From Burkholderiales bacterium (GTDB taxonomy: Bacteria > Pseudomonadota > Gammaproteobacteria > Burkholderiales > Burkholderiaceae_E), in assembly GCA_947487165.1 (NCBI GenBank), contig CANKWX010000009.1, positions 1-64,000 of the forward strand: DNA of 64,000 nucleotides, read 5' to 3'. The notes beneath the pieces are model-generated. The model was not told the origin of the DNA. It worked only from the letters and a program-made list of their open reading frames with translations, and did no database searches. Positions 1-64,000 of the stretch are shown one piece after another. The position numbers were made by a program, and so were the translations under genes. How positions within the stretch are numbered: position 1 is the first letter of the stretch; every line of letters begins with the position of its first letter.

Positions 1-1499
1 CGCACCTTCGCCCGCGCCCGCGGGCTGCGCACGAACCCAAGCTGCGGATTGAGCCAGTCGCGCGAAGGGCCGTCCTGCCCGCTGCCCGACCGCGCGACCA
101 CCACTTCGATGGTCTGGCCATTGCGCAGCACGGTGTTCAGCGGCACCAGATGCCCGTCGACCCGCGCACCACGACAGCGATGGCCAAGGCCTGTATGCAC
201 GTGATACGCGAAGTCGACCGGCGTGGCGCCGGCCGGCAATTCGATCACCCTCGCCTGTGGCGTCAAGAGGTAGATGCGCTCGCTCTCGCCAACGCCTGCG
301 GTCGAGACCTTGCCGCCAAGGGTTGCGCCGACCTCCTGCTGCCACATCAGGAGCTGACGCATCCACTCCACGCGCGCCTGCGGACTGCCGGCCACGCCGG
401 TCGATGCCTCCTTGTATCGCCAGTGCGAGGCCACTCCAAACTCGGCATGCTGATGCATCGCCCGGGTCCGGATCTGAATCTCGAGAGGCCGGTCGTCTTC
501 GGCGATCACCACGGTATGCAGCGACTGATAGCCATTGGGCTTGGGCCGCGAAATGTAATCGTCGAATTCGCGCGGGATCGGCGGCCAGATCTCATGCACC
601 ACGCCCAGCACGGTGTAGCACTCGCGGGTATCGGCCACCAGCACCCGGAAGGCGCGCAGATCCTGGACCTCATCAAAACCCAGGTCCTTGCTGCGCATCT
701 TGTTGTAGATGCTGTAGAGATGCTTCGGGCGTCCGCTCACTTCGGCGACCACGCCCGCCTCCCGCAGCGCCGCGCGCAGCCGCTCGACCGCACCCGCCAC
801 GAACTGCTCGCGTTCGAGGCGCCGTTCTTCGAGCTGGCGCGCAATGCCGCGATACAGCTCGGGCTCGAGAAAGCGAAAGGCCAGATCCTCGAGCTCCCAC
901 TTGAGCTGCCCAAGACCGAGGCGGTTGGCCAGCGGCGCGAGCACTTCGAGGGTCTCGCGCGCCACCGCCTGTGCAGGCGACGTCTTTGTGCGGGCATGGT
1001 GGCGCAGGGTCTGCAGGCGCGAGGCCAGCCGGATCAGCACCACGCGAATGTCGCTGGCCATCGCCAGCGTCATACGGCGCAGGGTCTCGAGCTCTTCGCC
1101 GGTGCTGGGTGCATCGGCCTTGAGCGTGAGGTCCTTGAGCCGGAGCAGCTCGCGCATCCCTTCAACCAGTACCCGGACCTCGGTGCCGAAGCGCGACTCG
1201 ATCTCGTCCAGTGCCAGCGCCTTGCCCGGCCCGAAGAGGACGCCCGCCAGACGCGTCGCCTCATCGACCCGCAACGCCTCGAGAATCGCCAGCGTGCCGG
1301 CGGCATGATCGGCCAGCGACTCCTCTGGCTCGCCGGCAGACTCACGCGAAACGCCTGCCCGCTCGCGCACCAGCGCCAACGCGTCGGTCAGCACCTGCGA
1401 GGCGGCCGGCGCCAGCGCATCGACCGGATCATCGATCGCCCGGGCAGCGGGCGCACCGATGCCAGGCAAGCCGGCGGGGGTTGGGGACGGTGCATTCAT
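1..1499 (-). CDS. relA: RelA-type (p)ppGpp synthetase, 3' end beyond window
   Basis: Reading the minus strand from ATG at 1499 gives about 499 codons running off the window start. Seen: an N-terminal HD-like region without the paired His-Asp (the spot reads LAGVLFGPGKA), then the nucleotidyltransferase core with EFDDYI, PKPNGYQSLHT and EIQIRTRAMH, then a TGS domain (ERIYLLTPQ to NGQTIEVV). Known: the EXDD signature marks synthetase-only RelA, and RXKD marks bifunctional Rel/SpoT. The missing HD and the EFDD together favour a monofunctional RelA that makes (p)ppGpp from ATP and GTP/GDP on starved ribosomes. The C-terminal helical, ACT and zinc-finger regions lie outside the window. It is divergent from mtfA with only 44 bp between starts. 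No ribosome binding site is visible before the ATG. Confidence 0.93.
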   Translation of the reverse strand, partial: MNAPSPTPAGLPGIGAPAARAIDDPVDALAPAASQVLTDALALVRERAGVSRESAGEPEESLADHAAGTLAILEALRVDEATRLAGVLFGPGKALALDEIESRFGTEVRVLVEGMRELLRLKDLTLKADAPSTGEELETLRRMTLAMASDIRVVLIRLASRLQTLRHHARTKTSPAQAVARETLEVLAPLANRLGLGQLKWELEDLAFRFLEPELYRGIARQLEERRLEREQFVAGAVERLRAALREAGVVAEVSGRPKHLYSIYNKMRSKDLGFDEVQDLRAFRVLVADTRECYTVLGVVHEIWPPIPREFDDYISRPKPNGYQSLHTVVIAEDDRPLEIQIRTRAMHQHAEFGVASHWRYKEASTGVAGSPQARVEWMRQLLMWQQEVGATLGGKVSTAGVGESERIYLLTPQARVIELPAGATPVDFAYHVHTGLGHRCRGARVDGHLVPLNTVLRNGQTIEVVVARSGSGQDGPSRDWLNPQLGFVRSPRARAKV

Positions 1500-1509
1500 C
1501 GGGACTGGC

Positions 1510-1515
1510 ATTATA
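1510..1515 (-). promoter_or_regulatory. Candidate -10 box of relA
   Basis: A perfect TATAAT reads on the minus strand 10 bases before the relA ATG at 1499. If used, transcription would start within a few bases of the start codon and give an almost leaderless mRNA, which fits the lack of a Shine-Dalgarno sequence. No good -35 is seen. Chance occurrence is possible. Confidence 0.35.
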
Positions 1516-1543
1516 GGGAGACCGCCTGCCCTCCCCCACTGCC

Positions 1544-2380
1544 ATGATCTGGCCGCGCAAAGCCCGCCGCGAACTCGTCGTCGACCTCCCGGTCTGGAAG
1601 CGTCTGCAGTCCGATTGGCCCTGTCTGCGCGGGCTGAGCGACGCCGAGTCCGACCTCATGCGCGAGCTGATCGCCGGTTTTCTGACGAGCAAGACCGTCA
1701 CCGGCGCACAGGGCCTGGCGCCAGATGACGACATGCGTCTGGGCATCGCCGCGCAGGCCTGCCTGCCGATCCTGCACCTGGGCCTGGCGCACTATGGCGA
1801 CTTTGTCGAGATCGTGGTCCATCCCGGTGCCTTCCTGGTGCGGCGACAACTCACCGACGAGGACGGATTGGTCCATGAATTCGACGATGTCCTGGCCGGC
1901 GAGGCAATGGACGGCGGACCGGTGGTGCTGTCCTGGGACGACATCCGGCCTCAGACCATCGCAAGCGACGCGCCTGATCAGTCGATGTCGAACATCGTCA
2001 TCCATGAATTCGTCCACAAACTCGATATGGCCGATGGCCAGGCCAATGGCTGCCCGCCGATGACCACCAGTCTGAAAAAGCGCTGGGAGAGCACGCTTTT
2101 CGAGGCGTTCGATGACTTTTGCAGCCAGCTCGATGCCATCGAGGCGGCGATTCCGTCCGATATCGACCCGCAAAGCGAGGCGGCCGACGCCTGGTATGCC
2201 CGATTGCCGCTCGACCCCTATGCCGCCACGGATGAGGCGGAATTCTTTGCAGTCGCCGCAGAAGCCTTTTTTGTGAGCCCGGTCAGCTTCCAGCAATCGT
2301 ATCCAGGCCTCTACGAGTGCTTTTCAGAGTATTTCAGACAAGACCCTGTTTCCCGGGTATCGTGTGGCCGCCAGCGGTAG
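1544..2380 (+). CDS. mtfA: MtfA family zinc metallopeptidase
   Basis: The product is 278 residues, a normal length for MtfA (Mlc titration factor A). The zinc-binding motif HEFVH sits at about residues 154-158 and a downstream AEFFAVAAEAFF stretch supplies the third-ligand glutamate. The N-terminal part is aliphatic and acidic with no signal peptide, so it is cytosolic. Known: in enterobacteria MtfA is an aminopeptidase that binds and inactivates the Mlc repressor of glucose uptake; in betaproteobacteria the partner is unclear. It stands alone, divergent from relA and followed by 232 bp of non-coding DNA before the polysaccharide locus. The family is clear; the substrate is not. Confidence 0.9.
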   Translation: MIWPRKARRELVVDLPVWKRLQSDWPCLRGLSDAESDLMRELIAGFLTSKTVTGAQGLAPDDDMRLGIAAQACLPILHLGLAHYGDFVEIVVHPGAFLVRRQLTDEDGLVHEFDDVLAGEAMDGGPVVLSWDDIRPQTIASDAPDQSMSNIVIHEFVHKLDMADGQANGCPPMTTSLKKRWESTLFEAFDDFCSQLDAIEAAIPSDIDPQSEAADAWYARLPLDPYAATDEAEFFAVAAEAFFVSPVSFQQSYPGLYECFSEYFRQDPVSRVSCGRQR

Positions 2381-2612
2381 ACACAAATCAGACACAAAAC
2401 CGGAGGCGAAAAACGTTTTTTTTCAAAATCACCGATCAATCATCCGATGACCCGGCAACCAGATGTTCGCGACACACTGCCGCAATGCAACAGGACGTAA
2501 ACTTGAAGGCTAGCTAAACGGCAAGCCGAATCAGCCTGCTGACAGCTTCCGGATCCCGTTCGTGCCGTATTTCCTAGCGGCCACTTCCCCGCCACGTTAA
2601 GCTCAAGTCACG

Positions 2613-3986
2613 ATGATCCGCGTTTTCAACCACTATCTTTCCGTCCGGCTCCTGTTGCTGACCCTGCTCGAGGGAGCCGTCCTCTTTCAGTCGGTGGTTT
2701 TCGGCTTCCAGGTGCGGGTCCCGGGATCGCTCGCCGCCATCCCGCTGATGGAAGCCGGCGTTTTCACCTTCATCATGCTGATGTCGATGTCGGCGCTCGG
2801 CCTGTATCAGACTCAGGCCGAGAGCTTCCGAACGACCTTCAACCGGATCCTGATCGCCTACGGCATGTCGCTGCTGCTGATCAGCCTGGTCTTCTATCTC
2901 TTTCCCCAGACTTACATCGAACGTGGTGTGATGGCCTGGAGTTCTCTGCTCGCGCTCGGCAGTGTCCTGGTGCTGAGGCTGAGTTTTTTCCGGCTGACCG
3001 ACATCGGTCTGCCCAAGCGGCGTGTCCTGGTGCTGGGCAACGGCGCAGAAGCCGAGGCAGTCATCCGCTGCCTGCACAAGGGCGCGGGCCGCCAGTCGGT
3101 TCAATATGCGGGTCTTTATCCGGTCGTGCCGCAGCGCGATGCCAAAGGTGTCGACCGTCCGCTGAATCACGACCTGCTGCGTCGCACCGCCGAGGAACTC
3201 AAAGTCTCCGAAATAGTGATCGCGGTGCGCGAGCGTCGGGGTGGCGTGCTGCCGCTGCGCCAGTTGCTCGACGCAAGGCTGAATGGCATCAAAGTCATGG
3301 ACCTGCAGTCCTTCTACGAGCGTGAAGAAGGTGTGCTGCGCATCGACAGCATGCGTGCGAGCTGGATGATCTTTGGTAACGGCTTCGATCAGGGCATGAC
3401 CCGCGACCTGGTCAAGCGCCTCTTCGATCTGATCGCTTCGGCCAGCCTGCTGCTGCTGGCGATGCCGATCCTGCTGCTGGCCATGATCGCGGTGGTGATC
3501 GACAGCGGATTTCCGATCTTCTACTCGCAGGAGCGGGTCGGTTTCGGCGGACGGCATTTCAGGATTCTCAAGCTGCGCACGATGCGCACCGACGCCGAAA
3601 AAGGCGGCCAGGCGGTCTGGGCAGTGGCCAAGGATCCGCGCATCACCCGTGTCGGCAACTTCCTGCGCCGCACCCGTATCGACGAACTGCCCCAGCTCTG
3701 GACGGTGCTCGCCGGTCACATGAGTTTCGTGGGCCCGCGCCCCGAGCGGCAGTTCTTTGTTGATCAGCTGGTCGAAAAAATTCCTTTTTATGACGTGCGT
3801 CACTCGGTCAAACCCGGTGTCACCGGCTGGGCGCAAGTGCGATATCCCTACGGTGCCTCGCTGGAAGACGGTCTGGCCAAGCTCCAGTACGACCTCTACT
3901 ACGTCAAGAACCACTCGCTGTTTCTCGATCTGATGATCCTGGTCGAGACGATCCAGGTGGTGTTGCTCGGCAAGGGCGCACGCTGA
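2613..3986 (+). CDS. EpsB-type polyprenyl glycosylphosphotransferase of XrtA locus
   Basis: A 457-residue membrane enzyme expected to start repeat-unit synthesis by moving a sugar phosphate from a nucleotide sugar to undecaprenyl phosphate. The N-terminal half has several hydrophobic segments (about residues 10-125) and a Rossmann-like part (RRVLVLGNGAEAEAVIR). The C-terminal half is the bacterial sugar transferase domain: transmembrane helix after LVKRLFDLI, then SQERVGFGG, LKLRTMR, RRTRIDELPQLW, MSFVGPRPER and KPGVTGWAQV. It matches what I know of the exosortase-linked EpsB_2 family (TIGR03013). It is the first gene of the locus, with prsK following at once. The ATG at 2613 places the hydrophobic N-terminus properly. 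Confidence 0.9.
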   Translation: MIRVFNHYLSVRLLLLTLLEGAVLFQSVVFGFQVRVPGSLAAIPLMEAGVFTFIMLMSMSALGLYQTQAESFRTTFNRILIAYGMSLLLISLVFYLFPQTYIERGVMAWSSLLALGSVLVLRLSFFRLTDIGLPKRRVLVLGNGAEAEAVIRCLHKGAGRQSVQYAGLYPVVPQRDAKGVDRPLNHDLLRRTAEELKVSEIVIAVRERRGGVLPLRQLLDARLNGIKVMDLQSFYEREEGVLRIDSMRASWMIFGNGFDQGMTRDLVKRLFDLIASASLLLLAMPILLLAMIAVVIDSGFPIFYSQERVGFGGRHFRILKLRTMRTDAEKGGQAVWAVAKDPRITRVGNFLRRTRIDELPQLWTVLAGHMSFVGPRPERQFFVDQLVEKIPFYDVRHSVKPGVTGWAQVRYPYGASLEDGLAKLQYDLYYVKNHSLFLDLMILVETIQVVLLGKGAR

Positions 3987-6064
3987 GCGAGGCCGCTGCA
4001 TCACTCGGATTTCTCGGTTATGGCGCGGCGGCGCTTGCCTGGGCCGGCCTCGCAGCACTGCTCATCCTTCGCAAAAGCTGGCTGTCGCTCGGGCCCCTGC
4101 TGATCGCCGCCTGCGGCGTTCAAACTGTGTGGGCGGTGCTGATGGCCATGGCCACCACTTCTCGCGCCCCGATTCCCGAACTGCTGCATGTGGCCGAGGC
4201 ACTGCGACCACTGGTCTGGACCGGCTTCATGATCGCGGTCCTGCGACGGCAGATCAGCCCGGCCGAGCTGGTGATCGGCACGTCGCTTGCCATCGTGATC
4301 GCCGCAGCGCAATTCGCCTCTGCGCTCTTCGATCTCGGCCCCCAGGAGCGCTTCGGCACCGGCCTGCTCGCGTCTGTTCTGGTACTGGTCTGCCTGGAAC
4401 AGATCTATCGCAATCTGCCTGATGGACAGCGCTGGTCGATCAAGTTTCTTTGCCTGGCACTGCTGGCGATTTTCGGCTTCGACGTGGTCCTCTACAGCGA
4501 CGCCCTGCTCTTTGGCCGCTTCGAATATGGCTGGTTTGTCGCGCGCGGCTATGCCAATGCGCTGATGGTGCCGCTGATCGCGGTCACTGCCGCGCGAGCC
4601 GGCGATTCGCCCCTGGCGTTGCGGCTGTCGCGCAAGATCGTCTTCCATTCGGCCACCCTGCTGGCCTCGGGCCTGTTTTTGCTGGCGGTTTCGGCGATCG
4701 GCTATGGCCTGCGCTATTTCGGTGGCGAATGGGGCGGCGTCGCCCAGCTGGTGGTCGTCTTTTCGGCGGTGGTCGGCGTCATTGCGCTGGCCGCCTCGGG
4801 CAGACTGCGCGCCCAGCTGCGGGTGATATTGGCCAAGCACTTTTTCACCTATCGCTACGACTACCGCACCGAGTGGCTCAAGCTCACCGATCTGGTGGCC
4901 CGCTCCGATCAGACTGGCACGACCGACAGCACCCTGTCCTATCGAGCCCTGCAGGGTCTGGCCGGCCTGGTCGAATGCCAGTCGAGCGCGCTGTGGCTGC
5001 GCACCGAGCAGGGCAACTGGGTCTGCGACGCCCGCCGCGATCTGAGCGTGCGCGAGCCGATCGCGGCCGACGACCCGCTGCCGCGTTTTCTGGCCGAACG
5101 CCAATGGATCATCGATGTGCCCGAGTGGCGCAAGCTGCCCGAGCGTTATCAGGATCTGGTGCTGCCGTCATGGCTCACCGATGATCCGCAGGCTTGGCTG
5201 ATCGTGCCGCTCGAACTCAATGACGAGCTGATCGGCATTGCCCAGTTGCAAAGGCCGGCGGCAAGCATCCCCCTCGACTGGGAAGTCCGCGACGTACTCA
5301 AGGCCGCGGGGCGCCAGGTGGCCGGCTATCTCGCGGTGAGTCAGGCGGTCGAAAAGCTCGTTCAGGCCCGCCAGTTCGACTCATTCAACCGGATGAGTGC
5401 CTTTGTCGTCCATGACCTCAAAAACCTGGTCGCCCAGCTCTCACTGTTGCTCAAGAACGCCGCCCGGCACCGCGACAACCCCGAATTTCAACGCGACATG
5501 CTCGAAACCGTCGAGAATGTCCTCGACCGCATGCAGGGTCTGCTGATGCAATTGCGAGTTGGCACCAAGCCGATCGAACAGCCTGCGCCGCTGATGCTGG
5601 CCGAGGTGCTCGCTGAGGCCATCGAATCGAAACGAGGAATTGCCTTGCAACCTGAGCTGACTGTTGCTGCATCCGCTGTGGATGTTCTGGTCGTCGCCCA
5701 TCGCGACCGCCTGGAGCGGGTGGTCGGCCATCTGGTGCAAAACGCGATCGAAGCCACGCCTTCGAACGGATCGGTGCGCATCGAGGCCGAGCGCGATGGC
5801 CGGGAGGTGCTGGTCAAGGTGATCGACACCGGTGCAGGCATGAGCCGCGAGTTCATCGACACCCAGCTCTTCAGGCCCTTCAGCTCGACCAAGGACCACG
5901 GCATGGGAATTGGTGCCTTCGAGAGCCGCGAATATATCCGCGAGATTGGCGGGTCTCTGTCGGTCGCGAGCACCGAAGGCCGTGGCACATGCTTTTCGAT
6001 CCGTCTGCCGGTGCATGCCGAGATGAGCGCGACAAGCCTCGCGAGGACCGCTGATGTCCGATGA
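3983..6064 (+). CDS. prsK: PEP-CTERM system histidine kinase PrsK
   Basis: Membrane sensor kinase: seven or eight hydrophobic segments in the first 290 residues, a GAF-like region, then a HisKA core with FVVHDLKN as phosphorylation site and an ATPase domain with LVQNAIEAT (N box), DTGAGMS (G1) and GMGIGAFESREYI (G2). The start is unusual. The first GTG (4127) would cut off two membrane helices. The frame is open back to a CTG at 3983 that overlaps the stop of the upstream gene, with AAGGG about 7 bases before it. No ATG, GTG or TTG lies between 3983 and 4127 in frame. The length from CTG, 693 residues, fits PrsK (TIGR02916). It overlaps prsR by 11 bases and partners with it. Confidence 0.9.
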   Translation: MSEAAASLGFLGYGAAALAWAGLAALLILRKSWLSLGPLLIAACGVQTVWAVLMAMATTSRAPIPELLHVAEALRPLVWTGFMIAVLRRQISPAELVIGTSLAIVIAAAQFASALFDLGPQERFGTGLLASVLVLVCLEQIYRNLPDGQRWSIKFLCLALLAIFGFDVVLYSDALLFGRFEYGWFVARGYANALMVPLIAVTAARAGDSPLALRLSRKIVFHSATLLASGLFLLAVSAIGYGLRYFGGEWGGVAQLVVVFSAVVGVIALAASGRLRAQLRVILAKHFFTYRYDYRTEWLKLTDLVARSDQTGTTDSTLSYRALQGLAGLVECQSSALWLRTEQGNWVCDARRDLSVREPIAADDPLPRFLAERQWIIDVPEWRKLPERYQDLVLPSWLTDDPQAWLIVPLELNDELIGIAQLQRPAASIPLDWEVRDVLKAAGRQVAGYLAVSQAVEKLVQARQFDSFNRMSAFVVHDLKNLVAQLSLLLKNAARHRDNPEFQRDMLETVENVLDRMQGLLMQLRVGTKPIEQPAPLMLAEVLAEAIESKRGIALQPELTVAASAVDVLVVAHRDRLERVVGHLVQNAIEATPSNGSVRIEAERDGREVLVKVIDTGAGMSREFIDTQLFRPFSSTKDHGMGIGAFESREYIREIGGSLSVASTEGRGTCFSIRLPVHAEMSATSLARTADVR

Positions 6065-7403
6065 GCGTCCAGTCCTGCTGATGGTCGAAGACGACAAGGG
6101 TCTGCAAAAGCAGATGCGCTGGAGCTTCGACCAATACGAGATCCTCTTTGCCGACGATCACGACAGCGCGGTTGCCGCAGTTCGCCGCAGCGAGCCGCGG
6201 GTCATGACGCTCGACCTCGGCCTGCCGCCCACACCCGATACCACCGAGCAGGGCTTTCGCATTCTCGAATCGGTGATTGCCATCGCGCCCGCCACCAAGG
6301 TGATCGCGCTCACCGGCCAGAACGATCGGTCGAATGCGGTGCGCGCCATCGGCATGGGTGCCTATGATTTCTTTGCCAAGCCCTTCGAGCCCGACATCCT
6401 GGGGCTGGTGATTGCGCGGGCCTTTCGGGTGGCCGACCTTGAACACGAAAACCGCCTGCTGCGCCAGTCGCAACTCGGCGAAGGCTTTACCGGCCTGATC
6501 ACCCGCGACCCCGGCATGCTCAAGGTCTGTCGCCAGATCGAGCGCCTGGCCCCGACCCAGGCCACGGTCATGCTGCTGGGCGACTCCGGCACCGGCAAGG
6601 AAGTGCTGGCCCGCGCCTTGCACAATGGCTCTGCGCGCGCCGACAAGCGTTTCGTGGCCATCAACTGCGCGGCGATTCCGGATGCGCTGCTCGAATCCGA
6701 GCTTTTCGGCTACGAAAAAGGCGCTTTCACCGGCGCTGCCAAGCAGACACCAGGCAAGATTGAGCTGGCCAATCACGGCACACTGTTTCTGGACGAGATC
6801 GGTGATCTGCCGATGGCCCTGCAGGCCAAGCTGCTGCGCTTTTTGCAAGAGCGGGTCTTCGAGCGAGTCGGCGGACGCCAGGAAATCGCGGTCGATGTGC
6901 GAGTGATCTGCGCCACGCATCGGAACTTGCGCGAGCGCATTGTCGAAGGCGCGTTTCGCGAAGACCTCTTCTATCGCCTTTCCGAGATGATCGTGAACAT
7001 CCCGGCGCTGCGCGAGCGTGCGGGCGATGCCAGTCTGCTGGCCCATGCCTTCGTACAGCGCTTTTCGCTGGCCAACGGGCGCGTCGATCTCACGCTGAGT
7101 GACGCTGCGCTCAATGCCATCGAGGCACACCCGTGGCCGGGCAATGTGCGTGAGCTTGAAAATGCGATCAAGCGCGCGGTCATCATGGCCGACGAGCTGA
7201 GCATCACCGCCGACGACCTTGGCCTGACCGCGCCCGACGAAGTGCCGGCGCTCAATCTCAAGCAGATCCGCGATGAAGCCGACAAGCAGGCGATCCTCAA
7301 GACACTCGCCCGCTGCGACGGCAATGTGCTCAAGACCGCCGAATTGCTGGGCATCAGCCGACCGACTCTCTACGACATGATGGCGCGCCTTGGCCTTCGC
7401 TAA
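6054..7403 (+). CDS. prsR: PrsR, sigma-54 dependent response regulator
   Basis: A 449-residue NtrC-type regulator. Receiver domain: acidic pair near residues 12-14, phospho-acceptor Asp54 in LDLGLPP, and Lys in FAKPFEP. AAA+ domain: Walker A GDSGTGKE at 176-183 and GAFTGA at 223-228, the loop that contacts sigma-54. The C-terminus is a Fis-type helix-turn-helix (about 410-449, ending GISRPTLYDMMARLG). It is translated from an ATG inside the end of prsK, so the pair is coupled. Known: PrsR (TIGR02915) accompanies exosortase A and acts with RpoN on PEP-CTERM and polysaccharide genes. I looked for -24/-12 promoters in front of 2613 and 10504 and found no convincing one. Confidence 0.94.
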   Translation: MSDERPVLLMVEDDKGLQKQMRWSFDQYEILFADDHDSAVAAVRRSEPRVMTLDLGLPPTPDTTEQGFRILESVIAIAPATKVIALTGQNDRSNAVRAIGMGAYDFFAKPFEPDILGLVIARAFRVADLEHENRLLRQSQLGEGFTGLITRDPGMLKVCRQIERLAPTQATVMLLGDSGTGKEVLARALHNGSARADKRFVAINCAAIPDALLESELFGYEKGAFTGAAKQTPGKIELANHGTLFLDEIGDLPMALQAKLLRFLQERVFERVGGRQEIAVDVRVICATHRNLRERIVEGAFREDLFYRLSEMIVNIPALRERAGDASLLAHAFVQRFSLANGRVDLTLSDAALNAIEAHPWPGNVRELENAIKRAVIMADELSITADDLGLTAPDEVPALNLKQIRDEADKQAILKTLARCDGNVLKTAELLGISRPTLYDMMARLGLR

Positions 7404-7443
7404 ACCACTGACTGCATCGCTGCAACACCTGGAGACATCCGCC

Positions 7444-10257
7444 ATGACCCTGTCGATGACGCAACCCGCTGCACACCGGACTCCCGTCAGACTGAGCAGA
7501 CTGAGCTCCGCCCTGCTGTCGGCCGCGGTGGCCACCACGCTGCTGGTCGGCTGCCAGGACAGCCCGCAGGCAATGGTCGACAAGGCCAAGACCTCGATTC
7601 AGCAAAAGGACCTCAAGGCAGCCGAGATTCACCTGAAAAACGCGCTGCAAAAAGACCCTGACAATGCCGACGCCCGCGCCCTGCTCGCCGATCTGTATCT
7701 GTCCAACCGCGATCCGCGCTCGGCAGAAAAAGAATTCCGCCGGGCGCTCGAACTCAAGATCGCACCCGAACGCGCCCTGCCCGGCTTGATGGACACGCTG
7801 GTGTCAATGGGCGAAGGCAAGCAGGCACTTGAAGCCGCGGCGAAATATCCGGTCACCCAGCCCGATGGCAAAGCGGCGGTCGCCTACTGGTCGGGCCGCG
7901 CTTATGCCGGCGACGGCGACAACAAAAAAGCCGAGGCCGCGTTCAAGGAATCGGTGCAATTGAAGGCTGACTACTACCCGCCGAAGATCGCGCTCATCCA
8001 GCTGCAGGCCGGCAGCGGCGACCTCGCCGGCGCCAGCACCGCAATCGATGCGGTGCTCGCCAAGGCACCGGCATTGCCAGAGGGGCTGCTGCTCAAAGCT
8101 GACCTGCAAATTGCCCGGGGTGACATCCCCGGCGGACGTACGACGCTCGAAAAAGCCATCGAGGCCGATCCGCGAGGCGTCACCCCGCGCATCAAGCTGA
8201 TCTCGCTGCTTACCGATCAGAAAGAGTTCGCCACCGCCGAATCGCAGCTCGCCGAGCTCACCAAAATCGCGCCCAATCTGCCGATTGCGCAGTATTTCAA
8301 GGCCCTGCTCGACTTTCGTCAGAACAAGCTCGATTCGGCCTCGGCTGCGATTGGGCAGGTGCTCAAGGTCAACCCCGAGTTTCTGCCGGCAGTCGCGCTG
8401 GCCGCCAACATTGCGCTGTCGCAAAACTCGATGGAGCAGGCCGAGAGCTATGCGAGGCAGGTTGCCGAAAAGGCACCCAATTCGTTGCAGGGCGCACGCC
8501 TGCTGTCGGCGGTCTATCTGCGGCGCGGCGACTTCGAGCGCGCGGTGCAGGTCGCCAGGGTGCCGATCGACAAGGGCATCGAAGATTCGGTGCTGCTGGG
8601 CATCGCAGGCGAGGCATCACTCAGGCGCAACGACCTGAAAGCCGCCACCGACTATCTGGCCCGCGCCTCCGCGCTCGACCCCAAGGATGCGAACAGGCGC
8701 ACAGTGCTGGGTCTGGCCGAGATCTCGTCAGGCAAGACCGAATCCGGTTTCAGCGAGCTGCAGACCGCGGTCAGCCTGGACGCCAGCTCAAGCCAGGCCG
8801 ACCTGGCCCTGATTACTGAGCGGCTGCGCGCCAAACAATACGATGACGCGCTCAAGGCGATCGAGGGGCTTGAGAAGAAGCAACCCGACAAGCCGCTGGC
8901 CGCCAATCTTCGCGGCACGGCGCTGCTGGCAAAGGGTGATGTGGCCGGCGCCCGCGCAAGCTTCGAGGCCTCCGAAAAAATTGATCCGAAATTTTTCCCG
9001 GCAGTGGCCAATCTCGCGCAGCTCGATCTGAACGACAAGAAGCCCGATGCCGCCAGGAAGCGCTTCGAGACCCTGATCGAGCGCGACCCCAAAAATGTGC
9101 AGGCGATGGTTGCGTTGTCGCAATTGATGGCCCGCACCGGCGGCAAGCCCGAGGACATCACCGCGCTGCTGAAGAAGGCGCAGGCCGCCGACCCGGCCGC
9201 CATTGAGCCGCTGTTGGCACTGGCGCAGCAGCAGGTCCAGATCGGCAAGCCGAAAGACGCGATTCCGCTGGTTCAGCAGGCCCTGGCGCAGCAGCCCGAA
9301 AACGCCCAGCTGCTTGATGCGCTGGGCACGCTCTATCTTCGCGCCGACGACAAGCAGCAGGCAATCGAGACCTTCGAGAAGATTGTGCGGATGTATCCGA
9401 AATCAGCCGCAGTGCAGATGAGGCTGGGCGAAATCAAGGCTTCGCTCGGAGATACCAGCGGCGCGCTGGCGAGCTTTCGGACCGCCGCCGAGCTGGATCG
9501 CAAGGCGACCGAGCCGCAGTTCGGCATGGCCGCAATGCTGCTCAAAGAGGGCCGCAAGGAAGACGCCGAGAAGATCGCCAAGACCCTGCAAAAGGAGCTG
9601 CCCAACAGCCCGGCCGGCCTGTCGCTCGAAGGCGATCTGCTGGCTTCCGACAAGAAATGGCTCGATGCCGCCGGCGCTTACCGCAAGGCGATTGCCGTCG
9701 AGCGCACACCGATCCTGGTGATGAAACTGCACAACTCGCTCAAGGAAGGCGGGCGCAAGGCCGAGGCTGATGCTGCGCTGCGCGAGGGCATGAAGGCCGC
9801 GCCCAACGACAACCAGCTGAAGATGTATGCCGGCGACCAGTTGCTGGCTGCGCAGCAATGGAAGACCGCCGCCGAGCTGTATGAATCGGTGCTCACCACC
9901 AGCCCCAACTTCGTGCCGGCAATCAACAACCTGGCCTGGTGCTATTACCAGCTCAAGGACCCGAAGGCGGTCAAATATGCAGAAGACGCTTTCGCCAAAG
10001 CGCCGCAGGCCGCCCCGGTGATCGACACGCTGGCCCTGGTGCTGCTGGAGAAGGGCAACACCCAACGCGCAGTCGAATTGCTCAAGCAGGCGACCTCGCT
10101 GGCACCCAAGGCTGCCGACATCCGGCTGCACTATGTCCAGGCCCTGGCAAAGTCGGGGGACAAGGCTGCGGCCAAGTCGGCTGCCGATGCGCTGACAAAG
10201 GATTTTCCGGATTCGGCAACCGCCAAGGCAGCCACTGAGCTGGCCGCCAGGCTTTAG
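7444..10257 (+). CDS. prsT: PrsT, TPR-repeat lipoprotein of PEP-CTERM/XrtA system
   Basis: A 937-residue lipoprotein made almost wholly of tetratricopeptide repeats. From ATG 7444 the N-terminus has basic residues, a hydrophobic stretch and the lipobox LLVGC with Cys37. Repeats such as DPDNADARALLADLYL and NPEFLPAVALAANIAL follow to the end. An in-frame ATG at 7390 overlaps prsR and would bury the signal peptide; 7444 has GGAGAC about 10 bases upstream. Known: PrsT (TIGR02917) is the usual partner downstream of prsR, probably a periplasmic scaffold in polymer assembly or export. A second lipoprotein operon starts 246 bp downstream behind a repeat array. Confidence 0.93.
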   Translation: MTLSMTQPAAHRTPVRLSRLSSALLSAAVATTLLVGCQDSPQAMVDKAKTSIQQKDLKAAEIHLKNALQKDPDNADARALLADLYLSNRDPRSAEKEFRRALELKIAPERALPGLMDTLVSMGEGKQALEAAAKYPVTQPDGKAAVAYWSGRAYAGDGDNKKAEAAFKESVQLKADYYPPKIALIQLQAGSGDLAGASTAIDAVLAKAPALPEGLLLKADLQIARGDIPGGRTTLEKAIEADPRGVTPRIKLISLLTDQKEFATAESQLAELTKIAPNLPIAQYFKALLDFRQNKLDSASAAIGQVLKVNPEFLPAVALAANIALSQNSMEQAESYARQVAEKAPNSLQGARLLSAVYLRRGDFERAVQVARVPIDKGIEDSVLLGIAGEASLRRNDLKAATDYLARASALDPKDANRRTVLGLAEISSGKTESGFSELQTAVSLDASSSQADLALITERLRAKQYDDALKAIEGLEKKQPDKPLAANLRGTALLAKGDVAGARASFEASEKIDPKFFPAVANLAQLDLNDKKPDAARKRFETLIERDPKNVQAMVALSQLMARTGGKPEDITALLKKAQAADPAAIEPLLALAQQQVQIGKPKDAIPLVQQALAQQPENAQLLDALGTLYLRADDKQQAIETFEKIVRMYPKSAAVQMRLGEIKASLGDTSGALASFRTAAELDRKATEPQFGMAAMLLKEGRKEDAEKIAKTLQKELPNSPAGLSLEGDLLASDKKWLDAAGAYRKAIAVERTPILVMKLHNSLKEGGRKAEADAALREGMKAAPNDNQLKMYAGDQLLAAQQWKTAAELYESVLTTSPNFVPAINNLAWCYYQLKDPKAVKYAEDAFAKAPQAAPVIDTLALVLLEKGNTQRAVELLKQATSLAPKAADIRLHYVQALAKSGDKAAAKSAADALTKDFPDSATAKAATELAARL

Positions 10258-10315
10258 TCCCTGCAGTCTCGACATCAACCAGGCGCCAAGTCAGCCAATA
10301 CATCATTTCTGCAAC

Positions 10316-10340
10316 ATGTCCCTCGTGACAATGTCCCTCG
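10316..10340. repeat. Two 10-bp direct repeats upstream of export operon
   Basis: ATGTCCCTCG occurs at 10316-10325 and again at 10331-10340, a 15-bp period. The pair lies in the 246-bp gap between prsT and the export lipoprotein gene, directly before a strong palindrome. The position suits a regulator binding site for the 10.5-21 kb operon, but the regulator is not known. Confidence 0.6.
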
Positions 10341-10342
10341 CC

Positions 10343-10364
10343 GATCGGTCGGAATCGACCGATC
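10343..10364. promoter_or_regulatory. Perfect 9-bp inverted repeat (operator or hairpin)
   Basis: GATCGGTCG, a four-base GAAT loop, then CGACCGATC. In RNA this would be a stable hairpin. No T-run follows on either strand, so it is not a typical intrinsic terminator for prsT. It could be an operator, an mRNA 3'-end stabiliser or a leader structure for the operon that starts at 10504. Confidence 0.6.
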
Positions 10365-10503
10365 ATTCATGGGCTTACGAGGGTTGCCAAAGGAATGGCT
10401 ACCGTGCAGCGTCGAGCCTGACTTTAGCGATGGCCATGCAGTTTTCTGAACAGTTTCTGATCGATCTCGTCGCCCCAATGGCGCCCGCACAAGGAATCAA
10501 TCG

Positions 10504-11121
10504 ATGAACCGCTCCGGTTTTTTCACCCGCTCACTGATCTGCGTGATCACGGCAATCGGACTCGCAGGCTGCGCCTCGTCCAATCTGCCACCGGCTCCGG
10601 CCAAGGCTGCGGTGCCAACCTACACCTATCAGATCGGGCCGGGCGATTCGCTCAATATCAATGTCTGGCGCCATCCTGAATTGTCGACCACGGTGCCAGT
10701 GCGCCCCGACGGCAAGTTCAGCACACCGCTGGTCGAAGACATCGTTGCGCTCGGCAAGACGCCGGCCGATCTGGCGCGTGAAATCGAAGGCCGCCTTGTC
10801 AAATATGTGCGTGAGCCGAGCGTCACGGTGTCGGTCTCGAGTTTCGTCGGCAATGCCAGCGAGCAGGTTCGCGTGGTCGGCCAGGCTGCCAAGCCGGCTG
10901 CGATCAACTACAAACAGGGCATGACCCTGCTTGATGTGATGATCATGGTCGGCGGCATCACCGAGAATGCCGCTGGCAACCGCGCCACCCTGATCCGTCA
11001 AACCGAAAACAACAAGCAGTACAACGTGCGATTGCGTGACCTGCTCAAAGGCGGCGATGTCTCGGCCAATGTCGAGGTCTTGCCTGGTGACGTCATCCTG
11101 ATTCCCGAGAGCTACTTCTGA
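10504..11121 (+). CDS. Polysaccharide export lipoprotein (Wza-like, XrtA-associated)
   Basis: A 205-residue outer-membrane/periplasmic export protein. Lipobox IGLAGC has the lipidated Cys at residue 23. The Poly_export domain follows (YTYQIGPGDSLNINVW, PVRPDGKFSTPLVEDI) and then an SLBB domain (VRVVGQAAKPAAINYKQGMTLLDVM, ending LPGDVILIPESYF). It is shorter than Wza (about 380) and matches the exosortase-linked export family (TIGR03027). AAGGAATC before the ATG is a fair ribosome site. One base separates it from the chain-length gene, so they are co-translated. Role: the exit channel or its adaptor for the polymer. Confidence 0.92.
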   Translation: MNRSGFFTRSLICVITAIGLAGCASSNLPPAPAKAAVPTYTYQIGPGDSLNINVWRHPELSTTVPVRPDGKFSTPLVEDIVALGKTPADLAREIEGRLVKYVREPSVTVSVSSFVGNASEQVRVVGQAAKPAAINYKQGMTLLDVMIMVGGITENAAGNRATLIRQTENNKQYNVRLRDLLKGGDVSANVEVLPGDVILIPESYF

Positions 11122-11122
11122 C

Positions 11123-12685
11123 ATGAACGAACTCTTTCTCCAGCTGCGCGAACTCCTTCCGGCGCTGTGGCTCAAGCGCTGGTGGGGGCTGGCCACCACC
11201 CTGCTGCTGGGTGTCATCGGTGCAGCGGTCGTGATGGCCATCCCCAACAAATACGAGGCTACCGCGCGGGTCTTCGTCGACACCCAGTCGATCTTGAAGC
11301 CGCTGATGGCCGGCCTGGCGGTCCAGCCCAATGTCGATCAGCAGGTTCAGATGATGGCGCGCACGCTCATCAGCCGGCCTAATGTCGAGCGGGTGATTCG
11401 CATGTCAGACCTCGATCTGCAGACAAAAAATCCGCAAGAGCGAGAACAGATGATTGACGCGTTGATAAAGAAGATAGATTTCAAACCATCGGGCGGCAAT
11501 AACCTCTACAGCGTTGCTTACAAAGATAACAACCCTGAGGCTGCTCGTAAGGTCGTCCAATCGCTCCTGTCGATCTTCGTCGAATCAAACCTTGGCGATA
11601 AGCGTCGAGACTCAGACCAGGCACGCAGATTCATCGATGAGCAGATCGCGCTTTATCAGAAAAAACTGATCGACGCCGAAAGCGCGCTCAAGGACTTCAA
11701 GATCCGCAATCTGCAGGTCATGCCCAACATGGCCGAGGATTACGTCACGATTGCTGGCAATGCGCAAAAGGACCTGGATATCGCCCGGCTTGAGCTTCGT
11801 CAGCTCGAGAACAGCCGCGAAGCCCTGCGCCGCCAATTAGCGGAAGAAAAGCCTTCTTTCACCTCATCGGATGCTTCCGGCAACCTAATTGCGGTCGGCC
11901 AGACGGATACAGAAAAGCGGCTCGAGTTCGTTCGCAAGCAGCTCGATGAACTGACCTTGCGTTACACGGACGAGCATCCGGATGTGATCAACCAGCGTCG
12001 CGTGCTGCAGGACCTTGAAGTTGCGCGCGCAGCTGAAGTCAAGGCAGCTGCATCGGGCGTCGCACCACGCAGCGCAAGCGCCACTGTGATTCCGAATAAG
12101 ATCTATCAGGACATCAAGATCTCGATGGCCGAGAACGAATCCAAGATCGGTTCGGCGCGAGCCAAGCTGGCCGATGCCGAAAACCGTCTGACCCAGTCAA
12201 AGGCCGCAGCGCAGACGATCCCGAAAATCGAAGCAGAGTACGTCCAGCTCAATCGCGACTACGAAATCAACAAGAAGAATTACGAAGCTCTGGTTTCCCG
12301 ACGCGAGTCAGCCGCGATGTCTGGCGACATGGAATCGAAATCCGGGATCGGCGAGTTTCGCGTCATTGACCCTCCGCGGGTTGCGCCACAGCCAGTATTC
12401 CCGAATCGACCAGTCTTTCTTGCGGGCGCGTTGATCGCATCGATTGCTGCCGGCCTGGGAGTAGCCTTTCTGCTCAACCAGCTCAAGCCAACCTTCTTCG
12501 ACGGGCGGAGCCTGCGCGCTTACACCGGCGTACCACTTCTAGGCTCGGTCTCATTGTTGACCGACCCAATCAGCAGAGCCCGCAACCGAAAGGCTGTCCT
12601 GACTTTTTCATCTTCCACCCTGCTCTATCTCGTACTTTTCGGTGCGCTGATCGGCTGGCAAACGATGAAGCTTATGGCCCGATGA
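11123..12685 (+). CDS. XrtA-associated Wzz-like chain-length determinant
   Basis: A 520-residue inner-membrane protein with an N-terminal transmembrane helix (about residues 20-42), the Wzz domain (KYEATARVFVDTQSILKPLM), long coiled-coil segments (about 165-390, rich in Glu, Lys, Ala and Leu), then a proline-rich stretch (PPRVAPQPVFPNRP) before a second helix near 420-440 and a third near 495-515. It fits the exosortase chain-length family (TIGR03007). The kinase domain is a separate protein encoded next, as usual in this system. It sets polymer length and couples export to the tyrosine kinase. Confidence 0.92.
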   Translation: MNELFLQLRELLPALWLKRWWGLATTLLLGVIGAAVVMAIPNKYEATARVFVDTQSILKPLMAGLAVQPNVDQQVQMMARTLISRPNVERVIRMSDLDLQTKNPQEREQMIDALIKKIDFKPSGGNNLYSVAYKDNNPEAARKVVQSLLSIFVESNLGDKRRDSDQARRFIDEQIALYQKKLIDAESALKDFKIRNLQVMPNMAEDYVTIAGNAQKDLDIARLELRQLENSREALRRQLAEEKPSFTSSDASGNLIAVGQTDTEKRLEFVRKQLDELTLRYTDEHPDVINQRRVLQDLEVARAAEVKAAASGVAPRSASATVIPNKIYQDIKISMAENESKIGSARAKLADAENRLTQSKAAAQTIPKIEAEYVQLNRDYEINKKNYEALVSRRESAAMSGDMESKSGIGEFRVIDPPRVAPQPVFPNRPVFLAGALIASIAAGLGVAFLLNQLKPTFFDGRSLRAYTGVPLLGSVSLLTDPISRARNRKAVLTFSSSTLLYLVLFGALIGWQTMKLMAR

Positions 12686-12701
12686 AACCAAGGAAACTGA
12701 T

Positions 12702-13730
12702 ATGAGTCTCATCGAAAGAGCCGTCGACAAACTTGCCTCGTCCCCGGCAGATGCCAGTTCGTTGCCAGAGCGGGCGATGGCACTCGCCAGGGCGCAGGCA
12801 GCGAAAGGTACAGAACCAAACGCACCGATGACCGCCGCCGGCGCGCGGTTTTCGACGCCGCCCACTGCAGCACCGGCTTCGATGCCTGTGCAACCACCCG
12901 CTTCGGCGGCTGCGGCTGCTCCCGTTCCCTCACCCCGAGTCGACACGCCATCAGACGCCCGAGTTGCTGCGCGTACCGATGCAGCCCTTGGCTCCGCCCG
13001 CAAACAATCGCGCATCCATATTGAAGCGCTGCGCGCGCGCGGATTCGTCACACCCGATGGCGCACCCACCGAGATCGGTCAGCAATTCCGCATGATCAAG
13101 CGCCCCTTGCTGGTCAACGCCTTCGGTTCAGGCTCCACGCCTGCGGTCAAGAAAGGTCGGCGGGTAATGGTCACCAGCGCCTTCGCAGGCGAAGGCAAAA
13201 GCTTTTGCGCAATCAATCTAGCGATGAGCATCGCCGCCGAACGCGACACGCATGTGCTGCTGGTCGATGCCGATGTGGCGCGCCCGTCGCTGCCGCGCGA
13301 GCTCGGCATCGAGTCGTCGCGCGGCCTGATGGACTGGCTGACCGAAACGACACTCGACATTGGCGAGCTTGTGCAACCGACCAACGTCGATAAACTCTCC
13401 ATCCTGACGGCAGGCCGCCACCATGAGCAGGCCACCGAATTTCTCGCGAGTGAATCCATGGGCCAGCTGCTTGATCACCTGTCCGATCGTTATGACGATC
13501 GGATCATCATCTTCGATACCCCGCCATTGCTGATCACCACCGAAGCCCGTGTACTCGCGGCCTATATGGGCCAGATCGTGATGGTAGTGGAAGCCGGCGC
13601 TACCTCACGTGAAGCCGTAAAAGATGCGTTGGCCAGCATCGGCTCGCCCGAGGTGGTTGGCATGGTACTCAACAAGTCGCGCGAGACTCGCGCGGTCGGT
13701 TATCAGGGGTATGGGTATGCCGCGAACTGA
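12702..13730 (+). CDS. XrtA-associated tyrosine autokinase (BY-kinase)
   Basis: A 342-residue cytosolic kinase of the Wzc/CpsD type. After a low-complexity Ala/Pro linker (about 40-90) come Walker A FAGEGKS (161-167), Walker A' LLVDADVARP (near 187-195) and Walker B IIIFDTPPLL. The C-terminus ends in a short tyrosine cluster (YQGYGYAAN), the expected autophosphorylation tail. The family is TIGR03018. It acts on the chain-length protein encoded just upstream, and phosphorylation cycles control polymerisation. The end of the gene overlaps the start of the next one. Confidence 0.92.
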   Translation: MSLIERAVDKLASSPADASSLPERAMALARAQAAKGTEPNAPMTAAGARFSTPPTAAPASMPVQPPASAAAAAPVPSPRVDTPSDARVAARTDAALGSARKQSRIHIEALRARGFVTPDGAPTEIGQQFRMIKRPLLVNAFGSGSTPAVKKGRRVMVTSAFAGEGKSFCAINLAMSIAAERDTHVLLVDADVARPSLPRELGIESSRGLMDWLTETTLDIGELVQPTNVDKLSILTAGRHHEQATEFLASESMGQLLDHLSDRYDDRIIIFDTPPLLITTEARVLAAYMGQIVMVVEAGATSREAVKDALASIGSPEVVGMVLNKSRETRAVGYQGYGYAAN

Positions 13731-15459
13731 TCTTGCCTTGGAGCACAGGGCCTCAAAAAGCCACTCGGCGCAGCCCAAGGCATCGCAACCTGTGCTTCTG
13801 CGCGCACCACTTGCCGGCCTGATTGCCCTGCTACTGTCACCAGCGTTGGCCAACGCTCAGGCGATCGTCCCAACCCCGGGATCGATCGGCGCACCAGGCG
13901 GACTCACCCCGATCGGCGTGGGCAATCTGAACGCCACGGCGCAGCCGAATGCGATCTATCTCGGCGTACGCAACTCACTGCTCTACAGCAACAACCTGAA
14001 TTTGCAGGCCAGCGGCGAGCAGGTGCGGGGCATGATGTATCAGTTGAGCCCTTATCTGAACGCCAACTACACCTCGCAAAAGCTTGTCGCGCAGGCCTTT
14101 TACAATCTGAACTTCGTGGCGCGCAGCAATGACGGCGGCACGAACAACAAGAACAACACCTATCAGAACCTGGGTGCCTCAGCCAACTGGAAGGTCAACG
14201 AAGACCACTTCCATGTGCTGGCGGCGGCCAATCTGTTTACGACCAACACCAACCCTTTTCTTGCGTCGTCTTATACGCCTGGCGCTCAAACCTTTAACGT
14301 CAGTCAATACAGCGACCTGACACTCGCCCCGAATCTATTCGGCCGCATCGATGGTGACGGGCGCTGGAATACCCGCTATACCGCTCGTTATGTCGACCCG
14401 GGCAACAACATCTCGAGCAGTGTGAGCCAGACCCTGAGCGGCGATGTGCGCAGCGATTTTTCGCGTCGGTCGGTCGGGCTGTCAACGAAAGCGAACTACT
14501 ACAACATTGACTACGACAACGGCTACGGCTATCACGGCGGCGATGCCGATTTCCTGGCCTGGCTACTTCCCACTCGCACTTTCCGGATCGGCGCCGGCGC
14601 GGGCTATGCGCAAAGCGATGTGCTTTATAACAACCAGGGCCAGAACAGCGGCTGGGGGCCGGCGGCATCGATCGAATGGGTGCCCGATGACCGCACCTCG
14701 TTCAGGGCCTACTGGGCCAACCGCTATTTCGGCAATACCGGCAATGCGCAGGCCCGACACACCGCCGCCAACTGGACCTTCGGCCTGAACTACTACAACG
14801 GTGTCACCAACGGCAATAATCCTTATGCTGGCGCTGGCTACGGCGGATATGGCGGATACGGTGCCAATGGCGCTAGCTCAGCCGCGATGATGGGCGCGCA
14901 AACCGGCGCAACCGGCACCGCCCCCGGCGGCTCGCTCTTTACCAATCCGGTGGCGCAGGGCCTGGCTGACCGCAATCTGCTCTTTGGCAACACTTCCGGC
15001 AACAGCGTGACCGCCGGACTCTTTGGCACCAACCCAGGCTATGGCGCCAACTATCTGAACAGCCCGGTGCTTTATGCCGACAACCTGACCGCCAGCATCG
15101 GTGTTGTAGGTACCCGTGTCGGCGTGCTGGTCACTGCCTTCATGAACAAGCAGAGCACCGCTGTGCCCTTCATCGGCGGCAGCTTCAATGACCTTGATCA
15201 GTACGGCGGCTCGATCGGCGTGAGCTATCGGCTCGACTCGGTGAGCTCGCTGAATGCCGGCTACCGTCAGACGAATTCTGATTCGAATTCGGCCAATTCC
15301 TTTGCCCGCTTGGATCAGCTGCTGGCGAGCTGGGACTGGCGCTTTACACCGCGCGCGGTGTGGTCGGTTGGCGCGCGCCTGCAGAGTCAGAGCGGCACCG
15401 GTACCACCGTCCAATACGACGAGGCCGCGGTGTTCACCTACGTCGATTTCCGTTTCTGA
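13717..15459 (+). CDS. TIGR03016-like outer-membrane beta-barrel protein
   Basis: A 580-residue protein with a long signal peptide (basic start, hydrophobic PLAGLIALLLSPALANA, cleavage before QA). Mature part: alternating aromatic/polar strands typical of outer-membrane barrels, ending in YVDFRF, a terminal-Phe signature for the BAM machinery. A Gly/Tyr/Ala-rich loop lies near 14825-14935. ATG 13717 is preferred (AGGGG about 8 bases upstream); ATG 13711 is also possible. It overlaps the kinase gene by 14 bases. Known: the family sits in this place in XrtA loci; a role as outer-membrane secretin or porin for the polymer is likely but unproven. Confidence 0.85.
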   Translation: MPRTDLALEHRASKSHSAQPKASQPVLLRAPLAGLIALLLSPALANAQAIVPTPGSIGAPGGLTPIGVGNLNATAQPNAIYLGVRNSLLYSNNLNLQASGEQVRGMMYQLSPYLNANYTSQKLVAQAFYNLNFVARSNDGGTNNKNNTYQNLGASANWKVNEDHFHVLAAANLFTTNTNPFLASSYTPGAQTFNVSQYSDLTLAPNLFGRIDGDGRWNTRYTARYVDPGNNISSSVSQTLSGDVRSDFSRRSVGLSTKANYYNIDYDNGYGYHGGDADFLAWLLPTRTFRIGAGAGYAQSDVLYNNQGQNSGWGPAASIEWVPDDRTSFRAYWANRYFGNTGNAQARHTAANWTFGLNYYNGVTNGNNPYAGAGYGGYGGYGANGASSAAMMGAQTGATGTAPGGSLFTNPVAQGLADRNLLFGNTSGNSVTAGLFGTNPGYGANYLNSPVLYADNLTASIGVVGTRVGVLVTAFMNKQSTAVPFIGGSFNDLDQYGGSIGVSYRLDSVSSLNAGYRQTNSDSNSANSFARLDQLLASWDWRFTPRAVWSVGARLQSQSGTGTTVQYDEAAVFTYVDFRF

Positions 15460-15488
15460 TCCTCTTACCTTAGACCCGAAGGCCAGCC

Positions 15489-16574
15489 ATGTACGAGAGT
15501 CATTTCGGTCTGAGCGCCAAGCCCTTCCAGCTCAACCCCGACCCCGATTTTTTCTTCGGCAGCCGCGGCCACAAGCGGGCGATGGCCTACCTTGAATATG
15601 GCCTGCATCAGGGCGAGGGCTTCATCGTCATCACTGGCGATGTGGGTGCCGGAAAAACCACGCTGCTTCGCGGCCTGCTCAGGCGTATCCAGAACGATGC
15701 GATCGTGCCGGTGCAGATCGTCAGCACGCAGGTCGACTCCGATGACCTGCTGCGACTGGTTGCGGCGGCCTTCGGGCTGCCTTCTGCCGGCGAAGACAAA
15801 TCGACGCTGCTCACCCGTTTGCAGCAGCATTTCGAGGCGCTCAACGATCAGGGTCGTCGTGCCCTGCTGATCGTTGACGAGGCGCAAAACCTCTCACAGG
15901 GCGCGGTCGAAGAGTTGCGCATGCTGTCGAACTTTCAGGTGGGCACTCGGTCGCTTGTGCAAAGCTTCCTGGTCGGTCAGCCCGAGTTTCGCGGCATCCT
16001 GCAGCGCCCCGAGATGAGCCAGCTCAAGCAGCGGGTGATTGCGTCGTATCACCTGGGGCCGCTCGATGCCGAAGAGACGCGTGCCTATGTCGAGCACCGT
16101 CTCAAGCACGTCGGCTGGAGCGATCACCCGCATTTCGATAGCGCAGCCTTTGTGCAAATCCACGCGGCATGCGGCGGCGTGCCGCGTCGCATCAACACGC
16201 TGTGCGACCGACTCCTGCTGGCGGCCTATCTGGGCGACAAGCGACTGATCGGTGCGGGCGATGTCGATACCGTGGCAAGCGAGATGGAGCTTGAGCTTGG
16301 TGGTCCGGATGCGTCTGCCCAGGAAGTCAACGAAGTACGCCCGGTGGCCAGCGGCCCGCAACTGGTGACGGCGCCTGTCACGGTCACCGCAAGCGGGGGC
16401 GCACAAATCTCGCGGCTGCCCACAGCCGCCGAGCGTTCGCTGCAGGAGCAGGTCAGCAAACTTGAAGAACGCGTGGCCCTGCTTGAATCGAGCAACGGCA
16501 TGATGTTCAACCTGATTCGCAAGGTGCTCAGAATTTTGCGCGGTACCGGCAGCCACGAATCGACCGGCTCCTGA
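15489..16574 (+). CDS. XrtA-associated ExeA-like ATPase
   Basis: A 361-residue AAA+ ATPase. It begins MYESHFGLSAKPFQLNPDP, typical of ExeA/GspA-like proteins. Walker A is GDVGAGKTT (50-58), Walker B LLIVDEAQ, and sensor-like residues lie in GGVPRRINTLCDRLLLAAYL. The C-terminus has a short coiled coil (EQVSKLEERVALLES). The family is TIGR03015, always close to the export genes of exosortase A loci. Likely role: energising assembly of the export apparatus across the cell wall. It lies 29 bases after the barrel gene and 18 before the deacetylase gene, in one operon. Confidence 0.92.
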   Translation: MYESHFGLSAKPFQLNPDPDFFFGSRGHKRAMAYLEYGLHQGEGFIVITGDVGAGKTTLLRGLLRRIQNDAIVPVQIVSTQVDSDDLLRLVAAAFGLPSAGEDKSTLLTRLQQHFEALNDQGRRALLIVDEAQNLSQGAVEELRMLSNFQVGTRSLVQSFLVGQPEFRGILQRPEMSQLKQRVIASYHLGPLDAEETRAYVEHRLKHVGWSDHPHFDSAAFVQIHAACGGVPRRINTLCDRLLLAAYLGDKRLIGAGDVDTVASEMELELGGPDASAQEVNEVRPVASGPQLVTAPVTVTASGGAQISRLPTAAERSLQEQVSKLEERVALLESSNGMMFNLIRKVLRILRGTGSHESTGS

Positions 16575-16592
16575 CGACTGAGGGCTGCTGCG

Positions 16593-17405
16593 ATGCCGCT
16601 CCCCGATCGCATCAGCGTTCTGATGTATCACGCCGTCGAGAATCGGAGTGTTGATACAGACGCTGATACGCATTACTCAGTGACACCTGACGTTTTCAAC
16701 CAACAGATCGACGCGCTTCGCACGGATGGGTTCGAGTTAATGAGTGTTGCTGCACTGATTGCTGGGAAAGCCTCCGACTCGCCTCCCCCCGAACGCCTCA
16801 ATGGTCAAAAAAAGATCATTGCAATGACTTTCGACGACGGGCACATCAGTAATGGCGATGCCGCTCAGTCTCTCGCCGATCGCCAAGCCAGCGCCGACTT
16901 CTTTGTCAATCCGACCGACGTCGGTTCGCGCCATAGGCTCTCATGGAGTGCGCTGGCCGATATGGCGAGAATCGGAATGTCGATTCAGTCGCATGGCTTC
17001 ACCCATGAGCATCTTGACGCCATGAGCCCCGAGGGGGTCTGGAACAGCCTGACGCGATCACGCTCCACAATTGAAGATCGACTTGGCTTGGCGGTCACAC
17101 TCTTCGCGCCCCCTGGTGGTCGCATGCCGCCAGGGTTGCAAGCCACGGCCCGCAAGGCCGGCTATACCCAGGTCTGCTCATCACGCCCGGGAGCATGGCA
17201 TACCGCTGCATCCGAAGACGATGTGCCGAGATTTGCAGTGCTTGAGTCAACGCAACTTGCACTGATTCGTCGATGGGCTGCGCATCACAAGGTCGATCTG
17301 GCGCTTGCCAGTGCCCGATATCAGGCGTTGCGAACGCTCAAAAGCATAATGGGTCCTGCAGGCTATGAGCGCCTGCGGCTCACGCTGATTGGCAAGGGCG
17401 AATGA
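16593..17405 (+). CDS. Polysaccharide deacetylase (NodB domain)
   Basis: A 270-residue carbohydrate esterase family 4 protein. Motif 1 is MTFDDG (catalytic and metal Asp), motif 2 SHGFTHEHL (two metal His), motif 3 FAPPGGRM. It starts directly with SVLMYHAVE and has no signal peptide, so it would act in the cytoplasm or on an inner-leaflet lipid-linked sugar. It expects N-acetylated sugars as substrate. The usual exosortase-A deacetylase carries an extra DUF3473 region; this one does not show it and may be a replacement or a second type. Confidence 0.87.
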   Translation: MPLPDRISVLMYHAVENRSVDTDADTHYSVTPDVFNQQIDALRTDGFELMSVAALIAGKASDSPPPERLNGQKKIIAMTFDDGHISNGDAAQSLADRQASADFFVNPTDVGSRHRLSWSALADMARIGMSIQSHGFTHEHLDAMSPEGVWNSLTRSRSTIEDRLGLAVTLFAPPGGRMPPGLQATARKAGYTQVCSSRPGAWHTAASEDDVPRFAVLESTQLALIRRWAAHHKVDLALASARYQALRTLKSIMGPAGYERLRLTLIGKGE

Positions 17406-17420
17406 GGCAGCCCCCAAGTC

Positions 17421-18626
17421 ATGACTGAGGCGCCGATGAGTTCGATGACCAGTCAGGTCGTTCTGCAAACGCTGTTCTGGATCAGCGCTGCATTCATCGT
17501 TTATACCTATCTCGGCTATCCGCTTTTGCTGCGTATTTTGGCAAACCGCGCGCCACGTCGGGAGGGAGTCTTTAACCAACACAGCAGCGTTCCCTTGGAT
17601 GGCGCGCTCGATGAGCCCGAGGCGGTCATCATCATCGTTGCGTACAACGAAGCAGCCAGAATCCAATCCAAGATTGATAGCTGTCTTGCGCAGGACTATC
17701 CGCCCTCTAGGCTCAGGGTGCTGATCGTCTCGGATGGTTCAACTGATGAGATGGTCAACATCATTCGTGCGATGGGCGATCCCCGGGTAGCAGTCCTTCC
17801 ATTCACAGAGCGACGCGGAAAGGCGGCCTGCCTCAATGACGCGGTGGCTTCAGTGGATGAGCCGGTGATCGTGATGAATGACGCCCGCCAGATGCTTCAT
17901 CCACAGGCCGTGCGAAATCTCGCAAGGCACTTCGGCGACTCCCAGGTCGGTGCGGTCAGCGGTGAACTGGTGTTTCGGCTCGATGATGCCAGTGCATTCG
18001 GCGAAGGAGTCGATGCCTATTGGCGCTACGAAAAAGCCATCAGGCGGCTCGAAGGGCGTATCGATTCGGTAGTCGGCGTGACTGGCGCGATCTATGCACT
18101 GCGTCGCAGCCTTTATCAGCCGATTCCGCCTGAGACGGTGCTCGACGACGTGCTTATCCCGATGAATGTCGTCATGCAGGGCTCGCGGGTGCTTTTCGAA
18201 AGCGACGCAATCGCCTATGACCGCCCGTCGCAGGATGTGGCCAGCGAAAAGCGCCGCAAGGTTCGTACTTTGGCCGGCAATTTTCAGCTGATGACCGCCC
18301 ATCCGAAGGTTCTGGACCCGCGAGTAAACCGCCTGTTTCTACAGTTCATTTCGCACAAAAGCGCTAGGCTGATCGCACCCTTTGCAATGATGGTGGCATT
18401 GATTTCCTGTGCGTTGCTCGCTCCGAGTAGTGCGTTTTATCTGCTGTTACTGGTGGCGCAGCTGGTGATTTACGCGATGCCAGCCATTGGTCAGCTTTGG
18501 CCTGGTGTCGCGCGGACCTTCCCTGTACGTGTGGTGAGTGCATTCGTTGCGCTCAACTGGTTCGTGGTTCTCGGCCTTTACGAGTTCCTGACCAATCGCA
18601 ACCTGCATGTATGGCGAACGCGATAG
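17421..18626 (+). CDS. Membrane GT2 glycosyltransferase
   Basis: A 401-residue processive-type family 2 glycosyltransferase. A membrane helix at about 15-35 is followed by the GT-A domain: IIIVAYNEAARI, LIVSDGSTDE, VIVMNDAR (metal site region), GVTGAIYALRR, VLDDVLIP and RRKVRTLAGNFQ, and then three C-terminal helices (about 305-390). It resembles hyaluronan/cellulose-synthase-like enzymes that keep the catalytic domain at the inner face. An internal ATG (17436) is an alternative start. It overlaps the next gene by 16 bases. Confidence 0.88.
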   Translation: MTEAPMSSMTSQVVLQTLFWISAAFIVYTYLGYPLLLRILANRAPRREGVFNQHSSVPLDGALDEPEAVIIIVAYNEAARIQSKIDSCLAQDYPPSRLRVLIVSDGSTDEMVNIIRAMGDPRVAVLPFTERRGKAACLNDAVASVDEPVIVMNDARQMLHPQAVRNLARHFGDSQVGAVSGELVFRLDDASAFGEGVDAYWRYEKAIRRLEGRIDSVVGVTGAIYALRRSLYQPIPPETVLDDVLIPMNVVMQGSRVLFESDAIAYDRPSQDVASEKRRKVRTLAGNFQLMTAHPKVLDPRVNRLFLQFISHKSARLIAPFAMMVALISCALLAPSSAFYLLLLVAQLVIYAMPAIGQLWPGVARTFPVRVVSAFVALNWFVVLGLYEFLTNRNLHVWRTR

Positions 18627-19759
18627 GCCCCGCGCGAGTGCTGCACCTGAGGTCAAGCGCCGGCCTTTATGGCGCCGAGCACATGATCCTTAATCTGATG
18701 CCCCGCCTGACGGACCTCGGAATCACGACCGAACTCGGATGCTTGCAAAATCAGCATCTGGCAGAGCAGTCCTTACATGACGAAGCCGTAGCCAGAGGTC
18801 TGACCAGCCATCTGATCGAATGCGCCGGCAAGCTTGACCTGAATACAGCGCAGGCGATCAAGCGATGTGTCAAGCATCGGGGCATCAACCTGATGCATGT
18901 GCATGACTACAAGAGCGCCTTCTATACTTGGGTGGCCCGCAGAAAAATCAGCGCGCCGCTGGTCGTAACGTCGCACGGACAATTTGCCGACTCCCGAGCT
19001 GTCAGGCTGTATAACCGCATCGAAATCGCTCTGATGCGGCGCGCCGATATCGTCTGCATCGTTGCTGAGTCGATGCGCAATTCGCTGCTCACATCGGGCA
19101 TCGCACCCGATCGCATTCACTTGATCCCCAATGGCATTGATATCGATCGCTTCACGCCAGGCGATGCAAGTGACGTCCGAGCCGAACTCGGTATTGGGCC
19201 GGAAGAAGTGGTCTTCGGTACTGCAATGCGCCTGACCGAGGTCAAGAATCCACTCGGGCTGGTTGAGGCCTTTGCCGTGCGCGCCTCCGGCAAGCTAGCG
19301 CCCGCGAGACTGGTGGTGGCAGGCGACGGACCACTGCGAGAGGCCGTTAGTTCTCGAGTCGAACAACTGGGCCTTGGCTCGCAGGTTTTGCTGCTCGGGG
19401 CAAGAACTGATCTGGAGCGTCTCTATCGATGTTTCGATGCCTTCGTACTGCCTTCTCACTCCGAGGGGCTGCCGTTAGCCCTGCTCGAGGCGATGGCCTC
19501 CGGCGTTCAAGTTGTCGCGAGCGCAGTCGGCGAAATACCGACCGTTCTTGCGGGCCTGCCAGCCAGCCTCGTACCGCGAGGCGATGCCCGCTCTCTGAGC
19601 GAAGCGCTGTGCAGCGTCACCCGTAGTCCACAGGTCGGACATCAGATGCGAGGCCGGATCGCTGCACGCTATTCGTCTCGAAGCATGGCACAGCGTTATG
19701 CCGACATTTATCGGCAACTGCTCGAGGAACACCCTGCCCACACGATGCAAACCCACTGA
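18611..19759 (+). CDS. GT4 glycosyltransferase (GT-B fold)
   Basis: A 382-residue enzyme with the GT-B two-domain pattern: an N-terminal acceptor domain (VLHLRSSAGLYGAEHMI), and a C-terminal nucleotide-sugar domain with HLIPNGIDIDRF, RLTEVKNPLGLVEAF, LVVAGDGPL and the EX7E region HSEGLPLALLEAMASG. The ATG at 18611 lies inside the end of the preceding gene, which implies coupling; longer in-frame openings upstream only cover the overlapped gene. It probably corresponds to the exosortase-linked sugar transferase 2 type (TIGR03088), from memory. The sugar it transfers cannot be told from sequence. Confidence 0.88.
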   Translation: MANAIGPARVLHLRSSAGLYGAEHMILNLMPRLTDLGITTELGCLQNQHLAEQSLHDEAVARGLTSHLIECAGKLDLNTAQAIKRCVKHRGINLMHVHDYKSAFYTWVARRKISAPLVVTSHGQFADSRAVRLYNRIEIALMRRADIVCIVAESMRNSLLTSGIAPDRIHLIPNGIDIDRFTPGDASDVRAELGIGPEEVVFGTAMRLTEVKNPLGLVEAFAVRASGKLAPARLVVAGDGPLREAVSSRVEQLGLGSQVLLLGARTDLERLYRCFDAFVLPSHSEGLPLALLEAMASGVQVVASAVGEIPTVLAGLPASLVPRGDARSLSEALCSVTRSPQVGHQMRGRIAARYSSRSMAQRYADIYRQLLEEHPAHTMQTH

Positions 19760-19762
19760 CCG

Positions 19763-20971
19763 ATGAAGATTCTCGCAGTTACCACCAAGAGCCCTTATCC
19801 ACTCAACGAAGGCCGCGCACTGCGCACCTACAACCTGCTTAAGCAGTTGGCACGACTACACGAAGTGCATCTGGTCTCCTTCGTCCAAAGCCGCGAAGAG
19901 ATCGACGGGCTGAAGGTAATGAATGAGTTCTGCGGACTTGTTGAAGCTGAGCCGCTCTACTTGAACTTTTTGCCGCTTCGCATCGCGCTTGATGTACTGC
20001 GCGAGCCATTCAGCGAGGCACCGCTGGCGGTGACGAAATACGCCACCTCAGGCATGCGTCGGCGCATCAAGCGACTGATGGACGAGCATCACTACGACAT
20101 CCTGCACCTCGACATGCTGCACCTGGGCGAATACCTTCCGATGGGCGGTCGGGCGATCACGGTCATGGGTCAGCACAATGTCGAGTCAATTCTGCTTGAG
20201 CGACGGGCCGAACGCGAGACCAGGCACCTGCAGGGTCTCTATCTGCGCTATCAGGCGCGCAAACTTGCCCGTTATGAAGCCGAAGTCTGTCGACTGGCCG
20301 ATCGAGTCATCGCCGTCTCGGAAATTGACGCCGATGAATTGGCCCGAATGACAGACCGTCAAGATATTGCGACCATTCCGAATGGTGTCGATACATCGTT
20401 CTTCGAGGATTACAGTGGCGCCACGGTCAAACCAGCAAGCCTGATTTTCGTCGGTGGCTTCACATGGTTTCCCAACCTCGACGGCATCGAGTTTTTTTGC
20501 GACGAAATATTGCCGCGTATTGCAGAGAAGATTCCCGAAGTGTCGCTGACGGTCATCGGCCAGAACCCTGACAATGCAAAAACCCGTGCCATTGCGGCCA
20601 ATCCAAGAGTCAAGGTCGCAGGCCGTGTCGAAGACATCCGCCCCTTCGTTGCAGAGGCCGCTGTATTCATCGTGCCGCTGCGAATCGGTGGCGGCACCAG
20701 ACTGAAGATCCTCGATGCCCTGTCAATGGGCAAAGCGATTGTCTCGACCAGCATCGGATGTGAAGGGCTGGCTGTTGAAGACGGCAAAAGCATTCTGACC
20801 GGCGATTCGGCAGAAGCCTTCGCAAATAGCGTCGTGAAAGTTTTGAGGGATCCTGAACTGGGGCGCCACCTCGGCGAGGAGGGTCGACAACTCGTCAAGT
20901 CTGTCTATGACTGGGAAGTCATCGGGGAGAAACTGGGAAATATCTACAAACCACATTCTTTTAATAGCTAA
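19763..20971 (+). CDS. GT4-like glycosyltransferase (XrtA-associated type 1)
   Basis: A 402-residue GT-B enzyme. N-terminal: ILAVTTKSPYPLNEGRALRTYNLL and HNVESILLERRA. C-terminal: TIPNGVDTSFF, LIFVGGFTWFPNLDGIEFF, and FIVPLRIGGGTRLKILDALSMGKAIVS around the acidic catalytic loop. This pattern fits the exosortase-associated sugar transferase 1 group (TIGR03087). Three bases separate it from the upstream gene. It is the last high-GC gene of the + strand operon; base use shifts sharply to AT from here on. Confidence 0.87.
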   Translation: MKILAVTTKSPYPLNEGRALRTYNLLKQLARLHEVHLVSFVQSREEIDGLKVMNEFCGLVEAEPLYLNFLPLRIALDVLREPFSEAPLAVTKYATSGMRRRIKRLMDEHHYDILHLDMLHLGEYLPMGGRAITVMGQHNVESILLERRAERETRHLQGLYLRYQARKLARYEAEVCRLADRVIAVSEIDADELARMTDRQDIATIPNGVDTSFFEDYSGATVKPASLIFVGGFTWFPNLDGIEFFCDEILPRIAEKIPEVSLTVIGQNPDNAKTRAIAANPRVKVAGRVEDIRPFVAEAAVFIVPLRIGGGTRLKILDALSMGKAIVSTSIGCEGLAVEDGKSILTGDSAEAFANSVVKVLRDPELGRHLGEEGRQLVKSVYDWEVIGEKLGNIYKPHSFNS

Positions 20972-21010
20972 CAGTCATTAATTGCGATTCAAACCTGGAA
21001 AGAGACCCAT

Positions 21011-21808
21011 ATGGACGGAATCTTGGGCAACCATCACAAAAAAAATCGAGGGATAATCAGAGGCGAGATAGCAAAACTGCTATTAAAAAAATTTACACCT
21101 CGCGACACCCCAGCATCCGAAACAGCACTTTTCCCAGAAGCAGAGATATTAAGTAATTTAATTGTGTGCTTCGGAACGGGATTTCCTGAAACGGTCAAAA
21201 ACAAATCGATTATTGACTTTGGATGTGGACTAGGGAGAGAGTCGGTAGCGATAGCCAGACTTGGTGCAAAATCCGTACACGGACTCGAAATCAGTCAGGA
21301 AAAAATATCGCAGGCAGGCAATTTGGCACACAAATTCGGGGTAGCCGATAAATGCTTTTTCTCGGATTCGACCAAAGAGAAAGTTGATCTCATTATCAGC
21401 AAGGACGCATTCGAGCACTTCAGAGAACCCGGCTCCATTCTCGACCTGATGGCAGGGATGCTTAAACCGCAGGGCAGAATATTAGTTTCTTTCGGGCCCA
21501 CATGGTATCACCCATACGGCGGGCATTTGTTCTCCTTCTTTCCCTGGTCTCACCTTCTCTTTTCTGAGAAAGACTTGATTGAGTGGCGCGCTCAGTTTAG
21601 AAATGATGGCGCCACCCGATTTTCGGAAGTTGAGGGCGGACTCAATCAGCTTACGATTTCGAGTTTTAAAGAACTGGTTTCCAGTAGCCGTTGCAAAATA
21701 GAACGTATTGATACAATACCTATACGGGGGCTATCTATCTTCAGATCGAAAGCATTACAGGAATTTGGATCTTCGCTAGTTCGATGCGAATTATCATTAC
21801 ACACATAA
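21011..21808 (+). CDS. Class I SAM-dependent methyltransferase
   Basis: A 265-residue protein with motif I IDFGCGLGRES, the acidic end of strand 2 (VHGLEISQEK), and DLIISKDAFEHF (post-motif). A C-terminal aromatic region WYHPYGGHLFSFFPW is common in sugar or lipid-linked methyltransferases of polysaccharide loci. AAAGAGA precedes the ATG. Codon use is AT-rich, unlike the preceding glycosyltransferase genes. Likely it methylates a sugar of the repeat unit or caps the chain; the target is unknown. Confidence 0.8.
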   Translation: MDGILGNHHKKNRGIIRGEIAKLLLKKFTPRDTPASETALFPEAEILSNLIVCFGTGFPETVKNKSIIDFGCGLGRESVAIARLGAKSVHGLEISQEKISQAGNLAHKFGVADKCFFSDSTKEKVDLIISKDAFEHFREPGSILDLMAGMLKPQGRILVSFGPTWYHPYGGHLFSFFPWSHLLFSEKDLIEWRAQFRNDGATRFSEVEGGLNQLTISSFKELVSSSRCKIERIDTIPIRGLSIFRSKALQEFGSSLVRCELSLHT

Positions 21809-22140
21809 GACTCGAAAACCTTATTTGCGCCGCACAAAAAATGAAATCAACAATATAATAATTAAAATTTTATATTATTCAGGCTAGCAAAATAGCCCAA
21901 TGCAAGACAAGCAAATAATATAAGCACCCCACTAATTAACCCGCCCAATCGATAGGTTCAGGCTCATAGGTGAGTTTTCTGGGTCGCCTCGTTTGCTCGA
22001 CCAATGAAGACTGCTGAACTACACGGAGCGTTATTTTGGAATTGACTAATGAGTCCGTCCTGAACAACTGCGAGTTCAGCCGACCGTCATTTAATGAGCG
22101 CCGTGATTCGTCGCTCTGTAGCCGGTGATTACCCAAACGA
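21809..22140. other. Intergenic, no gene recognised
   Basis: AT-rich in the first half, with an imperfect AT palindrome near 21852-21876 (AATATAA against TTATATT) that could form a weak hairpin behind the methyltransferase gene. The second half (22000-22140) has higher GC and may be an unrecognised part of the adjoining insertion-sequence remnant. No supported reading frame. Confidence 0.5.
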
Positions 22141-23080
22141 TGAACTTAAAAAGAAGCCGCAGCTTCTTCGGCAGCAGAGTGATGTGTGGCCGGAACTGCA
22201 CAGCGCAGCGTGTAACAGATCGCCCGACGCAACTTTTAGCGGATTGCGTCCGAGTTGCGGTCTGACTCCATGTGACCGATGGTTGGCTCGATTGCGCCGC
22301 GTCTTTTGATCATCGCTCGCAGCGATTGGCTAGTCCGCGCCTCAGTCCTGATCCTAGGATTCGAATGCTCTCGAGTTCGGCTCCCTTGCAATCGCGATCC
22401 ACGATTACGGTGGCGGTGGGCGGTCAGCAAGAAGCTGACCTGCTCGATCGCCTCTTCGAGCATGTGGCCGCCTTAGGGCTTGCCTAGCATCGAGCGCAAG
22501 CCCACAACGAGGCCATCCTTGAGCATGGTCGCCTTAACGCCGATTTCATACGAGGCTCGGGCCCTGTCCTTTAGATGCGCTCGACTTCCGGAGCATGCAG
22601 GGAACACAGCGAGTATTTATCTTTGGTGGTCTACGTGAGAATCCGGTTAACCCTGAGCATCAGGCATTTGGCTGACTCCTGGCTGCCTTGAGCAGACCGA
22701 GCTTGCGACCTTGATCTGCCCTTATCGTGGCGGTCAGCATCATCTCGACACCCCCCTCGCCAATGCGCTTTCCCCATCGTGTCAGGCTAGACGGGTCAAT
22801 CGGCGACTCGATTTGCACATATGTCTCGCAGGTGAAGAACTGCCAATCAGGGTTCTCGACCTATGTATTGGCGGCGATCTTATCGGGCTAGTCATTCGCA
22901 TGCTGCAGATACAGCAGCACCGTCACCGGCTAGGCGGCAACGCGGACCTGCCTGTCGTTCTCGAAAGGTGCACCGAGAAAGGCCGCTCAATCTCTGACCA
23001 GTCAATCAAATCACACAGCAGCACCAGCTCGTGCTTGAGGTCGCAGCGCTCCGCCAAGGGATAGCGATACAAATCTCTGG
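22141..23080 (-). pseudogene. Decayed IS5-family transposase
   Basis: Minus-strand pieces in shifting frames recreate an IS5-type transposase: KHELVLLCDLIDW near 23040, LLYLQHAND, NPDWQFFTCETYVQIESP then DPSSLTRWGKRIGE near 22780-22860, YSLCSLHAPEVE and DGLVVGLRSMLGKP near 22500-22610, MLEEAIEQVSFLLT near 22430, MIKRRGAIEPTIGHM near 22280, and LLPKKLRLLFKF at the end. Several stops and frameshifts interrupt it, and the span (about 940 bp) is shorter than a full gene (about 1.3 kb), so an internal piece is lost. It cannot be active. Terminal inverted repeats were not found. Confidence 0.85.
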
Positions 23081-23584
23081 ACTGGGGTTTTCGACTTAGG
23101 ACACATTAAAAGCCTCACGTAATTTTCAGAAAACAGGTTTCATTAAGACCCTACAGATTGCACGAAACCTATTTGAGTGGAAACCCGCATTGATGGGTGA
23201 ACTTCGGGCTGTTCAGGGCGAACGAGATAAAATCAGCGCCACGCTGAAAAAATGCTGAGGCCATAACGCTTTTCCCAACCTCGATAACTTCAAAAGCAAA
23301 TCATAGTCATAAGGATTGTTGAACAAATCCTTTGGAAAATTGAAGCGTTGACACCTACCGTTCATCCTAGTCCTACAGCCACAGGTCGTAAAGCCCACCA
23401 TCCTGGCTAAAGCAAAAAAATCCCCTGCCGATACAGCGCAAGAGCACCGACGAACCGTGAGTTCTCTCACTGAAGAAGCACCAACAGGCTCAAAGTCTGC
23501 TTCGCACTTCAACGGGAGGATTGCTGTCGGATATGCGACATGGCAATTTTCTCTTGCATGACGCTGAGATAACCAGGAGTTTCA
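23081..23584. other. Intergenic, no gene recognised
   Basis: About 500 bases without a recognisable gene. A 99-codon minus-strand opening (23213-23512) has no family features. The last 15 bases hold a good ribosome site (CAGGAG) for the lipoprotein gene at 23585. A promoter for that gene should lie here but none stands out. Confidence 0.5.
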
Positions 23585-25588
23585 ATGTTAGCGATTCTGG
23601 GAACCAAAAAGATTCGATCTATCACTTACTGTTACACGTTAAGCGTAGCCATTGCCGGTTGCGGCGGAATAGCCAATACCGCAGGGGATAAATTGTCACC
23701 ACAGCTATCCGATGTAACAAGTAGCGCCAGCACAGTAGCTAAGATTGCATCGCTAGACCAATCCCCTGATATTTCGACAGAAAGCCAAACAAAGTCAACA
23801 GTACAAACAGCGTCTGCAGCAGAGGCACAGGTCAGCACTGAAAATGCGCTAATAAATAACGAAACGGCGAATCCAAGCAAGCCCTCAACTATACCTACGG
23901 TAGTAGTCGACAGTGTCAAATTAACAACCACCCCAAAACTCATCAATATACCGCCCAACAACTACGGAACCACTTATTATGTAAGAACAGATGGCGGTGA
24001 TTCGACGAAATGCAATGGAAAATTCAATATCGCACTAACTGACGCAAGCGGCGTGAATTGCGCATGGTCGCACATTAGCTACGCCCTTCCTTCTGGCGGC
24101 GCCGCAAGGATATCTGGAGGCGATACTTTAGTAATTGGCAACGGAACCTATATGATTGGGTACGGCATGCCGGGAACAAATGGATGCTCAACCTCTTACC
24201 CGTATGATTGCAAATTACTGCCTATTCCTTCCGGCACTAGCCCAACTCAACCAACACGAATTGTTGGAGCAGAGTTCGCAAGCGGATGCAAGAATAAACC
24301 CCAGCTATGGGGAACTGAGAGGGTAAGTAGCATTTTGGATTTGAATAATTCAAATAATGTAGAAATTCAATGTCTCGAGATTACCGATCACTCAAACTGC
24401 AATGGTTGGGGGGCTTCATACAACGATGCAACTTTGTATTGCAGGAATACTGCGAAATATCCTAATGGGACTTACGGTGATGTCGGAATTGTTGCCTCAA
24501 ACTCTAGCAATGTACTTCTGCAGAATCTTGATATTCACGGAATGGCATACTATGGCATAAATGCCGCTGGACTTACAAACTGGACAATGAATTATGTTCG
24601 CCTCGCCCTGAATGGTGGAGGCGGATGGGGCGGAACTTACGGTTCGTTCACCCAGATGTATGGAACAATCACCATGTCCAATATGATCGTTGAATGGAAC
24701 GGGTGCTCAGATAATTACCCTTACTCTGATACACCTTACGCCTGCGCGGACCAAAATGGAGCTGGCTACGGAGACGGGATAGGTTTAGACCGAACAGGCG
24801 GAGATTTTATAATTACAGACTCGATTTTCCGAAATAATATCCAAGATGGCCTCGACATGCTTTACCATACTGAAGGCGGAAGCGTAATAATTAATAGAGT
24901 CTGGGCAGAAGGAAATATGGGTAACCAGCTTAAAGTGGGCGGCGCAGTTATCCTGACAAACTCTGTCGCTGTCGGAAACTGTAGCTTTATAGCAAAAAAA
25001 GCTAACATCCCGCACACCTCCCCTTCAACCGGTCTTATGCCATGCAGGGCAGTGGGGGATACTATAGCTCTAGCTTTGATTGATCGTTCATCGGGGACTA
25101 ACAGGGGCACTACAGGTTATTTAGTCAACAACACAATCACAGGGGGCGGTAATGTCATGGTCGTCGCGGGCACGACGTTTGAAACCACTACCAATCCGTC
25201 TCTTCATATGATCAACAATATTTTGCTCGGAAATGATCAAAATTCGTCTTACGCATACCCAGGTGACACAGCGGCTTATTATGACGCAACAACAGACGTT
25301 CCGACGCTTCCAATTATTTTGACTGCGCTAAACAACATTGTTAATACGACACGTACATCTTCGCCCTGCTTGCCAGGGCAGTCAAACATTTGCAAGCCGG
25401 GCATTTACCCATCCACTTCAATAGTCAGCAACCCCAATCCCAATTCATTTGATCCTCGACTAAAACCCGGTAGTATTGCAGTTAATTCAGGAATAACCGG
25501 CGTAAATGTCCCGGCAAGCGACTTTTTAAATATAAGCCGCCCTCAAGGATCTTCAATTGACATTGGCGCACTCGAACTTCTCCAGTAG
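23585..25588 (+). CDS. Secreted beta-helix lipoprotein, choice-of-anchor Q type end
   Basis: A 667-residue protein. Signal: basic start, hydrophobic core and lipobox AIAGC (Cys near residue 27), so it is probably lipidated and surface or periplasmic. A Ser/Thr/Asn-rich linker follows to about 125. Then comes a right-handed parallel beta-helix region beginning NNYGTTYYVRTDGGDS, with repeated short Asn/Gly strands (NVEIQCLEI, NVLLQNLDIHG, FIITDSIFRNN, VILTNSVAVGN), closing in RPQGSSIDIGALELL, the conserved end of choice-of-anchor Q helices. Known: such folds bind or cleave polysaccharides. Many Cys are present, perhaps as disulphides. There is no PEP-CTERM tail. Decayed insertion sequences lie on both sides, and base use is AT-rich. 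A lyase or glycan-binding role is inferred only. Confidence 0.8.
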   Translation: MLAILGTKKIRSITYCYTLSVAIAGCGGIANTAGDKLSPQLSDVTSSASTVAKIASLDQSPDISTESQTKSTVQTASAAEAQVSTENALINNETANPSKPSTIPTVVVDSVKLTTTPKLINIPPNNYGTTYYVRTDGGDSTKCNGKFNIALTDASGVNCAWSHISYALPSGGAARISGGDTLVIGNGTYMIGYGMPGTNGCSTSYPYDCKLLPIPSGTSPTQPTRIVGAEFASGCKNKPQLWGTERVSSILDLNNSNNVEIQCLEITDHSNCNGWGASYNDATLYCRNTAKYPNGTYGDVGIVASNSSNVLLQNLDIHGMAYYGINAAGLTNWTMNYVRLALNGGGGWGGTYGSFTQMYGTITMSNMIVEWNGCSDNYPYSDTPYACADQNGAGYGDGIGLDRTGGDFIITDSIFRNNIQDGLDMLYHTEGGSVIINRVWAEGNMGNQLKVGGAVILTNSVAVGNCSFIAKKANIPHTSPSTGLMPCRAVGDTIALALIDRSSGTNRGTTGYLVNNTITGGGNVMVVAGTTFETTTNPSLHMINNILLGNDQNSSYAYPGDTAAYYDATTDVPTLPIILTALNNIVNTTRTSSPCLPGQSNICKPGIYPSTSIVSNPNPNSFDPRLKPGSIAVNSGITGVNVPASDFLNISRPQGSSIDIGALELLQ

Positions 25589-25720
25589 AAAACTTCAATT
25601 TAATTATGAAGATCACTTACATCTTGTACCATAAGCTTGAAATTGTACTCGAAGTAGGCCCCCCGAAATTTCAAAGTGCTGAGAAGTAGACATTCATCTA
25701 AAAGAAGGGGCTCTACAGAA

Positions 25721-26805
25721 ATGCGGAAGTCTCGGTTTACAGACAGCCCGATCATTGATGCGCTCGAGCGCGCGAAGCAGGGGATTTCAGTGCCCGATTT
25801 GAGCAGGAACCTTGGCATCAGTTCGACGACGTTCAAACGTGACTAGCCAAGTTCGGCGGCATGGGCACCTCGATGATGTCCAAGATGAAGGAACTGTGGC
25901 AGGAGAACCGGCGGCTGCGACGGATGGACGTCAAGGAAAAGCTGAAGGCCACGATCGTGGCGGAGGCTCCAGCAACAAAGTGGTGAAGCCATCTCGGCGC
26001 CGCGAGATGGCCGAACGAGCGGTCAAGGAGCGCGCCGTATCGATTCGGTTGGCCTGCGAGATGTTCCGGGTCAGCCAGTCCTGCTACCGGTATGAGTCCA
26101 GGACGAACCCCGAGAATGAGCGGATCGACCAGTGGCTTATGCGCTTAACGGACAATCATCGGACCTGGGGATTTGGCGTGTGTTTCCCGTATCTGCGCAA
26201 AGTGAAGCGGTTTGGCTGGACCCAAACCGGGTCTACCGGCTCTACAGGAAACTGGAGTTGAATTTGCGCATCAAACCGCGCAAGTGGCTGGTGCGCTACA
26301 AGTCTCTGGCGCTGACGGTGCCAAGCGGGATCAATGAAGTGTGGTCACTGGACTTCATGCACGACGTGCTCGATGACGGACGTGCGCTTCAGCTATTCAA
26401 TGTGCTGGACGATTTCAACCACGAGGCACTGTCCATTGAGATCGACTTCTCGTTGCCCTCTGAACGTGTCATCCGAGAGCTGGACCAATTGATCCAGTGG
26501 CGCGGACGCCCCTCATTGATCCGCTGTAAACACGTTCAGAGTACATCAGTCAGGCCACGCTCAGCTGGGGGCCAAAGACCGAGGCCTTCGCATCGGGATC
26601 ACCGGGCCACGTGACCCGCAACAAAATGAATGTTGACCGGTTCAATCGGACGATGCGCTCAGAGTGGTTCAGCCGGTATAAATAGGCCTCACATACAAAA
26701 GTTCAGGACCATGCCACTGCATGGATGTGAAGTTACAAACAGGCCCGCCTAAACATGGCAGTAGGCGGCATGACACCCAAGCAGCGGCTGGCCATGACCG
26801 CATAA
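25721..26805 (+). pseudogene. Decayed IS3-family (IS407-like) transposase OrfA/OrfB
   Basis: OrfA starts at 25721 (MRKSRFTDSPIIDALERAK) but is broken by a shift to TAG near 25844, then resumes as KFGGMGTSMMSKMKELWQEN to VAEAPATKW. OrfB follows (REMAERAVKERAVSIRLACEMF, CYRYESRTNPENERI) and shifts frame near 26190. It continues through VWSLDFMHDVLDDGRALQLF and VLDDFNHEALSIEIDF (DDE catalytic core) and ends in scraps RFNRTMRSEW and GGMTPKQRLAMTA. At least three frame breaks make it dead. Sequence style matches the IS407 group. Direct flanking repeats could not be defined. Confidence 0.88.
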
Positions 26806-26975
26806 TCGCTCTGCTTATCGACACAATGGAACTGGGGGTTATCTCTGAAAATGATCGACAAAGCGGGGACGACGGCTTTTATAAGTCTTCTTCGCATAAA
26901 GGCAATGATACCAATGACTCCTGCTTTCGCTCTGTTCATGAACCGGGACATCAAGCGTTTTGTCCGCTAGCTGCA
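26806..26975 (-). pseudogene. Possible IS110-family transposase C-terminal scrap
   Basis: The minus strand reads RLMSRFMNRAKAG, then FMRRRLIKAVVPALSIIFRDNPQF. This resembles the C-terminal helix-rich end of IS110-family transposases (pattern like ARL..GK.....A.MRKL....NA..RD). Only about 50 codons are left, directly abutting the IS3 remnant. The similarity is by eye and weak; it may be coincidental. Confidence 0.35.
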
Positions 26976-27074
26976 GTTTCCAGCAAGCTGCGCTCGTTGA
27001 CGGCTTCGTTATGGACGAATAGTTAATAAAAACGCTGATAAATCACGAAGTTAACTTAAACAAAACATTTAATT

Positions 27075-27905
27075 ATGACTACAGTCGCTTCAGTTATACC
27101 AATTTATAATGGCGCAAGATTTGTATCGAAAGCTATAGAAAGCGTGCTTTCTCAGTCAAGAATTCCGGACGAGATTATCTGCGTAGATGATGGATCGACC
27201 GATGGGTCTGCAGACGTCGTAAGGAAATTTCCGGTCCGATTAATTACTCAGAAAAATGGGGGACCGGCTAGCGCTAGAAATACCGGTATTCTTGCTTGCT
27301 CCAGCGAATGGATCGCATTCCTAGATCATGATGATACTTGGCATTACAATAAAACAGAGGTTCAGTTGAGCATGACTAGCGAATCAGTCGATGCTATCTT
27401 TTGCGAAAAAGCGCCAAACTCTAACAATCTCGGAGTTGAGAAATTTTTTGAACGTAATTATGGCGGAAATCCCAGCGGTAGCTTAGTTAAAAGATCCGCC
27501 TTGATTGAATTAGGTCTATTTGACGAGTCTAGATCCTGTTTCGGTGTGGATGACTATGATTTTTGGTTACGGTTTGTTTATTCAGGCCGCAAGTATGCAA
27601 CAACACAACAGTTGTATAACTTCACTCCTGCAGATAACCATTATGGTGGCAAGTATGAAGAAATGCTTAATGCGGAGTGCTATGTTATTAATAAATTCGC
27701 CATTCTCGCGAGCCTTGATCCAGATACCGTTGCCGCCAGGATTCGTAAACTAGAGCATGATTCTATTCCCTCCTTGATTCATATTAGAAAGCTTGAGCGC
27801 GCAAGGAGTATAATTCTGTCAAGCGGTCTTTTGGGCCATCCTATAGAATATTATGCTTGCTTTCTTCCTAGCTGGATTCTTGATATTAAACGCAGGATTT
27901 ATTAG
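27075..27905 (+). CDS. GT2 glycosyltransferase
   Basis: A 276-residue GT-A enzyme: VASVIPIYNGARFVSKAIESVL, IICVDDGSTDGS, GGPASARNTGI, and WIAFLDHDDTW with an HDD metal site where DSDD is more usual. GVDDYDFWLRF supplies the later acidic catalytic region. No membrane helices, so it is peripheral and cytosolic. It is AT-rich and lies alone between insertion-sequence debris, but the frame is intact. A weak AT-rich leader with no clear ribosome site precedes the ATG. The sugar is unknown. Confidence 0.85.
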   Translation: MTTVASVIPIYNGARFVSKAIESVLSQSRIPDEIICVDDGSTDGSADVVRKFPVRLITQKNGGPASARNTGILACSSEWIAFLDHDDTWHYNKTEVQLSMTSESVDAIFCEKAPNSNNLGVEKFFERNYGGNPSGSLVKRSALIELGLFDESRSCFGVDDYDFWLRFVYSGRKYATTQQLYNFTPADNHYGGKYEEMLNAECYVINKFAILASLDPDTVAARIRKLEHDSIPSLIHIRKLERARSIILSSGLLGHPIEYYACFLPSWILDIKRRIY

Positions 27906-28286
27906 AAGCTGTACCTATACACTTTGCTGTGGCGGCAAATCAAATATTCGAAATCCTAGAGTCCGCCTGTCACAAGCAATAACTGCTAATGCGAAAACCG
28001 GCTTTTCTCGATCCGATGCCGAAACCGGTGACGGCAGCTAAATGCAGGAATTTTCTGTGAAAACACTCCGATTAGCGATTACCTTGTATACCGCCTTCAA
28101 AGCTTCGCGTTTTATATTACAAAAACAAATCCGCCACGATTAATTTAGTATGCAAAAATTTTTTAAAGTACATCCCTTAACCCAGTAACTTAACCATCTT
28201 TCCATCCTCTTGATAGTCTGACGAGATCAGCTCGACCTTGGGATATAGCTTGGATGCTCGTCATAATAAGTTTGACTTGCCGTTAG
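27906..28286. other. Intergenic, possible gene scrap on minus strand
   Basis: AT-rich. The minus strand at 28177-28260 has a short opening ending in RASKLYPKVELI then SSDYQEDGKMVKLLG and a stop. It looks like a C-terminal coding relic but matches no family I recognise. A small inverted repeat GAAAA/TTTTC surrounds CCGGC near 27993-28007. Nothing else is seen. Confidence 0.4.
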
Positions 28287-29000
28287 TCATGGGTTATCGT
28301 TTGCGCGTCGTCTGCGAATCTTTACCTTGGATTAATTATATTATCAGATGTAGATTACTCAAGTAGCAAAAGGTGCGATATACAAGCATTGCTCTCGAAT
28401 GCTTATGGCAAATGCCAAGAGATCGGATCTGGCGACGGAGGATTCGCCAGAGATTTGATGTCGAAATATCCCATCACTCCTTATCATGCATACGAGCCAT
28501 CAGCCGCACACAAGAGAGAGCATTCGAACCCAAGACCTACAGTATTTCCAACGTACTTCCTCAACAACGACCACATCTATGATTTTATATTTCTGGATGA
28601 TTTTATTGAACACACGGATGACCCTCAGACGTTTTTAATAGATCTAATTAAAAACACTCCCTGCAACACCAATTCGTTTATTTCCGTTCCGAACTTCAGA
28701 AACATTCAAATCATCCATAAACTCACAAATGGTTCTATCAAGTACGAACTCTATGGGATAATGGACAAGACTCACCTTAGGATATTCAAAAGGAAAATAA
28801 AAACAGAACTGATCGGAACCACCCCCTTTGAGATATCAAACGTACAAATAATCAACAAGCACATGTATACACCACCGCGCAGGAGAGTTGAAATTATTTT
28901 TTACAAGTTGATATCGGGTTTTCTTCATAAATTCGCACTTGATCTTTTTTACTTGCAAATTTTCATAATAGCAAAACCAAGATCCATTTCCGACAGCTAA
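28287..29000 (+). pseudogene. 5'-damaged SAM methyltransferase gene
   Basis: The reading frame is open from 28287 (after a stop at 28284) to 29000 but has no ATG or GTG; the first usable start is TTG at 28389 (203 codons). The residues before that TTG, YSSSKRCDIQALLSNAYGK, align naturally with the usual lead-in of class I methyltransferases, so the real start lay further upstream and has been lost or changed. Motif I is QEIGSGDGGFARDL, and FIFLDDFIEHTDDP matches the post-motif region. The C-terminus HLRIFKRK fits the hypothetical-sugar methyltransferase type. If TTG is used, a shortened protein could still be made, so pseudogene status is likely but not certain. Confidence 0.6.
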
Positions 29001-29127
29001 ACAATCGTTAATTTCACAACATCCATTGGATCGAGAAGCAGATAGATAGTGCGGCCTCGTTCAGCCCTTAGGCGTCATTCCGCCAAGGGCGTTGCATAAG
29101 CGTTAATGGTTGGAAAGTCCATATTGG

Positions 29128-30300
29128 TAATTCCCCAGTGAAAACCGGATCAGGTGCCATGTTTGGAGGACATCACCGTGAGCATAATGATGAAAGAGAA
29201 TCCAAATGCTGGACTGTGCGGCGCCAAACCGAGCTGGAGCTCATTCAGGTCAACAAAGCGGTGGTTACGCCAGCCGGGCCTACGACCTGCCGCCGCCTGA
29301 GATCGAAGACTGGGGCGATCACGGTAAAGATGGCATTGAAGATCTCGCAGTGCGCCAACCCCCAGAGCGTTCGAGATCACTACGAGCGCCAGCTGAAGGC
29401 CCTGCAGGAAGCGTACGGCGAAGCGATGCTGGAACTGAGTGTCTAAGAAAAGCTGCAGTCCCTGTTGGGCGAGGACGAGCGATTAACGAGACGGTCCGCG
29501 AGGGCCTGAAGGAAAGCGTGTCCGCCGACTCTATCAGCAAACTTTGCAAGTGGCTCTAAGTAGCCAGAAAACTAGTGTACTGCCGGCCGACCAAGGGCGA
29601 GCCGAAAGTTCAGAAACATAGGCGGCCCCCGATCAAAGCGATGATCAAGGAGAGCCCTACGCTCGGCTACCGAACGGCTTGGCGCATGCCGGATTTCAAG
29701 AGGAACACGGTCCATTGGGTCCTCCAAATCAAACGCCAGCATATCAACATGCGGCCGGTCGGCTTCGAACTACCAATCAAACCCTTGTTGCGGTTGGCTG
29801 AACAGTCGAAAGAATGCTAAGAGCCGGATATGAGCAGGATCTGGACTGCACAAAATGGTCGGCCGAAGCTAGCACTAGAGATCGAACACTGCAGCCGCGC
29901 CCTGCTAGGCAGGCACCATTATCGCAGCAACCGATCGGAAACCGCGGAGTCGGTACTAGAACTGTCGTTGGTCGCTCGAATCGAAACGGGTGGACAAGGT
30001 TACCACGGCCGTACCATCGGAGATCCGACAACGGCCTAGTGTTCACCAGCAGAAGGCACGCGGCCGTGGCTTGAGGATAAGGCTTGATCCAGGAACTCAT
30101 CACGGCACTACCTCAAGCAGAACGGCAATCTTGAGCGCGTAATTCAAACCTTGGAAATAAAAGTACACAACAGCGTCGGCTCGAGTCATAGCAATACACA
30201 AGCAGAACGATCGAAAAATCGTTCGGCATTTACAACCGCCGGCGCCCTCATCTGGCTCTCGGAATAAAGATCCTTGCTAAGTCGATTGCATTACCGAACT
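29128..30300 (+). pseudogene. Decayed IS3-family transposase (second type)
   Basis: Broken OrfA: from about 29187 (NPNAGLCGAK) through AYDLPPPEIEDWGDHGKDG to ERQLKALQEAYGEAMLELSV, then KLQSLLGEDER in another frame. Broken OrfB: SKLCKW, VYCRPTKGEPKVQ, IKAMIKESPTLGYRTAW, RPVGFELPIKPLLRLAEQS, SRIWTAQNGRPKLALEIEH, SDNGLVFTSRRH, LERVIQTLE and FGIYNRRRPHLALGIK, ending at about 30300. Frames shift at least six times. TTCCCCAGTGAAAACCGG near 29131-29148 looks like its left end. The right end runs into the stop of the convergent ligase gene. It differs from the IS407-like remnant at 25.7 kb. Confidence 0.85.
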
Positions 30301-31628
30301 TAGTTGGGCGTATTCCGCTGGGGCACTACAGCGTCTCCCAACTCAATTGACCTCGAGTCAATCAAACCCTGCCTTTGCATTGCAGCAAACAAAAGCACTA
30401 AGACAACAGAAATTTCAATCTGAGAGAATCTGTCACCAAAAAGATTACATACCAAAACCCCCACCAAACATCCCAGCGTAGCGAATCCACAACCCTTGCT
30501 ATATAATAAAAATGAATGACGGAAGAGAGACCAAGCCTTTATACCAACGCCAACAATAAAGGCAAACCAAAGGAAGAGCCCAAGCAAACCTTGCTCAGCT
30601 GCAATTTTCAAATAGAAATTATGAGTATCATGAAGCTTCATACCCTGAGAAGCCACGATAAAGCCGTTAAAACCAATACCAGCAAATAAATTATCACGAA
30701 ATAAAGCAATAGCCAATTCCCAGACCTCCAAACGGAAGGCTGACGAATCATCCAATCCGCCCCCAGAGCCTTCTGTCATCTCAATCCTTTCGATTACCGT
30801 CGCAGGCAGAATATCTTTCCAAAATAAGGCAAACAAAATCAGCAAAAAAGCCAATCTTCGGTTTCTCATGAAAGCGAAAAATATCAATCCTGCCAGAGAC
30901 GCGACATACGCCCCTCTGGAATAGCTAAACATCAACGGGTATAAACTTGACAAATAAATAAACAGATATATCCAAGCTCGTTTTGATTTCCCTGCAAACA
31001 GAAACTGACCAAAAGCAAACAAACCAACGTAACACAAAAATGATGCAAAGTGATTAGCATTCAAGCCCACAATCCAAAACGGACCGTCAGACCGCCTTCC
31101 ATGCGAATAACTGTCACCGGCACTAAACCCTCTCACCTCCTGAAAAACCATAAATGCGAGAACGGCAATACAAGAATTGATCAATAACTTTACCTGATTT
31201 TCCGTCCGAATCGAGTTAAAACCTACATAATATATCAAGAATATAAGTGCATAATTTTTCCAAGCCTTCAAAAAAGGATTATCCAAAGAAATTGGCATAG
31301 GGAGATTAAAACCAATCGCACTGATCCATAGACTTATGTAGGTGTACAATATAGTAGCAAATACAATAATAGAAAGAGGCGTTTTCTGATAACCGCCCTT
31401 ATTGACAATCACACCAATAGCCGCTGACATTACCAATAAATCAATAGCATCAGTCGCCAATGGAAATCCGTGTGTCGCATACCAAAGAGTCGGAAGAGGC
31501 GCAAAAACAGCCAATAGGATAACTGGTAACTCAGCTCTCCAAAAAACTCCAGCCACAACAACACCAATCATCACCAAATAGACGATGACTGGAATTGCCG
31601 TGTCACGAAGCGCAGCGATTATTCCCAT
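30300..31628 (-). CDS. O-antigen ligase/polymerase-like membrane protein (XrtA-associated)
   Basis: A 442-residue protein with about eleven hydrophobic segments. The Wzy_C signature is present: FSYSRGAYVASLAG, a large periplasmic loop, and MKLHDTHNFYLKIAAEQGLLGL with the conserved His pair. It matches the exosortase-A-associated O-glycosylation ligase group (TIGR03097) in size and neighbourhood. Role: moving a lipid-linked glycan onto a lipid, protein or growing chain in the periplasm. It is AT-rich and co-directional with xrtA 47 bases upstream. Its stop abuts the decayed insertion sequence, so the last few residues may have been changed by that event. Confidence 0.88.
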   Translation of the reverse strand: MGIIAALRDTAIPVIVYLVMIGVVVAGVFWRAELPVILLAVFAPLPTLWYATHGFPLATDAIDLLVMSAAIGVIVNKGGYQKTPLSIIVFATILYTYISLWISAIGFNLPMPISLDNPFLKAWKNYALIFLIYYVGFNSIRTENQVKLLINSCIAVLAFMVFQEVRGFSAGDSYSHGRRSDGPFWIVGLNANHFASFLCYVGLFAFGQFLFAGKSKRAWIYLFIYLSSLYPLMFSYSRGAYVASLAGLIFFAFMRNRRLAFLLILFALFWKDILPATVIERIEMTEGSGGGLDDSSAFRLEVWELAIALFRDNLFAGIGFNGFIVASQGMKLHDTHNFYLKIAAEQGLLGLFLWFAFIVGVGIKAWSLFRHSFLLYSKGCGFATLGCLVGVLVCNLFGDRFSQIEISVVLVLLFAAMQRQGLIDSRSIELGDAVVPQRNTPN

Positions 31629-31675
31629 AAATCCCTAATTCAATTATCAAAACAGCAGAGATTCAGCAGACCAAT

Positions 31676-33292
31676 TCAATTACCAGAAAGCGGATGGGTC
31701 AGCTCCAACACAACTGGGCGAATTGCGGATACAATTGCAAGAAGTCGATCTCTGACTTGCGAAACATCCTTATCTTCATATTCTCTAGAAATTACAACAA
31801 CGATCGCCTGGTCACCTAACCCCAACAACATAGAACGCAAGGTATCGATTTTGGCCGATAACTTATTTACAGATATCTTGCCGCCTGAAACATAATACTG
31901 CCAAACCAGTACTTTCTTGTTATTACCAATGAGTTTAAGCTCTTTTATTTTGTGCAAAACTCCATTTGCATCGTGTAGATCGGTATTGCGAGAAGAGACC
32001 TCTTTCCACAAGCCCGACTCATCAATCAATCTATTCTCACTGCTAACGAGCTCGTTTCCTTCGTTTTGATGAGAGTAATAACCTACATAAACATTAGTCT
32101 TATCATTCGAATGGAACTCAATCATACTCCGCCAACCTGAATACGCTGGAGAGAATGAATCAGGAACAACCTGCACTTCGCCGACTGTGGCTTTGATCCT
32201 GTCGAGCGCAATCCCTTCCGGGGACGACATAAGGACGCCACTAGCGCAATATTTTGCAAACATCACGACGCAAAGGGCTGCGGCAAACATCATTAACTCG
32301 GGAAATATCAATCCATAGTTTTTGGCGACACTAGCATCCGACTTCGACTCGTCAATATGATCGATCTTTGGTAATTTACTAATATTATCGTTCTGGTTGA
32401 TCAAACCATCCACATCCGACCAACGCGAGCACAACCAAAACAGACTTCCAATAATTATTCCAAAAAGAATCCAACCAAAAGTAACATGCTCATGGCCTGG
32501 CCCCCATTTCATGTGCGTAAAGTGCCCTGTCAACACCGTTAGATATGCACGAAGCCAGTTACTAAAAACAGAAACAAGAATAACCGCAATAATAAACACC
32601 GCTCTCTTAAGATGATTTTGAAAGCTTAAATATGCATATAGTGAACCAAGAACACATGCCGCAATAACATAATTTAGACCCGCGCATGTTTCGATCACCG
32701 ACCACTGCCCAGTAGGAAGGCTAAAGAAATTCCCCTCCTGAAAAATCGGTATACCTGAATTCCGAATAGCCCAAACCGTTGCATCAGATGTAGATTTTTG
32801 TAATAACGGAACTAAAAAATCTCCTGCTGGAACCATAAAAAAAAGAAACCCAAGAGGGAAAGCCAGCAAACCGGTTATTTTTGCCCCATAGACCATAAGA
32901 ACTAACGAGGGAATCATCGCCACCACACCTAGACCAGCAACGATATTTATGCCAGAAATACTACCGATTAACCATATGCATGATGAAAGTGCCAAGGCAA
33001 ATAAGCCAAAAAATGAAAAAGCAGAATAACAACATTTAAGAACGCTAACTTTGCGGAAGGACAGCCAAATTGCGATAGGAAGCACGAGATAGCCATGCCC
33101 GTGAGCTGACGATATAGACCACTGACGCTCCATGCTTTGCCATGTCTGGCTGAAGACTAGTAGAATCAAAGACAGGCTAGACACAAACACAAGATGCGCA
33201 GACCAGTCTACCGACCTATTCAAGTAGCCCTTAACTGTCAGACTAAAAGAATTCTGGCAATTTATTTCAGCAAGATCATCTTGTTTTAACAT
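31676..33292 (-). CDS. xrtA: Exosortase A fused to EpsI domain
   Basis: A 538-residue protein. Residues about 30-290 are an eight-helix exosortase with the catalytic triad visible: Cys203 in ETCAGL, Arg248 in SNWLRAYL and His269 in HEHVTFGW. After a charged cytosolic linker (291-325) and a further helix, residues about 350-538 form an EpsI domain (VGYYSHQNEGNELVSSENRLI, VLVWQYYVSGG). Known: XrtA recognises C-terminal PEP-CTERM signals and cleaves/transfers the protein, in step with exopolysaccharide export. The fusion is normal for this type. It is AT-rich and on the strand opposite the core operon at 2.6-21 kb. No substrate with a PEP-CTERM tail is encoded in this window. Confidence 0.93.
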   Translation of the reverse strand: MLKQDDLAEINCQNSFSLTVKGYLNRSVDWSAHLVFVSSLSLILLVFSQTWQSMERQWSISSAHGHGYLVLPIAIWLSFRKVSVLKCCYSAFSFFGLFALALSSCIWLIGSISGINIVAGLGVVAMIPSLVLMVYGAKITGLLAFPLGFLFFMVPAGDFLVPLLQKSTSDATVWAIRNSGIPIFQEGNFFSLPTGQWSVIETCAGLNYVIAACVLGSLYAYLSFQNHLKRAVFIIAVILVSVFSNWLRAYLTVLTGHFTHMKWGPGHEHVTFGWILFGIIIGSLFWLCSRWSDVDGLINQNDNISKLPKIDHIDESKSDASVAKNYGLIFPELMMFAAALCVVMFAKYCASGVLMSSPEGIALDRIKATVGEVQVVPDSFSPAYSGWRSMIEFHSNDKTNVYVGYYSHQNEGNELVSSENRLIDESGLWKEVSSRNTDLHDANGVLHKIKELKLIGNNKKVLVWQYYVSGGKISVNKLSAKIDTLRSMLLGLGDQAIVVVISREYEDKDVSQVRDRLLAIVSAIRPVVLELTHPLSGN

Positions 33293-33621
33293 AGCTCACC
33301 AATAAGAACTGTTTCTTCTTAATCAAATTTGCGCGCAATTATCAAAGCAGGCCCGCCCCTAATCTCTCCGATTTACTCGATCAATCTGGAACCTGATTTT
33401 AAATCGAACGCCTTCAATTCTCTCCACCCTAATTACAAAGAATTTCGAAGCTATTATCCGCAATTTACTTCAAGCAAATAATTTAATTCATCCTTCGACT
33501 CCATTTAACAGTATACTCACAGAATAGGTGTTGTTTTAATGGGAAACATCAATCCTCCGCACTGAAGTTCGCCCAGGATTAAATTAGAATTTTCTTCTGC
33601 GAGCACACAAATCAAATTCGA
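33293..33621. other. AT-rich intergenic region upstream of xrtA
   Basis: 329 bases without a gene, strongly AT-rich. It should hold the xrtA promoter on the minus strand, and the end of the 33.6-42.6 kb operon. I found no convincing -24/-12 or -35/-10 pair and no terminator hairpin with a T-run. Confidence 0.5.
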
Positions 33622-35349
33622 CTACCACCATCGAGGCCTACGAATCATCCCGTCAATCACCTGAGTGCCTTCGACTTGATTAAAAGTATGAGTTCGTACT
33701 ATGTCTCTCTCCCAGCCTGGCTCAGCAACAGTTACTGACCTTTCGCAATAATCATCAAAACTTAGTAAATGCACGTGGTTAATAGAAAAACGCCATCCGT
33801 ACGTATAGCTACAATCTTGCGATGGTCTGTATAGCAATCCGTTTCTTATAAATAGCTGACCAGCTGAGCGGGCCTTTCTTGAGTCTGATATTACGGGATT
33901 TTTCTCGTGAGGTTTCCACGTATTTGAAGGAAAATCCACTGATGAATAAATAAACAATTCGACAGACGTTGAAGCGCCCTCGACTTCAGACATATTTACA
34001 AACAACCACCATACAGAATTGTAAAAGTGAAGGGTTACATCCGACGCATCGACGTCTTCCATCAAATTACACACCTTCTCCCACTTATCTGGTAATGCAG
34101 CACATCGGTATAATGTTATGCATTTGCTTGCTCTTGATTCTGGAATCATATAAATCTCGCCACAATACATAAAGACGAATGGATGCGACAAATGATGAGG
34201 CGCAGTCAACGCTACGCGAACATTTTCTATAAGTCCAGTATCACTTACTTCTCCAACCGCTATGTGGCCACGGCCATTTGCTCTCAGCACTTCCTCAAAA
34301 AATACATAAGTTACTCCCCCAATTTCCAACAGATAAGGATCTGCCCAAAAGCGATCTTTTGGTGGAAGTGTACGAACAAATCGGCACATCTCAATATCAT
34401 CTAGAATAGATCGCCGGACAAAAATAGTCCATTGCTCCATCCACAATGCTGACTCAAATGCCTTAGTTACACGTCGAAAAATTCTTCTTAGTAAAATTGA
34501 TAACAACGTTGCGTTCGAAATATAATCTACGCTTCGCCCGGAAAAAGCCGTCGGATGCAAGTTAAGCAATTTAATTTCATCGTTGAATTTCTTTTCACCT
34601 AACCTATGAAGCTTCGCAACTAGGCGTGGAATCAACGGGACTGCTTGCCATGCAATACTTCTCCGATTGTCTTCAACAGAAGAAGTTATTGTTGAAGCCC
34701 AAGTACTGCTTAGGACTTGCGGACGAGCTTTATCTGATGTGTAGCGCCTTACAACGCAGCCAGTAGTCGGACGCTCATCTATCGATTCCCAAAATCCAGA
34801 AAGCAAGGTGGCAAAACCTGGAATACACTGAGGGTGCTCAATCGTCCACACGCCATAGCGTGCCAAAGATGAAATATCACGGATTATTTTTTCATGTCCC
34901 AGATTAACAATGAGATCGAATTGAAACTCTTGGGTTTCGGATGTTAATTGATTTTCAGATTTCGTACCACAGCTTTCGTTATATTTGCCGAATTCCTTTA
35001 TGCCACAAATATCAACGGCTGGAAGTACAGTTTTTATGAATTTACTAGCAAAGGCGTCTTTCAATTCTACCTCAGCTTGGCCGCACCCCCTAAGTAACCA
35101 AGCCAACACTCTTCCAAAACCGTCAAGCTTATTTTTAAAAACTCCAAATTCTCGTTGATTTGAGGCATATTCCTCAACTTCATCTTCCGCCCCTCTGCCT
35201 ATTGACTCCTGTACTAAAACGAGTTTAATTCTACTCGTTTTAAAATTATCAAGACGTTCCGCAACGCTTGCAACCCACGCAGGTACAACATCAGTCGATA
35301 CTATTAACGCGATCTGCATATACCCGGTTGTCTTATCGGATTTAATCAT
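33622..35349 (-). CDS. Formyltransferase-like domain fused to GINT1-like beta-propeller
   Basis: A 575-residue protein. Residues about 10-230 resemble a formyltransferase fold: FDLIVNLGHEKIIRDISSLARYGVWTIEH then SGFWESIDERPTTGCVV, where formyltransferases carry the GVINxH...G..P and Wxx...TG segments. Residues about 310-575 resemble the glycosidase-like propeller of glucosamine inositolphosphorylceramide transferase 1: DRFWADPYLLEIGGVTYVFFEE, GRGHIAVGEV, LSHPFVF, YMIPESRAS, WWLFVN, SAGQLFIRNGLLYRPSQDC and NHVHLLSFDDY. Known: such fusions occur in polysaccharide clusters. Likely it modifies or transfers an amino-sugar unit. It starts at an ATG overlapping the flippase stop. Function is inferred, not established. 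Confidence 0.7.
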   Translation of the reverse strand: MIKSDKTTGYMQIALIVSTDVVPAWVASVAERLDNFKTSRIKLVLVQESIGRGAEDEVEEYASNQREFGVFKNKLDGFGRVLAWLLRGCGQAEVELKDAFASKFIKTVLPAVDICGIKEFGKYNESCGTKSENQLTSETQEFQFDLIVNLGHEKIIRDISSLARYGVWTIEHPQCIPGFATLLSGFWESIDERPTTGCVVRRYTSDKARPQVLSSTWASTITSSVEDNRRSIAWQAVPLIPRLVAKLHRLGEKKFNDEIKLLNLHPTAFSGRSVDYISNATLLSILLRRIFRRVTKAFESALWMEQWTIFVRRSILDDIEMCRFVRTLPPKDRFWADPYLLEIGGVTYVFFEEVLRANGRGHIAVGEVSDTGLIENVRVALTAPHHLSHPFVFMYCGEIYMIPESRASKCITLYRCAALPDKWEKVCNLMEDVDASDVTLHFYNSVWWLFVNMSEVEGASTSVELFIYSSVDFPSNTWKPHEKNPVISDSRKARSAGQLFIRNGLLYRPSQDCSYTYGWRFSINHVHLLSFDDYCERSVTVAEPGWERDIVRTHTFNQVEGTQVIDGMIRRPRWW

Positions 35350-36827
35350 TGCTTCTTATGAACGAGCGACCGTAGTGTCTGTCGCAAGATAGAGTCCGTT
35401 GAGAATATCGCGCCACCGTAAAGCACGGATACAAGCGCAAATGTAGACAGCACTCGGGCCCAATGACTTTGAGCGACTAAGATTCCAGTGCCTGTGATAA
35501 TTAAAAAGCACACGCTTCCAGCTAGTACTGCCCTGCTCATCGCGGTCACCTCAGGCAAACATCGCATTGGCTTGGGACAAAATGAGTAGAGCAAGACGTT
35601 CATCACAGTCAGACTGAAGCATGTCGATGTCAATGCACCGATAGTCCCCCATGTCGGAATCGCAAAACAGTTCAGTCCAACATTCAGCACTGCCGCGAAT
35701 AGAATGACGATTAAATGTATGTCTGATCGTTTTCCAAGCAGCAGCCCCGTTGAGGCCACCTTCAGCACTGGCATTACCGAAAAGAAAATAGCCGCGATAA
35801 CAAATATTTCTGCTGCCGGCTCTTTATCTGCACCAGCCAATGTCAGAAGCAAGTCTCTCCCTGCTATCACCAAAAAACAGATGAAACCGCAAGAAATATA
35901 AAACAAAAAATTCATGAGCTTGCGCTTAAATGCAAGCACCGCCGCCTCGCCCTGTGTTTTATAGAGCCGATTAACAACTGGCGTGATAGCTTGAGAGAAA
36001 GCGTTTGTAATAACTTGGTCAAAGTATGACGCCAGTCCAAATCCGATGCTGTATATTCCCACAGCCGAAAAGTCATTCATCAGATGCTTTATCATTAGCC
36101 TGTCGACCAACCCTAACAAAACTCCTGATATCTCGCTCAATGCCATAGGAATGCCATAACGCATCCCCCTCTTCGTTTCCTTCAAGTCGATTTCCGCAAA
36201 GCTAAATTTAATTTGTCTAGACAGCCAATTTATAAGAAATATAGAAAACGCAAATGAGCAAATTAGGCGCGCAAAGATCACCCCTTCTGCTGCTGGCCAA
36301 AACTGGCTTAAAATCAGCAAGGTCACTACGACCGTTATCCATTTTGTTATAACATCGAAGGATGCATTAAATTTTGATTGCTCCCGTGCCCTTGAAATCC
36401 AAAGAGCATGGGACATGAATACCGTAAACATTACCTGGAAAAGAACAAAAATTATTACCGTCGGATTATCAAACTTTCCGTGCGCCTCGAGAGCAAAAGC
36501 GACTATCATGATTACTATCCAAATTGCAAAGGCTATCATCGCCGGCGCAATTAAAAAACTGGACCAAAACTTCATAAATTCTTTTTCATTTCCCTCATGT
36601 GGATAAAATCGAACCATTGTGTCTCCACACCCAAACTTCAGTAATGCTGCAATTAGTAGCCCACACGTATCAAAGTAGCTAAAAATACCGAACTGCTCCG
36701 TATCTAGAAGCCGAGCCGTAATCGGAAATGATACCAATCCAGCTCCTAGCACTAGGAAATTTCCTATTGCATAGCGGAATACATGGATGGAAAATCGCGT
36801 TGATCCTTTGCTAGACATATTTGGCAT
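35346..36827 (-). CDS. Oligosaccharide flippase (Wzx/MOP family)
   Basis: A 493-residue membrane protein with twelve to fourteen hydrophobic segments. It begins VFRYAIGNFLVLGAGLVSFPITARLL, the common start of MOP-family polysaccharide flippases, and keeps the inter-helix RLMIKHLMNDFSAVGIYSI pattern. Role: flipping the undecaprenyl-linked repeat unit to the periplasm. It lies between a GT2 and the formyltransferase-like gene in a minus-strand operon, with a 4-base overlap downstream. Base use is intermediate to AT-rich. Confidence 0.88.
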   Translation of the reverse strand: MPNMSSKGSTRFSIHVFRYAIGNFLVLGAGLVSFPITARLLDTEQFGIFSYFDTCGLLIAALLKFGCGDTMVRFYPHEGNEKEFMKFWSSFLIAPAMIAFAIWIVIMIVAFALEAHGKFDNPTVIIFVLFQVMFTVFMSHALWISRAREQSKFNASFDVITKWITVVVTLLILSQFWPAAEGVIFARLICSFAFSIFLINWLSRQIKFSFAEIDLKETKRGMRYGIPMALSEISGVLLGLVDRLMIKHLMNDFSAVGIYSIGFGLASYFDQVITNAFSQAITPVVNRLYKTQGEAAVLAFKRKLMNFLFYISCGFICFLVIAGRDLLLTLAGADKEPAAEIFVIAAIFFSVMPVLKVASTGLLLGKRSDIHLIVILFAAVLNVGLNCFAIPTWGTIGALTSTCFSLTVMNVLLYSFCPKPMRCLPEVTAMSRAVLAGSVCFLIITGTGILVAQSHWARVLSTFALVSVLYGGAIFSTDSILRQTLRSLVHKKQ

Positions 36828-36843
36828 CAGTCAGAAGACCCAG

Positions 36844-37758
36844 TTACCGCACGCGGATTTTTATAGGGCCCTGACCTACCTTAGCCAACTGTTTCCAATT
36901 TCGTATGTCTGACGGGTTACTGTGCACTGCACGAATTGCTGAAGTCGCCGATCGACGAAAATCGCCTATACCCATATAGCTTTCGGAACTTTCGCGCCAG
37001 ACAGCTGCATATGCTTGCCTGATAACTTTACCTTTCATATTCTCGGATCCGTGCTTGTGTATCAATTTCATCCGAGCCTGATGCATTTTATCAATACTCT
37101 TGCTCATATTGCTTTCATGTATGCGGTATTTCGCATGCACAGCATCGATATAATGCACATTCGATACTTCGCTGATACGTAGCCACATGTCACGATCCTC
37201 ACATCCGAGGCGATTAAAATCGCTATCGAACGCTCCAACGCGATCGATGACAGACCTTCGAAAAACGGCCGTAGCGCAAGACACGTGTTCGTTCCGCAGA
37301 AATATTTGCTGCCAGGCCTCTTGTTGATTAGTGCTCCACCTTCTATTGGTCGGTGCATTTAAAACGTCGCCGTCGCCATTAATCAGAATTATGTTCGCGT
37401 GCACGAGGCCGACCGCTCTTTCTTTCTCGAATACTGCTACGGATTCGCTTATGTGATTTGGTAGCCATATATCGTCAGAATCTAACAGAGCCAACAACTC
37501 CCCTGTCGCGTGCGCAATTGCAGTATTACGCGCACCTACCAGACCTGAGTTAGCCTGATGTACAGTTCTGACTTGTTGAGGAAATTCTTTCGCCAATTGG
37601 TTCGCAATTTCCCCGCTCTCATCAGTTGAACCATCATCGACAACAATTACTTCGACATTCGGATAGTTTTGTGTCAAAGCACTTTCCACTGCCTGGCGGA
37701 GATACCGCTCACCGTTATAAACCGGAACTATTGCGGAGACCTTTGGTAGTTTATTCAT
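36844..37758 (-). CDS. GT2 glycosyltransferase
   Basis: A 304-residue GT-A enzyme: VSAIVPVYNGERYLRQAVESAL, VIVVDDGSTDESG, SGLVGARNTAI, LLALLDSDDIWLPNH (DSDD metal site) and LGCEDRDMWLRI (late acidic residues). ATG 37758 (MNKLPK) is chosen over the one at 37767 because it sits just inside the preceding gene end, giving a short coupled overlap. A soluble enzyme acting at the membrane. No sugar specificity is readable. Confidence 0.87.
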   Translation of the reverse strand: MNKLPKVSAIVPVYNGERYLRQAVESALTQNYPNVEVIVVDDGSTDESGEIANQLAKEFPQQVRTVHQANSGLVGARNTAIAHATGELLALLDSDDIWLPNHISESVAVFEKERAVGLVHANIILINGDGDVLNAPTNRRWSTNQQEAWQQIFLRNEHVSCATAVFRRSVIDRVGAFDSDFNRLGCEDRDMWLRISEVSNVHYIDAVHAKYRIHESNMSKSIDKMHQARMKLIHKHGSENMKGKVIRQAYAAVWRESSESYMGIGDFRRSATSAIRAVHSNPSDIRNWKQLAKVGQGPIKIRVR

Positions 37759-38776
37759 CCTTATCAACTTTTGGTTGCAATTTACTGCTCTCGGTAATCG
37801 TCATTGCTTGTGCTCCGATGACCTTGCTCACTCTTTTTTTAAACTCAATATCATTTCGTAGCCGTAGAACGGCCTCGGGGGCTCGCCCAAGGAGAAGTGA
37901 TGCCTCTTCGACTGCTAATCCTTGCTCATTCGCCCACATCGCTAGGTCAATCTGCTGCCAAGGGAATCCAAAATAGAACTCGTCCTGTCCTTGAGACATT
38001 GAATAGGTATCGGTTGAGGGCGTCGCTTCCCGAATCGATTGGGGTAAATGCAGAAATTCAGCCGTAGCAAAGACTTGTGTTTTATAGAGATGTGCAATCG
38101 GTTTGATGTCTGCAGAACCGTCGCCATTGCGTACAAAAAACCCCAATTCATATTCGAGCTTATTGGGCGTGCCTAAAACTGCATAATTCAGTCGATCCGC
38201 ATGAAAGTACTCAACTGTCTTTCGCGATCGCTGTTTATAACTGGTCGCAGCGACAATCTGCAGCAGTTCACGGTGGGACAGACGGTCTTCGAATCGCTCA
38301 CCCGAAGGTGATTCGGCAATCAGCCGAAACGAAGCAATCTGCCCTTTGCCGCTTCCCGCAATCGCAATCTTCGAGCGCCAGCCATCACCATAGGCAGGGA
38401 TGACCCGCTTGATCGCCGCATCGCGTTGGGCATAACATCCAAAGGCGGTTAGTACCGGCGTGATATCGACTTCAAGATGCTCGATTCCAAGCATCTCGAC
38501 CAGTTCACGTCCTCTCGTCGTGCTGCCTGGTGAACTCTCGCGCTCAGGCAATAAAAGCCCGAAGACCTTTGAAGGACCAAGGGCCTTTACTGCCAGGGCT
38601 GCACAGACCGCACTGTCGATGCCACCTGAAATGGCTACGACGACGCCTCGCTTGCGCAGTTCACGCGATAGCGCGTCCTGCATCCAGCGACCAATTCTTG
38701 CAACTTCAGCCTCGGCATCAATCGCCAGAACCGATGCGCCCACCACTCCGCCTTCGTTTGACACGGGTGGAGTCAT
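37751..38776 (-). CDS. NAD synthetase-like ATP-pyrophosphatase of EPS module
   Basis: A 341-residue NadE-type protein. The PP-loop SGGIDSA lies at 50-56; further down are VLGTPNKLEYELGFFVRNGDGSADIKPI and LYKTQVFATAEFL, which are the deamido-NAD binding and second ATP segments of NadE. Known: NadE adenylates a carboxylate and amidates it with ammonia. The usual TGNKSE reads TPNKLE here, and it is not next to any NAD gene. It shares an operon with an acyl carrier protein, an acyl ligase and an AsnB-like protein. That suggests an amide- or amine-forming step on a carrier- or sugar-bound carboxylate rather than housekeeping NAD synthesis; this is inference. Its stop overlaps the next gene. Confidence 0.8.
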   Translation of the reverse strand: MTPPVSNEGGVVGASVLAIDAEAEVARIGRWMQDALSRELRKRGVVVAISGGIDSAVCAALAVKALGPSKVFGLLLPERESSPGSTTRGRELVEMLGIEHLEVDITPVLTAFGCYAQRDAAIKRVIPAYGDGWRSKIAIAGSGKGQIASFRLIAESPSGERFEDRLSHRELLQIVAATSYKQRSRKTVEYFHADRLNYAVLGTPNKLEYELGFFVRNGDGSADIKPIAHLYKTQVFATAEFLHLPQSIREATPSTDTYSMSQGQDEFYFGFPWQQIDLAMWANEQGLAVEEASLLLGRAPEAVLRLRNDIEFKKRVSKVIGAQAMTITESSKLQPKVDKDE

Positions 38777-39042
38777 CAGCCGAGCTTGTGCGCTACAAAT
38801 TCAGCGACGCCATTCAGACTGTCGAGATTCTCGGGGGTCATGTCCTCATCGGTGATTTCAATGCCGTAGTTCTCTTCCAGAAAGCCGACAAGTTCGAGAA
38901 AGCCGGTCGAATCCATGATGTGCATCTCGAGGAATGAGTCACTGTCTTCAATCGGCGCCGGTTGGCTTCCCATGATGAAATTCTCGGCAAGAAACTTTCT
39001 GAGGTCCGATTTCACCGCCAGCTTGCGTTGGTCGTCATTCAT
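38776..39042 (-). CDS. Acyl carrier protein
   Basis: An 88-residue acidic protein with the carrier-protein fold. The phosphopantetheine site is HIMDSTGFLELV with Ser45 in the DS pair, followed by EENYGIEITDEDMTPENLDSL as helix III region. It is not the fatty-acid ACP (DSLDTVEL style) but the kind found in polysaccharide and amino-acid-tailoring loci. It sits between the NadE-like gene (1-base overlap) and the acyl ligase gene (8-base overlap), so it is the probable carrier for that ligase. Confidence 0.9.
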   Translation of the reverse strand: MNDDQRKLAVKSDLRKFLAENFIMGSQPAPIEDSDSFLEMHIMDSTGFLELVGFLEENYGIEITDEDMTPENLDSLNGVAEFVAHKLG

Positions 39043-40687
39043 TGGGGATGTCCGCTTGGTTCAATTTGATGGAATCCTCGTGCAGGCCGCCTTGATAATC
39101 TCGGGCCAGCATGCGTTTGCTGATCTTTCCGGTGTCGGTTGTTGGCAAGACCGAAACAAAACTCACATGCTTGGGAACAAGATGCCCCTCAAGCAAGGCT
39201 CGACAGTGCACGATCACCTCGCGTTCGGTCAGTTCGACACCTTCCCGCAATACAACAAAAGCCTTGACTGCCTCTCCAAGCACCTCATCAGGAACCCCGA
39301 CGACCGCGACATCAGCGATGCCTTCGAGATGATGAATCGCATTCTCGACTTCGCGCGGACTGACCTTTTCGCCCCGGCTCTTGATAATGTCATCGGTGCG
39401 GGCGACGAAATACAGCCAACCCTCACGATCAGTACGAAAGATATCGCCGGTGTGGAGAATCATGTCGCCACTGATCCGATCCTTTCTTAGACGCTGGCCA
39501 CTGGCCTCGGGTTTATTCCAGTAACCGCGCATCACGTTTTGCCCTCGCACCACCAGCTCACCGGTACTACCAAAAGGCAAACGTGAGCCAGTCTCATCAG
39601 TCAGCCAGACCTCGACATTAGGCATACCTCGCCCCACGCTGGTTGGCCGACGATCGAGCATCTCGGGCGGCAGGTAGGTCACACGCTTGCATTCAGTCAA
39701 GCCGTACATCAGAAAAAGCTTTGCTGTCGAGAACAGTTGGCGCAGGCGTGCAATCTGCGGCTCTGACAGTGCTGCGGCTGTGTTGGTAACCGTCCTGAGT
39801 GCAGGAAGCTTAAGCGCTTCAGGATTACGCAGTGCCAGCAGCATCGCGAACATGGTCGGCACGCCCGGAAAGACCGTTACAGCTTCGCGCTGCATCGCTT
39901 CCACGGCTTTAACCGGAAAGGCGAACCCTCGCTCAAGGACGACACAGGCACCTTTTCGGGCGGCCATCAGGACTTGATACAAACCATAGTCGAATGCCAG
40001 AGGTAAGGCACAGAAGATCACATCGTCTTTGTTGATCCCGAGATAGTCACTGATCGAGCGGCCTGCACTCAGCATGTTCAAATGGCTGAGCATCACGCCC
40101 TTCGGATCGGCAGTCGAACCCGATGTGTAGATAATGCTTGCAAGGTCCTGATCGATGCATTCACCCGGCGCAAATTGTGGCCGGCAGGGAAAGTCTGTCG
40201 AAGGATTGGTTTCGCACTCGGGCCACCGAACGACACGGACGCCGTCGGCCCCCGAGATTGCCTGATCCGCTTTTTGCCTTGCCACAACACAAAGCCGCAG
40301 CTCTGGTGTATCGCGAATTGCGTCCAGCGAGAACTTCCAGAGTGAGCCCTGCGCGAGCAAGACACATGCGCCAGAGTCTCGAAGCATATAGGCGAGTTTT
40401 TCGGACTTGGTCATCGGGTTGATCGGCATGAAGACACCGCCAACGCTCAGCGTCGCAAAGATCCCGACCACTGCTTCAATCGAATTCTCAAGAAAAATCG
40501 CGACTCTCTCGCCGCGCTGAACGCCATTCTCTCGAAGCACCGTGGCAAGCGCTTCGACATGGCGCCCGAGCGTCGACCAGTTGATTCGCTCACCGTCACA
40601 GATCAGCGCGATCCGATCACCATGCTCGCACGCGCTGCGTTCAAGCCAATGATGCAGCAGGCGGACCGTGCCAAACGCGCTGCTCAT
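39035..40687 (-). CDS. AMP-forming acyl ligase, XrtA-associated
   Basis: A 550-residue ANL-superfamily enzyme. Motifs: ASIIYTSGSTADPKGVML (P-loop), MYGLTECKRVTYL (A5 region), LHTGDIFRTDREGWLYF, DDIIKSRGEKVSP (hinge) and TDTGKISKRML with the catalytic Lys. ATG 40687 is the likely start; it follows the AsnB stop by two bases and gives the normal N-terminus VRLLHHWLERSA. It fits the exosortase-A-associated acyl-CoA ligase group (TIGR03098). It should activate a carboxylic acid as the adenylate and load it on the neighbouring carrier protein or CoA. Confidence 0.9.
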   Translation of the reverse strand: MSSAFGTVRLLHHWLERSACEHGDRIALICDGERINWSTLGRHVEALATVLRENGVQRGERVAIFLENSIEAVVGIFATLSVGGVFMPINPMTKSEKLAYMLRDSGACVLLAQGSLWKFSLDAIRDTPELRLCVVARQKADQAISGADGVRVVRWPECETNPSTDFPCRPQFAPGECIDQDLASIIYTSGSTADPKGVMLSHLNMLSAGRSISDYLGINKDDVIFCALPLAFDYGLYQVLMAARKGACVVLERGFAFPVKAVEAMQREAVTVFPGVPTMFAMLLALRNPEALKLPALRTVTNTAAALSEPQIARLRQLFSTAKLFLMYGLTECKRVTYLPPEMLDRRPTSVGRGMPNVEVWLTDETGSRLPFGSTGELVVRGQNVMRGYWNKPEASGQRLRKDRISGDMILHTGDIFRTDREGWLYFVARTDDIIKSRGEKVSPREVENAIHHLEGIADVAVVGVPDEVLGEAVKAFVVLREGVELTEREVIVHCRALLEGHLVPKHVSFVSVLPTTDTGKISKRMLARDYQGGLHEDSIKLNQADIPNE

Positions 40688-40689
40688 GA

Positions 40690-42630
40690 TCAGACCGCCA
40701 TCGCCGGTCTGCTGACGAATTGATGCTCGAGCAGCAAGGTCGACAAGATGCCCACAAACGCCATATTGTCGCCAAAGCCCAGTGACCGGCCATTGCGACA
40801 CTTTTGCACCAGGCGACCGACTGCATCCGGATCAAACAGACCTGTCGCCCGCAGGTGCGATTCATCGAGCAGCGCCTCGACATAATCAGGGGCTCGTCGA
40901 TCGACGAAAAAGCACTGACTATCGGGGGTGCGATAGGGCTGCTTGGCTCGTTTGACGATGCTCTGAGGCACGAGACCGTTCGCGGCTTGCTTAAGCACGC
41001 GCTTTTCAAGCAGGCCACGCATCTTGGCTGCGGCCTGTAACTTGCCACCCCATTCGACCACTCGATGATCAAGGAAGGGATAACGCCCTTCGACCCCATT
41101 GGCAAGGCTCATGCGGTCTCCCTGTGCAGCCAGCAGGTAGCCGTCCAGAAGGGTATGCGCTTCAACGTATTGGTCTCGCGCAAGTGCGGACCACTTGGGC
41201 ATCGCTTTGGGCAGAGTCGATTCAAAGCAGGCAACCGGATCATAGGAACCAATCTGATCGCGAAGATCATCACTGAAAAACTGCATTGCACGCGACGTTG
41301 TCGACCAACGAATCGCATGCCCAAAGGTCGGCGATGAAAGAGCTTGCGGTTCGGCATGAAAAAATTTTGCCGACAGCGCCCGCCCGGCACCCGGCGAGTG
41401 CCTGAGCCAGGGGTAGAGGCGGGTGAGCAGGCTCGCCCGCCAAGTGGAACCGGGATGATTCGCCATCGAGCGCCGTACCCGCGCCTCTTTGAACAGATCG
41501 TAGCCGCCGAAGATTTCGTCTGCGCCTTCACCGGTCAGCACCACTTTGAAACCGGCGTCACGCACATGCCTGGAGAGCATCATCATTGCAACAGGGGCTG
41601 TGCGAACAACAGGCGTTTCAGCGTGAAAGATAGCCTTCGGAAACTGCGTTGCAATATCGGCAGCATTCACACGCATCGAAGAATGCTCAGTACCCAATTG
41701 CCCAATCACCTGCTGCTGATACAGGCTCTCATCGAACTCAGCATCCTCAAATGTCATTGAGAAAGTCCGGATCGGGATGCTGCGATAGCGCGCTGCAAGC
41801 GCTGCGATTAACGCCGAATCGAGCCCGCCGCTGACATAGGCACCAACCGGAACGTCCGAGCGCAATTGCAGTCGAACTGCGTCGTCAAGCAACTCAAGCA
41901 GGGCTTCGGGTCGAGTCGAGGCCGCAGTGATGTTGTCTGCAACCGGGTCAACCTCAAACTGCCAATCCCAATAGCGAGTCACCTGCACCCTGCGCGAATC
42001 GCAACTCAGCACATGCCCCGCCGGCAATTGGTGCACTGACGCGAACATTGTATCGGGCGCAATCGGCGCCCAGAATGTGAAGACCTGAGCGAGTGCCCTC
42101 GGGTTGATCCGGCGTGACATGTCGGGCAAGGTCAACAGTGCCTTGATCTCCGAGGCAAAAGCGAGTCTCCCGGCAGCTTGTGTGTAAAAAAGCGGACGGA
42201 TGCCAACCCGATCACGGGCCAGCAACAGCCTTTCACGAGGGGCATCCCAGATGGCGAAAGCGAATTGACCATTGAGGTGCTGAACCATCGCATCGCCATA
42301 GTCCTCGTAAAGATGAACCAGGACTTCGGTATCAGACTGTGTTTTAAAGCGGTGTCCTCTGGCGATCAGGCACTCTCTCAGCTCGATATAGTTAAAAATC
42401 TCGCCGTTCAGAACCACCTGAATGCTTCCGTCTTCGTTGCCGATCGGCTGAGCACCGCCTGACTGATCAATGATGCTGAGCCTGGCATGACCGAGCCCCG
42501 CCGCCCCGCCAGTCCAGATTCCTGTGCCGTCGGGACCACGATGGCTGATCGCCGCGATCATGGCCTGAATGTCTTCAGCACTTATCGGATGGCGACCACC
42601 ATGGTCGACAATTCCAGCGATTCCACACAT
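40690..42630 (-). CDS. XrtA-associated amidotransferase (AsnB-like)
   Basis: A 646-residue class II glutamine amidotransferase fused to an asparagine-synthetase ATPase domain. Catalytic Cys2 (MCGIAGIVDHGG), RLSIIDQSGGAQP, LNGEIFNY and SDTEVLVHLYEDYG mark the glutaminase; the synthetase part has VGAYVSGGLDSALIAALAA (PP-loop) and GEGADEIFGGYDLF. It matches the exosortase 1 amidotransferase 1 family (TIGR03108). The usual job is to add an amide to a carboxylate, here probably a uronic acid in the polymer such as the GalNAcA made by the 47-49 kb genes. Its upstream side is divergent from the ketoacyl synthase gene. Confidence 0.92.
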   Translation of the reverse strand: MCGIAGIVDHGGRHPISAEDIQAMIAAISHRGPDGTGIWTGGAAGLGHARLSIIDQSGGAQPIGNEDGSIQVVLNGEIFNYIELRECLIARGHRFKTQSDTEVLVHLYEDYGDAMVQHLNGQFAFAIWDAPRERLLLARDRVGIRPLFYTQAAGRLAFASEIKALLTLPDMSRRINPRALAQVFTFWAPIAPDTMFASVHQLPAGHVLSCDSRRVQVTRYWDWQFEVDPVADNITAASTRPEALLELLDDAVRLQLRSDVPVGAYVSGGLDSALIAALAARYRSIPIRTFSMTFEDAEFDESLYQQQVIGQLGTEHSSMRVNAADIATQFPKAIFHAETPVVRTAPVAMMMLSRHVRDAGFKVVLTGEGADEIFGGYDLFKEARVRRSMANHPGSTWRASLLTRLYPWLRHSPGAGRALSAKFFHAEPQALSSPTFGHAIRWSTTSRAMQFFSDDLRDQIGSYDPVACFESTLPKAMPKWSALARDQYVEAHTLLDGYLLAAQGDRMSLANGVEGRYPFLDHRVVEWGGKLQAAAKMRGLLEKRVLKQAANGLVPQSIVKRAKQPYRTPDSQCFFVDRRAPDYVEALLDESHLRATGLFDPDAVGRLVQKCRNGRSLGFGDNMAFVGILSTLLLEHQFVSRPAMAV

Positions 42631-42767
42631 TCGACAGTGGTCCCAGTGTCAGGCGATTGATTGACTCGCTGAGTCTAACAAGCAGCGCCATGCAGGTCTG
42701 TGCACGATTTGGGGATCTCCGACAGCCGGACGTGACCGTTTCGACATACGGTCGTCAGGGCGCCACC

Positions 42768-42773
42768 TATAAT
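42768..42773 (+). promoter_or_regulatory. Candidate -10 of KASIII/ACP/acetyltransferase operon
   Basis: A perfect TATAAT in the 184-bp divergent region, 42 bases before the TTG start at 42815, a fitting leader length. No clear -35 at 16-18 bases upstream; TCGACA at 42741-42746 has a spacer of 21. Low-moderate support. Confidence 0.4.
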
Positions 42774-42814
42774 CAGTTTGATCACTCCAAGCAACGAAAT
42801 TCCGACAAAGTATC

Positions 42815-43861
42815 TTGAGCCAATCACTCATCAATGGATTTCGCGTGGCCGGCATCAGCACCTGCCTGCCACCCAAAACCGTCGCCAATAACACCGAGGC
42901 ACCGAGATTCGGTGGTGATGAAGTCCGGAAGGTTGTGTCGATGGCGGGCGTCAAGCAGCGTCGAGTCGCTGAGCCGGATGTGACCTCTGCCGATCTTTGC
43001 TTTGAAGCAGCGACTCATCTGCTCAAAAGCCTCGACTGGGCACCCGAAACCATCACCGCGCTCATCTTCGTGACGCAAACGCCCGACTATTTGATGCCAT
43101 CCACCAGCTGCGTGGTGCACAAATGGCTCGGACTTTCTGACGCTTGCGCTGCCTTCGACATGGGCTTGGGTTGCTCGGGCTACCCCTATGGCCTCTATCT
43201 GGCCGCATCAATGCTCAAGGCGGGCGGGCAAGGTCGAATCCTGCTTTTGCACGGTGAAACACCAAGCCACTATGCCAGCACTGATGACCCGGCCGCCACG
43301 CTGCTTTTCAGCGATGCCGGATCGGCCACAGCCCTCGAGGTCGGTGACGATCACGGCGCTTTTTGCATGCACACCGACGGCTCGGGTCATGGTGACCTGA
43401 TCATCCGTGGTGGTGGGTTCCGGGAGCGATTTCCTGAGAAGGCCCGCGACCTGTCGGTACGGATGGATAGTGCAGCGATCTTTGCGTTCACGATCATTCG
43501 CATGCCAGAACTGGTGAAAGAAACCCTTGGGCTCGCTCAGTGTGGCATCGAGGATGTCGATGCTTTTGTTCTGAGCCAGTCGAACCGCTTTACGATGCGG
43601 CATCTCGCAAAAAAATGCGGACTGCCCGCCGATCGGGTGCCGATGACAATCGAGGAAGTCGGCAATTGCGGCGGCCCGTCGATTCCGGTCACGATCACTC
43701 ATCGGCTGGCCGATCAACCAAACGATGATGGCTTTTCGCCACGACGGCTAATGCTCCTGGGCTACGGGGTCGGTCTCTCGTGGGCGTCGGCACTGATCAA
43801 TCTGGATTCTCAATGTCACCTGATGCATCACGACTATCGTTCACAGGCGAAGCCACAATGA
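42815..43861 (+). CDS. Ketoacyl-ACP synthase III-like protein, catalytic His replaced by Ser
   Basis: A 348-residue thiolase-fold protein: INGFRVAGISTCLPPKTV, AGVKQRRVAEPDVTSADL, VTQTPDYLMPST, nucleophile Cys120 in DMGLGCSGYPYGL, and Asn284 in EEVGNCGGPSIPV. The usual His of the HQAN motif is Ser254 (VLSQSNRF). Without it, decarboxylative condensation should fail, so the enzyme may instead carry out acyl transfer from carrier protein to another acceptor, as some KASIII relatives do. The TTG at 42815 is the best start: ATG 42834 is out of frame, and GTG 42845 would drop the first strand. It overlaps the carrier-protein gene in an ATGA. Confidence 0.85.
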   Translation: MSQSLINGFRVAGISTCLPPKTVANNTEAPRFGGDEVRKVVSMAGVKQRRVAEPDVTSADLCFEAATHLLKSLDWAPETITALIFVTQTPDYLMPSTSCVVHKWLGLSDACAAFDMGLGCSGYPYGLYLAASMLKAGGQGRILLLHGETPSHYASTDDPAATLLFSDAGSATALEVGDDHGAFCMHTDGSGHGDLIIRGGGFRERFPEKARDLSVRMDSAAIFAFTIIRMPELVKETLGLAQCGIEDVDAFVLSQSNRFTMRHLAKKCGLPADRVPMTIEEVGNCGGPSIPVTITHRLADQPNDDGFSPRRLMLLGYGVGLSWASALINLDSQCHLMHHDYRSQAKPQ

Positions 43862-44133
43862 GCATCGGGGCTGAAAATATGACGATCAAACCTATCTCGA
43901 CTCATCAGGCTATCGCGTTGCTGGCAGAAGCGTTCATGGTGCCAACCGAAAGTCTCTCACTCAATACACGCCGCGAGGACCTTCCGGGTTGGGATTCAAT
44001 GGGGGCACTGGTGCTTATCGCCGAGCTTGACGAACGCTTTGGTGTGCTTCTGTCCGCTGAAGAATCCAGAAAATTGCACTCTATTGGCGATGCGGTGCAC
44101 TTCATGGAACGAAACGGCATTGTTTCGCGCTGA
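43858..44133 (+). CDS. Second acyl carrier protein
   Basis: A 91-residue carrier protein. The phosphopantetheine site is DLPGWDSMGALVLI with Ser47; ELDERFGVLLSAEESRKLHSIGDAVHFM forms the later helices. ATG 43858 overlaps the KASIII stop (ATGA), which shows co-translation and suggests that the two work together. It is distinct in sequence from the carrier protein at 38.8 kb, so the locus has two separate acyl carriers on divergent arms. Confidence 0.88.
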   Translation: MSIGAENMTIKPISTHQAIALLAEAFMVPTESLSLNTRREDLPGWDSMGALVLIAELDERFGVLLSAEESRKLHSIGDAVHFMERNGIVSR

Positions 44134-44152
44134 GTCTCCAGCATTGACGGGT

Positions 44153-45295
44153 ATGCGAGTCCCAAGCTTCGACGCGACCACCTCGCTGGTCTCGCGTGGC
44201 CTGGCAATAACACCATCGTTGCTGATCGATTCATTTGGTCCCGCGTCGCAGGCGGATCTGCTCGAGATCGTTTCGATGCGAGCCGCAAACCGTGCTGCAG
44301 CCACACCGTGGGACGACGAGGCTTATCTGCGGTGGCGATATCAGCTCGATTGCACTGAAGCGGGCTGGGGACAACTTTATGTGCTGCGCCACCAGCGTCA
44401 GATCATCGGCCTCATCGGTACTGAATCGATCATGCTTGATGTAGGGGGGCGCCAACGCTCCGGGCAGCGAGTTCAGGACATTCTGATTGCGCCGCATACC
44501 CGCGAAAGCGGGCTGGGTCTGTGGCTGAAACAGGCCCTTTTCAGAGACGGCGATTTTACAATGACGGTTGGCTGCAATGCCAATTCGATCGGCACTGTTA
44601 GGCGAATCTATGATTCGGTCACTCGTCGCGAAACTTTCGTCATGCCGCTTGATATCTCGACTCTACTGCGGAGCAGACTCGGCAATCGGTCTTGGGTCGA
44701 GCCGCTCGCAACGATTGGCAACACAGCTGCCGGACTGTGGCGCTCGGGGCATCGGCTGTGGGACTGGCGGGGGACGCGACTCGAGTTGGCAGACCGATTT
44801 ACCGATGAAATGCTCACCGGGCTGCAAAGCGCGAAAGATAAGTCTCAGATCGGCATGGTTAGGAAGGCAGACCATCTCAACTGGCGTCTGATCGATAATC
44901 CCAGAGGGCGCTACCGGATCAGTTCGGCATGGATCAAGGACCGCTGCATCGGCTATATGGCAGCCTCGGTCACCAATGATCTGGGTGGCACCAGTCACAT
45001 GACCGCATTGAGGCTGATCGACTGGTGCTTTGCGCCAGGCCTTTCAACCCCGGCAGTCTCAGTGCTTCTGCCAGAGTTGTGCCACTTCGGACGGGAAAGC
45101 GGTTGCGAGCGAGTAACTACCACGGTGCTGGGCTGCGAATCGGATACATGGCTCAGTCGAAGCGGTTTCCTGCGTCGGCCGGCTGGCGAGTTTGATGTGC
45201 TAGGTATTCGCTGGAGTGATCGGAGTTTCGCGCAAGGGCAGGCGAAAAACCTGGATTGGACGATGACAGAACTGGCAGGGGACTCGGATGGCTGA
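44153..45295 (+). CDS. GNAT-like N-acyltransferase
   Basis: A 380-residue protein with a GNAT-type core: WDDEAYLRWRYQLD, YVLRHQRQIIGLIGTES, VQDILIAPHTRESGLGLWLKQAL (acyl-CoA binding region) and CNANSIGTVRRIYDS; the second half repeats a GNAT-like fold (KADHLNWRLIDNPRGRYRI, CERVTTTVLGCESDTWL). Such double-GNAT proteins with the WRY motif occur in polysaccharide loci. ATG 44153 fits, with a GACGGG site just before it. It follows the carrier protein by 19 bases and overlaps the next gene by 8. The likely role is to move the carrier-bound acyl group onto an amino sugar. Confidence 0.78.
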   Translation: MRVPSFDATTSLVSRGLAITPSLLIDSFGPASQADLLEIVSMRAANRAAATPWDDEAYLRWRYQLDCTEAGWGQLYVLRHQRQIIGLIGTESIMLDVGGRQRSGQRVQDILIAPHTRESGLGLWLKQALFRDGDFTMTVGCNANSIGTVRRIYDSVTRRETFVMPLDISTLLRSRLGNRSWVEPLATIGNTAAGLWRSGHRLWDWRGTRLELADRFTDEMLTGLQSAKDKSQIGMVRKADHLNWRLIDNPRGRYRISSAWIKDRCIGYMAASVTNDLGGTSHMTALRLIDWCFAPGLSTPAVSVLLPELCHFGRESGCERVTTTVLGCESDTWLSRSGFLRRPAGEFDVLGIRWSDRSFAQGQAKNLDWTMTELAGDSDG

Positions 45296-45920
45296 CGCGA
45301 ATTCCGACAACAGCGACGACATTGACCAAGTGGTCATCAATAGCCAATCTGCTCTTGTCGAGAATCCGTGGCAGGATCTTATTGCCGACTTTCGCAGATT
45401 CGCATCAGCAAGTTCACATCGCAGCGGAGTTATCGGTCTTCTTGCTAATTGCCTTGATTATGGATTCATGGCAATCGCAATTTACCGGTTTGGTCGCTGG
45501 TGCCGGATGATCAGCCCGCGCTGGCTATCCATCTCGCCGAAATTCATTTATCAGCTATTGCGGGTATTCAGCAATTTGATCCTTGGGATCGAACTCTCGA
45601 CAGCGAGTCGCATTGGCCCGGGCTTCTACATTGGCCATTGGGGTGGCATCGTTGTCGGGGCAGATTGCGAGCTCGGATCGGGTTGCAGTGTCGGACAAGG
45701 CGTAACGATCGGCTACAAAGGGGCTGGTAAATCAACTCGCGGCCCCGTCATCGGCAACAACGTCTATGTCGGAGTTTCTGCGGTTGTTGTCGGTGAAATC
45801 CGGGTTGGCCACGGGGTAGTCATTGGAGCCAACACGACCGTCGTGAAAGATGTTCCGGATAACTATCGGGTTGTAAGCGCCGCCGTCCGCATGGATCCAA
45901 TCGCGGCAAAACCATCGTGA
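45288..45920 (+). CDS. Serine acetyltransferase-like hexapeptide acyltransferase
   Basis: A 210-residue left-handed beta-helix acyltransferase. The N-terminal helical part ENPWQDLIADFRRF to AIYRFGRWCRMI resembles the helical domain of CysE relatives. Hexapeptide repeats start at SRIGPGFYIGHWGGIVVGADCELG, with the active His in IGHWGG, and run to VVKDVPDN. The CysE-like His-Asp arrangement is only partly clear, and the polysaccharide context points to O-acetylation of a sugar rather than serine. It ends one base short of the convergent glycosyltransferase stop. Confidence 0.85.
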   Translation: MADANSDNSDDIDQVVINSQSALVENPWQDLIADFRRFASASSHRSGVIGLLANCLDYGFMAIAIYRFGRWCRMISPRWLSISPKFIYQLLRVFSNLILGIELSTASRIGPGFYIGHWGGIVVGADCELGSGCSVGQGVTIGYKGAGKSTRGPVIGNNVYVGVSAVVVGEIRVGHGVVIGANTTVVKDVPDNYRVVSAAVRMDPIAAKPS

Positions 45921-45921
45921 G

Positions 45922-47055
45922 TTATTGCGTCAACTCGGTATATAGCTGGTCGTAGCCGTCGGCCATCGCGCGAAGCGAATAGCTATTCTCGATGCGCTGG
46001 CGACTGACCTCAGCGGCATGAGGTGCCCATATTGGATCAAGTGCCTTCATCAAGGCTGTGGCTACTGACGACGGATCGCGGGCAGGAACCAGGTATCCGT
46101 TTTCTCCATCAGTCACCAGGTCGGGGTTGCCACCAACCCGCGTCGCGACCACTGGCAAGCCGCAGGCTTGCGCCTCGATGATCGCGTTTGAAAGCCCCTC
46201 GGTGTCAGAACACAAGGCGAAGACATCGGCACAGTGGAGCAGCCGTTCGACATCACCGCGATTGCCCGCAAATGTTACTGCCTCGCGAATTCCAAGGGCT
46301 TCAACTTGGGCAATCAGTTCGCTTTCGAGTGGCCCTGAACCTGCCAGCAGAAGGTGAACGTTTGGCTGCCTGACCCGTAACTGCGCGAAGCCCGCGATCA
46401 GGTCGCAATGACGTTTGACCTTGGAAAAGCTCGCCACACAGACAATGACCAAATCCCCATCGCGAATACCGAACAGAGATCGCGACTCTGCACGCTCGGC
46501 GGCAATCGCTGGAACGAATCGAGCCGTGTCGACACCATTCGGAATGCATTGCATCACTTCAGGGGAGATGCCTTCGTCATCGGCCAGCGCAGTGAGGATC
46601 GCGTTTGTCGGTGCCACAACCTTATGAAAGCGGGCATTGATCAAACGAAAAGCGAATCGAAGTTTTGCCGACTTCTGAAAGCCCATGTCGCGCCGGCATG
46701 AAATATGTGCGGCATGACCGGTGCCACGCGGCAACAACGCATTGATCAGATCGGACTTCTCATGCTGGGATTGCACGATGTCATATCGCCTGCTCTTCAA
46801 CAGACTCGCACAATGGCGGAAGGCCGCCAATCCTGCGCGCCCATAGATCGCATCAACTGGAAAGTGGGTAGAGTGAACATGGGCTGTATCGATGCTTACA
46901 TCGACATGCCGAGCAGGGTCGGCAGCAACCGCAAGCTGCAGAACGTCAATTTCGTATCGGTCAGCTGGCAAGTGCCGGATGAGATTACGCAAAAAACGCT
47001 CGCTGCCCCCTGCCCCCAGAATTGAAGTGTCTGTCAGCAGGAGAAGTCTGGTCAT
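45922..47055 (-). CDS. GT4 glycosyltransferase
   Basis: A 377-residue GT-B enzyme: LLLLTDTSILGAGGSERFLRNLI, VVAPTNAIL, CIPNGVDTARFVPA, VCVASFSKVKRHCDLI, LLLAGSGPLESEL, and SDTEGLSNAIIEAQACGLPVVATRVGGNPDLV carrying the EX7E acidic residues. ATG 47055 starts directly at the first strand; an upstream in-frame opening adds only an Arg-rich tail-like stretch. Soluble. It shares the minus-strand operon with the epimerase and dehydrogenase genes, so GalNAc or GalNAcA is a plausible donor sugar. Confidence 0.88.
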   Translation of the reverse strand: MTRLLLLTDTSILGAGGSERFLRNLIRHLPADRYEIDVLQLAVAADPARHVDVSIDTAHVHSTHFPVDAIYGRAGLAAFRHCASLLKSRRYDIVQSQHEKSDLINALLPRGTGHAAHISCRRDMGFQKSAKLRFAFRLINARFHKVVAPTNAILTALADDEGISPEVMQCIPNGVDTARFVPAIAAERAESRSLFGIRDGDLVIVCVASFSKVKRHCDLIAGFAQLRVRQPNVHLLLAGSGPLESELIAQVEALGIREAVTFAGNRGDVERLLHCADVFALCSDTEGLSNAIIEAQACGLPVVATRVGGNPDLVTDGENGYLVPARDPSSVATALMKALDPIWAPHAAEVSRQRIENSYSLRAMADGYDQLYTELTQ

Positions 47056-47071
47056 TGCCCGGGGCAACTTT

Positions 47072-48154
47072 CTACTCGCGCGACGCGGGGATGAATCCCA
47101 CGTACCAGTCCATCGCGGCCTCAAGGCCGGCGGCAATATCGTAGGTCGGTGAATAGCCCAGCAGCGTGGCTGCCTTAGAGATGTCTGCCAGCGAATGCTT
47201 CACATCCCCAGCCCTGAAGTCACGAAACGAAGGTTCGACATCGAGCGATCGACCGAGTCGGGTCTGAAGGCTGGTTAGAATGGCACCATAGAGCTCATTC
47301 AAGCTTGTGCGACGACCCGCTGCCACATTAAAAACCTCATGCGGCGAAGGCAGGTCGGCAACCAGACCCGATCGGATATTCGCCTGAACCGCATTCGCTA
47401 CGAAACAAAAATCGCGACTGGTCTGCCCGTCACCATTGATCCAAACATCATCGCCCCTCAATAGCGAGGCAGTCCACTTTGGAATAACAGCTGCGTAGGC
47501 ACCATCGGGGTCCTGGCGAGGGCCGAAGACGTTGAAGTAGCGTAACCCGACGCACTGAATGCCATAACTTCGAGAAAAGGCGTCTGCAAGAACCTCATCG
47601 ATTGCCTTGGTCGCGGCGTAGGGCGACAGCACCTTACCGACCTGATCTTCGACCTTGGGCAACGCCGGATGATCGCCATAGACCGAGCTCGATGAGGCAT
47701 AGACAAAGCGCTTGACACCCGCCTGACGGGCAGAGTCCAGCAACTGCACAAAACCGGTGGCATTCGATGCGAACGAGCGCAGCGGGTCCTCGATAGAGCG
47801 CGGCACGGACCCTAAAGCTGCCTGATGCAGCACAACATCGACCCCTGCCACGGCCTCGCGACATGCTGACAAATCGCAGATATCCGCCTTCAGGAATCGG
47901 AATCGGCGCCATGCAGACTCACCCACCAATGCCTGCACTTCATCGAGATTGCGCTGGTGGCCGGTCGAGAAATTATCAAGGCCGACAACATTCTGCCCAA
48001 AGACCAGAAGAGCCTCAACAAGGTTTGAACCAATGAAGCCAGCCGCGCCGGTCACCAGCCAGGTCGCGGGCGACCGATCTGACAACAATGAAGCGATAGC
48101 GTTAGCCCCAGGGGTCTGACGACCCGGATCAGTCGCATACATCGACGCCGTCAT
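47072..48154 (-). CDS. WbpP/TviC-like UDP-GlcNAc 4-epimerase
   Basis: A 360-residue extended SDR enzyme. The NAD site [25 protein letters not shown] with the catalytic Ser/Thr region, SPYAATK with the YxxxK pair, [12 protein letters not shown], and [13 protein letters not shown] near the end. The last motif is typical of WbpP/TviC. It interconverts UDP-GlcNAc and UDP-GalNAc, or their uronates. ATG 48154 overlaps the dehydrogenase stop (TGATG), with GGAG seven bases upstream; the GTG one codon earlier is less likely. It forms a functional pair with the gene upstream. Confidence 0.9.
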
Positions 48155-49434
48155 CACAATCTCCAGACCGAATAACCAAGCTTTTCGAGCGCCGCTCGCT
48201 GGTAGGCGGCTTTGACATCGGCAAAGACGCCACCGCGCACAAGTCGATGGGTCAGCGACTCAAGCGGCAGCGACCGGTACCAGTCGTGATTGACTGCAGC
48301 GACCATGGCGGCTGCAGGGGGAAGCTCGTCAAACGGCACAAGGTTGACACCGTATTCGTGCATAGCCTCTTCAGGCGAAGCAATCGGGTCATGCACGCAG
48401 ACCTTCACACCAAACGATTCGAGTTCGCGAACAACGTCGATCACCTTGGAATTGCGCAAATCCGGGACGTTTTCCTTGAAAGTCAGCCCCAGCACGATGA
48501 CCGATTGATTGGCCACCGGCTGTGCTTGCTGAATCAGTCGCTTGATCACCTGCTCGGCAACAAATTTACCCATGCCGTCATTGATGCGCCGACCGGCCAG
48601 GATCACCTGAGGGTGATAGCCGAGCATCTCTGCCTTGCGCGTCAGATAGTAAGGGTCAACACCAATGCAGTGTCCACCGACGAGGCCCGGGCGAAATGGC
48701 AGAAAATTCCATTTTGTACCGGCCGCTTTCAGGACTTCCGCCGTGTCGATGCCTGCTCGTTCAAAGATCAAAGACAGTTCGTTCATCAAGGCGATATTCA
48801 GATCACGCTGGGTGTTCTCGATCACCTTCGCAGCTTCAGCGACCTGCAGGCTCGACGCGCGGTGAACGCCCGCTGTCACCACTGCCGAATAAAGCTGAGC
48901 GACTTTCTCAAGAGTAGCTGGCGTATCGCCGGCAACGACTTTCACGATCGTCGTGAGCGTGTGCTCCTTGTCACCGGGGTTGATACGCTCAGGCGAGTAG
49001 CCAACAAAAAAATCCTTTTTCCATTTTAGCCCAGACGTATTTTCAAGAATCGGAATACAAATCTCTTCCGTTGCCCCGGGGTAGACAGTGGACTCATAGA
49101 TAACCACTGCGCCTTGCTTCAGATTCGCGCCCGCACTTCGACTGGCTGAAATAAGCGGGGTGAAATCAGGCTGGTGAGCTTCATCAACCGGAGTTGGTAC
49201 CGCGACGACGATGTAGTCAGCACGCTTCAATTCGCTGGCGTCGGTCGTGACAGTCAAAAGCTTTGCCGCCTTGAATTGATCAAGACTCACTTCTCCCGTC
49301 GGATCCTGGAACCTACGGAAATTGGCAATTTTTTCCTCTGCCAGATCGAAGCCGATGGTTTCAAACACTCGGCCGAACTCAACCGCGAGCGGTAAACCAA
49401 CGTAGCCCAGACCGATAACTGCAACCGTTGCCAT
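48154..49434 (-). CDS. WbpO/TviB-like UDP-N-acetylhexosamine 6-dehydrogenase
   Basis: A 426-residue nucleotide-sugar dehydrogenase. N-terminal Rossmann domain [20 protein letters not shown], then [26 protein letters not shown] and SPERINPGD; catalytic Cys256 in [15 protein letters not shown]-terminal domain [20 protein letters not shown] 49434 begins right at the first beta strand; the TTG four codons earlier is less likely. It oxidises UDP-GalNAc or UDP-GlcNAc to the uronic acid with two NAD. Together with the epimerase it makes UDP-GalNAcA, as in Vi antigen and Pseudomonas B-band LPS. First gene of a three-gene operon. Confidence 0.92.
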
Positions 49435-49690
49435 GGGAAACCCCAAAGTTCATTCGAACCGCGAGTTTACAAAACGAACCGGGTCGCGGGTAATCAGCAA
49501 TGCCTTTTCATTCGGGTCGGTCACTGCAAACGACACACAGGCGGATCGACGGTCATTTCAGCAGGCGGGGCGGCGTTGAAGCTCGTCGTGCTGGCGCTTG
49601 GGTTCAAGCGGCGCACGAAACCTGCTGCGTCCAACTGAACTGTTATTGACATTCAGCAGATCTCCTGAAGTTCGTTGACAGTAACGCTGA
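49435..49690. other. Intergenic between sugar-nucleotide operon and Tad cluster
   Basis: 256 bases. It holds the upstream region of the dehydrogenase gene and the downstream end of the Tad cluster, both on the minus strand. No hairpin with a T-run and no clear promoter were found. No supported gene. Confidence 0.5.
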
Positions 49691-50770
49691 TCAACCGTCC
49701 GGAATGGTGCACACAGCAGGATCATTCGCCGAATCCGCATTCGAAAGCGTCTGAAGCAGACTCGCTGGTACTGCCGGTTGGCTCGAAATATTGGGCGCGG
49801 ACGATGCGCTGGGAACCGAGCCACCGGATTGGCTGGAAAACAGGTCTGAGAGGCGCGCGGCAGGCGATTCGGATGTCGAAGATTGAGCTGCAACATGAGA
49901 CGAGCCGGGCTGCGACAGCCCGATATCAGGAATAGGCTCACCCCCATCACCCGACTCACTGATTCCACCCTCCCCGCCCTGCCTCGCCGGCGACTGCATC
50001 CTGACCGTCGCGACAAGGCTCATCGGGAGCCGAGGGGTATCGTCCGCGACGCCCGATGCCGCGGCAAGCCCGTTGCCATACATCGCACAGGAAAAGGGTC
50101 GTGGCCCCAGGTTGACCTGTGGCGCATCCAGCCTGATGAGGCCAATCCGTTTGGGCGACCCGATCTCGCATCCATTCCAGACCCTCATCGCCGACGAGAT
50201 CAGACGCCCCACGACCGGCACCACCAGCGGCACGCCATAGTCGAGCCGCAATCGCAGCAGATTGGCATCAGCCAGGGTCTGGCCCGACGCGGCACCCACC
50301 GCCGGCGCACCACTGGCTTCAGCTCGCGCCACCAGGTTGTCATTCGGGATCTCACGCACATCGGCCATCAAGCCGCCATTGGCATCGCGCGCAGGTTCGG
50401 CCCAGTCATCGAATGACGCGTTGGTGGGCGAGAGTTGCGCCACCCGCATCCAGCCGATTGCCTCGCCCTGCCTGATGTGCACGGCGGCGCGCGCCAGATT
50501 GAGGGCGTATTCACCGAGATCGTTCGCGCCGTAGAGCCAGGGCACCAGCCCGCGAGACAAGCCTGATCGTATGGCGCCGGCCTCAGCATGGCCGACACTT
50601 CCTGCGCGCGCTGCCTCGATCAACGCAAAATTGAGGGCCTGGCGAGCGTGCATGAGGAGTGCAAATTGCACAGCGCCCAGGCCAACGATGAAAAGCAGTG
50701 GGAGCGCGATCAGCGACTCGATCATCGAGATACCGCGACTTCGCGCGCATGGTCGCATGACGGGCTTCAT
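49691..50770 (-). CDS. TadE-like pseudopilin with long tail
   Basis: A 359-residue protein. A class III-like prepilin segment near the start (RGISMIESLIALPLLFIVGLGAVQFALLMHARQ) has Gly before the cut and Glu at +5, followed by the TadE-type ALIEAARAGS. The rest is unusual in length: a soluble domain with Cys in NGCEIGS and PRPFSCAMYG, then a Ser/Ala/Pro-rich low-complexity C-terminal tail (about 265-345). Typical TadE proteins have 150-200 residues. It is the last gene of the Tad cluster, overlapping the TPR gene by 4 bases. Probable minor pseudopilin. Confidence 0.8.
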   Translation of the reverse strand: MKPVMRPCARSRGISMIESLIALPLLFIVGLGAVQFALLMHARQALNFALIEAARAGSVGHAEAGAIRSGLSRGLVPWLYGANDLGEYALNLARAAVHIRQGEAIGWMRVAQLSPTNASFDDWAEPARDANGGLMADVREIPNDNLVARAEASGAPAVGAASGQTLADANLLRLRLDYGVPLVVPVVGRLISSAMRVWNGCEIGSPKRIGLIRLDAPQVNLGPRPFSCAMYGNGLAAASGVADDTPRLPMSLVATVRMQSPARQGGEGGISESGDGGEPIPDIGLSQPGSSHVAAQSSTSESPAARLSDLFSSQSGGSVPSASSAPNISSQPAVPASLLQTLSNADSANDPAVCTIPDG

Positions 50771-51579
50771 TTGGAGATTGGGGCTGGCGAGGCCGGCACT
50801 CCTCGCAAGGTCGGCACTGAGGGCATCGGCGGCAACGGTGTTTCGGTAATCGGATCAATCACCCCTGGGCGCGCGACCTCCCGACGAACCGTGGTCCGCG
50901 GCGTGCGGGCGATCCATCGATCGACGGTGTAGGGCTCGAAAGCCGGTGGCGCCTCCACATCGAAAGACGCTTTCGCGCTGCGATAGGCGCGATGCCGCTG
51001 GGCACCCACCTGAAGCGCGGTGTCGTCACGCGCTGGCTTAAAACCACCAAGGCGCATGGCATCAAGCTCGTCAATGGCGCGACTAGCGCGCGCGACATTG
51101 AGCAGCGCCAGGTTGAGCAAGGCCTTGCCGCGGGCCTCGCGCTGGGGCAGGCCTTGGGGCGCAATCGCTATCGCTGTCTGATAGGCCGACAGCGCCTCAT
51201 CGACGCGTGCTGCCTGCTGATGCAGATTGCCCAGACGCAGCCAGGCCTGCACGTTTACAGGGTCGAGCTCGACCACGGTTCGAAACCCCTGCAAGGCCTG
51301 ATCGATGTCGCGCGCCTGATAGGCACGCTCGGCTTCGTCGGCCACACGGGCGATCGTCATGGGATCGAGGGGACGCGACATCGGCATTGGCGATAAGGTC
51401 TGTAAAGATGAAGCAGACGTCGACGAAGGCGCAGACAAGGTCGTGGACGCAGGCGCAATCGACGAGGCCCCGCCGACCGCCCCCACTGCCCCTGCCTCCT
51501 GAGCCCTTGCCCTTTGCACACTCACCGCACTCACACACATCAATGCAGCCGCCAGCCACCACCTGTGAGTCATGTTCAT
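50767..51579 (-). CDS. Periplasmic TPR protein of Tad cluster (TadD-like)
   Basis: A 270-residue protein with a signal peptide (MNMTHRWWLAAALMCVSAVSVQRARAQ), an Ala/Ser-rich linker, and three TPR units (VADEAERAYQARDIDQAL, VNVQAWLRLGNLHQQAARVDEAL, ARGKALLNLALLNVARA). No lipobox Cys, unlike classical TadD lipoproteins. The C-terminus is Pro/Arg-rich. Position in the cluster and repeats argue for the TadD role of assisting secretin or pilus assembly. Overlapping starts and stops on both sides (4 bases each) show coupling. Confidence 0.78.
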   Translation of the reverse strand: MNMTHRWWLAAALMCVSAVSVQRARAQEAGAVGAVGGASSIAPASTTLSAPSSTSASSLQTLSPMPMSRPLDPMTIARVADEAERAYQARDIDQALQGFRTVVELDPVNVQAWLRLGNLHQQAARVDEALSAYQTAIAIAPQGLPQREARGKALLNLALLNVARASRAIDELDAMRLGGFKPARDDTALQVGAQRHRAYRSAKASFDVEAPPAFEPYTVDRWIARTPRTTVRREVARPGVIDPITETPLPPMPSVPTLRGVPASPAPISK

Positions 51580-51908
51580 GCGCGACGCTCCTGATCAATG
51601 AAGAGCACGCGACAGCCCTTCCATAGCCCCAGCCGCCAGGCGTCGCCAGCAGCAAGCTCGAGCACACCGGCAGCCTCACGGCACCACGCCAGGCGCCCTG
51701 CCCCAACGCCGCGACGCAGCTCGAGCACTTGCCCGTTCGATCCGACGAAAACCACATCGATCGCGCGTCGCATGCCAACGGTGTGCACCGCGCGACACCG
51801 CTCGATCAACAGACCACTGCCCGCCGGCAGCGACTCCTTGCCCAACAGACCTCTGAACCGCGCCCAGGGCGAACGCGCTCGAAACACCGGCACCATCACC
51901 GCATTCAT
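51576..51908 (-). CDS. DUF192 protein inside Tad cluster
   Basis: A 110-residue protein with the DUF192 pattern: RARSPWARFRGLLGKESLPAGSGLLIERCRAVHTVGMRRAIDVVFVGSNGQVL and a C-terminal VLELAAGDAWRLGLWKGC. ATG 51908 is chosen because it overlaps the TadC stop; the longer opening only reads through tadC. Known: DUF192 is a small beta-barrel domain of unknown function, often secreted; here no signal peptide is visible. Its place between tadC and the TPR gene, with overlaps on both sides, suggests a pilus-linked function in this lineage. Confidence 0.83.
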   Translation of the reverse strand: MNAVMVPVFRARSPWARFRGLLGKESLPAGSGLLIERCRAVHTVGMRRAIDVVFVGSNGQVLELRRGVGAGRLAWCREAAGVLELAAGDAWRLGLWKGCRVLFIDQERRA

Positions 51909-52831
51909 CGCAACAAACCCTCCTCGAGTAGTCGCACTGCCACCGGGAAAAGCAGCAGTACGAACGTGCATGGAAAAATGAACACCAGAAGTGGAAAAAG
52001 CATCTTGACCGGCGCGCGCATCGCGAGCTTTTCGGCGAGCTGAAAGCGCTCCTGACGGCGCTGCTCGGCCTGCGCCCGCAGGATCGGCCCCAGATTCGAA
52101 CCCTGGCGCTCAGCACTCACCAGCGCGGCCACCCAGCTCGCGATCGCGGGCAGGTCGATGCGTTCGGCAAGCGCTTTTAAGGCTTCAGCGCGCGTGCGCC
52201 CTGCCCTCACATCGCTCAGCACGCGCTCAAGTTCGGCCTGTAAAGGCCCTCCCGGGCCCTTGGCCACGGCGTGCGACAAGGCGCCGGTAAGGTTGGTACC
52301 CGATTCGACCGATAGGGTCACGATGTCGAGGTAAAAGGGCAGTGCACGTGAGATCGCACGCAGGCGCTTTGCGCGACGCTCGCGGATCCAGGCCAAGGGC
52401 CAGAACGCACCGAGGCTTGCGGCAAGCAGCAACGCGGGCATCGACCAGGGGTTGCCCGACGGGTTGCCAGACGAGCTTTGATCCGCATCGAGCAGCGCAT
52501 CGGGAATCACCAGCCACACCGAGACAGCAAGCGCGGTCGCGGCAATCATCTGCCCGGCGATCAATTCGCCTGGCGTGATCGCCGCATCAAGTCCTGCCTG
52601 GCGCAGCAGCGCCGTCGACTGGCGCGCCATTCGCGCCGGCAGCAAGGGCTCGATCGAGGCTGCGATGCCTCGCACAAGCGGCCCGCTTGCACGCCACAGC
52701 AGCGGCGGCTTGTCGCGCCAGCGTGCGTCTTTAACCGGCGCGAGCAGCACGACCTGCCTCAGCCACAGCAAGCACAATACCGCTGCGCAGGCGCACGCCC
52801 CCAGCACGATAAGCAGTTCAGGGTCAGACAT
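51905..52831 (-). CDS. tadC: TadC, inner-membrane platform protein
   Basis: A 308-residue T2SF-domain protein. Hydrophobic segments at about 8-28, 95-112, 128-150 and 275-300 surround the conserved cytosolic part ISRALPFYLDIVTLSVESGTNLTGALSHAV, then ERQGSNLGPILRAQAEQRRQERFQLAEKLAMRAPVKMLFPLLVFIFP. The last motif is diagnostic of TadC. It forms the platform with TadB under the TadA motor. Overlaps tadB by 8 bases and the DUF192 gene by 4. Confidence 0.92.
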   Translation of the reverse strand: MSDPELLIVLGACACAAVLCLLWLRQVVLLAPVKDARWRDKPPLLWRASGPLVRGIAASIEPLLPARMARQSTALLRQAGLDAAITPGELIAGQMIAATALAVSVWLVIPDALLDADQSSSGNPSGNPWSMPALLLAASLGAFWPLAWIRERRAKRLRAISRALPFYLDIVTLSVESGTNLTGALSHAVAKGPGGPLQAELERVLSDVRAGRTRAEALKALAERIDLPAIASWVAALVSAERQGSNLGPILRAQAEQRRQERFQLAEKLAMRAPVKMLFPLLVFIFPCTFVLLLFPVAVRLLEEGLLR

Positions 52832-53738
52832 CGATGCTCACAATCTTGCGGATGAAATAAAGCCCCAGACCTTCGAGCAGCAAAACGCCGGCACACACAC
52901 ACCAGCCCTGCCAGGTGCTCACCAATGGACTCATCGCCTGCGGCTCGATGGCAAAGAGCGCCGCGCCCACCGCAAGTGGCAGCGCCGCCATCACCCATCC
53001 CTGCATGCGGCCTTGCGCGGTCAGCGCATCGATCTTTCCTTCGAGCGAGGCCTTGCGACGCAATGTGTCGGCCAGGCGCTCAAGCGTCTCGGCCAGGTTG
53101 CCGCCGGTCTCCTGCGCGATGCGCACCGAGGCAGCAAAAAGCGTCACTGCTTCAAGCCGTACCCGGCGCTCGAGATGCGCCATCGCGTCGTCCAAGCTCA
53201 CGCCAAGGCGCTGCTCGCGCACGGCTAGACTGAGTTCGAGTCCTGCGGGCGCAGGCAATTCGCGGGCGGCCTGGCCCAGGCCTTGCGCGAGGCTTGAGCC
53301 TGCGCGAAGCGCGCTGGCCACCAGCATCACTGCATCCGGCCATTGCGCGGAAAGCTTGCTGAGGCGCTCCCGACGCAGCCAGGCGAGCGCCACACCCGGC
53401 ACCGCACCGAGCGCCAGCAAGGCGATGAAGGCGGCCATGGCCTGGCCAGTCAGCCACAGCACGCCGCCTGCCGCCGCGCCCAGCGCCAACAGGTTGAGCA
53501 TAAAGAGCCGGTCGACATCGAGATAGACGAAGGACTGACGCAGACCCAACCCAAGGTCGGCACCGAAGCGCTCACGCCATCGGGCGCCTTGCAGGCGAAC
53601 CGCATTGACGAGCGACGCAGCCGCCAGTGCCACCGAAATGAAAGCACCCAGCAGGACAGCACTCAGATGCGCGACATCGAGATGCGCTGCGCCGACATCA
53701 AACAGCCCGGCCTGCGCACTCACCAGTTCAGCGGCCAT
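52824..53738 (-). CDS. tadB: TadB, inner-membrane platform protein
   Basis: A 304-residue T2SF protein with hydrophobic segments near 25-45, 80-115, 250-270 and 280-297. The cytosolic part LSAQWPDAVMLVASALRAGSSLAQGL then ARELPAPAGLELSLAVREQRLGVSLDDAMAHL and RIAQETGGNLAETLERLADTLR matches TadB. Partner of TadC in the platform. Its start overlaps the end of tadA by 11 bases. Confidence 0.92.
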   Translation of the reverse strand: MAAELVSAQAGLFDVGAAHLDVAHLSAVLLGAFISVALAAASLVNAVRLQGARWRERFGADLGLGLRQSFVYLDVDRLFMLNLLALGAAAGGVLWLTGQAMAAFIALLALGAVPGVALAWLRRERLSKLSAQWPDAVMLVASALRAGSSLAQGLGQAARELPAPAGLELSLAVREQRLGVSLDDAMAHLERRVRLEAVTLFAASVRIAQETGGNLAETLERLADTLRRKASLEGKIDALTAQGRMQGWVMAALPLAVGAALFAIEPQAMSPLVSTWQGWCVCAGVLLLEGLGLYFIRKIVSIDV

Positions 53739-55362
53739 GCGTCACCTCCTGGAAGGGGCGCAGATCAAGCTCAAGGCCCGATGCACGCAGCCCCTCATAG
53801 AAAGTCGGCACGTTGCCGCAACCGATGAACTCGCCGGCTGCAGCCGCGCCGCGCGCGCCCACGCGCGCCCGATAGTCGAAGAGCGGCTGCATCTGCACCC
53901 TGCCCGACTCGATGCCGGCGACCTCCATGATTGAGGTGATACGCCGTCTGCCATCGGCAAAGCGCGCCTGATGCACCACCACATCGATGGCGGCGGCCAC
54001 CTGCTCGCGGATCGCCGAGACCGGCAGGTCCATGCCGGCCATCAGCGTCATCACCTCCAGGCGCGAGATCACATCGCGCGGGCTGTTGGCATGCACGGTG
54101 GTGAGCGAGCCGTCATGCCCGGTGTTCATCGCCTGCAGCATGTCGAGGGTCTCTCCACCCCGGCACTCGCCGACCACGATGCGATCCGGGCGCATACGCA
54201 GGGCATTGCGTACCAGGTCGCGGATGGTGATTTCGCCGCGCTGCTCGAGATTGGGCGGCCGGCCTTCGAGCTGCACCAGATGCTCGTGGCGCAGACTGAG
54301 CTCGGCGGCATCCTCAATCGTGATGATCCGCTCGCCCGGCGGAATCAGATTGGAGAGCACATTGAGCAGCGTGGTCTTGCCTGAACTTGTGCCACCCGAA
54401 ATCACGATATTGCGCCGCTGCTCGACGCACACCCGCAAGAAGTCGAACATTTCGCTTGAGGCCGCGCCCGCGTCGATCAGGTCTTGCGGACCTTTAAGGC
54501 TGCGGGCAAATCGCCGGATGGTGAGCGCCGGCCCGCGCAGTGCAAGGGGCGGGATGATCGCGTTGACCCGCGAACCATCGGCCAGCCGCGCATCGACCAT
54601 CGGCGAGGACTCATCGATGCGCCGGCCAAGCGGTGCGACGATGCGCTCGATCACGCTGCGAACTGCGGCATTGTCAGTGAATGCGCTGGGATGGCGCTGC
54701 AAGCGGCCAGCCCGCTCGACCCAGATTTCATCCGACGCATTGACCATGATCTCGCTGATGGCGGCATCGTTGAGCAGGCGCTCGAGCGGACCCAGTCCAA
54801 TCGATTCATCCAGCACATCGACGATCAGCTGCTCGCGATCGATGGCCTCAGGCAGGCTGATCGACTCATCGAGGAGTTGATTGATCACGCCGCGAATCTC
54901 AACGCGCAGCGCGTCGGTGTCGGCCAGGCGCAGGTCGCGTCGACGCAGATCAAGGGTCTGCAAGACCTGACGATGCACCAGACGGCGCCAGCTCAGGGTG
55001 TCTTGCGCCAAGCTGGGCGAAGTGGGTTGCGAGCCGCTGGTCGCCGCACTCGGCTCCTCAGACTCGAGCTGCACCCGCAGCCGATGCCCCGCGATCTCGA
55101 TCAGATCGAGTGGCGAGAGCGGGCCGAAATCGGTGATGCGCTCGCCATTGACCAGCGTGCCACCGAGTGTCCCGGCGTCTGTCATACGCACCGCGCGGCC
55201 TTTGGCGCCCAGCTCGATCTGCAGCTGCGCATGCACCCGTCCAACCCGCCATCCAGCGAGCACCAGCTCGCAATCGCGGCTGCGACCGATGCGACACGGC
55301 AGTCGCTCGATGCGATGGATGAGCGCGGGTTGATCGGCTTGTTCGATCGAGATCAGCAGCAT
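53728..55362 (-). CDS. tadA: TadA/CpaF motor ATPase with N-terminal FHA domain
   Basis: A 544-residue protein. Residues about 1-100 form a forkhead-associated domain: CRIGRSRDCELV, VGRVHAQL and GTLVNGERI carry the Arg, Ser/His and Asn positions of phosphothreonine-binding FHA loops. From about 125 on is the CpaF ATPase: RGVINQLLDE, LDESIGLGPLERLLND, SEIMVN, Walker A GGTSSGKTT (323-331), IEDAAEL, the Asp box RPDRIVVGECRGGE and the His box NTGHDGSLTTVHAN. Typical CpaF lacks FHA. It powers pilus extension and probably retraction. The fusion suggests control by Ser/Thr phosphorylation. Confidence 0.92.
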   Translation of the reverse strand: MLLISIEQADQPALIHRIERLPCRIGRSRDCELVLAGWRVGRVHAQLQIELGAKGRAVRMTDAGTLGGTLVNGERITDFGPLSPLDLIEIAGHRLRVQLESEEPSAATSGSQPTSPSLAQDTLSWRRLVHRQVLQTLDLRRRDLRLADTDALRVEIRGVINQLLDESISLPEAIDREQLIVDVLDESIGLGPLERLLNDAAISEIMVNASDEIWVERAGRLQRHPSAFTDNAAVRSVIERIVAPLGRRIDESSPMVDARLADGSRVNAIIPPLALRGPALTIRRFARSLKGPQDLIDAGAASSEMFDFLRVCVEQRRNIVISGGTSSGKTTLLNVLSNLIPPGERIITIEDAAELSLRHEHLVQLEGRPPNLEQRGEITIRDLVRNALRMRPDRIVVGECRGGETLDMLQAMNTGHDGSLTTVHANSPRDVISRLEVMTLMAGMDLPVSAIREQVAAAIDVVVHQARFADGRRRITSIMEVAGIESGRVQMQPLFDYRARVGARGAAAAGEFIGCGNVPTFYEGLRASGLELDLRPFQEVTHGR

Positions 55363-55377
55363 CTTCTTGACTCCTTC

Positions 55378-56949
55378 TCAGTCGACCATCCGCAGCCGCT
55401 CACGGCTTGCGCGATAGCGGGTGGTCGTGCCGCGGTCTTCTCCGGTGATGTCGAGCGGTGTCGGGATCGGTACGGGCGGCGTTAGGGGTGCGGCTTGCGG
55501 CCGTGGCGTGTCGTCCCAGGGCAGTGGTACTGGCGCGGGCGACACCTGAGGCAGCAGACGTATCGGCTCGGGCATCTGAGTGGGTCCAATCGTCGCGCCC
55601 TGCGGCGGCATCGGGCCACCGGTCACGAAGCGCGGCGTGATGAACACCACCAGATCGGTCTGCCGATCGCGAAACTGCCGCGAACGAAAGAGTGGACCCA
55701 GCACCGGCAGCTCGGAGGCACCGGCCACACGATCCATGTTGCGTGTGCCTTCCTCGGAAAGCAGACCGGCGATGACCAGCGTCTCGTTCTCGCGCAGATT
55801 GACGTCGGTCTCGGCGCGTCGTTTGGTGAGCCCTGGAATCTGCTTGACCGCGATCTCAAAATTGATCGACGAGATCTCGGTGGCCACCCGCGCGGCGATC
55901 ACGCCGGTTTCGCTCGCCACCGGACTGACATCGAACTTGATGCCGTATTCCTTGAACGCCACTGAGGCTGTGCCGAGCGCCCCGGTGATCGGGATCGGTA
56001 GCTCGCCACCAGCAATGAAGCGCGCACTGCCACCTGAACGACACGACAGACGAGGCTCGGCGAGGATCACCGCATCGCCGCTCTGCACCAGCAGATTGAT
56101 CATCGAGGCCAGCGACGAGGCGATCGACAGGCTGCTCGCAAAGGGCCAAATGCGCGGGCGGATCTCAAGGCTGGTGCCATCGGCTGCGCCACCCGGCTGC
56201 AGGGCCGTGCTTCGCCAGGCATCGCCAATCACCTGAAAATTCGGGCCCGCTGCAGAGGTATTCCACTTGATGCCGATGTCTTGCAGCAGCTCGCGGCGGA
56301 TCTCGACGAACTTCACATCCATCGCGATCATGCGTTCCATGCCGATGCGCGGCAGCATGTTCACCACCTGCGGGAAGCGCTTGCCGATCTCGTTGATGCG
56401 GCTGGCCAGCGCCTCGGACACCTCGCCGCCTTCGAGTACCACCTTGTCGCCCACAATGCGTGCGCTCACCTTGGGCGTATCGCCCAGCATCGACTGCACC
56501 TCGCCAAGCAAGCGACCGGTGTCGGCCGCCACGACGTTAAAGACGAAGCGCCGCTCCGGCCCGCTCTTGCCCCAGAGCACCAGCGTGCTCTGGCCGGGCG
56601 CTTCGGGCAGCACCAGCACCTGCCGATCATCGAGCGCCGTGGCTTGAATCACCTTGCCGTTGCCAACCGCCATGCGGCGCACATCGCGCTCATTGAGCAC
56701 ATGGGCTTCGCCGACGTAGAGCGTGATGGTTACGGTGGTCGATTCCGAAGACGGCGGTACCGATACCGGAATGGATGAGCCTTGCGGCGGCCTGGGCGAC
56801 TGCGCGGCCGCCGTCATGGCGGTCAGCGATGTGGCAAGGCACGCGACAACCAGCGCGGCAGGCCTGGTGGCAAGCCGGACGCCCACCGACGCTGCAGTCG
56901 GCCGGATCAATCGAAAATCGTAACGAGAAAAGGATGGGAAGAAGTCCAT
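55378..56949 (-). CDS. rcpA: Tad secretin (CpaC/RcpA)
   Basis: A 523-residue outer-membrane secretin. Signal peptide up to about residue 50 (cleavage after TAMTAAA). The N-terminal pilus-domain VTITLYVGEAHVLNERDVRRMAVGNGKVIQATAL is typical of CpaC; then a BON-like KVVLEGGEVSEALASRI and the secretin core: VKFVEIRRELLQDIGIKWN, VILAEPRLSCRSGGSARFIAGGELPIPI, YGIKFDVSPV and LPVLGPLFRSRQFRDRQTDLVVFITPRFV. The C-terminal Pro-rich tail is longer than usual. It is the exit pore for the Flp pilus; the assisting lipoprotein was not seen in the cluster. Confidence 0.93.
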   Translation of the reverse strand: MDFFPSFSRYDFRLIRPTAASVGVRLATRPAALVVACLATSLTAMTAAAQSPRPPQGSSIPVSVPPSSESTTVTITLYVGEAHVLNERDVRRMAVGNGKVIQATALDDRQVLVLPEAPGQSTLVLWGKSGPERRFVFNVVAADTGRLLGEVQSMLGDTPKVSARIVGDKVVLEGGEVSEALASRINEIGKRFPQVVNMLPRIGMERMIAMDVKFVEIRRELLQDIGIKWNTSAAGPNFQVIGDAWRSTALQPGGAADGTSLEIRPRIWPFASSLSIASSLASMINLLVQSGDAVILAEPRLSCRSGGSARFIAGGELPIPITGALGTASVAFKEYGIKFDVSPVASETGVIAARVATEISSINFEIAVKQIPGLTKRRAETDVNLRENETLVIAGLLSEEGTRNMDRVAGASELPVLGPLFRSRQFRDRQTDLVVFITPRFVTGGPMPPQGATIGPTQMPEPIRLLPQVSPAPVPLPWDDTPRPQAAPLTPPVPIPTPLDITGEDRGTTTRYRASRERLRMVD

Positions 56950-56985
56950 GAGGGCAGGTCCTGGGCGTGAAGGTCGATGACCCGC

Positions 56986-58056
56986 TCAGCGATAGAACGG
57001 CACGACGGTGGGCGGCTCGAGCGCACGCTCGAGTTGCTGCAGCGGGGAAGGATTGGTGGCGTCGGGTTGGCCTGACATCGGCACGGCAGGGCTCTGTGTC
57101 GACGATTTAGGCAGCGATGAACTCGGACCCGCGGCATCCACCGTAGCCACACCACCTGCAGCCGTCGCCCCGCTATTGGCAGGCAAGGGCCCCCGCCCGC
57201 CCACGATCACTTCGGTTGCAGGACGCGGGCCAGCGGCGACCTGCACTGCAGGCGCCTGCGGCGGGGGCAGCCCGAGCAGCATGTTGACGTCCAGGCGCTT
57301 GTCGCCGACCGGCATGCGGTCGTTCGGATTGCGCAGCACCGCAGTGAGCTTGCCGCTGCGCTGCGCGACGACCAGCTTTTGTGCGCGCTCAGGATCAACT
57401 TCCACCGTGATTGAGGTATAGCCGCGCGGATTGGCAGGCTCATCATTCGCGCTCGCCCGCGATTGACGCCCGACCGCCATCACCGCGACATCCTGCATCA
57501 GCGTGCGGGTGATCTCGGGCTGCATCACACCCGCCGCAGGGGCAGGCCGCACCGAGAGCATGAGGTCGATGTGATCGCCTGGCTGCAGCATGCCGGAGAG
57601 CGAATTGACCTCGTCGACCACAATGGTCATTGCGCGTATGCCGGGCTTGATACGGGTCGATATCGGGCCGGCCTCGACGCTGGCCAGACTCGCCGCAAAG
57701 AGCGGCTCACCGGCCTTCATTGGCAACTGCAGTTTCGAACCTGCCACGCTATCGAAACGCGCCGGCGTGATCGCACCGCCCGGCGCGAACTCGCGCGGCA
57801 TCGATCGCGCCGCCATGGTCTCGGAGCCAACCAGGTCGCCCCGACGCAAATCGCGACGCGCCACCACCACCTCGACCATTTCGCTCTTTGGCGCAAGGCG
57901 CGCCTTTTCAAGCGCCAGTCGGTCGCCGATGTAGTTGCGTGCCCCGACCACCGCGATGGCACCGAAGGCCAAGGCACCGAGCGCCATGGCGAGTGTGCGA
58001 CGGGCTTTAAACCAGCCCCAGAGGCGGCTAAAGGATTCAATCGAAGGGAGTCTCAT
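56986..58056 (-). CDS. rcpC: Flp pilus assembly protein CpaB/RcpC
   Basis: A 356-residue protein with an inner-membrane helix (about 22-42), a SAF domain (VVARRDLRRGDLVGSETMAARSMP) and the RcpC region IKPGIRAMTIVVDEVNSLSGMLQPGDHIDLML, then VTLRNP-like SGKLTAVLRNPNDRMP. The C-terminal 100 residues are Pro/Ala/Ser-rich. It lies just upstream of the secretin gene, as usual. Known role: periplasmic linker between the secretin and the inner-membrane complex. Confidence 0.91.
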   Translation of the reverse strand: MRLPSIESFSRLWGWFKARRTLAMALGALAFGAIAVVGARNYIGDRLALEKARLAPKSEMVEVVVARRDLRRGDLVGSETMAARSMPREFAPGGAITPARFDSVAGSKLQLPMKAGEPLFAASLASVEAGPISTRIKPGIRAMTIVVDEVNSLSGMLQPGDHIDLMLSVRPAPAAGVMQPEITRTLMQDVAVMAVGRQSRASANDEPANPRGYTSITVEVDPERAQKLVVAQRSGKLTAVLRNPNDRMPVGDKRLDVNMLLGLPPPQAPAVQVAAGPRPATEVIVGGRGPLPANSGATAAGGVATVDAAGPSSSLPKSSTQSPAVPMSGQPDATNPSPLQQLERALEPPTVVPFYR

Positions 58057-58120
58057 GATCTTGGATTCATGGGGTTGATACGGTTACGGGCAGCGCTGAT
58101 GGCTGTGCTTGAGGTTGTAC

Positions 58121-58321
58121 TCAGGGCTGTGATATCGCCCAGGTAAAGCGTCGGTAGTGCTCGGCCACCGCAGAAACAAGCTCGTTGACCGGTCCTTGTG
58201 CACCGAGACTCATCGCGAGTGCGACGAGTGCGAGCACGAGCAGGTAATCGGTGGCGGCCTGGCCCATTGATGACGAGCGCATAAGCAGGCGATGACACGG
58301 CCGAAGCAATGCGCGCGTCAT
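58121..58321 (-). CDS. Small class III prepilin-like protein (Flp-like)
   Basis: A 66-residue protein starting at ATG 58321, which overlaps the preceding stop (ATGA). After a basic leader comes MGQAATDYLLVLALVALAM: Gly20 at the cut, Asp at +5 where Flp pilins have Glu, Tyr at +6, and a hydrophobic helix. The remainder (VNELVSAVAEHYRRFTWAIS) resembles a short Flp tail. Seen: the prepilin pattern. Inferred: a second, minor Flp-type subunit beside the pilin at 61.5 kb. The Asp would be an unusual processing site. Confidence 0.7.
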   Translation of the reverse strand: MTRALLRPCHRLLMRSSSMGQAATDYLLVLALVALAMSLGAQGPVNELVSAVAEHYRRFTWAISQP

Positions 58322-58980
58322 CGCCCCTGACTCCAATGCATCACGACAGCGGTCGCACCGCGATGCGCTGACACCGTGGCGACCACGGTTTCTCCGCCAC
58401 GCCGCAGCGCAAGCGCCTCGCCCGACGCCGATGCCGCATCGCCACCGCGATACCAGGCCGCGCGCTGTGCGGGCATCCCTGACGCCGGATCAGCGACAAA
58501 GCCTGCGGCCTGCGCACTGGCCCGCAGATGCGAGGCCGCCGCCGAGGGCGATGCCCCGACCAGCGCCACCAGTGTGGCTGCGTCACGCCCCGGATCGTGA
58601 TGGTCGATGCGACGCAGCAGCTTCGATGACGTGGGCAGCCAATCGAGCAGGTGACTGGCCGCCGCTGCAGAAGCTTGCAAGTTGATTGCGGGAACCCACC
58701 GCGAGCGCAGACCCTCGGTGCCGGATGCAGTAGCCCGCACCTGCACGGTCTCGATACCCTGCCCCGAACGTACAGACAGCATCGTCCAATCACCTGAGCG
58801 CGCTTCGACCACCGGCACGCCCTGATTGCGCCATCGCTCGCGCATCGGCGCCAGCACCTGACCCGGCGCTTCATGCGAAGAGAAGCGATGGGTCGTCACC
58901 GCATGCTTGTCGAAGGCAGCTGCGGACATGACCAGCTCGGGCGGGGAAGCCTCAGGCAGACTATTTGGAAGGGTATCCAT
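58318..58980 (-). CDS. Unknown protein of Tad cluster
   Basis: A 220-residue protein I do not recognise. No signal peptide and no membrane helix. It is Ala-rich and contains several His (KHAVTTHRFSSHEAP, RIDHHDPGRD). A central repeat-like pair, ASAAAASHLLDWL and PSAAASHLRASAQAAGF, may form amphipathic helices, and the ends of the protein look beta-rich (WTMLSVRSGQGIETVQVRA, ETVVATVSAHRGATAVVMHW). It is flanked by pilin-type genes with a 4-base overlap downstream and 11 bases upstream, so it is part of the operon. A cytosolic or secreted accessory factor is possible. Confidence 0.75.
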   Translation of the reverse strand: MDTLPNSLPEASPPELVMSAAAFDKHAVTTHRFSSHEAPGQVLAPMRERWRNQGVPVVEARSGDWTMLSVRSGQGIETVQVRATASGTEGLRSRWVPAINLQASAAAASHLLDWLPTSSKLLRRIDHHDPGRDAATLVALVGASPSAAASHLRASAQAAGFVADPASGMPAQRAAWYRGGDAASASGEALALRRGGETVVATVSAHRGATAVVMHWSQGR

Positions 58981-58991
58981 GCGTCATTGAC

Positions 58992-60008
58992 TCAAAGGGC
59001 GTTGGCGCCAGCCGAAGGCATCTCGGCTGGCAAGGACGGAGTGAGGGGATCGGCATTGGAGTCGGTGCTGGCCGCGCCGCCTGTAAACAGCCCGAGCCGA
59101 TCAGGCGGCACCAGATCGACATCGATCTGGTAGGGCTTGAACTCGCTGGCACGCGACTCGAAGCCCAGCAACGCACCAGTGCCAAGGAGCGCGCGCACCG
59201 GCAGCCAGGCCGCCCGCAGCGCCGGCTCGACACCCGGGAGGCGCGCGCCGGCATCGACACGGGTCTGCACACTGTCGGGCGCGTTGCCATAGGGGCCGGA
59301 CGCGGTCCAGGCATCTGTGAGGATCGACAGGCGCGCCTTGAGGGTGATTGGCATCGCGGTCATGCGCCTGAGCCAGCCGTCATCTGGCCTGCTTCGGGCC
59401 ACATCAACCTGCACCCGCGCATCAATAAAACCGGCCTCCAGATCGAGGCCGAATCGCCCGGGGCCACCCAACTCAGAGAGCAGACGCACCGCCCCCGGAA
59501 AACTGCGATCGCCCTGCCCGCCGGCAAAGGCAAACGGACTGTTGAAGCGCACCGGCGCAATCTCGATCGAGACGTCTTCAAAGCGCTCGAGCAGCGGCTT
59601 GCCGGTGCGATCGACCCACAGCGCATTGCCATTGGAAGCGTTGACGTCGCCTGCGGCGTTATCGTCGCTGCGCAGGCCCGCGCGAGGCGCAGCGAACAGT
59701 CGCTTGCGCAGTTCGGCGGCGAATTTCTCAGACTGTGCAGACTGCCCATTTTGAGCACCGCCGCCCGACTCACCATGGCCTTGCGCCGCAGCACTGCACT
59801 CCTGGGCCCTGACCGTGCACTCGAAGGCCAGCGCTCGCGCAGCGGCGATCGTGGCCTGCTGCATGTCCTGCATCCGCGCCAGCCACGCCACGCCAAAAAA
59901 CACCGGCACGATCGCAAGCATCGCAACCAGAAGCTCGAGCAGAGCCTGGCCACCCTGGCCGCGCTTGCCGTGACGATCGTGCTGATCACCGAGCGTCTTA
60001 GTGCACAT
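58992..60008 (-). CDS. TadE/TadG-like pseudopilin
   Basis: A 338-residue protein from ATG 60008; the longer opening upstream only overlaps the next gene in another frame. The N-terminal basic segment GKRGQGG leads to QALLELLVAMLAIVPVFFGVAWLARMQDMQQATIAAARALAFECTV, a TadE-type helix with Glu at +5 after Gly. The C-terminal 270 residues are periplasmic with no known domain and a few Cys. Longer than standard TadE. It overlaps the TadG-like gene by 11 bases. Likely a minor pseudopilin or tip component. Confidence 0.8.
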   Translation of the reverse strand: MCTKTLGDQHDRHGKRGQGGQALLELLVAMLAIVPVFFGVAWLARMQDMQQATIAAARALAFECTVRAQECSAAAQGHGESGGGAQNGQSAQSEKFAAELRKRLFAAPRAGLRSDDNAAGDVNASNGNALWVDRTGKPLLERFEDVSIEIAPVRFNSPFAFAGGQGDRSFPGAVRLLSELGGPGRFGLDLEAGFIDARVQVDVARSRPDDGWLRRMTAMPITLKARLSILTDAWTASGPYGNAPDSVQTRVDAGARLPGVEPALRAAWLPVRALLGTGALLGFESRASEFKPYQIDVDLVPPDRLGLFTGGAASTDSNADPLTPSLPAEMPSAGANAL

Positions 60009-61452
60009 AGGCTTGCGCCACCCCGCGCTGCGCAGCAGTCGGTGCCACCAGACGCACCTGCCAATAAGGATTGAACAAGCTCGCGTATTCGGTGCGAGCC
60101 GGCGCGCCCGGCGGGCGACTGAAATAGACCTCGGCAGCCGAAAGTGCCCACAAATGCGGGCTGGAATCGCCGGCAAAATGATCGAGCGGCAACAGGCGGC
60201 CGGAGGCAAGCGTGCGATTGGCAGCGGTTGCCACATCAGCACCAGCCTGACGCGCCACCACCGCCAGGCCGCTGGTTGGAAAGGCGGCATTGGCAAGCTG
60301 CTCGTAATCAAGCTCGCGAACCCTGGCGATGCCGGCATAAGACGCCACCCCGGTCATCGCGCCGCTGGCCAGACCATTGGCACGCGGATTGGTCCAGACA
60401 TCGCTGCCGGTCTGCACGATGCTGCGCATCTCGGTTCCAGCCTCGGCAGCACCCCAGCCAAGCGGAATCGATTCACGCTCGCGGCAGCGGAAAAACGACA
60501 GGCTTTGCAGATGAAACGAGAGCGTGTCGACTGCCTCCCACCGCTGCAGATCGGGCGTGAGCGCGGTGCCGCCGCGCTTTCGCATGCGCATCAGCTTGAA
60601 ACACAGGCTGGGGATGGGCGTGAGGATTTCGTCGGACCGCGGCCCGCCGGTAAAACCATCGAGCGAGGCGACCACCAGATTGGCAAGGCGCTGGCGATCG
60701 GCCTCAGTTTCCCCACGCTTCGTGAAGGTCTGCCAGCTCTGGCCGGGGTCGGGCAGCACCCAGGCAAACAAACCACGGTCATTGGCTCGCGCGACTTCCG
60801 CGGCGACCATGCTCAGGCCGAAGCTTTGCGTGGAGAGCTGCAAAATCTCCTGACTGGTCTGAAGGATCTCCTTGTAGCCCAAGGCCTCGGCGCCTCGCGC
60901 CGGCACCTCAATTTCGGCCGCGACCTGGGCAGCCTGACTGGCAAGCGCCGCGGCTTCAGCCACCCCGGCGAACACCGCCTCGGCCGCCGGCAGAATGGTT
61001 GCGAATTGCGCCGCGTTACGGGTCAGGGTCTCGAAATAGCGAGCCCAGGACACCAGTGTGACTGCCTGCGCAATCGCCACTTCGTTGGCGATGATCGCGC
61101 GGTTGGAATAGGCGTGATAGTTGAGCACCCGGGCTCGCCACAGGCCGGCGCTGTAGGCCGCGGCATCGGCGGTGTCGGTCAGGCGCTGCTTGGCCGCAGC
61201 CACCTGACCGGCGCTGAACATCGCAAAAAGCACCGCACCACCTGCCAGCAGCAGGCCGAGCGCTACGAACAGCGACTGGCCGGCCTGCCTGAGACGGCCC
61301 TTAGCACCTGCCCGGCCGGCGGACGCAGATGAACTGCCAGCACCGCGAACAATCAGCCCGGCAGACCGCTTCGATCTGGAGGCAGCAGTCGGCGATGCGA
61401 TCAACAACGCGGTCGGCAACGCGGTCGGCAACAAGTTGGCGCGATTCATCAT
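59998..61452 (-). CDS. TadG-like pilus assembly protein
   Basis: A 484-residue protein. After an Ala/Ser/Arg-rich cytosolic stretch comes GQSLFVALGLLLAGGAVLFAMFSAGQVAAAKQRLTDTADAAAYSAGLWRARVLNYHAY, the membrane anchor and the DTADAAAYSAG motif typical of TadG/TadE_F families, where residues after the helix form an alpha-helical spine. The large periplasmic part shows no VWA metal site (no DxSxS), unlike many TadG proteins. Second gene of the cluster, 39 bases after the pilin gene. Probable minor pseudopilin or adhesin-like tip protein. Confidence 0.82.
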   Translation of the reverse strand: MMNRANLLPTALPTALLIASPTAASRSKRSAGLIVRGAGSSSASAGRAGAKGRLRQAGQSLFVALGLLLAGGAVLFAMFSAGQVAAAKQRLTDTADAAAYSAGLWRARVLNYHAYSNRAIIANEVAIAQAVTLVSWARYFETLTRNAAQFATILPAAEAVFAGVAEAAALASQAAQVAAEIEVPARGAEALGYKEILQTSQEILQLSTQSFGLSMVAAEVARANDRGLFAWVLPDPGQSWQTFTKRGETEADRQRLANLVVASLDGFTGGPRSDEILTPIPSLCFKLMRMRKRGGTALTPDLQRWEAVDTLSFHLQSLSFFRCRERESIPLGWGAAEAGTEMRSIVQTGSDVWTNPRANGLASGAMTGVASYAGIARVRELDYEQLANAAFPTSGLAVVARQAGADVATAANRTLASGRLLPLDHFAGDSSPHLWALSAAEVYFSRPPGAPARTEYASLFNPYWQVRLVAPTAAQRGVAQAYVH

Positions 61453-61491
61453 GAGCGGGCACGAAGGCGGCAGTGGTCGGCGGGCCTGGGC

Positions 61492-61800
61492 TCAGCGGTT
61501 ATCGGCGTTGTAGTTGTCGAGCCCTTTGCGCGTGGCCGCCTGGCTCTGCGCGGTGTTGGCCTGCGAGCGCGCGCCGCTGATCGCGGACGCCGCATCCTGC
61601 CCAGAAACTTCGAGCGCAAGCCCTGCGGTCTGATTGCGGATGGTCTGGCCGAGCAGCGTGTAGACACCGATCGCGGCGACCGCGATCAGTGCCACGACGA
61701 TGAGGTATTCGGTCATGCCTTGGCCACGATGACCGAGACGACCAGAGCGGAGAGTACGCCGGAGAAATGGTTGAGAAGCGAGGGGTTCGAGCAGGTTCAT
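61492..61800 (-). CDS. flp: Flp/Fap-type major pilin
   Basis: A 102-residue prepilin from ATG 61800. A 26-residue basic leader ends at Gly26, followed by QGMTEYLIVVALIAVAAIGVYTLLG: the G/XXXXEY class III processing site with Glu+5 and Tyr+6, then the hydrophobic helix. The tail (GLALEVSGQDAASAISGARSQ to YNADNR) is hydrophilic. It resembles Flp pilins but is longer than the 50-60 residue classical type. First gene of the cluster and the likely main subunit. The prepilin peptidase needed to cut it is not in the window. Confidence 0.88.
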   Translation of the reverse strand: MNLLEPLASQPFLRRTLRSGRLGHRGQGMTEYLIVVALIAVAAIGVYTLLGQTIRNQTAGLALEVSGQDAASAISGARSQANTAQSQAATRKGLDNYNADNR

Positions 61801-61932
61801 GAGACGTTCCGAATCAGGGTGAAGGGGCACCCATGATCGGGAATCCGACCGCTTTCGAACATTGCACCGAAGGCCGAGAAAACCGGCCGACGGCTTAGGA
61901 CTAAGGGCTTAGCGGTATCAAAACGACCGGGT

Positions 61933-62143
61933 CTAATCTGCGTGCAGCAGGAACTCGACCTTCACAGCTTCAAACGGAAATTCGATGCTCCCACCTTCGG
62001 CTCTGCTCAGTACACCCGCTGCCAGAAGCGCCGTGACATCGCCATGAACAGCCTCCACTCTTCCAGGCGGCTGCGAAATCGTCCAGCGCGTCAGAGGGGT
62101 CCCGGATATCAAGCGTCAGTGTTTTGAATGTTGCACCTCGCAA
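61933..62143 (-). pseudogene. Deleted HVO_A0114-type transcriptional regulator fossil
   Basis: On the minus strand TTG 62143 begins a frame reading RGATFKTLTLDIRDPSDAL then DDFAAAWKSG, the N-terminus of the HVO_A0114-like winged-helix regulators (often paired with toxins). A neighbouring frame continues EAVHGDVTALLAAGVLS then RAEGGSIEFPFEAVKVEFLL and a stop at 61933, the C-terminus of the same family. The middle, about 45 residues including the first DNA-binding helices, is missing, and the join shifts frame. So this is an internal-deletion relic between the Tad and aceA operons. Confidence 0.75.
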
Positions 62144-62154
62144 TGCCCATCCAA

Positions 62155-62190
62155 CAAAAAACCCGCAGAAGAATCGCTTCCTCTGCGGGC
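62155..62190 (-). terminator. Intrinsic terminator of aceA
   Basis: On the minus strand an 8-bp GC-rich stem (CCCGCAGA at 62162-62169 pairs with TCTGCGGG at 62182-62189) is followed by a run of six T. It lies 61 bases after the aceA stop, in the right orientation. A classical Rho-independent terminator. Confidence 0.9.
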
Positions 62191-62250
62191 TGTCGAGCGG
62201 CATCGCTTATCGCGACACCGGCTCCTGATAAACCGATTCAGTAACGCTGA

Positions 62251-63585
62251 TCAGGCAGCTTTTTTGGCGTGACCGTGATCGTCGTCATGGCCGTCGAAGA
62301 ACTGCTCATCTTCGGTCGAGCCTTTGAGGGCTGCGGTCGACGACTCGTTCTCGATGGTGGTGGTCACCGCATCGAAGTAGCCGGTACCGACTTCGCGCTG
62401 GTGCTTGACCGCGGTAAAGCCCTTGTCGGCGGCTGCGAATTCGGCTTCCTGCAACTCGACGAACGCGGTCATGTTGTCGCGAGCATAGCCATAGGCCAGG
62501 TTGAACATCGAGTAGTTCAGGCTGTGGAAGCCGGCCAGGGTGATGAACTGGAACTTGTAGCCCATCGCACCGAGTTCGCGCTGGAACTTGGCAATGGTCG
62601 AGGCGTCGAGGTTGCGCTTCCAGTTGAACGAGGGCGAGCAGTTGTAGGCCAGCATTTTGCCCGGGAACTGCTTCTGGATGGCTTCGGCGAACTGCTTGGC
62701 AAAGGCCAGATCGGGCTTGCCGGTTTCGCACCAGATCAGATCGGCATAAGGCGCATAGGCCAGGCCGCGCGAGATCGACTGCTCGATGCCAGGACGGGTG
62801 CGATAGAAGCCCTCGACCGTACGCTCACCGGTAATAAAAGGCTTGTCGTTGTCGTCGACATCGGAGGTGACCAGATCGGCGGCTTCGGCATCGGTACGAG
62901 CCAGCAGCACGGTGGGCGTGCCCATCACATCGGCCGCCAGACGGGCTGCGGTGAGCTTGGCAACCGCTTCACGCGAAGGCACCAGCACCTTGCCACCCAT
63001 GTGGCCGCATTTCTTCACGGCTGCCAGCTGGTCTTCGAAGTGAACGCCCGAGGCGCCGGCTTCGATCATGGCTTTCATCAGTTCGAAGGCATTGAGCACG
63101 CCGCCGAAACCGGCTTCGGCATCGGCCACGATCGGGGCGAAGTAGTCGGTATAGCCCTGCTCGCCCGGGTTTTTGCCTTCCATCCACTGAATCTGGTCAC
63201 AGCGCGTGAGTGCGTTGTTGATCTTCTTGACGACCTGCGGCACCGAGTTGATCGGATACAGCGACTGGTCGGGATACATCTCACCGGCGAGGTTGGCATC
63301 ACCTGCGACCTGCCAGCCCGACAGATAGATGGCTTTCAGGCCGGCCTTGACCTGCTGCATCGCCTGGTTGCCGGTGAGCGCGCCCAGCGAGTTCACGAAA
63401 GGCTCTTCGTTGATCAACTGCCAGAGTTTTTCGGAGCCACGCTTGGCCAGTGTGTGCTCGACCGCGACCGAACCGCGCAGACGCACGACGTCGGCAGCCG
63501 AATAGCTGCGCTTGATACCGCGCCAGCGGGGGTTATCGGACCACTCCTTCTGGAGCTTTTGGGCTTCGAGTTCACGTGATGACAT
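62251..63585 (-). CDS. aceA: Isocitrate lyase
   Basis: A 444-residue glyoxylate-shunt enzyme that splits isocitrate to succinate and glyoxylate. Signature KKCGHMGGK at 191-199 with catalytic Cys193; [54 protein letters not shown] and [14 protein letters not shown] also match. The length is typical of proteobacterial AceA. ATG 63585 is preceded by CCAGGAGTCC with 8-base spacing; an in-frame start 12 codons earlier has no such site. Monocistronic, with its own terminator. The C-terminal tail is His/Asp/Lys-rich ([14 protein letters not shown]), which is unusual. Confidence 0.96.
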
Positions 63586-63733
63586 GCGAGGGACTCCTGG
63601 GTGATTGAAAGCGGCGGTCAATCTGCAATGACCATCCCGCTACCATAGCAACCTTGTGCTGCGTGGCAGCAGGCTTATGTCACAACAGGTAAACCCGGCA
63701 TTTCTTATACTTTTCAAATACTTGACAAGCTCG

Positions 63734-63812
63734 TTTCATATCGCGGTATTTGTGCTGACAGTATGAAATCGGCTTTTGGTGCAATGCGCGACCAATATTC
63801 CATATTGCGAAA
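63734..63812. promoter_or_regulatory. Repeated TTTCATAT-like boxes between aceA and DUF2256 gene
   Basis: Two similar 15-mers in the same direction, TTTCATATCGCGGTA at 63734-63748 and TTCCATATTGCGAAA at 63798-63812, 64 bp apart. TATGAAA at 63762-63768 adds an inverted copy of the core. They lie in the 256-bp divergent region, so they may be operators for aceA and/or the DUF2256 gene. By eye only. Confidence 0.4.
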
Positions 63813-63841
63813 CGATATTTTTGCCAATAGAAAATCGCGCT

Positions 63842-64000
63842 ATGGGTGAACCGAAGCAGTCCTTTCGCGGAAACAAGTCCGCGCTGCCCAGCAAACCCTG
63901 CCTGGCGTGCGGGCGACCGATGGCCTGGCGCAAGGCCTGGGCCAAGAACTGGGACGAGGTGAAGTACTGCTCGCAGCGTTGCCGCAGCAACAAAGCCAAG
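63842..64000 (+). CDS. DUF2256 small zinc-finger protein, partial
   Basis: 53 codons are visible and the frame is open at the window end. It shows the DUF2256 pattern: KSALPSKPCLACGRPMAWRKAWAKNWDEVKYCSQRCRSNK, with CxxC and CxxxC pairs for one zinc ion. The family is usually 50-60 residues, so the stop should lie just outside. Its function is unknown; in many genomes it is near cryptochrome/photolyase-like or DUF genes. Divergent from aceA. Confidence 0.88.
   Translation, partial: MGEPKQSFRGNKSALPSKPCLACGRPMAWRKAWAKNWDEVKYCSQRCRSNKAK

Follow-up and report, generated by a model that had tools for sequence, protein, structure and literature searches.

The window, a stretch of 64,000 nucleotides from a Burkholderiales bacterium (contig CANKWX010000009.1), may encode a carrier-protein amide-building module within an XrtA exopolysaccharide locus. 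We favour this reading tentatively, at a little under an even chance. The genes form two arms on opposite strands (Table 1) which, as the first-pass annotation described, lie inside an exosortase locus: all eight ORFs are open at the positions it gave, and the XrtA exosortase matches TIGR03109 above cut-off. In the minus arm the NadE-like and ACP1 ORFs overlap by 1 nt and the ACP1 and ligase ORFs by 8 nt. The AsnB-like and ACP1 genes belong to a single gene run with the ligase alone in between, and the GT2 ORF overlaps the end of the NadE-like gene on the same strand. In the plus arm the KAS and ACP2 ORFs overlap via ATGA and the GNAT and hexapeptide ORFs by 8 nt. Profile scanning covered 28 of the 56 listed ORFs in the window, and ACP2.

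Table 1. Features of the two arms and their surroundings, with profile scores in bits against model cut-offs
Feature	Position	Strand	Match
XrtA exosortase	31676-33292	-	TIGR03109 263, cut-off 208
GT2 glycosyltransferase ORF	36844-37767	-	glycosyltransferase models, all under cut-off
NadE-like	37751-38776	-	NF002048 420.4, cut-off 313
ACP1, free-standing carrier protein	38776-39042	-	PP-binding 22.7, cut-off 20.8
AMP-forming ligase	39035-40687 (ORF open to 40801)	-	AMP-binding 301, cut-off 30
AsnB-like glutamine-dependent amidotransferase	40690-42630	-	TIGR01536 497, cut-off 267
KASIII-like	42815-43861	+	ACP_syn_III 46.9, cut-off 24; ACP_syn_III_C 64.9, cut-off 26.6
ACP2	43858-44133 (scanned from 43855)	+	PP-binding 23.1, cut-off 20.8
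Tandem GNAT acyltransferase	44153-45295 (scanned from 44027)	+	predicted structure
Hexapeptide-repeat (CysE/WcaB-like) acetyltransferase	45288-45920	+	Hexapep 38.8, cut-off 27
TviC-like sugar-nucleotide epimerase	47072-48157	-	PRK15181 408, under cut-off 760
TviB-like nucleotide-sugar dehydrogenase	48154-49446	-	TIGR03026 380, cut-off 190; PRK15182 469, under cut-off 592

The NadE-like protein belongs to the NF002048 (PRK00876) subfamily, scoring above the curated cut-off, and the top Foldseek matches of its predicted structure (AF2, pLDDT 86.2) are NadE chains. SGGxDS, R185, T203, E208, D223 and K232 are constant in the family, at what we take to be the ATP and dinucleotide contact positions of NadE. 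An insertion of some 50 residues, in which the model places three strands (residues 134-166), is absent from three aligned PDB chains, as is a loop. The first-pass annotation would have given up its proposal if this were the sole NAD synthetase of the genome, but a canonical enzyme is encoded elsewhere (NF010588, 789 bits, cut-off 479). An additional PF02540 protein is likewise present in all 14 other carrier genomes (12 strong matches at 226-257 bits and two weaker at 82-83 bits). The separate canonical NadE suggests that the NadE-like protein is probably not needed for making NAD. It is a probable ATP-dependent amide synthetase, a paralog recruited from NAD synthesis.

At least 569 stretches encode a NadE-like relative, and the best 80 of these, a non-random sample chosen by likeness to the window NadE, were read. 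Of these 80, 44 extend 6 kb or more to each side of the NadE-like gene and are called flank-complete relatives here; counts refer to presence inside the fetched stretch, not to adjacency. The ligase is found in 41 of the 44, ACP1 in 42, AsnB in 40 and all three in 39. As a control we took the surroundings of the other NAD synthetase in 15 carrier genomes: ligase, ACP1, AsnB, KAS and ACP2 were each found in 0/15, and this difference argues that the clustering of the minus arm is not due to chance. In a set of 12 genome stretches the ligase and ACP1 are each present in 12/12 and AsnB in 11/12, and all four core genes are present in 13/13 plasmid loci analysed (14 were fetched and one, L083, was left out). 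Mantel correlations over 79 loci are 0.743 for NadE-AsnB, 0.573 for NadE-ACP1 and 0.443 for NadE-ligase, and 0.749 for GNAT-NadE over 31 loci (0/999 permutations as high in each case), values that shared host ancestry would equally yield. We found no description of an AsnB-ACP-ligase-NadE cassette in the literature, in keeping with the suggestion that it is undescribed.

These data make it highly improbable that the NadE-like gene encodes a spare synthetase for NAD (or NMN) and stands in this position incidentally. The subfamily model is named NAD(+) synthase, the fold and active-site residues are retained, the family occurs in Methanosarcina acetivorans (a control), and two loci (L138 and L160) have the NadE-like gene without cassette genes, all of which would fit such a role. 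Against it stand the canonical or additional synthetases in the carrier genomes, the linkage to ligase, ACP1 and AsnB (39/44 versus 0/15) and the insertion and loop missing from the aligned PDB chains.

The best model for the window ligase is TIGR03098 (449.8 bits, under the cut-off of 592), followed by the fatty-acid-CoA-ligase model PRK06187. Within NCBIfam a fatty-acid-CoA-ligase model (383.7 bits) scores above the amino-acid adenylation model (262.2 bits), and the PDB entries that the ligase matches best are NRPS adenylation domains. In such domains an Asp fixes the amino group of the substrate. This Asp is present in the window and Sinorhizobium meliloti ligases, yet in just 36 of 103 cassette-type ligases. 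The best PDB sequence match of ACP1 is a peptidyl carrier protein (2my5, E 1.2e-7), and the ligase is expected to load ACP1.

S. meliloti pSymB holds the cassette in the order AsnB-ACP-ligase-NadE. For both strains 2011 and 1021 the pSymB sequence used lacks annotation, and we infer that this stretch is smb20650/smb20651. The ligase SMb20650 is co-transcribed with the ACP SMb20651, and expression in E. coli gave acylated SMb20651 (PMC7232532, in excerpt). The operon resembles the window in having a ligase with its cognate ACP but differs in having no KAS, ACP2 or GNAT by the models used and in lying outside an exopolysaccharide locus. Additionally, an excerpt of a transcriptome paper classes SMb20650 with fatty-acid activation genes (PMC10315480). 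This grouping, the Asp in 36/103 ligases and the higher score of the fatty-acid-CoA-ligase model mean that a fatty acid is a possible cargo of ACP1.

The AsnB-like protein begins MCGIAG and its top PDB match is the hydroxyamidotransferase 7ylz. It scores 463 bits against TIGR03108, under the cut-off of 817, and 375 bits against TIGR03104, under 570. The ligase and amidotransferase had been taken for known XrtA partners, which we would correct: TIGR03098 and TIGR03108 are the nearest exosortase-partner models and the kind of locus is alike, but with scores of 449.8 versus 592 and 463 versus 817 the two proteins are relatives, not members. A profile search of the available assembly of the window's own genome gave no match above the TIGR03098 or TIGR03108 cut-off, and Steroidobacter L116 has a true TIGR03098 ligase (639.8 bits) distinct from its cassette ligase. 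The TIGR03104 match relates the AsnB-like protein to the N-acetylglutaminylglutamine amide (NAGGN) pathway, which has a GNAT-type partner and an ATP-grasp fusion. The window differs in its added carrier proteins, ligase and NadE-like protein, and no ATP-grasp fusion was seen among the 28 scanned ORFs and ACP2.

A closer parallel in function may be the glutarimide loading module (ACP, acyltransferase and AsnB-type amidotransferase; e.g. cycloheximide), where, in an excerpt of PMC4853412, the AsnB-type enzyme is proposed to convert the free carboxylate to an amide while the acid is bound to its carrier, ahead of chain building. An AsnB-type amidotransferase and a discrete ACP are common to both, whereas the loader is a malonyl acyltransferase there and would be an AMP-forming ligase in the window, which also has the NadE-like protein. 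The 28 scanned ORFs and ACP2 include no discrete malonyl acyltransferase and no AT-less or modular PKS.

The AsnB-like and NadE-like proteins might instead amidate a sugar-nucleotide uronic acid to give uronamides, with the ligase, ACPs and GNAT forming a separate N-acylation route to the same polymer. The TviB/TviC-like pair at 47072-49446 would make UDP-hexosaminuronates. Since NadE-type enzymes normally amidate a dinucleotide, a shift to UDP-uronates would come naturally, and the residues at the presumed ATP and dinucleotide contacts are constant in the family. AsnB-type uronamide formation also occurs in O-antigen loci. We nevertheless consider this unlikely: dehydrogenase-like genes are found in the flanks (up to 10 kb) of 2/80 relatives and epimerase-like genes in 5/80, several rhizobial cassettes have non-glycan surroundings, and the frequent company of ligase and ACP1 is left unaccounted for.

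The plus arm is less widespread. The first-pass annotation would also have given up its proposal if the two arms never co-occurred in other genomes, but KASIII and ACP2 are found near the cassette in 8/44 flank-complete relatives, and in five of those eight the order is KAS-ACP2-GNAT, with ACP2 in between, as in the window. On a quick NadE tree the KAS label takes six changes, at least three of them forced by starred branches. The cassette KAS form their own subfamily, with GN-x-GG-x-S in 9/9 members and GNT in the outgroup. The window protein is under the cut-offs of the FabH models (NF006829, 194.3 versus 249; TIGR00747, 168.9 versus 292). It retains Cys120 and Asn284 but has Ser254 in place of the catalytic His, whereas the Cys-His-Asn triad is complete in the eight cassette-relative KAS. 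This suggests that relay or acyl transfer is more likely than condensation.

The lost His could also mean that the plus arm is decaying, with the KASIII past function and the genes to be lost. The window KAS has 20 departures at sites constant in the other eight, the highest of the nine, and the window NadE is the longest end branch of the NadE tree (0.82 versus a median of 0.12, 105 rows). However, all frames are open, the overlaps are intact, the KAS Cys and Asn and the DSM site of ACP2 are retained, and departures at conserved sites are few and mostly conservative in the other window proteins (GNAT 0, ACP1 0, ligase 1, AsnB 2, NadE 6). Decay is therefore improbable.

Surface-glycan modules of KASIII, ACP, SDR and acyltransferase, known from flagellin glycan and Bacteroidota capsule loci, share KASIII, ACP and an acyltransferase with the window. 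The plus arm could be an ordinary module of this kind, providing a short hydroxyacyl for an amino sugar merely beside the cassette, so that the arms act on different groups. We read the surroundings of five plasmid-borne KASIII relatives, out of 332 matched records, and four of the five are in flagellin-glycan or capsule-type loci: a B. glumae flagellin plasmid with vioA, KASIII, ACP, SDR and acetyltransferase, Azospirillum flagellin loci and a Parabacteroides capsule locus. In the fifth an SDR and a GNAT adjoin the KASIII. Nonetheless the cassette KAS subfamily is distinct, KAS adjoins ACP1 and AsnB on one strand in two loci (L109 and L112), the window modules are linked to a NadE cassette, and the 28 scanned ORFs and ACP2 include no FabG-like or other SDR, no aminotransferase and no vioA-like gene. 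We regard an independent plus arm as distinctly unlikely. The KAS arms of two other loci, L089 and L101, contain a FabA-like dehydratase, joined in L089 by two SDRs, which fits the chain building expected on ACP2.

The window GNAT gave no Pfam or NCBIfam match at E 0.01. Its AF2 model (pLDDT 88.3) has two GNAT domains in one chain and aligns along almost its entire length with N-myristoyltransferases and bacterial tandem GNATs (VIA Z 19-21; 285-326 residues aligned, rmsd 3.1-5.8). By phmmer against the 80 loci it matches the five GNATs of the KAS-ACP2-GNAT loci alone, but GNATs of a similar kind accompany the NadE cassette without KASIII in Azospirillum and Pseudoxanthomonas. The view of KASIII, ACP and GNAT as one set thus holds for the gene order in five relatives, while the GNAT is not confined to it. 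GNAT is present in 22/44 flank-complete relatives, by a profile that was widened by iteration and is broad, also matching near the other NadE in 3/15 control loci. The hexapeptide protein, under the cut-offs of the EpsC/CysE models, had been counted as a plus-arm member but does not recur as a partner: matches to its profile occur in 7/80 loci and 0/8 KAS loci. It is probably a separate O-acetylation step.

Taken together, the data are consistent with an amide-building module of four steps. The ligase would adenylate a carboxylic or amino acid and load it on ACP1. The AsnB-like protein with glutamine-derived ammonia, and the NadE-like protein by ATP-dependent adenylation, would then convert the free carboxylate or carboxylates of the carrier-bound unit to amides, as suggested by family chemistry and the linkage to ligase and ACP1. 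Where a plus arm exists, KASIII and ACP2 may take over and extend or relay the unit, which would elsewhere be used directly. Finally, the tandem GNAT, a predicted fold whose reaction and acceptor are putative, would transfer the carrier-bound acyl or aminoacyl group to an amine; in this locus the likeliest acceptor is an amino sugar of the exopolysaccharide. This scheme does not explain why one substrate should have two amide-forming enzymes, which counts against it.

The proposal of a carrier-bound group destined for the polysaccharide fares unevenly, for the core also occurs outside polysaccharide loci. At least one of the polysaccharide markers used is present in 19/44 flank-complete relatives, PKS/NRPS genes lie near the cassette in four loci, and on several rhizobial plasmids the core sits amid non-glycan genes. 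As the core is also found without GNAT, KAS or polysaccharide markers, the final acceptor cannot be identical everywhere. The hosts are alpha-, beta- and gammaproteobacteria and some MAGs labelled Myxococcota or Chloroflexi (L086, L111 and L105). A broader and more doubtful proposal, to which we give roughly a one-in-three chance, is that a NAD-synthetase paralog acts as amide synthetase for carrier-bound acids and that AsnB-ACP-ligase-NadE is a portable unit feeding different end uses: exopolysaccharide decoration by GNAT (here), KASIII/ACP chain building, PKS/NRPS lines and stand-alone rhizobial metabolites.

If true, many genes annotated by pipelines as 'NAD(+) synthase' make something else, given at least 569 stretches with a relative, and the family would provide an amide synthetase, dependent on ATP, for which carrier-bound molecules are possible substrates. 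There would be a direct handle on the Sinorhizobium carrier protein SMb20651, whose 'functions need further investigation' (PMC5686131, in excerpt). The cassette would likewise give access to a chemical group carried by XrtA exopolysaccharides, the loci for which are tied, in excerpted literature, to floc formation in activated-sludge bacteria.

The eight genes lie at the positions and on the strands proposed in the first-pass annotation, which had described a two-armed acyl/amide tailoring module within an exosortase (XrtA) locus, and family-model searches agree with the gene families that it had assigned from sequence alone. The minus arm (the core, or cassette) is arranged in the order AsnB-like amidotransferase, AMP-forming ligase, ACP1 and NadE-like gene, with 2 nt between the first two genes and overlaps of 8 nt and 1 nt at the next two junctions; the NadE-like ORF is overlapped by a GT2 gene, the next ORF on this strand. 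The XrtA exosortase gene (263 bits against a cut-off of 208) is farther down the same strand. The plus arm runs from the KASIII-like gene (KAS) through ACP2 and the GNAT gene to the hexapeptide acetyltransferase gene; KAS and ACP2 overlap by ATGA, and the GNAT and hexapeptide genes by 8 nt. There were no matches in an Rfam search of the window. The exopolysaccharide locus looks like a mosaic by GC, with values of 0.42-0.45 in its low-GC part compared with 0.54-0.57 in the module; outside the locus most values are 0.58-0.67. A further stretch of low GC (0.47-0.51) has short ORFs and genes for methyltransferase-domain proteins, together with a weak match to the integrase core (rve; 31.4 bits, under the cut-off of 32.6), and may be mobile-element debris between two halves of the locus. 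The exosortase gene adjoins one whose bacterial product matches GINT1_N (136 bits); this domain takes its name from a sphingolipid glycosyltransferase.

Positions of features in the window, elsewhere in its genome and in compared loci
Feature	Stretch	Positions	Strand
Minus arm (core)	Window	37751-42630	-
Plus arm	Window	42815-45920	+
Low GC, 0.42-0.45	Window	30000-38000	
Low GC, 0.47-0.51	Window	21000-30100	
Integrase-core (rve) match	Window	26132-26614	
GINT1_N protein	Window	33622-35349	
TIGR03108-like amidotransferase	Own genome (G000), contig C43	10841-12778	
GNAT-profile gene	L169	13484-14653	
GNAT-profile gene	L170	13719-14900	
GNAT-profile gene	L171	13342-14508	
PKS/NRPS-type proteins	L101	16714-20942	
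PKS/NRPS-type proteins	L117	15110-20972	
PKS/NRPS-type proteins	L090	1-2431	
PKS/NRPS-type proteins	L121	17569-20673	

A scan of genomes with a NadE alignment gave at least 569 stretches with a relative, and the best 80 were fetched; these are the loci most like the window NadE and not a random draw. The locus profiles derive from the window together with first-round relatives, and counts refer to presence within the fetched stretch. Among these best 80 of at least 569 loci, profile search found the ligase in 74, ACP1 in 72, the AsnB-like gene in 58, GNAT in 30, KAS in 8, ACP2 in 8 and the hexapeptide profile in 7; the commonest order is AsnB-ACP1-ligase-NadE (24/80), and the same order is followed by GNAT in 9/80. 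Contigs often end close to the NadE-like gene. When the count is confined to the 44 loci whose flanks reach 6 kb or more on each side, the ligase is present in 41, ACP1 in 42, AsnB in 40 and all three in 39, while GNAT is found in 22, KAS with ACP2 in 8, and KAS with both ACP2 and GNAT in 5. The incomplete loci are L120 and L136 (without AsnB), L162 (without the ligase at threshold), and L138 and L160, which are titled Planctomycetes and Caldithrix MAG and have an NF002048-type NadE without ligase, ACP1 or AsnB. There is also an NF002048-type match in Methanosarcina acetivorans, a control genome, and the family may have its ancestral role elsewhere.

In a set of 12 stretches found by a different route, the NF002048 model, the ligase and ACP1 are present in all 12 and AsnB in 11, and all four core genes are present in 13/13 plasmid loci, several of them from one species or genus; the profiles used on both sets had been widened on those loci. 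The plasmid locus L083 was left out of the analysis, and L066, a near-copy, out of the distances and tree. As a control, the surroundings of the other NAD synthetase were searched in 15 carrier genomes, namely the window's own and 14 others with the NadE-like gene. The ligase, ACP1, AsnB, KAS and ACP2 were each found in 0/15 and the GNAT profile in 3/15, with the NAD synthetase itself missed at threshold in L179 and L180.

The NadE-like protein is not the sole NAD synthetase of its genome: a canonical glutamine-dependent enzyme is encoded on contig C68 (NF010588, 789 bits against a cut-off of 479). A further PF02540 protein is likewise present in 14/14 other genomes tested, 12 being strong matches (226-257 bits) and two weaker (82-83 bits; G621 and G724). 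The NadE-like family is uncommon. At E 1e-60, and with the own genome counted, it was found in 2 of the 399 genomes searched at order level and in 15 of the 398 searched at phylum level. Its members keep the ATP site of NadE and also the residues at what we take to be the substrate-contact positions. Between profile positions 112 and 179 there are about 50 extra residues, compared with about 15 in P. horikoshii NadE, and a structure model predicts three strands in this region. A loop, DT[YWF]xxxQxQ[DE]E[FY]Y, follows the P-[ST] motif and is absent from the three PDB NadE chains aligned. The NadE-like protein is a paralog of NAD synthetase.

In a sequence search at the threshold used, NRPS adenylation domains are the top PDB matches of the ligase (the high rank of linear gramicidin synthetase comes partly from summing two such domains), and the top match of ACP1 is a free-standing peptidyl carrier protein. 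The natural reading of these matches is that the ligase would load ACP1. Fatty-acid-CoA-ligase models score above the amino-acid adenylation model for the ligase. The amino-binding Asp is present in only 36 of 103 ligases (all sequences strongly matched by the ligase model, including second ligases of one locus), so we rejected plain amino-acid adenylation as a general description of the ligase. According to passages of PMC7232532, SMb20650 of S. meliloti is co-transcribed with SMb20651, an ACP, which becomes acylated in E. coli when SMb20650 is expressed; the citing passages name Ramos-Vega 2009 for this. The same passages state that SMb20650 does not replace FadD, and therefore that long-chain acyl-CoA is not efficiently formed. 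As this complementation concerns long-chain acyl-CoA alone, we rejected it as an argument against fatty acids on the ACP. The four-gene cassette is present on S. meliloti pSymB, and we infer that it is smb20650/51, the records of strains 1021 and 2011 being unannotated. SMb20650 is a probable homologue, and published work on it supports loading.

The ligase and the AsnB-like protein had also been named as XrtA partners. This did not hold, as the cut-offs of TIGR03098 and TIGR03108 were not reached, and in Steroidobacter gossypii (L116) there is a true TIGR03098 ligase separate from the cassette ligase. A second TIGR03108-like amidotransferase (543 bits, under the cut-off) is encoded elsewhere in the window's genome. 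No description of the cassette was found in a literature search whose coverage excluded most subscription journals. We rate the cassette as a carrier-bound amide module, unusual in its recruited NAD-synthetase paralog.

The window GNAT matched no Pfam or NCBIfam model and no PDB entry by sequence search. The description 'double GNAT' is upheld by the predicted fold, the AlphaFold2 model being a tandem GNAT (pLDDT 88.3, pTM 0.87, 20-row alignment). Foldseek placed N-myristoyltransferases on top (TM about 0.5), and VIA-align gave Z 19-21 over 285-326 residues to N-myristoyltransferases and to bacterial tandem GNATs including 2hv2, 7q3a and Eis2. A sequence search of 200 genomes matched the window's own genome alone, and on plasmids there was one weak match (E 3e-3), adjoining a NadE-like gene. 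As a lone query among the best 80 of at least 569 loci, the window GNAT found only five GNATs, all in KAS-ACP2-GNAT loci. The GNAT profile is broad, since it matches control loci around the other NAD synthetase. Profile matches (E about 1e-59 to 1e-61) lie about 3 kb from that gene in L169, L170 and L171.

The cassette KAS belongs to a subfamily with the motif GN-x-GG-x-S. The eight KAS relatives keep Cys-His-Asn. In the window KAS, Ser replaces His, and 20 of the positions that do not vary among those eight are changed; the other window proteins tested have 0 to 6 such departures, mostly conservative in NadE. The window NadE is the longest end branch of the NadE tree. These substitutions suggest either that the window KAS has shifted to a transfer role or that the plus arm is drifting. 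KASIII alone as a query against genome contigs gave no confirmed match, and among 369 genomes of the class the KAS profile found only the own genome and G897. The latter was rejected as a cassette carrier because its SDR, hexapeptide and two KASIII proteins with GNT motifs form a different module. On Burkholderia glumae pBGF3 (L037) a flagellin gene is followed by vioA, KASIII genes and genes for an ACP, an SDR, an acetyltransferase and a Rieske protein; this small plasmid carries a flagellin-glycan acyl module.

The two arms do occur together in other genomes, with both present in eight of the best 80 of at least 569 loci, so the refuting condition named in the first-pass annotation, that they never co-occur, does not hold. 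In L101 (Competibacteraceae MAG) and L103 (Aquabacterium MAG) AsnB, ACP1, ligase, NadE, KAS, ACP2 and GNAT are all on one strand, and core and plus arm are convergently oriented in L133 (Thiocapsa marina). KAS, ACP1 and AsnB adjoin on one strand in L109 and L112, and ACP2 and KAS lie ahead of AsnB in L089, L090 and L117, where GNAT was not found by profile. A quick tree was made from 105 NadE rows without a mixture model and, like the distances, from ORFs with uncertain starts, with short-flank loci scored 'no KAS'. Placing the KAS label on it takes 6 changes, and starred branches force at least 3 of these; shuffled labels need 8.8 on average, with 2 of 500 as low as 6. This suggests that the pairing of the arms has probably been gained or lost more than once.

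The best explanation, held tentatively and at a little under an even chance, is that the genes form a carrier-protein amide-building module in an XrtA exopolysaccharide locus. The analysis shows the genes, their linkage, the paralogy and the folds as predicted. In the scheme that we infer, for its reaction steps as for substrate and acceptor, the AsnB-type enzyme would amidate a carrier-bound acid, by precedent of glutarimide loading modules, for which passages of PMC4853412 propose such amidation. Alternatively, AsnB or the NadE-like protein may amidate a uronic acid; this is kept alive because a TviB/TviC-like pair in the window, both members under equivalog cut-offs, suggests that the polymer has hexosaminuronates.

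The surroundings of the putative amide-building core differ between loci. A FabA-like dehydratase belongs to the KAS arm in both L089 and L101, and in L089 this arm also has two SDRs. There are proteins with A, T, KS and AT domains near the L101 and L117 cassettes, an A-T protein near that of L090 and a C-A-T protein near that of L121, and the cassette may also feed PKS/NRPS assembly lines. On rhizobial plasmids it lies among transport, min, regulatory or other genes, with a GT2 gene about 3 kb away in L070. Two glycosyltransferase genes are upstream of it in Roseateles (L068), and in Azospirillum glycosyltransferases and a polysaccharide deacetylase are followed by the cassette and then a GNAT. 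Because these surroundings range over PKS/NRPS, rhizobial plasmid and glycan genes, the core seems to be a building unit of general use, with the polysaccharide as one user.
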